Shown here in pieces: positions 1-36,312 of a DNA stretch of 36,312 nucleotides; the first letter of the stretch is position 1, and each line of letters starts with the position of its first letter. The DNA is taken from contig JAIPGO010000035.1 of the NCBI GenBank assembly GCA_021736135.1, positions 1 to 36,312 of the forward strand, given 5' to 3'. The notes under the pieces were generated by a model. That model did no database searches. It was not told where the DNA came from and saw only the letters and a list, made by a program, of their open reading frames with translations. This DNA is from Candidatus Cloacimonadota bacterium (GTDB taxonomy: Bacteria; Cloacimonadota; Cloacimonadia; Cloacimonadales; TCS61). A program made the position numbers and the translations under genes.

Positions 1-2
1 TT

Positions 3-425
3 AATGATATAAATCTGCTGACATATCTAAAATATAATTCTCTGCAGAATAACAGGGCACAGATATTTTTGACCTGGGACAGATTACTTTTAACTTATAC
101 CAGCCGTTATTGCCATTATGATTATGCACATATAACTACACCTCCTACGCTTAATGATTTTTTACAAATTCATGAGCCGCTCTCAGAAAAAGAATTGCTT
201 TCCTTAGTTTATCGCATTTCTAAAACAGCCTGGAAGATACCAAAACAGATGCATCTTAGTCTGGACACATTATTAAGTGAATTCAGGGTAGATGTGCCCA
301 ATTGGCATTATCTTAGTGAATTAGATAATATTCATAAAAACAGGGCGCGGGTATTAACCAAAAATACAAGTGACCATTTCGTTGATCCCTTTGGATATAA
401 TGATGCTGATGAGCCCATTATCTGA
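3..425 (+). CDS. 3' end of an unrecognised protein gene (5'-truncated by the window edge)
   Basis: The frame is open from the first complete codon at position 3 to the TGA at 423-425, so the gene begins before the window; the TTG at 69 is not needed as a start. About 140 residues are visible. They are soluble-looking, rich in Leu, Tyr and Asn, with no signal peptide, transmembrane segment or nucleotide-binding motif. The C-terminus is acidic (ends in DADEPII). I recognise no family. The stop is followed at once by the repeat mosaic (see 426-1280), so this is the last gene of its transcription unit on this side. It could be the tail of a longer DNA- or RNA-related protein, but nothing here proves that. 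Confidence 0.55.
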   Translation, partial: NDINLLTYLKYNSLQNNRAQIFLTWDRLLLTYTSRYCHYDYAHITTPPTLNDFLQIHEPLSEKELLSLVYRISKTAWKIPKQMHLSLDTLLSEFRVDVPNWHYLSELDNIHKNRARVLTKNTSDHFVDPFGYNDADEPII

Positions 426-444
426 ACTTCACTTTCTTTTCTAC

Positions 445-519
445 CACCAGTCTTCATTGTATTACGCCCCGACAAGCGAATAACACCAGTCTTCATTCCA
501 TTACGCCCCGGCAGGCGAA
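445..519. repeat. Two tandem copies of a ~37-bp repeat, period 39
   Basis: The segments 445-481 and 484-519 are the same sequence with about four substitutions. Both start CACCAGTCTTCATT, pass through ATTACGCCCCG and end GCGAAT. They lie just after the stop codon of the truncated first gene. Two copies with no unique spacers are too few for a CRISPR array. Confidence 0.75.
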
Positions 520-534
520 TCTTCACGAATAAGG

Positions 535-797
535 GTGAAGAGATTGAGGACGTATATAGATTAAGGACGTATATAGATTAAGGATTAAGAATTATGGATT
601 ATGGATTAAGGGCTTCACTTCGTTCAGCGTGATTGGTGATCCGTGATTCGTGATTGGAAAATGCGAAGACGGGAGACTTGAAGAGATTATAGATTATGGA
701 TTAAGGATTATGAACGTGAAGAGATTAAGGACGTATATAGATTAAGGATTAAGAATTACGGATTATGGATTATGGGCTTCACTTCGTTCAGCGTGAG
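535..797. repeat. Imperfect direct repeat of ~80 bp
   Basis: The stretch 535-632 and the stretch 716-797 share the same series of words: GTGAAGAGATT, GGACGTATATAGATTAAGG, AAGAATTA, GGATTATGGATTA, then the CTTCACTTCG module. The first copy has an extra internal GGACGTATATAGATTAA unit, so copy number varies inside the repeat. This looks like replication-slippage or duplication growth of non-coding DNA. Confidence 0.65.
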
Positions 798-984
798 AAG
801 TGAGACGAAATCACGAGGGCACGAAGGCACGAAAGTGCGAAATTGGGAGAAAGTCACGCATCACGGATCACAGTTTTTTTTGAATATAGGACTTATTGGA
901 CGTATAGGACTTATATTGAAGAGCCGAGTTGGGGTTCGGCGTTCCGTCACGGTTTCACAATTTCCTAATTTCGCATGGGAATTA

Positions 985-1071
985 AATCAGGGCAGGGAAG
1001 TTTAGTAATTTTGAATTTGGAATTATGAATTTTGAATGAAAATTGAATCAGGGCAGGATGCCCTGGATACG
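985..1071. repeat. Module with CAGGGCA hairpin, copy 1 (copy 2 at 2314-2408)
   Basis: Both copies begin AATCAGGGCAGGGA, continue GTTTAGTAATTTTGAATT, run through GAATTATGAATTTTGAATG words and end in a perfect short hairpin: CAGGGCA-loop-TGCCCTG at 1049-1065 and 2384-2401, followed by a TACG. The two copies are 1.3 kb apart in the same orientation. Confidence 0.7.
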
Positions 1072-1246
1072 TATACAGACCATCCCTGGTCTGATTTTCC
1101 AATCACCAGTCACTAATCACCAATCACCCATCACCGATTACCGATCACGCTGAACGACGTGAAGACTCATTTACTGATTTCTTCTGTTCGTTTTGTTAGT
1201 TTTGTTCGTTGCTAATAAAATGAGTTAAGAAAACTACGTTTTCTAC

Positions 1247-1265
1247 AAATTGACACTGTCAATTT
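1247..1265. promoter_or_regulatory. 19-bp palindrome containing TTGACA
   Basis: AAATTGACA, one base, TGTCAATTT: a perfect 9-bp inverted repeat. It lies 15 bp beyond the stop of the minus-strand hypothetical gene at 1281-1838. It could be an operator half-site pair or a weak terminator stem, but the one-base loop would have to open for an RNA hairpin. The function is undecided. Confidence 0.4.
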
Positions 1266-1280
1266 ACTCCAAAGGTGTTC

Positions 1281-1838
1281 TCAATTTCCCGGTATCTTTT
1301 CCTCGTCATTTCGATCTTTAGTTTCTGCACTATCAGGGTCTTTTATGCTTTTAAGCTTTGCCATGGTATCCTGGAAGAGTTTTTGCTCCTCTTCTGTCAT
1401 TTGGAGTGAATTATTTAGTGAATCTTTCTGCGGATCTATTGGAATACCGCGTTCTATTAATTTATTACGGATATCGGCTTCCAGAAACTCTTTCATGACA
1501 TTATCCCAGATGGTATCTGTGATTTCATCAATACACTTTTCTGTTTGGGCATGGAATTCTTTATCTGCTAATTTAACTACACGATGAAATTTGTTAATAT
1601 CTTTCATTACATCAAGAGTTTTATCTAGTTGGGCATAGGTGGTAAAGTTTTTCTTGATAATAATCTTTTTGGAAAATGATCCTAATTCTATTATGTTCCC
1701 TATAAATACCTGTATGGATATTTCTCCCTTTTTGTGGTATATTTTATGTATAGTCCAGTCTTTTGCATAATAGTCATTTTCATCCTTTTTCCAATTTTCC
1801 AGTACATTATAAAACTCAACTCTTAATATGTTATGCAT
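1281..1838 (-). CDS. Hypothetical protein, 185 aa, charged C-terminus
   Basis: I do not recognise the family. The ATG is preceded by GAGG about nine bases upstream, a plausible ribosome-binding site. The first ~80 residues look like alternating beta strands and charged turns. The middle (about 85-150) looks helical and amphipathic, and the tail is very hydrophilic with many Lys, Asp and Glu residues. There is no signal peptide or membrane segment, so it is probably cytoplasmic. The gene stands alone inside repeat-rich DNA, with no partner on either side. A shorter plus-strand frame over the same bases is weaker in composition and lacks a good start. Confidence rests on length, start context and ordinary composition only. 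Confidence 0.6.
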   Translation of the reverse strand: MHNILRVEFYNVLENWKKDENDYYAKDWTIHKIYHKKGEISIQVFIGNIIELGSFSKKIIIKKNFTTYAQLDKTLDVMKDINKFHRVVKLADKEFHAQTEKCIDEITDTIWDNVMKEFLEADIRNKLIERGIPIDPQKDSLNNSLQMTEEEQKLFQDTMAKLKSIKDPDSAETKDRNDEEKIPGN

Positions 1839-2640
1839 ATATATTCCTCATTGTTAAATTCATAAAAAGATTAATAGATGTCAAGTTATTGATTCACTTT
1901 CTTTAGAGTGATTAGGATCGGGAGACGGGAGACGGGAGAAGGAAATCCGAGATTCGAGATCCGAAATCCGAGACTGGAAATCTGGAGAAGGGAGAAGGGA
2001 AAAAACGAAATTGCGAAAATGGGCTTCACTTCGTTCAGCGTGATTCGTTATTCGTGATTTGTGATTCGAATTAATTAAAGAAATCTTTCTGTGTCTTTCG
2101 CGTCATTTCGCGGCTTTCGCGGTTGAAAAATCTTCTTTTCTTACGATTTCTGGATCACCGATTACTAATCACGGATCACCGGTTCTGGTTTCCGAATTGT
2201 TCATTCCCCATGCTGCGCATTGGTGAACGTCCATTAGTAATTTTGAATTATGAATTTTGAATGGCTTCACTTTGTTCGCAGTGAGAAGTGAGAAGTAAAA
2301 CCCGAGACCCGAAATCAGGGCAGGGATGTTTAGTAATTTTGAATTATGAATTATGAATTATGAATTTTGAATGGGAATTGAATCAGGGCAGGGATGCCCT
2401 GGGTACGATAAGAATATCAAACTGGAAAGTTTGATCTACATTTTTAATTCCGAATCACCAGTCACTAATCACCCATCACGGATTACCGGTTCTTGTTTTC
2501 GACGTGTTCATTCCCCATGCTGCGTATTGGTGAACGTCCAGTCTCGGATTTCGGATCTCGGATCTCGATTCTTCTCCCCTTCTCCTTTTCGCTTCCTCGC
2601 TCCCTCGCTCCCTCGTTAATCCCGAGCGCGGCGAAGACAT
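1839..2640. repeat. Mosaic of short degenerate intergenic repeats, right block
   Basis: This continues the left block: GGGAGACGGGAGAAGG words (1920-1945), GAGATTCGAGATCCGAAATCC words (1948-1980; reverse complement at about 2542-2572), GTGATTCG words (2041-2065), TTTCGCGGCTTTCGCGG words (2098-2125), and ATCACCGATTACTAATCACGG words (2153-2182, again 2456-2488). A unit GTTCATTCCCCATGCTGCG...TGGTGAACGTCCA occurs at 2198-2233 and 2505-2540. Its ends (GTTCA/TGAAC) are inverted. A hairpin ATCAAACT/AGTTTGAT at 2416-2435 recurs inside the tandem repeat at 27300-27719, so the two regions share elements. Confidence 0.7.
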
Positions 2641-2654
2641 TTTTTTTGCTATAG

Positions 2655-2684
2655 TTCAATTTTTTCTTACTTTATAAATATAAT
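2655..2684 (+). promoter_or_regulatory. Candidate promoter for the Mbx-type operon (distal)
   Basis: TTCAAT at 2655-2660 and a consensus TATAAT at 2679-2684 are 18 bp apart. A transcript starting near 2691 would carry a leader of about 160 nt that includes the inverted repeat at 2702-2740. This is read from sequence only; sigma-70 consensus is assumed to apply to this organism. Confidence 0.4.
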
Positions 2685-2701
2685 GTATGGTGTGTTTTTT
2701 T

Positions 2702-2740
2702 CACCTGCATTAAATAGAAGCAAGGATATTAATGCAGGTG
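2702..2740. promoter_or_regulatory. Perfect 12-bp inverted repeat upstream of the Mbx-type operon
   Basis: CACCTGCATTAA at 2702-2713 is matched by TTAATGCAGGTG at 2729-2740 with a 15-nt loop. No T-run follows, so it is not a classic terminator. It could be an operator for a dimeric repressor, a leader-RNA hairpin, or a structure that separates the operon from the repeat mosaic to its left. Confidence 0.55.
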
Positions 2741-2760
2741 CTTAAATATATAAATAATAA

Positions 2761-2797
2761 CTTGAATGTTGACAGCATTCAAGCTGATTTAATAATA
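2761..2797 (+). promoter_or_regulatory. Candidate proximal promoter with its -35 inside an 8-bp inverted repeat
   Basis: CTTGAATG (2761-2768) and CATTCAAG (2776-2783) form a perfect inverted repeat. The 7-nt centre holds a consensus TTGACA (2769-2774). AT-rich -10 candidates (AATAAT/ATAATA, 2791-2797) follow at 16-17 bp. A protein bound to the repeat would cover the -35 box, so this is a good candidate operator for the downstream operon. The -10 is only a fair match. Confidence 0.4.
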
Positions 2798-2850
2798 CAT
2801 TTCAGAAGCATTGGTGAATTATAACATAATTTAGAATAAATCGGGAGAAA

Positions 2851-3345
2851 ATGAAGGCAATGAAAAAACTACTATTTTCGTTTATCTTTCTCTATTTGCT
2901 CTGGCTGCTGCTAACGGGTACTAACACTCAGGAACTGCTTCTGGGTGCAGGTGTATCTCTATTGATCAGTCTGCTATTTTATAAAAAGCTGGGTATATAT
3001 GGAGAATTCCGGGTGAGTCTGAAAGCGTTCATTTACGCCATCATCTACGTATTCGTTTTTCTGGGAGCGCTGATCAAGTCTAATCTTGATGTGGCCTTCC
3101 GGGTGATCCAGCCCGTGATACCCATAAATCCGGGGATCGTGCTGGTTAAAACCACATTGAAAAGTCCCCTGGCAAGACTGATCCTGGCGAATTCCATCAC
3201 TCTAACTCCGGGAACATTGACCGTGGAGACAGCCGGAGAGGATTTTTATATTCACTGGATAGACGTGAAAGCGGCAGATGAATCAGGCGCTACGGAAGCA
3301 ATCGTGAGAAACTTTGAAAAATACCTGGAGGTGATCTTTGGTTGA
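2851..3345 (+). CDS. mnhE: MnhE/MrpE-like subunit of an Mbx-type membrane complex
   Basis: This 164-residue membrane protein is the first gene of the 11-gene operon. The hydrophobic N-terminal half has about three membrane segments (roughly 8-25, 28-48, 60-80). The cytoplasmic C-terminal half carries the family signature region around VLVKTTLKSPLARLILANS and ITLTPGTLTVE, which identifies PF01899 MnhE. In Mrp antiporters and in MBH/MBX complexes this subunit belongs to the cation/proton antiporter module. The ATG at 2851 has GGGAG eight bases upstream; a second in-frame ATG four codons later is possible. It overlaps mnhF by 8 bp, a sign of translational coupling. Confidence 0.9.
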   Translation: MKAMKKLLFSFIFLYLLWLLLTGTNTQELLLGAGVSLLISLLFYKKLGIYGEFRVSLKAFIYAIIYVFVFLGALIKSNLDVAFRVIQPVIPINPGIVLVKTTLKSPLARLILANSITLTPGTLTVETAGEDFYIHWIDVKAADESGATEAIVRNFEKYLEVIFG

Positions 3346-3598
3346 GATAATTTATAATATTGCGGGTATCATAGCCTTAGCCGGCATAGTTATTGCCTTT
3401 ATCCGGCTGCTATTGGGACCGACTGCTGCCGACCGTACGGTTGCCCTGGATGCCATGACCATTATCACGATATCATTGATCGCCTGGCTGGGCTATATGC
3501 TGGGCAGAAAAATCTACCTGGATGTGGCAATGGTTTATGCGCTGATAAGTTTCATCGGCGTGGTTGCCATTGCGCGTTACCTGGAAAGGGGGCTATAA
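3338..3598 (+). CDS. mnhF: MnhF/MrpF-like subunit
   Basis: This small (86 aa) protein has three predicted membrane segments. It carries the MrpF signature GPTAADRTVALDAM followed by LDVAMVYALISFIGVVAIARY, typical of PF04066. The start is a TTG at 3338, chosen because no ATG lies in frame nearby and because GGAGGTGATC, an ideal complement of the 16S rRNA 3' end, ends one base before it; the GGAGG core is 5 nt from the TTG. The start lies inside the end of mnhE. In MBX/MBH-type complexes MrpE, F and G homologues form part of the Na+/H+ antiporter module that converts proton movement to a sodium gradient. Confidence 0.9.
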   Translation: MVEIIYNIAGIIALAGIVIAFIRLLLGPTAADRTVALDAMTIITISLIAWLGYMLGRKIYLDVAMVYALISFIGVVAIARYLERGL

Positions 3599-3934
3599 AT
3601 GGCTATGGCAGGAGCAATTATCAGTCTTATTGGCGCGGTATTTCTCTTTCTGGGAGCTTTAGGCGTGCTGCGCATGCCGGATATATATAACCGCATGCAG
3701 GCAGGCACGAAAGCGACGACCCTGGGTTCCATATTATTTTTACTTGGTCTGGGACTGGGGCACTTTCATAAGGTATGCATCTGCAAAACTATCATACTGG
3801 TGCTATTCATCATATTTACCAATCCCATATCTTCGCATGCCCTGGCACGGGCTGCGCATTATATAGGCATCCGGTTGACCAAAAAGACAGTACTTGATAA
3901 ACTTCATGAGGAAGACAGGGAGGAACTGGTATGA
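3599..3934 (+). CDS. mnhG: MnhG/MrpG-like subunit
   Basis: The protein is 111 aa with three membrane segments. The signature RMPDIYNRMQAGTKATTLG after the first helix is diagnostic of PF03334 PhaG/MnhG. Its ATG follows the mnhF stop directly, with AAGGGGG as ribosome-binding site. The TGA stop overlaps the ATG of the next gene (ATGA). The C-terminal tail (about 86-111) is charged and probably cytoplasmic. It is a partner of MnhE and MnhF in the antiporter half of the complex. Confidence 0.9.
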   Translation: MAMAGAIISLIGAVFLFLGALGVLRMPDIYNRMQAGTKATTLGSILFLLGLGLGHFHKVCICKTIILVLFIIFTNPISSHALARAAHYIGIRLTKKTVLDKLHEEDREELV

Positions 3935-4185
3935 TATTAACAATAATAATAGTGCTGGGCATATTAATGCTGGCAGCAGCATTTATGGCGCTATACCTGA
4001 AGGATCTGCTTTCGGCGATCATTGCCAGCGGTGCCATAAGCCTGATGGCAAGCGTAATCTATATTATACTGGCAGCACCTGATGTGGCTATGACGGAAGC
4101 AGCGATCGGTTCGGGACTGACCACGATAGTATTCCTATATGCATTGCACCTGGTGAGAAAAAAGCAGGAGGATAAGCATGATTAA
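3931..4185 (+). CDS. mbxD: DUF4040 (MbhD/MbxD-like) subunit
   Basis: This short (84 aa) protein has three hydrophobic helices and carries APDVAMTEAAIGSGLTT, the hallmark of the DUF4040 segment (PF13244). In classical Mrp antiporters that segment forms the end of MrpA; in MBH and MBX complexes it is a free-standing subunit, as here. The acidic and polar residues of this motif are thought to take part in the ion path. It starts in ATGA overlap with mnhG and its end overlaps the next gene by 8 bp. Confidence 0.85.
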   Translation: MILTIIIVLGILMLAAAFMALYLKDLLSAIIASGAISLMASVIYIILAAPDVAMTEAAIGSGLTTIVFLYALHLVRKKQEDKHD

Positions 4186-4864
4186 GAGATTTTTTTCACT
4201 TATCTTCGTAGTCCTGCTGGCACTGGTATTTCTGCCATTGGTCACGGAGATAAAACCGCTGAGCGAATTAGGAATGACATCTGCCAAATATGCCGAAGAC
4301 GGAGCTGCGGAACTGGGAGCAGCAAACCTGGTGACATCCGTGGTGGTAACCTATCGCGGGTTGGATACACTGGGCGAAGTAACCGTGCTTTTTATCACGA
4401 CAGCCGGAATAGGCTTTATGCTGCGGCGTAAAACAATTTTACCGGAAAAAAAGAGAAGAGCTTCCGAAATTTTAAAAAGCGGAACCTCCTTCCTTCTGCC
4501 TTTGATCATACTATTTGGCGTATATATTTTCGTGCATGGTCATCTCACGCCGGGTGGCGGCTTTCAGGGCGGAGTAGTTATCGCCTCTGCCATTGTGCTT
4601 TTGATGCTTTCGGATATTAATATGCATCCTGATCATAATATACTCAACTGGCTGGAATCGCTATCAGGTGCCTTTTACGTGATAATGGGCATTTTGGGAT
4701 TAATACTTGCCGGCGGATTTCTGGATAACCGGTTTCTGCCATTGGGAGAATTCGGGAAAATATTCAGTGCCGGTGCAATACCTGTTATATATTCACTCAT
4801 CGGCTTGAAAGTGGGTGCGGAACTGGTGGGCATACTCAATAAACTGGGACGGGAGGACAAATGA
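4178..4864 (+). CDS. mnhB: MbhE-MnhB-type subunit (two family segments in one protein)
   Basis: The protein has 228 residues and two parts. Residues ~1-85 match the MbhE segment that in Mrp systems sits at the C-terminus of MrpA: AANLVTSVVVTYRGLDTLGE followed by VTVLFITTAGIGFML. Residues ~98-225 are a MnhB domain (PF04039), with HGHLTPGGGFQGGVV as signature, then four membrane helices. Archaeal MBH encodes these as separate MbhE and MbhF genes; here they are joined. The ATG lies 8 bp inside the DUF4040 gene, and the TGA overlaps the next ATG. It is part of the cation-translocating module. Confidence 0.87.
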   Translation: MIKRFFSLIFVVLLALVFLPLVTEIKPLSELGMTSAKYAEDGAAELGAANLVTSVVVTYRGLDTLGEVTVLFITTAGIGFMLRRKTILPEKKRRASEILKSGTSFLLPLIILFGVYIFVHGHLTPGGGFQGGVVIASAIVLLMLSDINMHPDHNILNWLESLSGAFYVIMGILGLILAGGFLDNRFLPLGEFGKIFSAGAIPVIYSLIGLKVGAELVGILNKLGREDK

Positions 4865-5214
4865 CAATAATCACCATACTGGGTTTTCTCCTGATCATAA
4901 TCGGTCTTTGGGGCATGCTGACGCGCAAACATCTCTTCCGCATAATACTGGGCTTTTCTATAATTGATACCGGGATCCATTTAGTAATAGTATCACTGGG
5001 TTATATAAAAGGCAGAACGGCACCTATTTTTGATGCAGACCTCTCCCCTATTGATGCCATCAACCGGATCGTTGACCCGATACCCTCGGCACTGGTATTA
5101 ACGGCAATCGTGATTGGACTGGCAGTAACAGCTTTGATGCTTGTTTACGTAATCCAGATGCACCGCCACAAAGGTTCGCTGGAAATCAGCGATTACGAGG
5201 AGTTGAAATGGTAA
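4861..5214 (+). CDS. mnhC: MnhC/NuoK-like subunit
   Basis: The protein is 117 aa with three membrane helices, homologous to MrpC and complex I NuoK (PF00420). Visible family features are GLWGMLTRKHLFRIILGFSI near the start and DPIPSALVLTAIVIGLAVTA in the third helix. In NuoK and MrpC, glutamates in the membrane helices link the proton channels. It overlaps mnhB by 4 bp and the double antiporter gene by 7 bp, so translation is coupled throughout. Confidence 0.92.
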   Translation: MTIITILGFLLIIIGLWGMLTRKHLFRIILGFSIIDTGIHLVIVSLGYIKGRTAPIFDADLSPIDAINRIVDPIPSALVLTAIVIGLAVTALMLVYVIQMHRHKGSLEISDYEELKW

Positions 5215-8200
5215 ATCCTATCTATATATTCGTTATTGCTTTATTTTCAGCTTTTCTGCTGCCGGTGATCGATAAACTGGGGCGCAAAGTAACGCTAGGA
5301 GTCTTTTATCTTTCCTTAACCGCCATATTTGCTGTGACCTTATTATGGTTTAGAGCTTTCGGCGAAGGGGCATTAATAGAAAACATCTTCACAGCGGGAT
5401 CGCTGCCGCCCTTTTCCATCAACCTAAGAATGGGCACAATTGAAGCTTTCATTATGCTGTTCGTCAATTTTGGCGCTTTGCTGGGAGCAATATATCTCTA
5501 TGGCAAGCTGCTGGAAAATAAAGTTTATGCCCTGATGCTCTTCCTCACCTTGATAATGGGAGTGAACGGATTGATCATGACGCGAGATATTTTTAATATA
5601 TTCGTGTTTCTGGAAATCACCTCGATATCATTATATGCCCTGATCGGGATCAAACAGGATGCCAGATCACTGGGCGCAGGTTTTAAATACATAATAGCCG
5701 GTGGACTGGCCTCGGCCTTTCTGCTGCTGGGAATTATATATGTATACCGGATAACCGGAAATCTGAATCTTGATCTGATCATCAGCGAGAATCCTCTGCT
5801 GCTATCCAAGGGCGGATTAATTGCCTTATTCCTGGTAGTGGTGGCATTTCTTATTGAGCTCAAGCCCTGGCCGGCCAATGGCTGGGCGCTGGACGTTTAT
5901 GAAGCTGCGGAACCCGGGATCAGCGCCATGGTAGCCAGCCTGGTGGCTGCCGGCATGGTCTTTGTATTCTATAAATTTATTCCCCTGCTGCCCCATAGCT
6001 GGCATGGAATGCTGATACTTTTTGGCATGCTGACCTTTGTTTTTTCCAATCTTACGGGTTTAAAACAGAAAAATGCCAGAAGACTGCTGGGATATTCCTC
6101 TATAGCGCAGATGGGACTGCTGATGGCAGTTTTGCTGTTGGTACGCCGTTTTAATGATGCCATGGACATACGCTATGCCCTTTCGGATATTGCTGCCGCA
6201 TTATTTGTAAATCATTTTCTGGCCAAAGCCGGGCTTTTCTGGCTTTCTGGAATTATTAATAAAGAAAAAGCGCGCGACTGGTCATTTAATAAGCAGCCGG
6301 TGCTGGTATTACTATTTGCGGTATTTATATTTGCCCTGGTGGGCTTACCGCCTTTCCCGGGATTCTGGGCCAAATGGACACTGATCACCAAGCTGGCGCA
6401 ATATAATATGATCGGCTGGATAGTACCCATTATAATCGGGTCTTTGCTGGAAGCTGCTTATCTACTCCGCTGGTTTGGAGCCACAATAAAAAGAGAACAG
6501 ACGGAACAGGTGATCATCCCCAGATATAAGATTCTTCCTCCACTGCTGGCGGCAATCGTGCTGGTGATCATATTTCCTTCTTTTGCCCCCTATATGACGG
6601 GGATGAAAACGATGTTCTTTTTCCCGCTGCTGGCAGCAGCAGTGCTCTGGCTGCTGGACGTTATGCCGGAAAGAATGCGGGGAATGGTGATGATATTGAT
6701 CCTGGCTGCCTTCGGCTGGTATATATATCCTCTGGCTAAGGGCATTGTGCTGATCTTTGAATTTATGTTCATAGCCGGCGGCATAGTTATTTCCCTTGCC
6801 AGCCTGAATTCAGCCAGACCGAAGCAGGGGTATTGGGAATTTCTGGTGATGCTGATCATGTCACTAGCTTTGATCCCGCTGGCAAAATCTTCCATGGAAT
6901 TCTTTCTTGCCTGGGAATTTATGACCGTGAGTTCCTGGCTTTTGATTTTACGCGGGAAAAACGGGGAGAAACCGGCACTTACTTATATCATGTTTTCTTT
7001 GGGTGCTGCGCTGCTGATCTTAACGGCGTTTGCTTTAAGCTTTGCCGAAACTGGCGAACTGGGACTGGTGCTTTTAAGCAATCTGAATATTTATGCGATC
7101 CCGGTATATATATTACTTGCCCTGGGATTCCTGGTGAAAGCAGCAGCAATGGGAGTTCATATCTGGCTGCCGGGAGCTTATTCGGAAGCGGAAGATGAAG
7201 TAACACCGATATTTGCCGGCATGATGAGCAAGATCAGTCTCTGGGGATTTATATTGCTTTTCGGATATATGGGGAATAAAGTTCTGGGCATATTCGAGCT
7301 GCCGGTACTGCTGGGCTGGATCGGCGTATTTACTGCTTTCTTTGGCGCGCTGATGGCTGTATTTCAGGAAGACATCAAATATCTGCTGGCATATTCATCT
7401 ATGAGCCAATTAGGATATATGATCCTTTCCGTTTCACTGCTCAGTCATCTGGGCTGGACCACTGCGCTTTATATGTCCGTGACGCATCTCTTTTTTAAAG
7501 GCATGCTCTTTCTGGCAGTGGCAGGCATCGTATCCCGCATCGGGACAACAAAGATGTATGAAATGGGCGGTCTGATCAAGAAGATGCCGGCATCTTTCAT
7601 CTCAGTATTAATTGCTATTATTGCCGTTTCAGGCGTACCGCCGCTTTCGGGATTTGGCGGAAAGTGGTTATTATATACAGCCCTGATAGAAAAAGGCTGG
7701 TACCTGCAGGCAGGACTTTCCTTCTTTGCCGGAGCAATAGCCTTTCTTTATCTTTTCCGCCTGATACATACCATCTTTTTAGGACAGCTTAAAGCTAGAT
7801 TCCGGGAAGTGAAAGAAGCTTCGCTCTGGTATATCGTACCCCAGTTCATCTTTGTGGGTGCGATCATGGCGATCTCGATGTTTCCCAATCTCATCCTGAA
7901 ACCGATAATGGCGGCAGTGGAAACGCAGTTCCCTTCACATGTGAACTGGGATGGCTATACTGTGATCACAGCTCTGGGTTACTGGAACGGTAATGCCGTG
8001 ATGATGATCACCATGGGCGTATTTATGGTACCGCTCATCTGGCTGCTGGTGAGAGTTAATATGGTGCAGAAAGTAGAGCAATTTAACATCGTATATGCTG
8101 CAGAACGCCCTGACAGACCTGAAACTACTCACTTTGCCTATAATTTCTTTGCGCATTATCAAAAAGCCATAGGCTTCCTGGTCAAGGAACAGATCACAAA

Positions 8201-8339
8201 TTTCTGGAATTCCGTTAGTGAATGGTTCCATTCGCTCAGTGCAACATTCCGGCATATTTACACGGGAAACGGGCAGACTTATGCTCTGCATATAATTATT
8301 TATATCGTAGTATTATATTCTCTTCTGGGGGTGAAATAA
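5208..8339 (+). CDS. Fused double proton-pump subunit (MbxH-MbxH' / MnhD-MnhD type), 1043 aa
   Basis: Two complete antiporter-like subunits (PF00361) occur in one chain. The first half (~1-480) has the key Glu of TM5 at E136 (FLEITS) and the TM7 Lys at K219 in the conserved KPWPANGWALDVYEAAEP region. The second half (~510-1043) has E570 (AWEFMT) and K644 followed by HIWLPGAYSEAEDEVTP. Both halves keep the later His/Lys motif (HFLAKAGLFWL; THLFFKGMLFL), so both channels look competent. NuoL/M/N subunits and archaeal MbxH/MbxH' are normally ~480-600 aa and separate. The C-terminal ~100 residues have an amphipathic stretch and a final helix, perhaps a lateral anchoring helix. There is no frameshift, so this is one protein. 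It should pump two ions per turnover if both halves work. Confidence 0.9.
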   Translation: MVNPIYIFVIALFSAFLLPVIDKLGRKVTLGVFYLSLTAIFAVTLLWFRAFGEGALIENIFTAGSLPPFSINLRMGTIEAFIMLFVNFGALLGAIYLYGKLLENKVYALMLFLTLIMGVNGLIMTRDIFNIFVFLEITSISLYALIGIKQDARSLGAGFKYIIAGGLASAFLLLGIIYVYRITGNLNLDLIISENPLLLSKGGLIALFLVVVAFLIELKPWPANGWALDVYEAAEPGISAMVASLVAAGMVFVFYKFIPLLPHSWHGMLILFGMLTFVFSNLTGLKQKNARRLLGYSSIAQMGLLMAVLLLVRRFNDAMDIRYALSDIAAALFVNHFLAKAGLFWLSGIINKEKARDWSFNKQPVLVLLFAVFIFALVGLPPFPGFWAKWTLITKLAQYNMIGWIVPIIIGSLLEAAYLLRWFGATIKREQTEQVIIPRYKILPPLLAAIVLVIIFPSFAPYMTGMKTMFFFPLLAAAVLWLLDVMPERMRGMVMILILAAFGWYIYPLAKGIVLIFEFMFIAGGIVISLASLNSARPKQGYWEFLVMLIMSLALIPLAKSSMEFFLAWEFMTVSSWLLILRGKNGEKPALTYIMFSLGAALLILTAFALSFAETGELGLVLLSNLNIYAIPVYILLALGFLVKAAAMGVHIWLPGAYSEAEDEVTPIFAGMMSKISLWGFILLFGYMGNKVLGIFELPVLLGWIGVFTAFFGALMAVFQEDIKYLLAYSSMSQLGYMILSVSLLSHLGWTTALYMSVTHLFFKGMLFLAVAGIVSRIGTTKMYEMGGLIKKMPASFISVLIAIIAVSGVPPLSGFGGKWLLYTALIEKGWYLQAGLSFFAGAIAFLYLFRLIHTIFLGQLKARFREVKEASLWYIVPQFIFVGAIMAISMFPNLILKPIMAAVETQFPSHVNWDGYTVITALGYWNGNAVMMITMGVFMVPLIWLLVRVNMVQKVEQFNIVYAAERPDRPETTHFAYNFFAHYQKAIGFLVKEQITNFWNSVSEWFHSLSATFRHIYTGNGQTYALHIIIYIVVLYSLLGVK

Positions 8340-8340
8340 C

Positions 8341-9258
8341 ATGGAACACGGACTCTTAATAAGTATCATATATGCCTTTATATCGCTGAGTGTTGCCACG
8401 ATCTGGGGACTGCTGCTGGGCGGGATCATGATGAAAGTGGTAGCCAGGGCACATGGGCGCTTTGGACCTCCTTTCTGGCAGCCGATCATTGACATCATCA
8501 AGAATAATGCCCGCAGGACTTCCATAAGTCATGGGATCATGTATTTTCTGGGACCGGTCTTCCGTATTGCCGGAGGAATGGGTACATTTCTTTTCATCCC
8601 GTTCATTTATGGTTCCATGGTTTTTGGCAATTTCAGTTTCGCCGGAGATCTTTTTCTGGTGATGTATTTCATCTTTTTCGGGCAACTGGGCATGGCTCTG
8701 GGAGCCGGAGAAAGCGGACATCCCTACAGCGCCATCGGCGTGGCACGCGGTTTGAGCCAGATGACGGCTTTTGAACTGCCTTTTGCTCTTTCAATCATTT
8801 CAATTGTCATCCAGTATGGCACGCTGAATATCACCAGCATCGTGGCTGCCCAGCAGGGCGGGATATTGCACTGGACGCTGTTTACCAATCCGCTGGCTAC
8901 AATAGCAGCCCTGATCGCTTTGCAGGGAATGAATATGCATAATCCCTTCAGTATCGTGATCGCACCTCAGGAAATACCGATCGGACCACCCACGGAATAT
9001 CACAGTAATTTTCTGGGTCTGCTGCAGACGAACCGGGGACTCTTCAATATTGCCAAGCTGGCGCTTTTTATGAATCTCTATTTCGGCGGCGCAACCAATC
9101 TCTTCAGCATGCTCATTAAAACCTTTGGCATCTATATGATCACGGTGATTGTCGGAGCATCTTTTCCACGCTTCCGCACCGAACAATCCATCCGCTTTTT
9201 CCTGGGTGTGCCTACGGTTATCGGGATACTGGCTGTGCTCGTTACCGGATATTTTTAA
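8341..9258 (+). CDS. mbxM: NuoH/MbhM-like membrane subunit linking redox and pump modules
   Basis: The protein is 305 aa with about eight membrane helices and belongs to the complex I subunit 1 family (PF00146). It has the first-loop motif ARAHGRFGPPFWQPIIDIIK, RGLSQMTAFELPFALSI in the middle, and a long acidic loop EIPIGPPTEYHSNFLGLLQ, the region that contacts the NuoB/NuoD-like subunits. In complex I and MBH this subunit transmits redox-driven change to the antiporter modules. Its ATG is one base after the previous stop, with a GGGGGTGA ribosome-binding site inside the preceding gene. Confidence 0.92.
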   Translation: MEHGLLISIIYAFISLSVATIWGLLLGGIMMKVVARAHGRFGPPFWQPIIDIIKNNARRTSISHGIMYFLGPVFRIAGGMGTFLFIPFIYGSMVFGNFSFAGDLFLVMYFIFFGQLGMALGAGESGHPYSAIGVARGLSQMTAFELPFALSIISIVIQYGTLNITSIVAAQQGGILHWTLFTNPLATIAALIALQGMNMHNPFSIVIAPQEIPIGPPTEYHSNFLGLLQTNRGLFNIAKLALFMNLYFGGATNLFSMLIKTFGIYMITVIVGASFPRFRTEQSIRFFLGVPTVIGILAVLVTGYF

Positions 9259-9267
9259 GGAGAATAT

Positions 9268-9891
9268 ATGGAAAATAAAGATAAAATGAAACTGGCAAAC
9301 GACGGACTGCCGGAACACGAAAAACCGCTTTTCTGTGATGCGCGGCCCCAGACTTATAAGCCACTGGGTAAATACGTGGAGAAATTCCTGAACTGGGCAC
9401 GTGCCAATTCACTCTGGATATTAGGTTACGGAACCGGCTGCGGTGCCATTGAACTGCGTCCGCTGATGACAGCACGTTTTGATATGTTCCGCTGGGGTCT
9501 GGCCCCCAGACCGACACCAAGGCAGGCAGGCGTATTCGTTATCGGCGGCTATATGAGCGTGAAAACCCTCAAGCGCGTTATCCGCAGTTATGAGCAGATG
9601 CAGGGACCAAAATTCGTTATCGCCCTGGGAAGCTGCACCATCAATGGCGGGATGTATTGGGATAGTTATAACACCATTAACAGGCTGGATCATTATCTGC
9701 CTGTGGATATCTATATCACGGGCTGCATGCCGCGTCCGGAAGCGCTGATCGCCGGATTTAATAAACTGAAAGCAATGATCAAAGCCCAGCAGACTGACGG
9801 GCAGAATGAATATGCCAGAAATTTCGACTGGTATAAGGCAAATCAGAAAAAGATCGTAAAAGACTGGAATATGCCGGATTATAACTGGTAG
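9268..9891 (+). CDS. mbxJ: NuoB/MbhJ-like Fe-S subunit with only three cluster cysteines
   Basis: The protein is 207 aa, soluble, of the NADH-quinone oxidoreductase 20-kDa family (PF01058). NuoB binds cluster N2 with a tandem Cys-Cys and two further cysteines; MBH uses Cys-x-x-Cys plus two. Here the first motif is GTGCGAIE, with Cys58 but Gly59 in place of the second cysteine. The others are Cys123 (GSCTINGG) and Cys153 (GCMPRPEA). Another cysteine, C23, lies in the N-terminal extension. Three-cysteine coordination leaves one iron open, as described for the proximal cluster of Pyrococcus furiosus MBS. The ATG has AAGGAG upstream. Neighbours are the NuoH-, NuoC- and NuoD-like genes. Confidence 0.9.
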   Translation: MENKDKMKLANDGLPEHEKPLFCDARPQTYKPLGKYVEKFLNWARANSLWILGYGTGCGAIELRPLMTARFDMFRWGLAPRPTPRQAGVFVIGGYMSVKTLKRVIRSYEQMQGPKFVIALGSCTINGGMYWDSYNTINRLDHYLPVDIYITGCMPRPEALIAGFNKLKAMIKAQQTDGQNEYARNFDWYKANQKKIVKDWNMPDYNW

Positions 9892-9901
9892 GAGATATTA
9901 T

Positions 9902-10441
9902 ATGAAGGAATTTATAGAAAAATTGATAGATAAGTATGCCATTAAGCCGATGCATTCCCGGCATGCCAATCAGGTGTTTCTTACCATTAAGCAGGACAGA
10001 CTGCCTGATGCCTTGACCTGGCTGCGTGATTTCGCCGGTTATACGCATCTGGCTTTCATTACTGCCGTTGATTATCCGGAAATTGAAAAGATCCAGCTTA
10101 CCTATATGGTGCATAACTACCAGGAAAACACCGATATTGGATTGCGCGTGCTTCTGGACCGGCGTCAACCCGAAATGATCTCCGTACATCATCTCTGGCA
10201 GCACGTTGCCACCTATCAGCGGGAACTGCATGAAATGTTCGGCATTGATTTTCCCGGGAGTCCCCGGCTTAAGGAGAATTTTGCCCTGGAAGGCTGGCAG
10301 GATGTTCCGCCGATGCGCCGCGACTTCGACACGAAGGAATATGCGGAGAAAACCTATTTTCCACGTCCCGGTCGTGAAACACATGACCCCAGAGAATATA
10401 TGAAACAGAAACTGTATCCCGACCCTAAGGAGGAGAAATAG
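9902..10441 (+). CDS. mbxK: NuoC/MbhK-like subunit
   Basis: The protein is 179 aa, of the complex I 30-kDa family (PF00329). The signature is near residues 100-150: RELHEMFGIDFPGSP, then LEGWQDVPPMRRDFDTKEY, matching the NuoC region that precedes the NuoD fold. It is a structural, cofactor-free subunit that supports the NuoD/MbhL-like subunit. GGAGATATTAT precedes the ATG. The ribosome-binding site of the next gene (AAGGAGG) lies within its last codons. The C-terminal ~40 residues, rich in Arg, Pro and Lys, extend beyond the core. Confidence 0.88.
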   Translation: MKEFIEKLIDKYAIKPMHSRHANQVFLTIKQDRLPDALTWLRDFAGYTHLAFITAVDYPEIEKIQLTYMVHNYQENTDIGLRVLLDRRQPEMISVHHLWQHVATYQRELHEMFGIDFPGSPRLKENFALEGWQDVPPMRRDFDTKEYAEKTYFPRPGRETHDPREYMKQKLYPDPKEEK

Positions 10442-11608
10442 ATGAAACAGGATAGAAGCAAATTTCCTCCCGTAGTTGACGGAAAATCACAATTCGATCT
10501 GGATTCAGGTAAATATATCAAGGTCTGGCAGGGACCCCAGCATCCGGGAGTAACCGGTAATATGGCGCTGGAACTGATCATTAGCGGAGATGAAGTAGTT
10601 GATCTTAAAACTCACGTCGGCTACCTGCACCGCGGTTTTGAAAAACTTATGGAACGCCGCCGTTATATTCAATGTTTCCCCATCGTCTGCCGCATCTGCG
10701 TACCGGAACCGGATACTAATGAATACCTGCTGGCGGCTGCTGCGGAAGAGCTTGCCGGCATAGAAATACCGGAAAAAGCGAAATGGCTGCGCACCTTGAC
10801 CCTGGAGCTATCGCGACTGGCAAGTTTTCTGATGTGGATCGGTGGTCAGGGCGGCGCTTTTGGAATGGGCACAGTAGCGCAATGGGCGATTGCCCAGCGT
10901 GATTTTGTGCTTGATCTTTTTGAAGAACTATCCGGTGGCCGCATATATCACATGTATATCATCCCCGGCGGCGTGCGCGATGACTTGCCACAAGGCTGGG
11001 ATAAACACCTGGAAGACGTATTGAAAAGAACAGAAAAACTGCTCAAAGAAATAGAAATAGTGCTTTTTAATAACGTGGTATTTAAGATGCGCGCTCAGAA
11101 CCTGGGCGTTATCACAACTGATATGGTGGATAAATATGGCATCGTGGGACCCAATGCCCGGGCAACCGGACTCAAGCGCGATCTGCGCAAAGATGAGCCG
11201 TACCTGGTTTATGATAAACTCGATTTCGAGGTGATCACCCGTGACTATTCCGATGCTTACAACCGCACTTACCTGCGCTGGCAGGAAATGTGGCAATCAA
11301 TTGACCTGATCAGACAGATAATGGCAAATATGCCGGCTGGAAACGATTATCACCATAATCTACCGAACGTGCTCAACTGGAAAATACCAGTGGGCGAAAC
11401 TTACGTGAAAGCAGAATCCACACGTGGCGAATATGGTTATTACATGGTTTCCGATGGCAGCGGCTATCCGCGCCGGGTTTACGTGCGCGGTCCCAGCTAT
11501 ACCCATGCTATGGTTCTGCTGGAACATCTGGCAGTGAACGTTAATATCGCAGATATGGCAGGACTGATGGTATCTCTGCATACCTATCCGCCGGAAATTG
11601 AGAGGTAA
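10442..11608 (+). CDS. mbxL: NuoD/MbhL-like large subunit lacking the NiFe-binding C-terminal CxxC
   Basis: The protein is 388 aa and similar to complex I 49-kDa and [NiFe]-hydrogenase large subunits (PF00346/PF00374): GPQHPGVTGNMALEL at the N-terminus and THVGYLHRGFEKLMERR, as in NuoD. Hydrogenases bind NiFe with two CxxC pairs. The N-terminal pair is present (C83 and C86, VCRIC), although the following His is absent (VPEPDTN). The C-terminal DPCxxC is replaced by HTYPPE at 380-385, ending in IER. NiFe therefore cannot be bound in the usual way, and the subunit should not evolve H2. Archaeal MbxL/MbsL is known to lack the full ligand set too. The start directly follows the mbxK stop. Confidence 0.9.
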   Translation: MKQDRSKFPPVVDGKSQFDLDSGKYIKVWQGPQHPGVTGNMALELIISGDEVVDLKTHVGYLHRGFEKLMERRRYIQCFPIVCRICVPEPDTNEYLLAAAAEELAGIEIPEKAKWLRTLTLELSRLASFLMWIGGQGGAFGMGTVAQWAIAQRDFVLDLFEELSGGRIYHMYIIPGGVRDDLPQGWDKHLEDVLKRTEKLLKEIEIVLFNNVVFKMRAQNLGVITTDMVDKYGIVGPNARATGLKRDLRKDEPYLVYDKLDFEVITRDYSDAYNRTYLRWQEMWQSIDLIRQIMANMPAGNDYHHNLPNVLNWKIPVGETYVKAESTRGEYGYYMVSDGSGYPRRVYVRGPSYTHAMVLLEHLAVNVNIADMAGLMVSLHTYPPEIER

Positions 11609-11612
11609 GTAA

Positions 11613-13388
11613 ATGAAATTAAAAGATTTTCTCTCCCCATTTTACGTCTGGAAACGGGCTTTTGATAAACCTTACACGACTCAGAAACCCCTGGAAGAAC
11701 GCCCCGGCGCTCCACGCTATCGAGGCTTTCACCAGAATGATATGGAAAAATGTATCGGCTGCGGTTCCTGCGAAACTATCTGCCAGAATGCAGCCATAGA
11801 TATGATGCCCGTGGAAGGCATAGAAACCACTTTTAAGGATAGCGGTCTGCGTCCCCGGATCGATTACGGACGCTGCTGCTGGTGTGCGCTCTGCGTGGAT
11901 ATCTGCACCACAGGTTCATTGAAGATGTCCAATGAATACATCTGGATCGATACTGATCCGGAAGTTTTCCGTTTCATTCCCGGGGCTATTGAGAAACCAT
12001 GGGATAACTTTGAAGAAGGTTACGCTCAGCATGAAAATTACACATTACTAAATCTTGATAGAATTGATATGAAAATGATGACGGCAGAGGAAAGTAAGCA
12101 GTCATTCCTGGAAATGGTGAAGGGCTACAGCAAAGCGGAAGCCATGAAAGAAGCGCAACGCTGTGTGGAATGTGGACTTTGCGTGGCATCATGTCCTGCT
12201 CATATGGATATTCCTCAATATATCAGTGCCATTCGAGACGACAATCTCGATGAAGCTTTACGCCTTTTGTATGCTACCAATCCCATGCCGGCGACCTGCG
12301 GACGAATATGCACTCATCTATGTGAAAGCGCTTGCTCCATTGGCGTTAAAGGTGAACCCCTCGCTATCCGCTGGCTCAAACGCTATATTGTTGACCAGAT
12401 AGAAGATTCAAAATTTAAAAGTATTCTACAGGATGAATTTAAACCTAATGGTAAAAAGGTTGCCATCATCGGTTCCGGACCCGGCGGATTAAGCGCTGCC
12501 TACTATCTGATCACCAGCGGCTATGCTGTTGATATTTATGAAGCCAGCGAACGCGCCGGCGGTATGATACGTTATGGAGTACCGGAATACCGTATGCCTT
12601 ATGATCAGCTTGATCAGGATGTGAACTATATTAAAGAACTAGGCGTGGAAATCAAGCTTAATAACCGGATAGGCAAAGATACACAATTTAAAGAGCTTTA
12701 TGAAAACTATGATGCTGTATTCTTTTCCACCGGGCTGGTCGATCCATATAAACTGGCAATTGAAGGTGAAGATCTGCCAGGAGTATTTTCCGGCTTGCAG
12801 ATCCTTGATGATGTGACCAAAGGTTTAAAACCGAAAATAGGCATGAAAACAGCTATAATCGGAGGCGGTAACGTTGCTATGGATGCTTCCAGAACTGCTT
12901 TGAGATTAGGCGCAGATGCTACAATTATCTACCGGAGACGTGAAGAAGATATGCCTGCTGATGAAGAAGAGATCCACGAGGCGCATCAGGAAAATGTTAA
13001 ATTTATCACCCAGGCAATACCTATAAAAATCGAGAAAACGGAAAATGGAAAACTGAAATTCTTCTGGAATAATTCTGAAATGGTTCAAAAGGAAGGAGCA
13101 TCCCGTCCCTCCCCCATTGCCATTGAAGGAGACATCGATTTTGTGGAAGTTGATTCCGTGATCTCAGCAATTGGTCAGGGAGCAGATTACTCCTTCCTTT
13201 CAGAAGAATACGAAAGCCAGATAAAATTCAAGAAAGGGAAAGTAATCATCAATGATCATGGTCAGACTACTAATCCTAAAATCTTTGCCGGTGGCGATAT
13301 TGCCAATCCCAAGGCAGATGCCATATCCGCTATTGCCGATGGACATAATGCAGCCCTTGGTATCGATAAATTCCTGAATAAGCAGTAA
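11613..13388 (+). CDS. MbxN-like ferredoxin subunit fused to a GltD/NfnB-type FAD-NADPH oxidoreductase
   Basis: This 591-residue fusion has three parts. Residues ~1-115 are an MbhN/NuoI-like two-cluster ferredoxin, with CxxCxxCxxxC at C47-C57 and again at C88-C98. Residues ~155-270 are the GltD N-terminal Fe-S domain, with C184-C194 (CVECGLCVASC) and C229-C241 (CGRICTHLCESAC). Residues ~280-590 are the two-Rossmann flavoprotein: an FAD motif GSGPGG at 287-292, and a second dinucleotide motif GGGNVAMDASRTALRLGA from about 417. The latter is followed by YRRREEDMPA (440-449), whose arginines fit NADPH. This would wire NAD(P)H through FAD and up to four [4Fe-4S] clusters to the complex. It is the last gene of the operon, 4 bp after mbxL. 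A related flavoprotein gene next to Mbx genes in Thermotoga is recalled, not checked. Confidence 0.9.
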   Translation: MKLKDFLSPFYVWKRAFDKPYTTQKPLEERPGAPRYRGFHQNDMEKCIGCGSCETICQNAAIDMMPVEGIETTFKDSGLRPRIDYGRCCWCALCVDICTTGSLKMSNEYIWIDTDPEVFRFIPGAIEKPWDNFEEGYAQHENYTLLNLDRIDMKMMTAEESKQSFLEMVKGYSKAEAMKEAQRCVECGLCVASCPAHMDIPQYISAIRDDNLDEALRLLYATNPMPATCGRICTHLCESACSIGVKGEPLAIRWLKRYIVDQIEDSKFKSILQDEFKPNGKKVAIIGSGPGGLSAAYYLITSGYAVDIYEASERAGGMIRYGVPEYRMPYDQLDQDVNYIKELGVEIKLNNRIGKDTQFKELYENYDAVFFSTGLVDPYKLAIEGEDLPGVFSGLQILDDVTKGLKPKIGMKTAIIGGGNVAMDASRTALRLGADATIIYRRREEDMPADEEEIHEAHQENVKFITQAIPIKIEKTENGKLKFFWNNSEMVQKEGASRPSPIAIEGDIDFVEVDSVISAIGQGADYSFLSEEYESQIKFKKGKVIINDHGQTTNPKIFAGGDIANPKADAISAIADGHNAALGIDKFLNKQ

Positions 13389-13458
13389 GGATTTTCTACA
13401 AATCACGGAGTTAAAAGATAAAGCTGGAGATTTGTTCCTAAAATGGCTTTTACAAATG

Positions 13459-13511
13459 AGGATTCGTAAAAGAAAATGAGGTTTTCTCAATGTTTTCACT
13501 TTGCGAATCCT
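13459..13511 (+). terminator. Possible terminator or 3' stem-loop after the Mbx-type operon
   Basis: AGGATTCG (13459-13466) pairs with CGAATCCT (13504-13511), and the loop holds a smaller GAAAA/TTTTC pairing. Only a weak T-rich stretch (TAATTTTGATT) follows, so termination is uncertain. It lies 70 bp after the last gene of the operon. Confidence 0.35.
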
Positions 13512-13636
13512 TAATTTTGATTATAATATCTAATATGTAATAAAGATATTTCTGTATGCTCCAAGGCAATAAGAGCAGGCAAAAGTAATTCAAAGTTGGG
13601 TAATTTTTAATATGAGAAAAAAAAACTTTATAATGC

Positions 13637-13665
13637 TTGACAGAAAATGGAACAATGTGGATATT
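13637..13665 (+). promoter_or_regulatory. Candidate promoter for the lipoprotein-LysM pair
   Basis: Consensus TTGACA at 13637-13642, a 17-bp spacer, then GATATT at 13660-13665 (4 of 6 matches). A transcript would begin near 13672, about 45 nt ahead of the ATG at 13717. This supports that start over the ATG at 13612. Confidence 0.45.
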
Positions 13666-13716
13666 CAAAAATACAGAAAAATAAAACTGAGTTATTACAT
13701 TGCAAAGGAGTTGATA

Positions 13717-13962
13717 ATGAGGAAGATTAGTTTGATGTTATTAGTCATTGTGCTGATATCGATATTCCTGGCAGCATGTGCGCCCCCTCCACCACCAGTA
13801 ACTAAGATGGAACTGGACACACTGGAGCAGGAAGCGACAGATCAGGAACTAGCCGCTGACAATCTGGAAATGGAAGTACGTAACCTGGAAAAAGAACTGG
13901 CTGCTAAAGAGCAGGATTTAAACAAACTAAAAGCCTATCAGGCTGAAATTCAGGCAAAGTAG
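13717..13962 (+). CDS. Small coiled-coil lipoprotein (81 aa)
   Basis: The start at 13717 was chosen because GGAG lies seven bases upstream and because translation from here gives a clean lipoprotein signal: MRK, a hydrophobic stretch, then the lipobox LAAC with Cys21. After a proline run (APPPPPVTK) the mature part, about 50 residues, is one heptad-like amphipathic helix rich in Leu, Glu and Lys, reminiscent of Lpp-type envelope lipoproteins though not demonstrably homologous. It should be anchored in a membrane leaflet on the periplasmic side. The gene lies 11 bp ahead of the LysM gene, so the two are probably co-transcribed and may act together at the cell wall. Confidence 0.75.
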   Translation: MRKISLMLLVIVLISIFLAACAPPPPPVTKMELDTLEQEATDQELAADNLEMEVRNLEKELAAKEQDLNKLKAYQAEIQAK

Positions 13963-13973
13963 GAGGAAGAGAA

Positions 13974-14870
13974 ATGAAACACATAATCAAAATTGCTCTT
14001 GTCCTGCTCATATTGTTACCTGTCCTTCTATCAGCGAAAGTAAATTACCTGAATGAAAAGGAATACAAGAAATTAAGTAAAGCGGAACGTGAAGTTTACT
14101 GGCAGCAGTTAACCCAGTCCCGCACCGACCTGATGACGCGCAAAGCGGATGCCATAGCCCGTCAGGAAAAAGCTAACCGTCGTCTGGAAGAGCTTCGTAT
14201 GCAGCTTGGTGAAGTTGATAAAGAGCACCAGATGGTTTATAATGACGTCCTTAATTATCTAAAAGTTGATAAGAATGATGCCGCAAAATGGAGCAGCGTA
14301 GAGAAGCAGATAGACTATTTTAATCAGAAGATCAATGATTTCAATAATCTTTCGGATAGCGAACTCTGGCAGGCCAAGAAAGATATTTATGCGCTTCGCA
14401 AAGAGTGGAATGATTACCGCAAGGATAATTATGCCCGTATCCCGGATTTTCAGGACGAAATGCTCCTGATCGAGAACCGCATGACCAGACTGGAAAGCGA
14501 CCTGGAATCAAAGCGTCCCAAATATTATGAAGATACTTATTCAGTAGTAAAGGGAGATTTTCTATCCAAGATTGCCGGCTATCATTTCATCTATAATGAT
14601 CCCAGCCTCTGGGGAATTATTTATCGTGCTAACCGAGATCAGATCAAGGATCCTAACATACTTGATCCGAACATGGTCTTAAAAATCCCACGTGGCAAAC
14701 CAAATACCTGGAAAGTTTACAAGGGTGAATGCCTGTGGAGAATAGCCTCCTACCCGGAAGTTTACGGCAGTGGTTTGAAATGGACTCAGCTTTATAGAGC
14801 CAACCAGGATCAGATCAAAGATCCCGACCTTATCTACCCGAACCAGATTCTGGAAATACCTCGCGACTAA
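13974..14870 (+). CDS. Exported protein with coiled coil and two C-terminal LysM domains
   Basis: The protein is 298 aa. Residues 1-21 form a signal peptide (MKHIIK, then a Leu/Val-rich core and LSAKV). Residues ~30-180 are charged and helical, probably coiled coil. Two LysM peptidoglycan-binding modules follow at ~188-240 and ~243-297. They resemble each other closely, sharing ANRDQIKDP/ANQDQIKDP and ending in IPRG/IPRD, so they arose by duplication. It probably binds the cell wall in the periplasm. GGAGG precedes the ATG. It pairs with the lipoprotein upstream and is closed by a strong terminator. Confidence 0.85.
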   Translation: MKHIIKIALVLLILLPVLLSAKVNYLNEKEYKKLSKAEREVYWQQLTQSRTDLMTRKADAIARQEKANRRLEELRMQLGEVDKEHQMVYNDVLNYLKVDKNDAAKWSSVEKQIDYFNQKINDFNNLSDSELWQAKKDIYALRKEWNDYRKDNYARIPDFQDEMLLIENRMTRLESDLESKRPKYYEDTYSVVKGDFLSKIAGYHFIYNDPSLWGIIYRANRDQIKDPNILDPNMVLKIPRGKPNTWKVYKGECLWRIASYPEVYGSGLKWTQLYRANQDQIKDPDLIYPNQILEIPRD

Positions 14871-14883
14871 GCGGGTTAATTTT

Positions 14884-14918
14884 GAAAGCCTCCTGTCAGG
14901 AGGCTTTCTCTTTCTTTA
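14884..14918 (+). terminator. Rho-independent terminator after the LysM gene
   Basis: GAAAGCCTCCTG at 14884-14895 pairs perfectly with CAGGAGGCTTTC at 14897-14908, and T-rich TCTTTCTTT follows. In RNA the central pairs open to give a small loop. It sits only about 10-20 bp before the pgpH start codon, so pgpH is either transcribed by readthrough or from a promoter inside the LysM gene. Confidence 0.85.
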
Positions 14919-14927
14919 GTAACAATT

Positions 14928-17033
14928 ATGAAAGATAGAAAGAACACCCTTATACTGATTAGTGCCATCCTGATCAGTCTAATGCAGGTAGTTTTTAATC
15001 CTTTTCGCAGTTGGGAACGCACTCTTAATCTTAATCAAGGACAAATTGCCGAGCGTGAGATTGTGGCTCCAATAGAATTTGACATTTACAAAAGCCCCGC
15101 CAGACTTGAAAGGGAACAGAAAGAGGCGGAAGAACAAGTTAAAGATATTTACACAATATCAGATAATATAACTTTTAATGCCTTACGTAACCTAGATATT
15201 ATTTTCCGCCATTTTGAAAAACCCGACAGTATGAGTAACTCAGCCACCTTACAGGAAGAATTGAAAAGCAAAGGTTACAATCTCAGTCAGGAAACCTGCC
15301 AATACCTCATAAACCAGCAATTACGAAATAAAATCTATGACTATACTGCAGAAAAAGTAGCACGTATTTTTGAGATTGGGATATATCCGGAAAATTATTC
15401 AGATTCCAAGATCACCGTTAAGAGAAAGAATAACGTTCGAGATTACAATTTATTTAAGCTTTACGGATATGAGGAAGCACGAGACAAACTTATTGACGGT
15501 TTTAGCGATAATGCCGGAAAGGCAGTAATTGCTGAAATTGCAGACAACGTTCTGGTTGTAAACATAATCCAGGCACAAAATGCCACTTCGCAGGAAAAAC
15601 AGAGAGCAAGACTTCAGGTGCCTTTAACTGCGGGTAAGGTTCTCAAGAATGAAACGATTATAAGAAAGGGGGAGCGAGTTCGCGAAGAGCAGTTACAGGT
15701 GCTGCAAAGCCTGCATAAAGCTCTCGATGAGCAGAAGGTTGAAAACCAGAACTACAAGGCAATATTATCGGTTATTGGAACCTTCCTTTCCGTGTTACTG
15801 GTTCTTGTTATGTTTAAACTATTCATTAAAACCATCGACGACTTCCGGCAATATACAGAGAAACAGTATTTGTTGCTATTAATAATGTTTTTTACCGTAT
15901 CGCTGCTGACGATAGTAATCTGTAACCGTTTTGGCATTTCAGCGATGATCCTGCCCTTAAGTTTCTTTACAATAGTTGTCATGCAGCTTTTTAATCGTAA
16001 ACTTGCCTTTCTATATACTACTCTGCAGTTCTTTCTGGTAGTGATACTCACTCAGGGACAATATCTGCAGCCGCTATTACTAACTTTATCCGCCTTAGCA
16101 GTGCTGATTGTACCTAATTATAATAAGATTAATATCCGTCAGCTTTCGGTAAGTATCTATATCATGATTTTTCTGGTTCTGTTTACTATTGGTTTCGGTT
16201 TGAATCAGTTATTAAGTTTCGGGATAATAATGCAGCGGATTCTTTATGGGGGGATATCGGTATTTATATCCACGATACTGGCATTATCCCTGATACCCTA
16301 TCTGGAAGTACGCTTTGAAATTGTGACGCGGCAGCAGCTGCTGGAATTGCTGAATCTGGAAAATCCACTTCTTAAAAGACTGTCTAAAGAAATACCGGGG
16401 ACTTATCATCATTGCCTGGTTGTTGGCAATCTGGCAGAAAGTGCCGCCGAAGCAATTGGTGCCAATCATCTATTAGCCCGCGTTGGCAGTTATTTTCATG
16501 ACATTGGTAAACTAAGTAATACTAAGGTTTTTATAGAAAATAATCCGGCAGCAGCCAGGATTCATGACGATTTATTACCTAATCAGAGTGCTTATGCCAT
16601 CAAAAAACATATCAGCGCCGGGATTGAACTGGCAAAGAACGCGGGACTGCCGAAGCAGGTAATAGCAATAATTTCTCAGCATCATGGAACCTCAGTGATC
16701 AAGTATTTCAGGAATAAGGCAATTGAGAGCAATCTGGAATTTGAGGATCATGAATTCAGATACGATGGCCCCTTACCTCAAACGAGGGAGGCTGCTATTA
16801 TTATGATCGCTGATATTGTAGAATCACACTCCAAAGCAATGAATGAAATTAATCCGGAAATAATTGACAATCTCCTGCATGAGACTGTGAATAAACTTAT
16901 TCACGAAGGTCAGCTGGCAGAAGCACCACTGACACTCAAAGAACTGAATAAAATCATAAAAGCCATGCATCCCATTTTAACCGGTGTTTACAGCACCCGG
17001 ATCGAATATCCCGAAGACCATGATCGAAATTGA
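14928..17033 (+). CDS. pgpH: PgpH-type 7TM-HD phosphohydrolase (c-di-AMP phosphodiesterase)
   Basis: This 701-aa protein has the architecture of PgpH/YqfF. It has an N-terminal membrane helix (~8-25), an extracytoplasmic 7TMR-HDED domain (~30-275), seven membrane helices (~280-465) and a cytoplasmic HD domain (~480-690). The metal-binding residues are visible in GTYHHCLVVGNLAESAA and in YFHDIGK (H524-D525). Known members hydrolyse cyclic di-AMP. No ribosome-binding site precedes the ATG; the only AGGAGG nearby is buried in the terminator stem 24 nt upstream. It overlaps ybeY, a pairing common in other bacteria (yqfF-ybeY). The substrate is inferred from the family. Confidence 0.9.
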   Translation: MKDRKNTLILISAILISLMQVVFNPFRSWERTLNLNQGQIAEREIVAPIEFDIYKSPARLEREQKEAEEQVKDIYTISDNITFNALRNLDIIFRHFEKPDSMSNSATLQEELKSKGYNLSQETCQYLINQQLRNKIYDYTAEKVARIFEIGIYPENYSDSKITVKRKNNVRDYNLFKLYGYEEARDKLIDGFSDNAGKAVIAEIADNVLVVNIIQAQNATSQEKQRARLQVPLTAGKVLKNETIIRKGERVREEQLQVLQSLHKALDEQKVENQNYKAILSVIGTFLSVLLVLVMFKLFIKTIDDFRQYTEKQYLLLLIMFFTVSLLTIVICNRFGISAMILPLSFFTIVVMQLFNRKLAFLYTTLQFFLVVILTQGQYLQPLLLTLSALAVLIVPNYNKINIRQLSVSIYIMIFLVLFTIGFGLNQLLSFGIIMQRILYGGISVFISTILALSLIPYLEVRFEIVTRQQLLELLNLENPLLKRLSKEIPGTYHHCLVVGNLAESAAEAIGANHLLARVGSYFHDIGKLSNTKVFIENNPAAARIHDDLLPNQSAYAIKKHISAGIELAKNAGLPKQVIAIISQHHGTSVIKYFRNKAIESNLEFEDHEFRYDGPLPQTREAAIIMIADIVESHSKAMNEINPEIIDNLLHETVNKLIHEGQLAEAPLTLKELNKIIKAMHPILTGVYSTRIEYPEDHDRN

Positions 17034-17454
17034 ATTCAATAATCAAACTGATGCCGACATTACGGGAGTGCTCTTTCAGGTACTTGCCGGGAAAATAGCT
17101 GTGTGTGAAAATCTAAAATCAACTCTATCACTATCTCTGCTGCTGGTAAACAGCAGGAATATGCAGAAGTTAAATAAAACCTGGCGGGGAAAAAATGCAG
17201 CAACGGATGTACTGGCTTTCCCCTTCAATTTTCCTGCTGCGGAATTTCTGGGAGATATTATCATTGACATTGAAACGGCTTCCCGTCAAAAGGGTAAGCA
17301 GACCCTGAGTCATGAATTGCAGGTTCTTTTTTTACATGGGTTTCTGCATTTGCTTGGATATGATCATATAAGCGAAAGTGATGCAGTATTAATGCGGTCA
17401 AAAGAAAATGAATACAGAAATTATATTAAGGAGCAGATGTTAGATAGTGGATGA
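17020..17454 (+). CDS. ybeY: YbeY endoribonuclease (16S rRNA maturation)
   Basis: The protein is 144 aa. The zinc-binding signature HGFLHLLGYDH, a HxxxHxxxxxH motif near the C-terminus, is diagnostic for YbeY (PF02130). The WRGKNAATDVLAFPF segment matches the conserved NxxWRxxDxPTDVLSF region. YbeY takes part in 16S rRNA 3'-end maturation and ribosome quality control. I chose the ATG at 17020, overlapping the end of pgpH by 14 bp. A GTG at 16984 is possible but would add 12 residues not expected in the family. Its 3' end overlaps the next gene by 8 bp. Confidence 0.9.
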   Translation: MIEIEFNNQTDADITGVLFQVLAGKIAVCENLKSTLSLSLLLVNSRNMQKLNKTWRGKNAATDVLAFPFNFPAAEFLGDIIIDIETASRQKGKQTLSHELQVLFLHGFLHLLGYDHISESDAVLMRSKENEYRNYIKEQMLDSG

Positions 17455-18721
17455 TTCACTGCCATATTTACTACTGATAGTATTATTAATGTTATCAGCT
17501 TTTTTCTCCGGTTCTGAAACAGCTTTTTTTTCACTTACCAAGATTCAGCTTAAAAAGTATGAAAAGAAAAAACAAGCCAGCTACAGACGCATCAGCCATC
17601 TTTTAAGCAATCCCAGATCACTGTTAATATTGATTCTGCTGGGCAACACACTTGTGAACGTAACTGCTTCCAGTACAGCAGCAGTAATAGCCCTCAAGTT
17701 CGGTGAACGCTATTTAGGTAAAAGTGCACATGGCTTTGTCATCTTCTTCGAGATTGTGCTTATGACATTCCTGCTACTGATATTCGGTGAGATAACTCCC
17801 AAGCTTATAGCATTCAATTCTGCGGAAACTTTCAGTCGTAAAGCTTCTCTGCCACTTTTGATATTGTCATACATGCTTTTCCCGCTGTTGAAGATTCTGG
17901 AAATTATCAATAACCTGTTTTCCTCCCCTGGTCAACTGAACGAGAGCAGCAACATCACTCCGGAAGACCTGAGAAACCTGCTTAATTCAAAAAATACTGA
18001 TCATCCCCTGGAAGACTCTGAAAAGGAGATCATCAAGAGTATATTCCGCTTCTTTTCCGGAACCAAAGCCCGTGAGATCATGACTCCGCGCGTAGATATG
18101 GTTGCCATCGAAGAAAACGAATCTCTGGCTGAATTGCGGAAATGTTTCCTGGATTCCGGTCATTCCAAAATTCCGGTATATAAGAAAAATATTGATAATA
18201 TTATCGGATTTGTTTACGCCAAAGATGTGATTCTCGATACGGAAATCAACTCGATCCGCTCCTTATTGCGGCAATCAAATTACGTTACGGAAAACAGTCA
18301 GATCAGCACTATTCTTAATTTATTTCGACGCCGGAAATTACAGATCGCCCTCGTGGTTGATGAATATGGCGGAACCAGCGGTCTTTTGACTATGGAAGAT
18401 ATAATGGAAGAGATCGTAGGTGAGATCCTTGATGAATATGACAAGGAAGGTCCCACTATCAGTAAACTGAGTGAGGCAGAATATATTATCAGTGGAATGG
18501 TCACTATATCGGAACTGAATCAGAAATTTGATCTTGATATTCCGGAAGATGAATACGACAATCTGGCAGAATATCTTTATGACAGCTTCAACCGTGTACC
18601 CGTTCCCCTTGATTCATTTATCTATGATAATCGTATTAAATTCGTTGTTACCAATATCAAATCGCGGCGTATTAACTATGTGCGCCTGGAAATACTCTCA
18701 ACTGAAAACAACCAGATTTAG
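17447..18721 (+). CDS. CNNM/CBS-domain protein of the HlyC/CorC (hemolysin) family
   Basis: The protein is 424 aa. An N-terminal CNNM (DUF21) membrane domain with three to four helices (~1-190) is followed by a pair of CBS domains (~200-330) with EIMTPRVDMVAIEENESL and FVYAKDVI. A C-terminal CorC_HlyC domain (~345-420) comes last. The segment VVDEYGGTSGLLTMEDIMEE is typical. The family includes Mg2+/Co2+ efflux proteins (CorC, MpfA) and GldE of gliding bacteria; the substrate cannot be told from sequence. The start is GTG at 17447, with AAGGAG some 13 bases upstream, a rather wide spacing. The 3' end overlaps the DUF3108 gene by 44 bp. Confidence 0.87.
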   Translation: MDDSLPYLLLIVLLMLSAFFSGSETAFFSLTKIQLKKYEKKKQASYRRISHLLSNPRSLLILILLGNTLVNVTASSTAAVIALKFGERYLGKSAHGFVIFFEIVLMTFLLLIFGEITPKLIAFNSAETFSRKASLPLLILSYMLFPLLKILEIINNLFSSPGQLNESSNITPEDLRNLLNSKNTDHPLEDSEKEIIKSIFRFFSGTKAREIMTPRVDMVAIEENESLAELRKCFLDSGHSKIPVYKKNIDNIIGFVYAKDVILDTEINSIRSLLRQSNYVTENSQISTILNLFRRRKLQIALVVDEYGGTSGLLTMEDIMEEIVGEILDEYDKEGPTISKLSEAEYIISGMVTISELNQKFDLDIPEDEYDNLAEYLYDSFNRVPVPLDSFIYDNRIKFVVTNIKSRRINYVRLEILSTENNQI

Positions 18722-19418
18722 TATCCTGCTCTTTTTCTTTCTCCTGGCTAACAGCCTGAAAGCTGAAGAGCTGCAGATGTCTATCAGTTACCTGGGTTTA
18801 GACGTTGTCAATGTAGTACTTACCGATGATGGTAGGATCTTGAAGGTTACTGCTAAAGCAACTTTTCTGGCTTCTATTGCCGCCGGTATGGATAACAGTT
18901 ATATTGCCGAATATGTCGATGACTATTTACCGGTAAGAAGAAATAAAACTATAATCCAAAAAGATTATGAGGAAAACCGGACCATATTATATGACCGGGA
19001 TAATGACCTTGCCGTAAGAACAAGTCATCTCTCTTCTGATAGAAGCAAAACTTACCCCATTTATAAAGATACACGTGATTTCTTTACAGCACTTTTCTAT
19101 ATAAGAACTCACCTGGATACACCAAAACGGCTTTATCTGGATGCCAATGGACTGATCTGGTCCGCCGATTACACAATTGTGGGAATTGAAAAAATTAACT
19201 CGGTTCTGGGGAAAGTTGATGCCATCAAAGTTGAAGTGGATTTTAAAAAGATTTCTCCAGAAAATAAAGAAAGATCTGATATGTTAACTAATAACCTGGT
19301 TAACGAATCGAAAAAACTGGTTCTCTGGTTTTCTTCCGACAGCCGGCATTTACCCCTTAAAACACGTTACCAGAGAAAACCTTTCCCCGTATATTGGCTG
19401 TTGCAATCTTATGAATGA
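18678..19418 (+). CDS. DUF3108-family exported protein
   Basis: The ATG at 18678 gives 246 residues with a signal-like hydrophobic stretch (RFSILLFFFLLANSLKAEE, cleavage likely after LKA). A longer frame from 18528 would bury the signal deep inside the protein, so it is rejected. The mature part is beta-rich and matches the DUF3108 (PF11306) pattern: a paired opening (ISYLGLDVVNVVL), a conserved middle of the RDFFTALFYIRTH type, and a C-terminal LWFSSDSRHLPLKTRYQ. The fold is like a periplasmic lipid-carrier-type barrel half, but the function is unknown. The first 44 bp overlap the preceding gene and the stop overlaps the next gene, so all are in one operon. Confidence 0.75.
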   Translation: MCAWKYSQLKTTRFSILLFFFLLANSLKAEELQMSISYLGLDVVNVVLTDDGRILKVTAKATFLASIAAGMDNSYIAEYVDDYLPVRRNKTIIQKDYEENRTILYDRDNDLAVRTSHLSSDRSKTYPIYKDTRDFFTALFYIRTHLDTPKRLYLDANGLIWSADYTIVGIEKINSVLGKVDAIKVEVDFKKISPENKERSDMLTNNLVNESKKLVLWFSSDSRHLPLKTRYQRKPFPVYWLLQSYE

Positions 19419-19782
19419 TTCTTCTACAAAATTTAAAATTGCTTTTTACTTCTGGTTGATACTGATGCTCATTGGTTCATCTATTCCTGTTCGTTTTATC
19501 TCGCCTGAAAAAATGATAAGCTGGGATAAACTGGCTCACTTACTGGAATACTCCATACTGGCAGTTCTATATCATCTGATGCAGCGCCAGAACGGGAAAT
19601 CTCTGCTTATGCGGCATTATCTGCTGCTGGCTCTAGCCTTGCCAGCTATTGATGAACTGCACCAGTTGCTGATACCGGGACGCTCCTGCTCATATCTGGA
19701 TTTTACAGCAGATTTCCTGGGAGTTTCAGGTATTTTCCTGCTCCTGTTGATTCTCAGAAAATCCCGTAAGATCAGGATTTAA
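19411..19782 (+). CDS. VanZ-like small membrane protein
   Basis: The protein is 123 aa with four membrane helices. Conserved VanZ-like features (PF04892) are WDKLAHLLEYSILAVLY and DELHQLLIPGRSCSYLDF followed by TADFLG, with invariant Asp, His, Glu and Gln residues in place. The family is named for teicoplanin resistance in enterococci, but most members have no known function and lie in envelope operons. It overlaps the DUF3108 gene by 8 bp. At its 3' end it overlaps by 11 bp the convergent minus-strand gene, with no visible terminator between the two operons. Confidence 0.85.
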   Translation: MNDSSTKFKIAFYFWLILMLIGSSIPVRFISPEKMISWDKLAHLLEYSILAVLYHLMQRQNGKSLLMRHYLLLALALPAIDELHQLLIPGRSCSYLDFTADFLGVSGIFLLLLILRKSRKIRI

Positions 19783-20146
19783 CTTTTTTCAGAGCGATAA
19801 TCACTTCATATTTAAAAGGTGGCCGATCCCATATCTCTTTCATGATGTATTCCTGAGGATTATCCAATATTTCCTTTTCAGCAACTTCCACCACTTTCTT
19901 CTCTGAGTCAATAACCCAGTATTTCTTCACCTTTTCAGTAACTGTTTTCTTTTCAGCCATGATTACTCCTGTTAATTTATATTCCGGATGTTCTTCAATA
20001 TATTCCAGTAAAATTGATAGTCTAATATCCGTTAAGTACTGTTTACAAAAATTATCGCAACTTGCCGCACAGACAATAAGATCTTTAAACTGTTTGCTGC
20101 GGGGGCAGACTACGAGATTATTATTCTTTTTTCCAATTCCACGCAC
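19772..20146 (-). CDS. Small hypothetical protein with N-terminal Cys cluster
   Basis: The protein is 124 aa; no family recognised. The N-terminal third has four cysteines spaced as Cx(11)CxxxCxxxC (C14 in VVCPRS, then VCAASCDNFCKQ), which could bind a metal or Fe-S cluster. The C-terminal half (from about 60) is charged with short strands and ends in ALKKVKS. The start is a GTG sharing its G with the TAG of dapA (TAGTG), so translation is coupled; a later ATG at residue 63 would lose the cysteines. It is the last gene of the minus operon and runs into the VanZ-like gene from the other side. Confidence 0.6.
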   Translation of the reverse strand: MRGIGKKNNNLVVCPRSKQFKDLIVCAASCDNFCKQYLTDIRLSILLEYIEEHPEYKLTGVIMAEKKTVTEKVKKYWVIDSEKKVVEVAEKEILDNPQEYIMKEIWDRPPFKYEVIIALKKVKS

Positions 20147-21024
20147 TATTTTACCAACTTATATTTCTGCAATACAGCTTGCAGTTTCAAATAATTCTCT
20201 TCCTGTAGAAAACACATTGGCAGCCGGAATTCCCGCTCGATTATGCCCATCATCGCCAGAGCTTCTTTCACCGGGATAGGGCTGGTTTCCAGGAACATGG
20301 CTGCGTTCAGTTCCAGTAACTCCAGATGCTGCTTTCTAGCTGCAAGATAATTTCCTTCCAGGCAATAATGTGTCAATTCTCTTATTTTCTCAGGCACGAT
20401 ATTTGCCGTTACAGAAACAGTTCCCACAGCTCCACAGCTCATTAACGGCATATTAAGTGCATCTTCTCCGGAAAGCACAAAAAATCCTTCCGGTGCTCCC
20501 TTTACGATCTCGGATGTCTGCACCAGGTTTGCGGATGACTCCTTGATCCCCACGATACCCGGAAAATCATGTGCCAGGCGCAGCGTGGTGGCAGATGTTA
20601 TATTCACACCTGTTCGACCAGGTACATTATAAATGATCAAGGGTATGGCAACATTCTCCGCGACTGCTTTAAAATATTGATAAAGACCGTTCTGAGTTGG
20701 CTTATTGTAATAAGGTGTGATCACCAGTGCATAATCTGCCCCCTGGCTTTGTGCTTTAGTTGTGGCACTTATGGTTTTACTGAGATTATTTGTTCCGGTA
20801 CCCACAATTACCGGTAAACGTTTTTCAAGTTTATGAAGGCAGTAGTTCACGAAAAATTCCTTTTCATCTCCTGCCAAAGCCGGTGATTCACCTGTTGTTC
20901 CACAAAGCAGGATGCCATCGGTCTTCGCTGCCAGATGCATATCCAGCAGTCTGTCGACAGCATTATAATCGATCTTACCCTTTTTAAAGGGAGTTACCAG
21001 GGCAACAATGGAACCTTTTAACAT
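20146..21024 (-). CDS. dapA: 4-hydroxy-tetrahydrodipicolinate synthase (DapA)
   Basis: DapA condenses pyruvate with aspartate semialdehyde in lysine and meso-diaminopimelate synthesis. At 292 aa it has normal length. Motifs are all present: GTTGESPAL (T43, T44), YYNKPTQNG, YNVPGRTG (Y132, R137) and the Schiff-base Lys161 in GIKESS. R137 and the catalytic triad favour DapA over related aldolases such as N-acetylneuraminate lyase. GGAGG precedes the ATG by six bases. The start overlaps the 3' end of trmL by 7 bp. No other dap gene is in view. Confidence 0.93.
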   Translation of the reverse strand: MLKGSIVALVTPFKKGKIDYNAVDRLLDMHLAAKTDGILLCGTTGESPALAGDEKEFFVNYCLHKLEKRLPVIVGTGTNNLSKTISATTKAQSQGADYALVITPYYNKPTQNGLYQYFKAVAENVAIPLIIYNVPGRTGVNITSATTLRLAHDFPGIVGIKESSANLVQTSEIVKGAPEGFFVLSGEDALNMPLMSCGAVGTVSVTANIVPEKIRELTHYCLEGNYLAARKQHLELLELNAAMFLETSPIPVKEALAMMGIIEREFRLPMCFLQEENYLKLQAVLQKYKLVK

Positions 21025-21503
21025 ATTATCCTCCTGTCAGTGTTTTCATCACCTTTCCAGTGTATTTGTCTCAATGCTTCATATAAAAGTATCGCCACGC
21101 TATTGCTGAGATTTAGGGAGCGCAGGGCAGCAGACATGGGAATTGCCACAGTATCCGCCGCATTTTTCAGCAGTAGTTCTTCCGGCAGACCCCGTGATTC
21201 AGGCCCAAAAACAAAAGCGTCTCCCGGTTTATAAACCGGTTCTGTGTAGAGATGCCTGGCTTTGGTGGTGCAGTAATATATTTTATTTTGCTGCTGTAAC
21301 TCTACCAGTTCCGCCAGATCAGAATGTATATAAAGCTTCAGGTTTGACCAGTAATCAAGTCCCGCCCGTTTCAGATATTTATCATTCAGCAAAAACCGCA
21401 TTGGCTTGATCAGATGCAGCTCGCTGCCGGAACCTACGCACAGCCGTCCGATATTACCGGTATTAGCTGGTATTTCTGGCTGATATAATACAATTTTGAA
21501 CAT
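21018..21503 (-). CDS. trmL: tRNA (cytidine/uridine-34 2'-O)-methyltransferase TrmL
   Basis: The protein is 161 aa, a minimal SPOUT (trefoil-knot) methyltransferase. PEIPANTGNIGRLC at the N-terminus, FGPESRGLP, and IPMSAALRSLNLSNSVAI form the SAM-binding knot and match TrmL/YibK closely. It methylates the wobble base ribose of certain leucine tRNAs in the well-studied cases. It lies between the ThiB-like lipoprotein and dapA, with 4 bp to the former and an overlap with the latter. The function is independent of its neighbours; this is a housekeeping operon. Confidence 0.92.
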   Translation of the reverse strand: MFKIVLYQPEIPANTGNIGRLCVGSGSELHLIKPMRFLLNDKYLKRAGLDYWSNLKLYIHSDLAELVELQQQNKIYYCTTKARHLYTEPVYKPGDAFVFGPESRGLPEELLLKNAADTVAIPMSAALRSLNLSNSVAILLYEALRQIHWKGDENTDRRIIC

Positions 21504-21507
21504 CTCT

Positions 21508-22530
21508 TTACTTGTCCAGAGTCCGGTTTAATTTCTTCAACCAGAGTTCTTCTTCTCTTCTCACCTGTGTCTGCATCATGTTTCTACTTTTTCCTTCATA
21601 CATGGCAATATCTTCATTTAGTCCAAGTTCCGTGACAATTAACTTATTAACCGGATACATCCACTTTTTATTCCAGACTCTTCTCTGAAAATCTTTGTCG
21701 AGAAGGTATTCAACAAACTTTTTCGCCAGTATCTGCTGGCTGCTGTTTGCCATTATGGCAGCGTTTTCGACTATCCTGGCCGTACCTTCCTGCAATATCA
21801 CTCCCCGAATGCGGTTATTGCCGTTATTCTGATTATGATAGCGCATCTGCGTTATCATTGCCGGTATCAGGCTGCCTTCTTCTGCCAGAAAACGACGGTA
21901 GCCATCATCAAAGCTGTCTGTTCTTAAGAGAATATTCTTCTGGATACCATCCCATAAATACCTGAAACCATTTTTCCCAAACCTGGCTACACTGAAATGC
22001 AGAAATGCCCTGCCTGTTCCGGTTTTGACAGGATCCGGCATTATTATCGTTTCTGCCCAGTGATTATCCTGTAGCTCACCCAGGTTGAGAGGGGGCTTCT
22101 TTATATGCCTGCTATCGTAAGCGAGACATAAATAACTAAGTGCATAAGGTATAAAATAGCTCTCTTTGTCAAAGTAAAATTTATCATTAACGTATTTTCT
22201 GTTTTCTACTTCGGTTTTTTGAAAAAGTCGCGTCGCCAGCGCTTCTTCGATCAGGGAACCGGGAATACTGCAGATCACATCTGCCTGCAGGGAATCGCCT
22301 TCTGTCCGTAATAAGCCGATGATTTCTCCGGCATCAGTAAATTTTCTGATCTGCACCTGGCAATCGTTACGCGCTTCAAAATAGGAAAAGTCAGCCCATA
22401 ATTCTTCACTGATAAATGGTTCCGCACAATATACAATCAGATTACGCAAACCGCCATCTTCCTCTGCTGTCTTGTGCCTGCTGCAACCTGATAATGTCAG
22501 AAACATTAAAATTACTAATATCTTTTTCAT
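21508..22530 (-). CDS. Extracellular solute-binding lipoprotein, ThiB-like
   Basis: The protein is 340 aa. The lipoprotein signal is MKKILVILMFLTLSGCS with Cys16. The rest is a type-2 periplasmic binding protein (SBP_bac family) close in layout to thiamine- and iron-binding proteins: a YCAEPFISEELWADF opening, ADVICSIP, FIPYALSYLCLAYD, then MPDPVKTGTGRAFLHF, and a C-terminal helix pair with KKWMYPVNKL. Such proteins feed a substrate to an ABC permease. No matching permease or ATPase gene is nearby. The adjacent MlaE protein belongs to another transporter class. The substrate is unknown. Confidence 0.8.
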   Translation of the reverse strand: MKKILVILMFLTLSGCSRHKTAEEDGGLRNLIVYCAEPFISEELWADFSYFEARNDCQVQIRKFTDAGEIIGLLRTEGDSLQADVICSIPGSLIEEALATRLFQKTEVENRKYVNDKFYFDKESYFIPYALSYLCLAYDSRHIKKPPLNLGELQDNHWAETIIMPDPVKTGTGRAFLHFSVARFGKNGFRYLWDGIQKNILLRTDSFDDGYRRFLAEEGSLIPAMITQMRYHNQNNGNNRIRGVILQEGTARIVENAAIMANSSQQILAKKFVEYLLDKDFQRRVWNKKWMYPVNKLIVTELGLNEDIAMYEGKSRNMMQTQVRREEELWLKKLNRTLDK

Positions 22531-22531
22531 A

Positions 22532-23287
22532 TTAGTAACTGCCGAATAAAAATGCTGCTACTGTAAAATCAACGATCAGTATGGCTATTGAGGAATAGAC
22601 AACTGTGTCCATCGTCATTTTCCCCACACCTTCGGCACCTCCCTGCGCCTTGCTGCCTGCATAGCAGCCTGTCATCGTGATGACCAGCCCAAATAGAAAG
22701 GCTTTAACAAGTCCTCCCCACAAATTTGACGGCATGAAATAATTCTTCATTTCATTAAAAAAGGTGTAGCCATTTATATTGTATTTACTCACAGAAAGAG
22801 CAAAGGCTGATATTATGCCCACAAAATTGGCATATACAGTCAATAATGGCACCATCAGACAGCCGGCTACTACCTTGGGCATATAAAGATATTCCACCGG
22901 ATCAATTGCCATGCTAAGCAGACTGTCCAGTTGTTCACTCACTTTCATTGTGCCGATTTCCGCAGCTATAGATGCACCTACTTTTCCTGCCAGTACAAGC
23001 GCTGTTAATACAGGTGCCAGTTCAATCATGGTGGATTTGCCTACCAGTACACCGATCAAATGGGGTGGTATATAACCATTGGTAAGATAGGATGCCTGCA
23101 CGGCAGTTACAAGTCCCGTGAATGCTGAAGTAATAGTAACCAGCAATAGCGAATCCCAGCCTATTTTTTCCATTTGCTGCAGGATCTGAGGCATACGTCT
23201 GCTGAAATTTCCTGTCTTACTGAGCACTTGCCACTGAAATCTGGTAAATTCACCCAGTGCGCCGGTATATTGACGCAACCAGTTCAT
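22532..23287 (-). CDS. mlaE: MlaE-family ABC transporter permease
   Basis: The protein is 251 aa with five to six membrane helices. The signature IELAPVLTALVLAGKVGASI followed by AAEIGTMKVSEQLDSL is characteristic of MlaE/YrbE permeases (PF02405), which with MlaF, MlaD and others move phospholipid between the two membranes of diderm bacteria. This supports a Gram-negative envelope. The ATPase (MlaF) and MCE protein (MlaD), often adjacent, are not in this window on either side. The start overlaps dnaB by 4 bp (ATGA), and the next gene follows after one base. Confidence 0.92.
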   Translation of the reverse strand: MNWLRQYTGALGEFTRFQWQVLSKTGNFSRRMPQILQQMEKIGWDSLLLVTITSAFTGLVTAVQASYLTNGYIPPHLIGVLVGKSTMIELAPVLTALVLAGKVGASIAAEIGTMKVSEQLDSLLSMAIDPVEYLYMPKVVAGCLMVPLLTVYANFVGIISAFALSVSKYNINGYTFFNEMKNYFMPSNLWGGLVKAFLFGLVITMTGCYAGSKAQGGAEGVGKMTMDTVVYSSIAILIVDFTVAAFLFGSY

Positions 23288-24660
23288 TTATCTTCCCTGG
23301 AAAGATCCCTGAATGCCGTATATTCCTTGAAAAATTTCAAAGTCACTTTTCCAATGGAACCATGGCGGTTTTTTCGTATCAATACTTCCGCTTTACCTTT
23401 GTCTTCCGAGTTTTCATTATATACTTCATCGCGATAGATGAACATTACGATATCCGCATCCTGCTCAATTGCTCCTGATTCACGTAAATCTGCCAGTACC
23501 GGACGCTTATCATCGCGGTTTTCCACCTGACGGTTAAGCTGGGATAGCGCTATCACCGGTAAGCCCATCTCCTTTGCCAGTATCTTCAAACCTCTGGAAA
23601 TTTCTGATATCTCCTGCTGTCTGTTTTCCCTGCCCCGGGGATTATTCGCTGCCATTAATTGCAGATAATCAATAATAATCAGATCAAGGCCTTTCGCTTC
23701 ACGTTTTAATCTCCGTGATTTCGCTCTTATCTGGTTCAGATTCTGATATCCACTATCATCAATATAAATCTCACAATCCTGTAACGCATTACCAACGCCG
23801 ATTATCCGATTGATTACCGATTCATCGATATCATAGCCACGTATCATACGCTGCATCGGGATTTCCGCTGCCGAACTCAGAAGTCGCATGATCAGTTCCT
23901 GTGATTCCATTTCCAGTGTGAAAACTGCTACTTTCTTTTTATATGAAATTGCGGCATTGAAAGCTATATTCAAGGCTAGAGAACTTTTCCCCATCGCCGG
24001 TCGCGCTGCCAATACAATCAATTGACCCTTCCGGAAGCCACCTAAATGACTGTCAAGATCGGTAAACCCGGTATTTACGGCAAAGAGATCTGCTGTTTTA
24101 TTGGCTATTGCCTGGATCAAAACGATAGTGTCTTCCACTTCGTTACGCATGTTATTAAACGATTCTTTACTGGGATTTTCCAGTATCTCAAATATCTGCT
24201 GCTCCGCATGGTCAAGTACCAGTTCCGCTTCATTTTCCGTATTATAACACTCTTCCAGAATATTGTTACAACTTGTTATTAACTGGCGCAAAGTAGATTT
24301 CTCATTTAATATTTTCACATATTCGCCGACATTGGCTCCACTCATCACCACTTCGGACAGGTCATTTAAAAATGCCAGACCACCTACTTTCTCAAACTCA
24401 CCCGTCTTTTTCAACTCATTGGTGAGTGTGATCAGGTCTATCTCAATATCTTCATTAAACAGTTTCTGCATTGCCCGGAAGATCATCTTATGACTATTAC
24501 GGTAAAAATCCTTTTCTGTTAGAGACGTCATCACCTTGCTTACGTTATAATCATCTATGAGCATCGCGGATAAAATCGCTGCCTCAGCATTTAAATCACT
24601 CGGCAACTGCTTCTGAAGTAACCTGTTATCGTATTTTCCCGTTTCCTGTGTCTCTGACAT
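23284..24660 (-). CDS. dnaB: Replicative DNA helicase DnaB
   Basis: The protein is 458 aa, the usual DnaB length. The N-terminal domain (~17-115) begins PSDLNAEAAILSAML. The RecA-like domain has a Walker A ARPAMGKSS (K225), Walker B DLIIIDYLQLM, and the arginine-rich stretch GRENRQQEISEISRGLK. ALSQLNRQVE and KRPVLADLRESGAIEQDAD are conserved motifs H3-H4. It unwinds DNA at the replication fork and loads with DnaC/DnaA. No inteins. The surrounding operon is unrelated housekeeping. Confidence 0.96.
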   Translation of the reverse strand: MSETQETGKYDNRLLQKQLPSDLNAEAAILSAMLIDDYNVSKVMTSLTEKDFYRNSHKMIFRAMQKLFNEDIEIDLITLTNELKKTGEFEKVGGLAFLNDLSEVVMSGANVGEYVKILNEKSTLRQLITSCNNILEECYNTENEAELVLDHAEQQIFEILENPSKESFNNMRNEVEDTIVLIQAIANKTADLFAVNTGFTDLDSHLGGFRKGQLIVLAARPAMGKSSLALNIAFNAAISYKKKVAVFTLEMESQELIMRLLSSAAEIPMQRMIRGYDIDESVINRIIGVGNALQDCEIYIDDSGYQNLNQIRAKSRRLKREAKGLDLIIIDYLQLMAANNPRGRENRQQEISEISRGLKILAKEMGLPVIALSQLNRQVENRDDKRPVLADLRESGAIEQDADIVMFIYRDEVYNENSEDKGKAEVLIRKNRHGSIGKVTLKFFKEYTAFRDLSREDK

Positions 24661-24671
24661 TTAGTTCTCTC

Positions 24672-25328
24672 TTATTTTGGTTTTGCGCTTAAACTGAAAT
24701 AATGATCGCGCACCTTTTGTAGATCTTCCCAGGCCGGACGCTTCCACTGCGGATTATGCAGCAGAGCTGACGGATGATAACTCACATAGGTGGGAATATT
24801 CCGAAACAAAAATACCTGCTCGCGCATCTTCGTCAATGACAACTGGGTTTCCAGTATTGTATTTCCGGCAACTTTGCCCAGTAAAAGCAGAATTTGCGGC
24901 TGGATTATTTCTATCTGTTCCAGCAGATAAGGCAGACAGGCCTGCCGTTCGTCAGGTTCAGGATCACGATTTCCCGGTGGACGGCATTTCACAATATTAG
25001 CTATGAACACTTCTTCCCGTTCCAGGTTAATCGCCTTTAACATTTTCGTCAGCAATTGACCTGCTTTACCCACAAATGCCTGTCCCGTTTTATTCTCTTC
25101 AGCACCAGGTCCTTCTCCGATAAGCATCATGTTTGCATCAGGATTACCCTGCCCATATACAAGCTTTATTCTGCCTTCCCATAGTTTGCATAACTGGCAA
25201 TTGCTTATCGCCTGCTTCCTGGAGGCAAGCAAGGCTTCTTTCTCCTTATCTTTTGCTGAAACGAAAATATCTTGAATACCGGAAAACCTCAGGTATTCAA
25301 GATATTGCTTTAAAGATTTAACAGACAT
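24672..25328 (-). CDS. Uracil-DNA glycosylase, family 4 (Fe-S type)
   Basis: The protein is 218 aa. Features of the family-4 enzyme are LIGEGPGAEENKTGQAFVGK with the catalytic motif, four cysteines that bind a [4Fe-4S] cluster (C44, C47, C115 and C131, in NCQLCK, VKCRPPG and ACLPYL), and the C-terminal SYHPSALLHNPQWK. It removes uracil from DNA in base-excision repair. The N-terminal 35 residues (Lys- and Glu-rich) are extra to the core domain, as in many family-4 proteins. It lies 11 bp ahead of dnaB. Confidence 0.93.
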   Translation of the reverse strand: MSVKSLKQYLEYLRFSGIQDIFVSAKDKEKEALLASRKQAISNCQLCKLWEGRIKLVYGQGNPDANMMLIGEGPGAEENKTGQAFVGKAGQLLTKMLKAINLEREEVFIANIVKCRPPGNRDPEPDERQACLPYLLEQIEIIQPQILLLLGKVAGNTILETQLSLTKMREQVFLFRNIPTYVSYHPSALLHNPQWKRPAWEDLQKVRDHYFSLSAKPK

Positions 25329-25341
25329 CTATCTGTCTGGT

Positions 25342-25566
25342 TTAGGCAAAAGGATCTTCTTCCTGGTGAGGTAAATCCCCGATATAATCAGGAATAACGT
25401 TCAGCGCTACATGTTCCAGGGCTTTTTCGGTTAGCTTACCTTTAAATTGTGACTTTATTATATCCGGCAGGCTTACCAAACGTTCTACTTCCATATTTGC
25501 CAGCATCAGGAAAAGATAGGTCAAATTGTTATCCTCTAAAAATTTCTCTACTTTCGGATTAAGCAT
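25342..25566 (-). CDS. rpoZ: Probable divergent RNA polymerase omega subunit (RpoZ-like), 74 aa
   Basis: The start at the ATG (25564-25566) has AGGAG five bases upstream; a GTG two codons earlier overlaps that site and is unlikely. The protein is short, acidic at its C-terminus (HQEEDPFA), and its pattern YLFLMLANMEVERLVSLP...KGKLTEKALEHVALNVI fits the omega/Rpb6 fold layout (hydrophobic helix with Ala-Arg spacing, then GK, then an ALExIA helix). The location directly after gmk is classical for rpoZ. Sequence identity to typical omega is low, so this rests on position and pattern. It overlaps gmk by 8 bp. Confidence 0.5.
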   Translation of the reverse strand: MLNPKVEKFLEDNNLTYLFLMLANMEVERLVSLPDIIKSQFKGKLTEKALEHVALNVIPDYIGDLPHQEEDPFA

Positions 25567-26182
25567 TTTCACTCCTGTAATATTCTTCTTTCACATTTTT
25601 ATATCTCACACTGCGCAATTGCTCCGCTGCTATGATCAAACGCACCTCAGCTACTGCTGTTTCCAGGTCATCATTGATCACCAGGTAATCAAATTCCTTG
25701 ATGTAGTCAATCTCTTTACGGGCATTACTCAGTCTCAATTCTATTGTTGCCGCATCATCAGTTTTCCGGTCTATCAGCCGCCTTTCCAGTATCTCCTGGT
25801 GAGGAGGAAGAATGAACACGGTTACACACTCTATTCCCTGTTTTAATATGTTCAGGGCTCCCTGCACATCTATATCCAGCAGTATATTCTTTCCTTCTGC
25901 CAGACGACTGCTGATTATACTTCTGGATGTGCCATACCAGTTCCCATGAACCTGGGCAGTTTCGATAAATTCTCCCGCTGCCCGGTGTTCCAGAAATTCC
26001 TTTTCTCCCAGAAAATAGTAATCTTCTCCGTTTTTCTCACCTGTGCGTATGGAACGCGTTGTACTGGATATCGAATATACCAGATCCGTTTCCTTTTCCA
26101 ATAGACGGTCGCCAATCGTTGATTTGCCACCACCGGAGGGTGCTATCAGGATGAGTAGAAAACTGCTGCGCTTATAACTCAT
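25559..26182 (-). CDS. gmk: Guanylate kinase
   Basis: The protein is 207 aa and phosphorylates GMP to GDP. The P-loop APSGGGKST (K20), SISSTTRSIRTGEKNGEDYYFL and the GMP-binding tail FDYLVINDDLETA are all standard. The lid region ERRLIDRKTDDAATIELRL is intact. It follows gcvH by 6 bp and precedes the rpoZ-like gene, matching the widespread gmk-rpoZ order. Its ribosome-binding site is weak (AGAAAAG). Confidence 0.95.
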   Translation of the reverse strand: MSYKRSSFLLILIAPSGGGKSTIGDRLLEKETDLVYSISSTTRSIRTGEKNGEDYYFLGEKEFLEHRAAGEFIETAQVHGNWYGTSRSIISSRLAEGKNILLDIDVQGALNILKQGIECVTVFILPPHQEILERRLIDRKTDDAATIELRLSNARKEIDYIKEFDYLVINDDLETAVAEVRLIIAAEQLRSVRYKNVKEEYYRSENA

Positions 26183-26188
26183 TCTTTT

Positions 26189-26569
26189 CTATAATTCTTC
26201 CAGTAATTCCGCATAAGCATCGGCATCAAGCAGTTGATCCAGTTCATCCATATCGCTTATCTTGATATGGATCATCCAGCCGTCTCCATATGCATCTTTG
26301 CCTACAAGTTCCGGGGCATCTTCCAGCTCTTCGTTGATCTCCAGTATCACACCGCTCATCGGGGCATTAACATCTTCCACTGCCTTCACGGCTTCCACGG
26401 AACCAAATGCCTCTCCCGCAGTAACTTCTTCACCTTCTTCCGGTAATTCCACATACACGATGTCGCCCATCTCATGCGCGGCATAAGCCGAAATCCCGAT
26501 ATAGGCTTCATCTCCCTCTATACGAACCCATTCATGGCTCTTTGTGTAATATAACCCTTCTTTGACCAT
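26189..26569 (-). CDS. gcvH: Glycine cleavage system H protein
   Basis: The protein is 126 aa, with the lipoyl-attachment Lys62 in SVEAVKAVEDVNAP, the YVELPEEG strand and the C-terminal helix. H protein shuttles the aminomethyl group among GcvP, GcvT and Lpd. None of those genes is in the window, so the system is dispersed. GGAGGA lies seven bases ahead of the ATG. It is the first gene of the minus operon. No glycine riboswitch fold is visible in the short upstream region. Confidence 0.95.
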   Translation of the reverse strand: MVKEGLYYTKSHEWVRIEGDEAYIGISAYAAHEMGDIVYVELPEEGEEVTAGEAFGSVEAVKAVEDVNAPMSGVILEINEELEDAPELVGKDAYGDGWMIHIKISDMDELDQLLDADAYAELLEEL

Positions 26570-26602
26570 AAAATCCTCCGGTTCTTTAATATTTTAATGG
26601 CG

Positions 26603-26630
26603 ATATTTTTACCATCCTGACTGCTGTCAA
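26603..26630 (-). promoter_or_regulatory. Candidate promoter for the gcvH-gmk-...-dapA operon
   Basis: On the minus strand a consensus TTGACA (26625-26630) is followed after 16 bp by AAATAT (26603-26608). The transcript would start about 25-30 nt ahead of the gcvH ATG. The -35 is strong, the -10 weak. Confidence 0.4.
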
Positions 26631-26682
26631 GCTTTATAAAACTATGGCTCCCCCATAATTAAAACGAAAAATAAATCTATGT

Positions 26683-26850
26683 GGACTTGCACCGCTGGTG
26701 TACTCGCAAGTGGGGCGAGAACACTACTACCAGCAACCAGTTTATAAATTTTTCCTTACTTTCACATTCTTGAGATAATTGCTTTTACAGACTGGAAGTG
26801 ATTAGCTGTTGCTCTCCCCCCACTTGTGAGTACACCAGCGGTGCAAGTCC
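26683..26850. repeat. 168-bp element bounded by a 33-bp near-perfect inverted repeat
   Basis: The arm 26683-26715 begins GGACTTGCACCGCTGG. The arm 26818-26850 is its reverse complement with a single mismatch and ends CCAGCGGTGCAAGTCC. The 102 bp between them have no open frame worth noting. The shape suits a MITE-like non-autonomous element or a long RNA hairpin. I see no clear flanking target duplication. Confidence 0.75.
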
Positions 26851-26935
26851 AACTTAACGGGTAAGTTATTCATACATATTAATACATATATTTTATGAAA
26901 AACGGAGGGATGCCAGTTATAAAACTTACTCCCAG

Positions 26936-27070
26936 AATCAGGATTTATAGGGTTAAAGATATTAACAGGGTGAGGGTTAAGAAAATAAAACTAACGATTA
27001 ACGACTAACGACCAACGATTTATTAGTTATCTTTAATCCTGCTAATATCTTAAATCCTGAGAATCCTGAT
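26936..27070. repeat. AATCCTG-type inverted-repeat element, copy A
   Basis: The left arm (26936-26970, beginning AATCAGGATTTATAGGG) pairs imperfectly with the right arm (27035-27070, AATCCTGCTAATATC to GAATCCTGATC). The centre carries TAACGAC/TAACGAT heptamers (about 26990-27020). Related copies are at 27940-28025 (right half), 29886-29999 and 34117-34249. Confidence 0.7.
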
Positions 27071-27299
27071 CGGATTGACCCATCACCGTTCACTACTCAT
27101 TATTCACCGGTTAAATATATAAGAAAATTATCCAACTCTCTCTCTCTGCTCTCATATATTGGGACAGCTATGCGCAAATTCCTACTGCACAAAATGGGTT
27201 TAAAGATGATCACACACATAGCTTCCCCGACGTTTTTTTTATAAAATATGGGCAGACACACAGGTCTGCCACTACGGGCTTTGTTTATTTGATTTTGTA

Positions 27300-27719
27300 G
27301 GGGCGAACCTGCGTGTTCGCCCTCTTTATTGATTTATTCGATGTAGCTTAATCTTTCCAGATTAAGTTCTTATTAAAATAAATATCAAACTAAAAGTTTG
27401 ATCTACATTAATCATCCACACGTAGAGAAAATCTGATCTTCTTGCAACCTGTATATCCACTTCTTTTTCTTCATAAATATCTATGTTAACATACTGGGGC
27501 GAACCTGTGTGTTCGCCCTCTTTATTGATTTATTCGATGTAGCTTAATCTTTCCAGATTAAGTTCTTATAAAATAAATATCAAACTAAAAGTTTGATCTA
27601 CATTAATCATCCACACGTAGAGAAAATCTGATCTTCTTGCAACCCGTATATCCACTTCTTTGTCTTCATAAATATCTAATGTTAACATACTGGGGCGAAC
27701 CTGTGTGTTCGCACTTTAT
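27300..27719. repeat. Tandem duplication of a 196-bp unit plus partial third copy
   Basis: Units at 27300-27495 and 27496-27691 are nearly identical; a third begins at 27692 and fades after about 28 bp. Indels inside the units compensate, so both are exactly 196 bp. Each unit holds three hairpins: GGGCGAAC/GTTCGCCC, CTTAATCT/AGATTAAG and ATCAAACT/AGTTTGAT. Just before, GGCAGAC/GTCTGCC (27251-27270) forms another of the same style. The third hairpin also occurs at 2416-2435. Confidence 0.85.
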
Positions 27720-27728
27720 TTGATCACC

Positions 27729-27839
27729 ATGTCAAGCTTGACATAACACTATAAATGTTACTAAATGTTACTAGAATGTTACCAAAATGTTACCTCATAA
27801 CTATAAACTATTATGTCAGTTACAGCAAAAAGTAACATT
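27729..27839. promoter_or_regulatory. 16-bp palindrome next to helically phased AATGTTAC repeats
   Basis: A perfect palindrome ATGTCAAGCTTGACAT lies at 27729-27744. Direct copies of AATGTTA begin at 27754, 27764, 27775 and 27786, i.e. 10-11 bp apart and so on one face of the helix. An inverted copy, GTAACATT, is at 27832-27839. This resembles a multi-site protein-binding region (operator or iteron-like), but no gene starts near it. Confidence 0.5.
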
Positions 27840-27939
27840 TTTGCCGTTTTTTGAAAATACATACCCCATATTTTACTTTTCTTAAATAAAACAGCCTTCT
27901 TCACTAATACAGTTTTTCAAGTACCTGATTCCAAGTCCT

Positions 27940-28025
27940 TAACGACTAACGACTAACGACTAACGATTAACGCCTTAATATTTATCTTTAATCCTGTTAA
28001 TATCTTAAAACCTGATAATCCTGAT
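27940..28025. repeat. AATCCTG-type element, copy B (heptamers and right arm only)
   Basis: Four to five TAACGAC heptamers (27940-27972) are followed by the right-arm sequence (27990-28025, AATCCTGTTAATATC to AATCCTGATC). It ends directly against the stop codon of the beta-helix gene. The left arm is missing. Confidence 0.7.
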
Positions 28026-29810
28026 CTATTTCAATAGTAATAATTTCCGGATCTGCTGCTGATATTTCGTCTGCACCTGGCAGAAATAGACCCCTGATGC
28101 CTCAGTTGCAGCATCCCAGATATATCGATGATCACCGGCCTTGAATGATTTCTGAAGGATCAAACGACCTCTCAGATCGAAGATCTTCAAGATACCCGTT
28201 TCACCCGGCTCAATATGAAAACTTATCTCTGTTACAGGATTGAATGGATTGGGATAATTTCTCAGAAGCAAGTCAGCAGGTTCAATGATTTCAGAAACGT
28301 CATTTGACGTTGCCTGATAATAATATGCACCCATATCGCCTATGGTCGCATCATGATCATAAAAAAATGTTGCCGGATCACCCGCATCAATCGCCGGTGA
28401 TGTATTCTGCAAATGATAATCACCGGTTGCCGGATCAAGAAAAACCGGGTCAAGAAACAGGTTATAATAAGTATCACAGGCATCACCGTTATTGTTAAAA
28501 TTATTCAAATCTCCCCAGTTTGCCGGCAGTTCACCGGTTGCCGCCTGTGTATTTAACCAGAATAAGTTGTAGGAAAGCTCAGGCAATTCCTGCTCCATTA
28601 ATACTCCTGTTTCATTACCGTAAAATATATTATCCAGTATAATATCCAGATTTCCGTTATTGTAATGAAGTCCCTGACCATTATAGCTTATCGTGTTTTT
28701 ATATATATCAATCGCTCCGGAATCATTATATATACCTGCTTCTCCGCTCCACTCGATCACATTATAGCATATCTCTCCAAGGGCCTGATATCCCGTGGTT
28801 GACAGATATATCCCATGACTGCTGTTCCCGGAAAAAGCATTATTGCAGATAACTGCTGCCACATTTTCCAGACATTTAAGCCCCGTGCCGTTCTCTATTA
28901 ACTGATTGCCGCTGATAAATGGTAATAAAACTGCCGCGCTGCTTTCCTTCCAGATTTCTATTCCGTCTTCCTCATTACCGCTTATTACATTATCAATTAT
29001 CGTTAAACTCTGAGGATTGACTATCTTGATCCCGTATTGACCATTGTCAGATAAATTGCTTCCACTTATCTCAATAATATTACCGGAACTACTGCTGATT
29101 GCCCCGGTTATATTATTATGAATTTCACTGCCATGAATATATAGTGAAGCACTGTAACTGCCACGTACTCCATACCAGTTATTATTATAAATGTTACATC
29201 CTTCCACCACAGGAGCAGCGCAATTGTAGGCATATACTCCCACGTTCTTATCTGTAATAACCGTGTTAATGATCTCCGGTGAGGTGTTGTTACAGATTAC
29301 TCCCCATTCACTTTCACCCTTGAGATGGGCATTTGTGATCTGCACTATCGCACTTTCTGCGCAGTATATACCACAATAACTGTTATCACAAATTGTAACA
29401 TTACTGATTGCTACCGAAGCACCATTTATGGATCTGATACCATGCTGATTATGATCAATACGTGCATAAGATATCTCATTATTGATTGATGCACTATCCT
29501 CAAAAGAAATACTGATCCAGTCACCAGTTTCGGGATCGAATTGACCCGAGCTGAAATATATAGAATCCGTCTCCGTCCCGACAGCATGCAATGTCCCCAG
29601 AACCAATAATGACCAGGAACCCATAAAATCCACTCTCACACCCGGTTCCAGGGTTAGCGTATTGCCAATTGCAATTTCAATATTGCCCACAACTTCATAA
29701 GGATTGTTAACCGGCGACCATACCGTATCCATATTTATCTGACCCGCCACTTCCACTGCCACCAGTCCGTAAACAGCCAGCAGCATTATGCTCATTATTA
29801 CTATTCTCAT
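28026..29810 (-). CDS. Secreted right-handed beta-helix protein with type-A T9SS-like sorting tail
   Basis: The protein is 594 aa. The signal peptide MRIVIMSIMLLAVYG... is cleaved near VEVAGQ. Residues ~50-430 are parallel beta-helix repeats of NosD/pectate-lyase type: many NN-G-I-V coils such as NNNWYGVRGSYSASLYIHGS and SGNEEDGIEI. Residues ~430-500 have LDPVFLDPATGDYHLQ, followed by SPAIDAGDP, a common ending of such helices. The C-terminal ~80 residues are a sorting domain: NYPNPFNPVTEISF, IFDLRGR, WDAATEASGVYFCQV, LLLLK. The substrate is unknown; it is probably cell-surface or secreted. AAGGAG precedes the ATG. Confidence 0.87.
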   Translation of the reverse strand: MRIVIMSIMLLAVYGLVAVEVAGQINMDTVWSPVNNPYEVVGNIEIAIGNTLTLEPGVRVDFMGSWSLLVLGTLHAVGTETDSIYFSSGQFDPETGDWISISFEDSASINNEISYARIDHNQHGIRSINGASVAISNVTICDNSYCGIYCAESAIVQITNAHLKGESEWGVICNNTSPEIINTVITDKNVGVYAYNCAAPVVEGCNIYNNNWYGVRGSYSASLYIHGSEIHNNITGAISSSSGNIIEISGSNLSDNGQYGIKIVNPQSLTIIDNVISGNEEDGIEIWKESSAAVLLPFISGNQLIENGTGLKCLENVAAVICNNAFSGNSSHGIYLSTTGYQALGEICYNVIEWSGEAGIYNDSGAIDIYKNTISYNGQGLHYNNGNLDIILDNIFYGNETGVLMEQELPELSYNLFWLNTQAATGELPANWGDLNNFNNNGDACDTYYNLFLDPVFLDPATGDYHLQNTSPAIDAGDPATFFYDHDATIGDMGAYYYQATSNDVSEIIEPADLLLRNYPNPFNPVTEISFHIEPGETGILKIFDLRGRLILQKSFKAGDHRYIWDAATEASGVYFCQVQTKYQQQIRKLLLLK

Positions 29811-30025
29811 TAAACAAACTCCTTCAAACCTAAGGAGTGTATGTCAAATTCAATACCCCAGAGTGTCAAGCTTGATAAAAAAACAGATCAGGATTCACAG
29901 GATTTAAGATATTTACAGGATTAAGAAAAAAAATCAAATTCATCTTTCTTCTCTTAAAAAAATCCTGCTAATATCTTAAATCCCGAAAATCCTGATTCAG
30001 ACAGTTTATCCTCCAAATCCTGATA
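29811..30025. repeat. Intergenic region with AATCCTG-type inverted-repeat element, copy C (29886-29999)
   Basis: The left arm 29886-29925 (GATCAGGATTCACAGG...) pairs with the right arm 29961-29999 (AATCCTGCTAATATC...TCCTGATTC). The loop is an AT-rich 35 bp. The rest, 29811-29885, holds the upstream region of the beta-helix gene, including two TTGACA-like boxes on the minus strand (29868-29873 and nearby 29850) but no good -10. A truncated AATCCTGATA follows copy C, against the stop of the GLUG gene. Confidence 0.7.
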
Positions 30026-32044
30026 CTATTTGACCATCATCATCTTGCCAGTTCTAACCACCTCATCTGCCTTGATCATATAAAAATATATCCCCGATGC
30101 CATCCCCTCTCCTGACCAGACAACTGTATGCTTTCCTCTATGGATTTCTTTGTAGTGCTTATCCCAGACTCTTTGTCCTTTGATATTATAGACAGCCAAA
30201 CTCAAATTGTCCGCATCTATTCCTAAGTCGAAACAAATATTAGTCTCAGGATTGAACGGATTCGGATGATTTTCAATTTCTAATTTTACATTTTCATCAA
30301 TACTCACCGGAAATTCTATTTCATAGATATAAGGATACCCCTCATTGATCTCAACATTCATATCCCATATATCGTTAATTCCATTCTCACTCTCTCCAAT
30401 AAAATCCCAGCAAATATCAGTATAAGTGCTCTTCATCAGCATCTCTGCCGTCGTTGAGCCGATTAAATTTATTATTGTGCCCTCATAATCATAACCAATA
30501 CCATCTGTCTGCCCCGAGGTCTCTAAATTCCAAACACAGCTTTCTATGACCTCATAATTCGCTCCTATCAATCCACCAACATTGAATATTCCTGCCACAC
30601 AACCAATGGCATAGCTTTCTCTGATCGTAGTTTCTTCATAATTAGCTCCCACCAAACCTCCAACATTACTTTCACCAGTAACATTGCCCGTTGCATAGCT
30701 GGTGCTGATTAAGGAATTGTCAGAATTAAATCCCACCAAACCGCCAATATTAATGTCTCCTGTCACACTGACAGTGGCATAACTTGCTTTGATTGAAGAA
30801 TTAAAAGAGTTCCTTCCTACCAAACCACCAACCTGTCTTAAGCCATTCACACTACCAGTAGCATAGTTAGCGCTAAGTTTGGATGCATGATTAAACCCCA
30901 CTAACCCTCCGATAAATACCTCTCCTGTCACATTTACATTAGTTACACCCAAAGCTTCTATTACCGCTTCAAATGTATCTCCAAAAAGTCCAATTCCCCC
31001 CATCTCTGGTATATTTACAAATAATCCGTCTATACAATGGTTTCCTCCATTAAAAGTTCCTGCAAAGTATGGGATAAAGAAATTAGGATGACCTGTTAGA
31101 TCAATGTTGGAGGTTAACAGAAAACTGTCTTCAGATTCTTGACCAAATGCCAATAACTTCTCAAAATCATTAAAATCGTTGATAAGATAATTTTCCCCAT
31201 CATAAGATAAATAATCTGTAATTTCCAGGCTCTTATTGTTATTTATCCAGTCATTGTATAGTTCACTGGTTAGTGCTCCTATTGATATTAAATGCTGATT
31301 GTTTATCAAAACAGAATCATAATCATAATAGCTCTCACTGATTGGTGACCACCAGCAACCTCCAACTAAACCGCCAATATATAAGGCTCCAACCACATTT
31401 CCACCTTCATAGCTTAAACTGTGAAGGCTTCCCTGATTATACCCTACTACACCACCGACAAATTCATTTCCTGTAACATTGCCTTCGACATAGCTGGCGC
31501 TTATCCTGGATCCAAAATTCTCTCCCACCAAACCACCTACATCATCATTTCCTGTCACATTACCGGTAACGTAGCATTCGCTAAGAGTCGATTTCCAGGC
31601 AAGATACCCCACCAAACCTCCAACCTGATCTTCTCCTGTCACTCTAATATCGGTAAGCCCAAGAGCTTCTATGACTGCCCCATCGGTATATCCAAAGAGA
31701 CCTATTTGTTCTGTATGAGGTCTATTGATACATAGACCTTCAATTATGTGATTACTACCATTGTAAGAGCTTGAAAAGGGTCCTTTGGAATGATACCCTC
31801 CTATTGGAATAAAACCAGCACCCTCATTCCAGTTCTGCGTCTCACCTGCATCAATATCAGCAGTCTGCAGAAAATAATATATACTGTCCCAGACAGCCTC
31901 AGTAGTACTCAGCCAAAGCAGATTATCCAGGCTGGCAATTAAAAACGGATCATTCTCCGTCCCGGAACCTTCTGCCGGAGTACCATCAGCCTGCAGGCTG
32001 ATAAATGCAAAGAAAATAAATACTAAAACGTAAATTTTACTCAT
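30026..32044 (-). CDS. Secreted GLUG-repeat protein with T9SS-like sorting tail
   Basis: The protein is 672 aa. Signal peptide MSKIYVLVFIFFAFISLQA. Then GTPAEGSGTENDPFLIASLD, a common opening of these proteins. Two GLUG-repeat blocks (~150-250 and ~375-510) repeat the pattern GGLVG...SSIKASYATGSVTG about every 26-30 residues. Around 300-370 the layout starts again (NDFEKLLAFG...GGNHCIDGLFVNIPEMGGIGL), so the protein has an internal duplication. The C-terminus has NHPNPFNPETNICF, YNIKGQRVW, WSGEGMASGIYF and MMMVK. GLUG domains occur in bacterial surface and adhesion-like proteins. GGAGGAG precedes the start. It is 50 bp from the next gene upstream and probably co-transcribed. Confidence 0.87.
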   Translation of the reverse strand: MSKIYVLVFIFFAFISLQADGTPAEGSGTENDPFLIASLDNLLWLSTTEAVWDSIYYFLQTADIDAGETQNWNEGAGFIPIGGYHSKGPFSSSYNGSNHIIEGLCINRPHTEQIGLFGYTDGAVIEALGLTDIRVTGEDQVGGLVGYLAWKSTLSECYVTGNVTGNDDVGGLVGENFGSRISASYVEGNVTGNEFVGGVVGYNQGSLHSLSYEGGNVVGALYIGGLVGGCWWSPISESYYDYDSVLINNQHLISIGALTSELYNDWINNNKSLEITDYLSYDGENYLINDFNDFEKLLAFGQESEDSFLLTSNIDLTGHPNFFIPYFAGTFNGGNHCIDGLFVNIPEMGGIGLFGDTFEAVIEALGVTNVNVTGEVFIGGLVGFNHASKLSANYATGSVNGLRQVGGLVGRNSFNSSIKASYATVSVTGDINIGGLVGFNSDNSLISTSYATGNVTGESNVGGLVGANYEETTIRESYAIGCVAGIFNVGGLIGANYEVIESCVWNLETSGQTDGIGYDYEGTIINLIGSTTAEMLMKSTYTDICWDFIGESENGINDIWDMNVEINEGYPYIYEIEFPVSIDENVKLEIENHPNPFNPETNICFDLGIDADNLSLAVYNIKGQRVWDKHYKEIHRGKHTVVWSGEGMASGIYFYMIKADEVVRTGKMMMVK

Positions 32045-32094
32045 AATGTTCTCCTCCTAAGAATTAATGACTAAAATCCATTTCATTTTTCAGT

Positions 32095-34101
32095 TTATTT
32101 CAGTAAAATAACTTTCTTACTTGCACTGATCCCAGCAGCTTGAATGTGCAATAGATATATTCCACTTCCACAATGTACCGCATTCCAGACTATATTATGT
32201 TCACCGGCAGTAAGATAACCTTCAACCAATGTTTCCACTTTCTGACCTTTCAAGTTATAGATATTCACCAGCACTTCACTACTTTCCTGCATCTCAAAAC
32301 AGATTTTAGTCTCCGGATTAAAAGGATTCGGATAATTTTCAATTTTCAATTTTCCATTTTCAATCACATTCTCTCCACCATCAAGATTGGGAATAATGAT
32401 CTCAATTATCTCAGATTCCTGATTTGACGAATAATATGCACTTACACCAGCAATATATTCATTATTGGGATTTATATTTGAACTCAGATCATATATCTGC
32501 TCCACCGTCTGACCAACTAATTCATTATCCAGATAAATGTTATAGTATTCAAAATGACGAGCATACACATCCCACGAAAGTATGCCCGTTCCCTGGTCAT
32601 ATTCCAGATTCACCGGAGGATTAATAAGTTCTGCCAGTACCACGTTTAAAACCAGACAATCCATTATCAAGATATCAGTTTCCAGATAAGTTTCATAACC
32701 GGGAAATATCACCTCCAGATCATAGATACCCAGAAATACATCTTGCCAGTAAACTGCTCCACCTGCAACTATTCCATCATATAAGTGAATGCCATCCTGA
32801 TTACATAGATTGACCTCTGCCCCATCTGTGCTGTCGCCACTATTACTGGTTATATTGATAGTTACCGGAGCAACGACGCCAAAATAGATAATGTTAGAAA
32901 ATGCTGGTTCTGACTGTAATCCCCCTTCTGATAATACCCTTACGCAATATAAATATTCTCCGGGTACTGTTACTTCAGGCCAGGTAACATCCTCATAAGT
33001 TGTATCCTGGATGACAAATGCGATAAAGTCCCAGTCCTCATAATTTGCCTGATCTTCTGCAAAACCTCTGTATATATTATACCAGGCTAAATTTACTATT
33101 TCCGGTGAATGCCAGGTCAGCCAGGCATTGCCATCATGATTCTCTATTACTGTTACATCATAAGGCGGGAAAAACAGAATAACTAACATGCCCTCATAAG
33201 TAACCGTATCCTCATAAATATCAATATTGTCTGCAAATAATGAAAAATCCTCTAATTCCGCTGTAATATCATAATTACTCTTCCATACATCTGAAATAAC
33301 GCATTCACCGATTTCATCTGTAACTGCTTCGTAAGATGGATAATTCCCATCAGGATCCGGTTCCGTGGAATTAAGCATAACCACTGCCCCCTCAGGTATA
33401 GCTCCCGTATTGGTTGTAAAACTTAGCTCAAGTGTTGCCAGCATATCTTTTCCCAGCCAGTTACTGAATGCTGCATCTGATAGCACATTATTCATATATT
33501 CAGCCTTAACGGCATATCGATAAACTCCACTATCCATTGTTTCCCAGCCTGGATCATTGTAAAACGTGTCTGATATTCCTTCAGCAACCAAGATCCAGTT
33601 ATCTTCATTCTCTTCATCTCCCAAAACCAGGAGGTAGAGATTGTAGCCGTTAACTAATCCCTGCTCTGGACTTTGCCAGGTGATTTCAGCTACAGTTTCA
33701 TATTCGTTCTGAACAGCAACCACATCATAAGCAGGAAATGTAATTTGATTCAATATTATATCACCCAGATCAGTATCATCAGCCCCGATCACTGCTTCCC
33801 CAGTAAACACCTGGTAATCTTCTGCCACTATAACCAACTCATAAGTATTATTAGAATTAACATTATCGATCATGAAATAACCATCTTCATCAGTTATTCC
33901 CGTATATGTTCCCATTCCCGTTAATGTTACTTCTGCCTCGGCAATTCCAATTTCAGGAAAATCAGATCCAACTACACGACCTGTTACTTCTACTTCCGGA
34001 GCCGGCTGTCGAGAATATGCCTGCTCAGTCTGGTTAGATGCATTGGCGATTGAATTGAATAGAAAAATCATAAACAACAGACAAATTGATTTTCTTTTCA
34101 T
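32095..34101 (-). CDS. Secreted carboxypeptidase-regulatory / FN3 multi-domain protein with sorting tail
   Basis: The protein is 668 aa. The signal peptide begins MKRKSICLLFMIFLFNSIANA. Residues ~35-115 form a carboxypeptidase-regulatory-like beta-sandwich (VTGRVVGSDFPEIGIAEAEV, DEDGYFMI). Then come alternating fibronectin-III-like domains (AEITWQSPEQG, AWLTWHSPEIVNLAWYNIYRG, GILSWDVYARHFEYYNIY) and two more regulatory-like segments (~220-310 and ~410-480). The tail is IENYPNPFNPETKICF, YNLKGQKVE, VWNAVHCGSGIYLL and VILLK. It has no catalytic motif. It is probably a surface or extracellular structural protein. The linker before the tail (ENGKLKIEN) is coded by a low-complexity run. Confidence 0.85.
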   Translation of the reverse strand: MKRKSICLLFMIFLFNSIANASNQTEQAYSRQPAPEVEVTGRVVGSDFPEIGIAEAEVTLTGMGTYTGITDEDGYFMIDNVNSNNTYELVIVAEDYQVFTGEAVIGADDTDLGDIILNQITFPAYDVVAVQNEYETVAEITWQSPEQGLVNGYNLYLLVLGDEENEDNWILVAEGISDTFYNDPGWETMDSGVYRYAVKAEYMNNVLSDAAFSNWLGKDMLATLELSFTTNTGAIPEGAVVMLNSTEPDPDGNYPSYEAVTDEIGECVISDVWKSNYDITAELEDFSLFADNIDIYEDTVTYEGMLVILFFPPYDVTVIENHDGNAWLTWHSPEIVNLAWYNIYRGFAEDQANYEDWDFIAFVIQDTTYEDVTWPEVTVPGEYLYCVRVLSEGGLQSEPAFSNIIYFGVVAPVTINITSNSGDSTDGAEVNLCNQDGIHLYDGIVAGGAVYWQDVFLGIYDLEVIFPGYETYLETDILIMDCLVLNVVLAELINPPVNLEYDQGTGILSWDVYARHFEYYNIYLDNELVGQTVEQIYDLSSNINPNNEYIAGVSAYYSSNQESEIIEIIIPNLDGGENVIENGKLKIENYPNPFNPETKICFEMQESSEVLVNIYNLKGQKVETLVEGYLTAGEHNIVWNAVHCGSGIYLLHIQAAGISASKKVILLK

Positions 34102-34277
34102 AAGCTCACTCCTTTTGATCAGGATTTACAGGATTTAAAACATTAACAAGATAATTCAAAGACAAAAACATCATTAGTTTAATAAGTCCTTTTTATTTCT
34201 TTAATTTTCTTCATCCTGTTAATATCTTAAATCCTGAAAATCCTGATTCAGACAATTTTATCCCGAAAATCCTGATC
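34102..34277. repeat. AATCCTG-type inverted-repeat element, copy D (34117-34249)
   Basis: The left arm 34117-34152 (GATCAGGATTTACAGG...) and the right arm 34213-34249 (ATCCTGTTAATATC...) are inverted. A second short copy of the end (34261-34277, AAAATCCTGATC) abuts the stop codon of the next gene. It occupies nearly the whole gap between two secreted-protein genes. Confidence 0.75.
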
Positions 34278-35696
34278 CTATTTAAGCAATATCATTTTAC
34301 AAGCTTTAGGCTCATGACCATTATTTATTTGAAATAGATATACTCCCGATGCCTGCTTATGTCCAACTTGGTCCTGACCTGACCAGATAACTGCATGTTC
34401 ACCACTGCCAGCATAGTATATCTGCTTTTCCCAGACTTTCTGTCCCCTGATGTTATATACGATGACATTAATTTTCTCCACTGGTTCACTCAGTTTAAAG
34501 CATATCCTCGTTTCCTGATTAAAAGGATTAGGTCTTACTGAAACTTCTGATATCATAACTACATCCGGCAATCCCTGCCCCCCTATGTCAAATGACCATT
34601 CCATGTCAGATATATAGGGATATCCCGTATTCAGTGTATTGTCTATTTCCCAGATATCATCCGTTCCGTTTATTTCTTCACCCACAAAATCCCAGCCAAT
34701 ATCCGTATAAGTGTTCATCATTTGCATATCTAAAGAAGTTAGCCCCAGCAGATTTGTAATGGTACTTCCTTCATGTTCTACAACTCCTATTGTTTGCCCG
34801 GATGTCTCAACATTCCAGATACTGTTATTTATCTGTGCCCCGATATAATTCCATCCCACCAAACCGCCACAATATTCTTCACTAAATACACTGCCTATGG
34901 CATAGCTATTGATAATCACACCTCTATCATTCCGTCCCACCAAACCTCCCACAACAAGCTCTCCATTGACGCTGCCGGTGGCATAACTATCACTTAGCGT
35001 TGAAAAACTATTATTGCCCACCAAACCACCAATATCCATAGTTCCTTCCACATTGCCGACAGCATAACTTTCACTGAGGGTTGAACTATAAGTTCCACCT
35101 ACTAATCCACCAATATGAGTACTTCCTGTCACATCAACAGATGCAAAGCAGAAATTAAGCTGGCAGTCATCACTATTGTAGCCCACCAAACCGCCAATTT
35201 GATTAAACCCTGTGATATTACCGGTTGCATAACATGTGTTGATCATTGATTCATCATCATTGAGACCCACCAAACCACCACTCCAGGATCCTCCCGTCAT
35301 ATTTATGTTGCTTACACCTAAATTTTTTATGTAAGCTCCTGAGGTTATTCCAAATAATCCAATTTAATCAATGCCTGGTTTACCAATATATAGACCATCA
35401 ATAATGTGCTCATCACCGTTATAGATACCTTGAAATTTATACTCTGAATTCCCTATCGAACTGAATCCTTGACCATAATTCCAATTTTGCGTAGCACTGG
35501 CATCAATATCAGCAGTCTGTAAAAAGTAAATATCAGTAACCCAGACACTCTCAGTAGTACTCAGCCACAAAAGGTTATCCAGTGTTGCAATCAGATACGG
35601 ATCCGTCTCCGTCCTCGAACCTTCTGCAGGTGTGCCATCAGCAGTTAACATGTAGGTTATCCCCAGGATAAAGAGAACTATTAATAACCTCTTCAT
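34278..35696 (-). pseudogene. GLUG-repeat protein with sorting tail, broken by an in-frame TAA
   Basis: Two open segments (35364-35696 and 34278-35300) are in the same frame, separated by a single TAA at 35364-35366. The 5' part has a signal peptide (MKRLLIVLFILGITYMLTA) and GTPAEGSRTETDPYLIATLD, as in the paralogue at 30026-32044. The 3' part has six to seven GLUG repeats (GGLVG...SYATGSVNG) and the tail RPNPFNQETRICF, YNIRGQKVW, MILLK. The paralogue has Gln (CAA) exactly where the TAA is (TEQIGLFG against GID*IGLFG), so one C-to-T change explains the break. Without it, the protein would be 472 residues. It could be a real pseudogene, a sequencing error, or phase variation. The ATG at 35300 has no signal peptide. 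Confidence 0.8.
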
Positions 35697-35720
35697 TTTA
35701 ATTTCCTCCTATGTTTCCTT

Positions 35721-35748
35721 TTTAGATAACTAATATAATCTTTGTCAA
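35721..35748 (-). promoter_or_regulatory. Candidate promoter of the secreted-protein cluster
   Basis: On the minus strand TTGACA (35743-35748) and TCTAAA (35721-35726) are 16 bp apart. The transcript would start about 18 nt before the ATG, with AGGAGG in the leader. Short gaps downstream make co-transcription of several of the secreted genes possible. Confidence 0.45.
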
Positions 35749-36270
35749 GTTAAGATTACTTTTTTTAACATCTGATGCTTCTTTTCCCGGGATCCATTGA
35801 CACTGTTCAATATAAATCTTTACCAGGTTTGAAAATCAGGTTGCTTTTTTTTCCATAAAGTGCGCATTTATTGTATTTGTTCTTTGATCAGCCGAATTGA
35901 CAAAACTAATTTTCCTTTAATAGTTTAGGGGATATTAATTAGTCCGTAGGACTTATCTATTTGTAGAATAGATTGATAGCTCCAGCCGTACTCTCCCCTC
36001 CTCAGCGACCGGCTGAGCTGGTCATCGGGGAGGGGGGGGTAACTGTAATGTCAAGAAAACACTAAAGGTGCGTTAGTTTCGATATTATTCGATATAATTT
36101 ATTAAAAAGGAATGCCTGTTGTTGAACATTCTCGATCCGTTTCTTCCGGATCAGGTTAAAATTATTATTGACTATTTCAGCCATAATTACAATTTATATC
36201 ATAATATTCTCCCTCACAATTTCTAATAAGTAATAATAAGGTTGGTTTCAGGTGGGTATAGAGCAGCGTC

Positions 36271-36312
36271 ACAGTGAACGGCATAACAAAATAATGTTAT
36301 GCCGTTCACTGT
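36271..36312. repeat. Perfect 17-bp inverted repeat at the window edge
   Basis: ACAGTGAACGGCATAAC (36271-36287) and its exact reverse complement (36296-36312) flank an 8-base AT-rich loop. It continues to the last base of the window, so its true length may be greater. It could be a bidirectional terminator or the end of a mobile element; the sequence beyond is not visible. Confidence 0.7.

Follow-up and report, generated by a model that had tools for sequence, protein, structure and literature searches.

A bacterial MBS/MBX-type complex with one of four Ni-Fe ligands left in Candidatus Cloacimonadota, and its possible role in NAD(P)H-linked reduction of S-S bonds

The window studied here is a whole stretch of 36,312 nucleotides from a Candidatus Cloacimonadota bacterium, and it encodes what is almost certainly an MBS/MBX-type complex without a Ni-Fe site. 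Taken as a whole, the explanation that we favour is a bacterial complex of this type which would carry electrons from NAD(P)H or ferredoxin to an S-S bond and couple this to ion movement, and we consider it reasonably probable. At the level of sequence, the gene content, homology, ligand loss, three-cysteine motif and cofactor motifs are established. Stated in this way, the finding is a known property of a known family, because cysteine-pair loss in Mbx is already in print: the accessible text of PMC6085437 uses the lack of the Ni-Fe cysteine pairs to separate Mbx large subunits from hydrogenases, and passages of PMC6349859 report the loss for Ehr. The variant features are, to judge from the sequences, two fusions, a cysteine rearrangement and breadth in bacteria.

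The large subunit is part of a compact cluster of 12 genes at 2851-13388, all on the + strand. The genes, and the residues of the large subunit discussed below, are as follows.

2851..3345, + strand: MnhE-like antiporter subunit, MbsA-like by family (Pfam MNHE, 135.8 bits)
3338..3598, + strand: MrpF-like subunit, MbsB-like by family (Pfam MrpF_PhaF, 71.1 bits)
3599..3934, + strand: MnhG-like subunit, MbsC-like by family (Pfam PhaG_MnhG_YufB, 89 bits)
3931..4185, + strand: MbhD-like subunit, MbsD-like by family (Pfam MbhD, 72.7 bits)
4178..4864, + strand: MbhE plus MnhB subunit, MbsE-like by family (Pfam MnhB 84.3 bits, MbhE 30.8 bits)
4861..5214, + strand: MnhC/NuoK-like subunit, MbsG-like by family (Pfam Oxidored_q2, 82.4 bits)
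5208..8339, + strand: double antiporter of 1043 aa, an MbsH-like half fused to an MbsH'-like half (6u8y_H and 6u8y_X; two Proton_antipo_M stretches by Pfam)
8341..9258, + strand: NuoH-like membrane anchor, MbsM-like by family (Pfam NADHdh, 160.5 bits)
9268..9891, + strand: small subunit, NuoB/MbsJ-like (best PDB match 6u8y_J, 214 bits)
9902..10441, + strand: NuoC-like subunit, MbsK-like by family (Pfam Complex1_30kDa, 93.9 bits)
10442..11608, + strand: large subunit, NuoD/MbsL-like, 388 aa (best PDB match 6u8y_L, 309 bits)
10688..10699, + strand: C83-R84-I85-C86 of the large subunit, where C86 is the first hydrogenase L1 ligand position and C83 adjoins the invariant R84 (alignment and conservation)
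10706..10708, + strand: E89, the second L1 ligand position (Glu in 80 of the best 80 of 569 relatives)
11579..11596, + strand: H380-E385 of the large subunit, the replacement of DPCxxC (alignment with the in-genome [NiFe] paralogue)
11613..13388, + strand: NuoI/MbsN-like two-cluster domain fused to a GltD/NfnL-like module, 591 aa (6u8y_N, 87.7 bits, residues 3-118)

The gene order is the same in those related-genome loci that are long enough to show it. An Mrp-type module with two antiporter units, as in MBS and MBX, is present, and in the window the two units are fused: residues 7-310 of the double antiporter match 6u8y_H and residues 503-1038 match 6u8y_X, which makes it a fusion of MbsH and MbsH'. 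Among the best 80 of 569 relatives, 58 have a match to this protein; it is fused over its whole length in 43, and in 13 of the remaining 15 the match begins at a locus edge.

The sequence of the large subunit places it with MBS. It scores 309 bits against 6u8y_L, 217 against the best complex I chain and 154 against MbhL (6cfw_L), and the best PDB matches of the large, small and antiporter subunits are all P. furiosus MBS chains (6u8y_L, 6u8y_J, 6u8y_H and 6u8y_X). A midpoint-rooted tree was built from 30 of the 80 relatives (the best 80 of 569) and 13 other rows, for which the tool warns of long branches; here a starred clade of 38 rows (100/99) unites the large subunit with MbsL and two further Mbx types, and complex I (98/86) and the group-4 hydrogenases (100/100) stand apart from the MBS-type clade. 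A structure was also predicted for the large subunit, with a mean pLDDT of 86.4 and with residues 34-38 and 383-388 below 50. Foldseek ranks 6u8y_L first for this model (E 1.4e-30), and the top 50 rows of VIA-align are complex I and NDH chains (Z 46.9-49.0), MbsL not being among them. With nothing but complex I and NDH chains in those 50 rows, the fold by itself cannot tell MBS from complex I, and because of the pLDDT below 50 at 383-388 the model is uninformative on the C-terminal motif.

That motif was the subject of the original prediction, which read the DPCxxC expected near the C-terminus of a hydrogenase as HTYPPE, and the reading is borne out by the frame and by an alignment. The frame starts with ATG, has no internal stop and encodes 388 aa. 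Its C-terminus, L-H-T-Y-P-P-E-I-E-R, stands against V-D-P-C-Y-C-C-T-E-R in a [NiFe] paralogue from the same genome, and the DPCxxC columns fall on H380-T381-Y382-P383-P384-E385. This is no accident or sequencing error, since columns 383, 384 and 385 are P, P and E in all of the best 80 of 569 relatives, of which 63 have Y and 17 have C at column 382. The protein stops three residues past E385, and the paralogue runs for 40 residues past its DPCxxC; the C-terminal extension for maturation-protease cleavage is absent from the 388 aa of the large subunit. The concern that automatic annotation may call the protein a nickel-dependent hydrogenase did not materialize: Pfam NiFeSe_Hases gives 13.0 bits, under its cut-off of 25.8, and the profile that passes is NCBIfam PRK06075, "NADH-quinone oxidoreductase subunit D", with 398.4 bits (cut-off 360).

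Both CxxC and DPCxxC are present in the paralogue, a second homologue at G000:C81 which has all four Ni-Fe ligands (VVERICGICSTSH and VDPCYCCTER) and whose best PDB match is the P. furiosus hydrogenase MbhL, at 291 bits. It belongs to a group-4 [NiFe] hydrogenase cluster (locus L032, 426-17792) with hypA, an AIRS-family (hypE-like) gene, hypD and hypF upstream and a HycI-type protease gene downstream. A PyrK-like FAD/NAD-binding protein and Fe-S proteins are also encoded there, upstream of a NuoH-like gene.

To the question raised with the original prediction, whether hypA-F occur elsewhere in the genome and are needed here, the answer is that hyp genes are present and adjoin the other enzyme, and that hypD tracks the group-4 hydrogenase and not the window gene. 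The comparison covered 59 genomes, including the window's own. Carriers of the window-type gene were the 21 with a match of at least 58% identity over more than 150 residues, which left out G028 (a 57-residue fragment), G014 and G041 (a 43% type) and hits of 26-27%. Genomes with a group-4 hydrogenase were the 16 with a 33-37% match, leaving out the partial match of G014, and both Cys motifs were present in 9 of the 9 that were checked out of these 16. All 26 hypD matches were counted as positive, G027 among them although it is below the family cut-off. By this count hypD is found in 11 of 21 carriers and 15 of 38 non-carriers (Fisher p 0.42), and in 15 of 16 genomes with a group-4 hydrogenase versus 11 of 43 without (p 2.4e-6), G028 being the only group-4 genome that lacks it. 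Ten of the 21 carriers have no hypD match, and six of these (G011, G012, G016, G029, G035 and G038) are at least 95% complete with at most 5% contamination. Judged by co-occurrence of hypD, the dependence of group-4 hydrogenases on Hyp maturation is not seen for the window-type gene.

The N-terminal cysteines require a different register from the one first proposed. The original prediction held that the N-terminal CxxC (C83, C86) remains; the string C-R-I-C does exist, but it is not the L1 pair and it supplies one ligand, not two. In the alignment of the window protein with the in-genome paralogue, VVERICGICSTS / PIVCRICVPEPD, the first L1 cysteine is C86 and the second is E89, and alignments with the paralogue and with MBS both put C83 in place of the Glu that precedes Arg84. 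The four Ni-Fe ligand positions are then C86, E89, Y382 and E385, of which one is still Cys. Read through these alignments, the CxxC is coincidental: one of its cysteines is an old ligand and the other is new. In the best 80 of 569 relatives column 86 is C in 55, A in 24 and S in 1, columns 89 and 385 are E in all 80, and the number of Ni-Fe ligand cysteines kept is 0 in 25, 1 in 38, 2 in 17 and never more than 2. As a pair, C83 and C86 occur together in 53 of these 80, C83 alone in 23, C86 alone in 2 and neither in 2. The further proposal of a structural role for the remaining pair, or of one in sulfur chemistry, finds little support for the pair as such, since C86 corresponds to the MbsL C85 that passages of PMC7684303 report as non-catalytic, and is replaced by Ala or Ser in 25 of the best 80 of 569.

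Column 83 behaves differently from column 86. It is C in 76 of the best 80 of 569 relatives, and the four exceptions (L083, L096, L133 and L138) carry C at 82, so that a Cys at 82 or 83 precedes Arg84, itself invariant, in 80 of 80. The conservation of column 83 is by itself unexceptional, because 131 of the 388 columns have one residue common to at least 76 of these best 80 and are therefore conserved at least equally; the other cysteine columns are far behind, column 86 with 55 and column 78 with 53. The E73A mutagenic primer for Salmonella Hyd-5 in PMC3940037 translates to FVARICG with Ala at 73, which identifies column 83 with Glu73, and excerpts of the same paper describe Glu73 as near the active site, His229 and the proximal cluster.

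The small subunit carries the MBS-type proximal motif. Its loop, GTGCGA---IEL, is three residues shorter than SAGSCNNCDIEI in the in-genome hydrogenase, and three cluster cysteines are present by sequence: C58, C123 and C153. Small-subunit rows were obtained for 74 of the best 80 of 569 relatives, 68 of them covering the C58 motif, and where covered the three cysteines are kept in 68 of 68, 71 of 71 and 73 of 73. A further cysteine, C23, is outside the motif. The position of MbsJ C25 is Gly55 in the window, and Gly in 66 and Ala in 2 of the 68 covered rows from these best 80. The best PDB match is 6u8y_J at 214 bits and the next is at 139. In P. furiosus MBS, three cysteines bind the catalytic (proximal) cluster, whose open iron is proposed to split polysulfide, and MbsJ C25 is not a ligand; C25, MbsL C85 and MbsL C385 are all reported in the same passages as uninvolved in catalysis (PMC7684303). 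Of these three positions, C85 is kept in the window (C86), C385 is Tyr and C25 is Gly; being reported as non-catalytic, they are not counted as family-defining. The quinone residues of complex I, His38 and Tyr87 in Nqo4, are T38 and V87 in the large subunit, each in all of the best 80 of 569.

Since Cys82/83 is found in all of the best 80 of 569 relatives, and each of the 68 covered small-subunit rows has Gly or Ala where MbsJ has C25, one could imagine that Cys82/83 completes the proximal cluster or holds the substrate in an NAD(P)H-driven MBS version found in this large bacterial clade. The residue would then be an inter-subunit, perhaps hemilabile, ligand or a persulfide-forming residue beside the catalytic cluster. 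We regard this as a tentative suggestion and think it rather unlikely. Against it stand the 131 columns conserved at least equally to column 83, and a second Cloacimonadota type in which Cys83 occurs along with the small-subunit C25, so that there is no simple swap. The idea that Cys83 simply substitutes for MbsJ C25 was rejected, with L055, L141 and L142 having both and with MbsL and L023 having C25 without C83. Were Cys82/83 to bind the proximal cluster as its fourth ligand, this would close the iron that has to be open for MBS chemistry, which would count against an MBS-like reaction here. In the open-licence literature searched, no discussion was found of the 82/83 cysteine or of the whole bacterial clade.

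This second Mbx-type large subunit of Cloacimonadota is encoded at L055 7562-8650 (= L145) and in L139-L142, with the motif PLVCRINVVEPD. It has 0 of the 4 Ni-Fe cysteines and none in its C-terminal motif, yet Cys83 is present; the small-subunit C25 is present in the three distinct genes that cover it (L055 = L145, L141 and L142).

The last gene of the cluster joins a NuoI-type two-cluster domain to a GltD/NfnL-like part, which has two further Fe-S motifs and sites for FAD and NAD(P)H. The N subunit was obtained from 78 of the best 80 of 569 relatives, 71 of them covering both domains. Its 17 cysteines (eight of NuoI type, eight in the GltD domain, and C89) are kept in every covered relative of these best 80 (77-78 rows), with a single ambiguous X as the exception. 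Two forms of the NAD(P)H site occur among the 73 covered (from the best 80 of 569): 41, like the window, have a short loop with Tyr-Arg-Arg, and 32 have a longer loop with Glu at the position of the second Arg. We take the short-loop form to be of NADP(H) type and the longer-loop form to be of NAD(H) type, a pattern that suggests switching of the nucleotide, NADP(H) or NAD(H), among members of the one family (window 11613-13388 and relatives L059-L138). The best PDB matches of the module are NfnL-type chains: 4ylf_B at 322 bits, then 9n5u_A (NfnA), 9bov_A and, lower, 5jca_L (NfnI). The first was deposited as dihydropyrimidine dehydrogenase subunit A and is presumably T. maritima NfnL. NCBIfam PRK13984, "putative oxidoreductase", spans the whole fusion, and the window protein scores 726.9 bits, below the cut-off of 946; that cut-off was passed in 1 of 14 control genomes, a set that includes T. 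maritima. A profile search of the 12-gene cluster found no NfnS-type partner. Linkage of MBX with a SudA/GltD-like NADPH module was already proposed in 2010 for Thermosphaera, according to parts of PMC3035292.

Elsewhere in the genome there are three more long frames with GltD-like domains, G000:C73:80148-81368 (1128 aa), C34:34329-35531 (1476 aa) and C2:25748-26890 (992 aa), which are possibly other flavin-based oxidoreductase fusions.

Altogether, the complex is almost certainly related to complex I and equipped with an Mrp-type Na+/H+ antiporter arm, and we suspect that it works as an NAD(P)H- and/or ferredoxin-driven reductase of polysulfide or disulfide coupled to H+ or Na+ transport, a role that seems somewhat better than an even bet; substrate, direction and ion coupling are what we infer here. 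NAD(P)H would donate electrons to the FAD of the GltD-like module, with ferredoxin perhaps a further donor, and the electrons would pass through the GltD and NuoI-type Fe-S clusters of the N fusion to the small subunit's proximal [4Fe-4S] cluster. That cluster may reduce an S-S bond, in polysulfide or some other disulfide, at the pocket where the small and large subunits adjoin. The large subunit, without Ni-Fe, would shape the pocket and relay the redox event, via the NuoH-like anchor, to the two fused antiporter units. The T. maritima homologue mbxA is up 4.36-fold with S0, as given in part of PMC9431562. The donor may differ from that of P. furiosus MBS, because excerpts of PMC7684303 describe that enzyme as using ferredoxin, and because its N subunit has 208 aa and no GltD module.

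An earlier view counts against a polysulfide reductase: passages of PMC2678158 and PMC3035292 proposed that MBX makes NADPH from ferredoxin. The present complex might in the same way be an ion-coupled ferredoxin:NAD(P)+ oxidoreductase, Rnf-like in effect, in which GltD is the true second redox site and the pocket is vestigial or a coupling element only. The NAD(P)H-site motifs, kept in their two versions (41 and 32 of 73 covered, from the best 80 of 569), favour this, as does that earlier proposal. We nevertheless think it unlikely, since a vestigial site would not need R84, E89, E385, T38 and V87 each in 80 of the best 80 of 569, and the pocket is the catalytic site in MBS according to the accessible text of PMC7684303. 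It is less likely again that the GltD-like FAD bifurcates as in NfnL, so that ferredoxin receives one electron and the polysulfide site the other, or that it runs this reaction in reverse. The NfnL-type PDB matches of the module point that way, but the NfnS-type partner was not seen in the cluster, and the domain plan is no different in GltD that does not bifurcate.

A quinone-reducing complex I or Fpo-like enzyme would explain why the large subunit passes the NuoD-type PRK06075 (398.4 bits) and shares the fold; with H38 and Y87 replaced by T and V in all of the best 80 of 569, sequence and tree closer to MBS, and Mrp modules E, F, G and B present, it is very improbable, and a quinone reductase was rejected on T38/V87. 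Least credible of all is a working hydrogenase whose metal site is unusual. Homology to group-4 hydrogenases is real (6cfw_L, 154 bits), but 0-2 of the four ligand cysteines are found in each of the best 80 of 569, the C-terminal extension is missing, hypD does not track the gene and has no match in six high-completeness carriers, and the same genome has a four-Cys group-4 hydrogenase adjoining hyp genes. A hydrogenase with altered ligands was dropped on the ligand counts, the missing extension and the hypD distribution. The statement in the original prediction that the sequence argues against H2 production is well supported, with one of four ligands, no C-terminal extension and no tracking by hypD.

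Compared with known systems, the preferred reading, an ion-coupled reductase of S-S bonds, leans most on the membrane-bound sulfane reductase MBS of the archaeon Pyrococcus furiosus (formerly MBX, PDB 6u8y), the closest relative of known structure, whose J, L, H, H' and N subunits were matched directly and the others by family. The two share the shortened small-subunit loop with three cluster cysteines and the loss of Ni-Fe ligands and quinone residues. Unlike in P. furiosus, H and H' are one protein in the window and N is fused to a GltD/NfnL-like module, and the window has Gly at MbsJ C25, Tyr at MbsL C385 and Cys83 at MbsL Leu82. The Mbx of T. maritima is a bacterial MBS homologue, called a putative sulfur-reducing complex in passages of PMC9431562. 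The Riftia pachyptila symbiont Mrp-Mbx, likened here by its description in part of PMC11636981, is of the putative S0-reducing, ion-coupled kind. Ehr complexes are also group-4 hydrogenase relatives without Ni-Fe ligands and with Mrp-like subunits; Ehr is a loose class, and those in the accessible parts of PMC6349859 are proposed to pair with formate dehydrogenase, unlike the window complex with its GltD module. Group-4 Mbh (6cfw) and the in-genome paralogue at G000:C81 share common ancestry with the window complex for most subunits. Unlike it, they keep CxxC and DPCxxC, and the paralogue also has the C-terminal extension, hyp genes and a HycI-type protease.

The relatives come from a scan of genome contigs, and the best 80 of 569 that were confirmed, from which the large subunit was taken in all 80, are 60 to 92% identical to the window. 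The nearest among them are L059 (Candidatus Cloacimonadota, 92%) and L060 (Candidatus Stygibacter). These best 80 include spirochaetes, gamma- and alphaproteobacteria (Thiohalocapsa, Magnetospirillum, Celeribacter), Bacteroidales, Neomarinimicrobiota, Delongbacteria, Aminicenantes and others, mostly as metagenome assemblies in which single taxon labels may be binning errors. The bacterial form is widespread, including gammaproteobacterial genera named for sulfur (Thiohalocapsa), has its own NAD(P)H module, and shows a different arrangement of cysteines near the cluster which in MBS is the catalytic one. If it is truly an NAD(P)H-driven disulfide or polysulfide pump, an energy-conserving enzyme would have been overlooked in many genomes, whose annotation would list its large subunit as NADH-quinone oxidoreductase subunit D.

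Matches of 23-29% identity were also seen in frames of 403-517 aa (G055, G058, G059, G065, G091-G095 and others), perhaps another group-4-like large-subunit type. Downstream of the N gene, no family but a rubrerythrin-like one recurs in more than 4 of 65 loci, few representatives having been annotated. The rubrerythrin-like gene, grouped by BLAST with two representatives checked by Pfam, is found there in 27 of the 65 loci and in several phyla (for example L127 and L104), and is not among the three genes following the cluster in the window. The window has a LysM protein and then, at 14928-17033, a gene of 7TM-HD type (7TMR-HDED and HD domain) downstream of the cluster.

Follow-up and report, generated by a model that had tools for sequence, protein, structure and literature searches.

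The membrane-bound sulfane reductase and its relatives

The membrane-bound sulfane reductase (MBS), which is described as driven by ferredoxin, has been put forward as a connection between Mrp antiporters, membrane-bound hydrogenase (MBH), and complex I. In MBS-type complexes, electrons from ferredoxin enter through the MbsN subunit, and the proximal [4Fe-4S] cluster, which has three Cys ligands (MbsJ C28, C93, and C123), is the proposed sulfane-reducing site; MbsJ C25 lies beyond coordination distance and is dispensable (PMC7684303). Among flavoproteins of the GltD type, StnC has an FAD reported to be nonbifurcating, and its Lys170 touches the FAD-proximal cluster at the position that a Glu ligand occupies in NfnB (PMC10482914). 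The GltD modules of StnC (8oh5) and of NfnA from the T. sibiricus NfnABC complex (9n5u) are joined to a NuoG-like domain and feed a soluble NuoF/HydB-type partner, and NfnB/NfnL of NfnAB, with its proximal Glu and its NfnA partner, is bifurcating. A protein that joins an MbsN-type ferredoxin to a GltD-type flavoprotein is likewise already catalogued, as NCBIfam NF010590 (PRK13984, "putative oxidoreductase"), so that both the fused protein and the type of complex treated here are known. A search of the open-access literature gave no account of what this fusion does, of an MBS fed by NAD(P)H, or of the division of the fusion proteins into the two sequence types reported below.

An MBS-type operon in a member of the Cloacimonadota

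The window, a 36,312-nucleotide stretch of contig JAIPGO010000035.1 from a Candidatus Cloacimonadota bacterium (GCA_021736135.1), contains a plus-strand operon at positions 2851 to 13388. The Mrp-like MbsA-G set comes first: MnhE/MbsA-type (2851-3345), MnhG/MbsC-type (3599-3934), and MbsG/MnhC/NuoK-type (4861-5214) subunits recognized by domain search, together with MrpF/MbsB-type (3338-3598; PF04066), MbhD/MbsD-type (3931-4185; PF13244), and MbsE-type (4178-4864; MbhE plus MnhB) subunits. Two antiporter-like pumps of the NuoN/NuoM type, MbsH and MbsH', follow in a single protein of 1,043 residues (5208-8339), and then an MbsM/NuoH-type membrane anchor (8341-9258; NADHdh), an MbsJ/NuoB-type subunit (9268-9891), an MbsK/NuoC-type subunit (9902-10441; Complex1_30kDa), and an MbsL/NuoD-type large subunit (10442-11608). 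The last gene (11613-13388) encodes the ferredoxin-flavoprotein fusion. Genes 3' of the operon, including those for a LysM protein, a 7TM-HD protein, and YbeY, appear unrelated. Farther along the window, a gene cluster at 28026 to 35696 encodes secreted proteins whose features include type IX-like C-terminal sorting domains, GLUG motifs, and a NosD-like beta-helix.

Every subunit that was searched against solved structures had the P. furiosus MBS (6u8y) as its best match, with E values of 1.2e-43 for MbsH (chain H), 6.9e-57 for MbsH' (chain X), 1.3e-62 for MbsJ (chain J), and 3.4e-91 for MbsL (chain L), and Pfam recovers equivalents of the other subunits. The residues of the proximal cluster agree. 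Cys is present at the MbsJ C28, C93, and C123 positions in all 73 NuoB-type homologues, the window included, while position 25 is Gly in 70 of the 73 (as in the window) and position 29 is Gly in every one, which excludes both the vicinal Cys pair of complex I and the CxxC of MBH. In the MbsL/NuoD-type subunit, the quinone-site His and Tyr are replaced by Thr and Val, respectively, and no MBS-type homologue retains them, the replacements being mostly Thr and Val. The large subunit reads RICVPEPD and has no C-terminal CxxC, so that, unlike the large subunit of group 4 NiFe hydrogenase (MBH), it lacks the four NiFe-ligating Cys; the NiFe motifs (RICG-C and the C-terminal CxxC) were found only in the hydrogenase encoded elsewhere in the same genome. 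Cys occupies the MbsL C85 position in 67 of 85 homologues, and the C385 position is Tyr in 48 (among them the window) and Cys in 37.

The core subunits share common ancestry with NuoI, NuoB, NuoD, and NuoH of respiratory complex I, but the window has no NuoEFG module. Active-site residues rule out a plain complex I and absent ligands rule out a NiFe hydrogenase; by these sequence criteria, the operon encodes an MBS-type complex. The preliminary description had assigned the complex to the Mbx type. The kinship to Mbx/MBS-type complexes stands, but the 6u8y matches and the three-Cys site narrow the type to MBS, a sulfane reductase signature that the description had missed.

Three differences from P. 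furiosus MBS are set within this shared framework: the C-terminal FAD/NADPH dehydrogenase of the GltD type on MbsN, the fusion of the pump subunits, and the substitutions MbsJ C25 to Gly and MbsL C385 to Tyr. Among 54 homologues with fused pumps, both halves keep the Glu of TMH5, the Glu/Lys of TMH7, and the Lys of TMH12, with Arg in place of the last in the second half of 7, and neither MbsH K250 nor two central His residues are conserved in this set. The pumps are also fused in most relatives; they are separate genes at three loci (L026, L111, and L112), which are also the most divergent operons.

Elsewhere in its genome, the organism encodes an Rnf complex and a StnC-like protein of 1,123 residues. 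Another contig (C81; locus L036) carries a group 4 NiFe hydrogenase with an intact signature (RICGIC and DPCYCC). This is a second Mrp-linked complex, and its unfused ferredoxin subunit provides a natural internal control. A canonical complex I is not seen in this genome, because no further 49-kDa-type subunit was found, and neither this genome nor the control genomes gave a match over the cut-off for CoA-disulfide reductase.

A ferredoxin-flavoprotein fusion with four predicted clusters

The fusion gene starts 4 nucleotides past the stop of the nuoD-like gene (11608) and forms a single open frame of 591 codons. As the preliminary description had it, the product combines a two-cluster ferredoxin of the MbsN/NuoI type (residues about 1 to 115), a GltD-type Fe-S domain with two further clusters (163 to 265), and a two-Rossmann FAD/NADPH unit (281 to 590), and Pfam agrees (ferredoxin dicluster, 46 to 101; Fer4_20, 163 to 265; Pyr_redox_2, 281 to 568). 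The "MbxN-like" reading of the N-terminal domain also holds up, its best match among solved structures being chain N of 6u8y (MbsN; E value of 3e-24). NF010590 has the same domain order and matches the protein over its full length (residues 2 to 591; profile positions 7 to 609 of 611), with an E value of 8e-218 and a score of 724.5 bits that lies under the curated cut-off of 946 bits.

The cluster Cys residues are C47, C50, C53, C57, C88, C91, C94, and C98 in the ferredoxin domain and C184, C187, C190, C194, C229, C233, C237, and C241 in the GltD domain, and each of the 16 is retained in 91 or 92 of 92 homologues. Together they would form the ligand set for four clusters between the FAD and the MbsJ cluster, a cofactor content predicted from the Cys pattern. 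An AlphaFold2 model built with 84 aligned homologues is confident (pLDDT of 91.9 and pTM of 0.85 for the whole model). A break between residues 115 and 155 had been named as a possible weak point; this junction is unbroken in all aligned homologues and is modeled as an ordered linker with a mean pLDDT of about 84 to 92. Because ligands and junction are kept across the 92 homologues and the model is confident, the fusion is neither a chance join nor a frameshift or assembly artifact.

In sequence rankings, the GltD part is closest to T. sibiricus NfnA (9n5u), then Thermotoga maritima NfnL (4ylf), the C. saccharolyticus NfnABC (9bov), and StnC (8oh5); by fold, P. furiosus NfnI L ranks first. The fold-search matches listed are to the GltD part, and the whole ferredoxin plus GltD unit is covered by none of the top 50. 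Beside the FAD-proximal cluster, Lys256 is Lys in all 92 homologues and in T. sibiricus NfnA, and the same position is Glu in both NfnL proteins. The window protein thus resembles StnC and T. sibiricus NfnA in its GltD module, differing in that it retains more cluster Cys (184, 187, and 229) and is attached to a membrane pump, and it has Ile200 at the position of StnC C114. With NfnB/NfnL, it has the fold and the FAD and NADPH sites in common.

Distribution and gene neighborhoods

Full-length homologues of the fusion occur in 42 of 125 Cloacimonadota genomes, the nearest named relative being a Cloacimonadota MAG (L037) with 85% identity. Outside this phylum, the gene is spread over about a dozen phyla, with named records from Spirochaetota, Bacteroidota, Chlorobiota, Neomarinimicrobiota, Pseudomonadota, Acidobacteriota, Aminicenantes, Calditrichota, Fermentibacterota, Delongbacteria, Myxococcota, and Halanaerobiales (Bacillota). 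Of the 14 control genomes, Thermotoga maritima alone had a match at an E value of 1e-150 or lower, and this match is full length and over the NF010590 cut-off. The novelty implied for the architecture was therefore overstated, since it is catalogued as PRK13984, present in T. maritima, and widespread.

The preliminary description had proposed looking for the same domain order beside Nuo-like genes in other genomes, and it is found widely: an MbsL/NuoD-type gene lies directly upstream of the fusion gene at 85 of 91 loci and 0.6 to 1 kb upstream at 3, and at the remaining 3 the fusion gene begins at a contig edge. Across the Cloacimonadota genomes, the fusion is listed in 42, an MbsJ-type NuoB in 41, and both in 39; several genomes with either gene alone are incomplete or have the locus near a contig end.

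Genes after the fusion differ among homologues (CBS, dihydroorotate dehydrogenase-like, rubrerythrin-like, ArsR-like, and unrelated), and no sulfur metabolism gene is fixed in the operon neighborhood of the window and the homologue loci. Since the downstream genes vary, conserved neighbors gave no lead to a sulfur substrate. In several phyla, a rubrerythrin/ferritin-like gene directly follows the fusion gene; Pfam confirms it at three loci (L048:2353-2805, L059:11801-12259, and L065:11788-12270), and similar open reading frames occur at L054:6492-6947, L058:7934-8380, and L060:7083-7559. In spirochaetes, the operon is followed by an ArsR-like regulator with two conserved Cys (L041:3459-3818, L043:11845-12216, L044:12049-12369, and L050:11730-12065), which may serve to sense redox state or persulfides.

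Two nicotinamide-site types

NADPH enzymes of the GltD fold carry a YRR motif after the second Rossmann strand. This motif is present in 39 of 92 homologues, among them the window protein, and also in the NADPH enzymes NfnL, StnC, and T. sibiricus NfnA; the other 53 homologues have mainly S/A/C-L-E and a short insert (SLE type). In a tree of 88 sequences, a single branch (SH-aLRT of 100) parts the two types, and YRR-type members have lower NF010590 scores than SLE-type members. As StnC, NfnA, and NfnL all carry YRR, the SLE type is probably derived, with YRR lost once in favor of an acidic motif, and because basic residues were lost and an acidic one was gained, the SLE type perhaps prefers NADH. 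Both types occur together in four genomes (G021, G028, G079, and G084) and in the isolate ZodW_Metabat.41, and the YRR and SLE operons of one genome form locus pairs such as L042/L072, L022/L027, and L044/L090. This co-occurrence suggests separate NADPH and NADH versions of the complex in the genomes that have both.

Proposed function and alternatives

We consider it reasonably likely (probability of about 0.6) that the 591-residue protein is the electron input subunit of an MBS-type pump that passes electrons from NADPH to sulfane sulfur or disulfides and moves ions, with the NADPH use, sulfane substrate, direction, and pumping all predicted from residue signatures and gene order. NADPH would reduce the FAD of the GltD-type C-terminal domain by hydride transfer, and the FAD would pass single electrons to the pair of GltD clusters, with Lys256 close to the proximal one, as in StnC. 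From there, the electrons would travel through both ferredoxin clusters of the MbsN-type N-terminal domain and on to the three-Cys [4Fe-4S] cluster of the MbsJ-like subunit. There, the S-S bond of polysulfide or of an organic disulfide or persulfide would be split, and the energy released would drive H+ or Na+ across the membrane by way of the Mrp-like arm. A direct wire from NAD(P)H to the pump, as first suggested for this fusion, is well supported by the covalent join, the shared operon, and the unbroken ligand set, and it is the simplest reading. Against the main reading stand the low free energy, the lack of a fixed sulfur gene nearby, the missing CoA-disulfide reductase match, and the nonconservation of MbsH K250 and the central His residues. 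From textbook potentials, we estimate that the step from NADPH to polysulfide yields about 60 to 110 mV; with only this much available, pumping could reach at most roughly one ion for every two electrons, and the reaction would be readily reversed.

Of the alternatives, an unlikely one is that the protein is a ferredoxin:NADP+ oxidoreductase, in which reduced ferredoxin docks on the N-terminal domain, the GltD part makes NADPH, and the membrane arm drives the reaction or is driven by it. The feeding of MBS-type complexes by ferredoxin through MbsN fits this arrangement, as does the proposal of ferredoxin as the donor for the T. maritima MBX (PMC9431562), and P. furiosus Mbx was earlier called a ferredoxin:NADP+ oxidoreductase, as cited in PMC6349859. 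However, the homologues fully conserve both the three-Cys site of MbsJ and the signature of the chamber, and a pure ferredoxin-to-NADP+ enzyme, having both partners at the entry arm, would leave the MbsJ site without use.

The same electron path could also run backward, with an ion gradient pushing electrons from sulfide or persulfide to NAD(P)+ and the resulting NAD(P)H serving biosynthesis or CO2 fixation. Given how close the potentials are, the reaction should be reversible, and close relatives of the fusion are found in Thiothrix caldifontis, Sedimenticola, a Chromatiaceae MAG, and a Thiosymbion ectosymbiont, taxa known for sulfur oxidation. In Endoriftia, moreover, a complex named "Mrp-Mbx" has coexpression neighbors in common with reductive TCA cycle genes (PMC11636981). 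The window organism, however, has redox machinery of the fermentation type (Rnf, the Stn-like protein, and the group 4 hydrogenase), and we regard the reverse mode as improbable.

An NAD(P)H-driven pump might instead use the same chamber for a final acceptor other than polysulfide, such as a disulfide in a protein or a small molecule, or some other oxidant. Although they fit MBS, the chamber residues leave the substrate undefined, and the absence of a conserved sulfur gene and the rubrerythrin-like or ArsR-like genes after some homologues accord with such an acceptor. To our knowledge, though, the only characterized enzyme with this three-Cys site cleaves sulfane sulfur, which makes a different acceptor rather improbable. 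Finally, bifurcation at the single flavin, as in NfnB, had been suggested earlier; bifurcation or confurcation there among NADPH, ferredoxin, and the complex would suit the shared GltD fold and the invariant R327 (the Arg contacting flavin N5 in NfnB, present in StnC too), but we judge it highly unlikely because Lys256 takes the place of the Glu ligand in every homologue, as in the nonbifurcating StnC, and the operon has no gene for an NfnA-like partner ([2Fe-2S] plus a second FAD) as second acceptor.

Implications for complex I-like pumps

Extending the main reading to the family gives a tentative picture, possible rather than probable, of a widespread quinone- and haem-free complex that couples NADPH (YRR type) or NADH (SLE type) to sulfane or disulfide chemistry with ion pumping. 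It would run forward in fermenters and backward, yielding NAD(P)H, in sulfur oxidizers; its nicotinamide preference would have switched once, and some genomes would retain both versions. An MBS that accepts electrons from NAD(P)H by way of a flavoprotein other than the one in complex I would mean that an NAD(P)H-driven, complex I-like pump was reached by an independent route, and it would call into question ferredoxin-fed models of bacterial MBX, for example, in T. maritima. It would also provide a quinone-free link between NADPH, sulfur, and ion gradients over about a dozen phyla.
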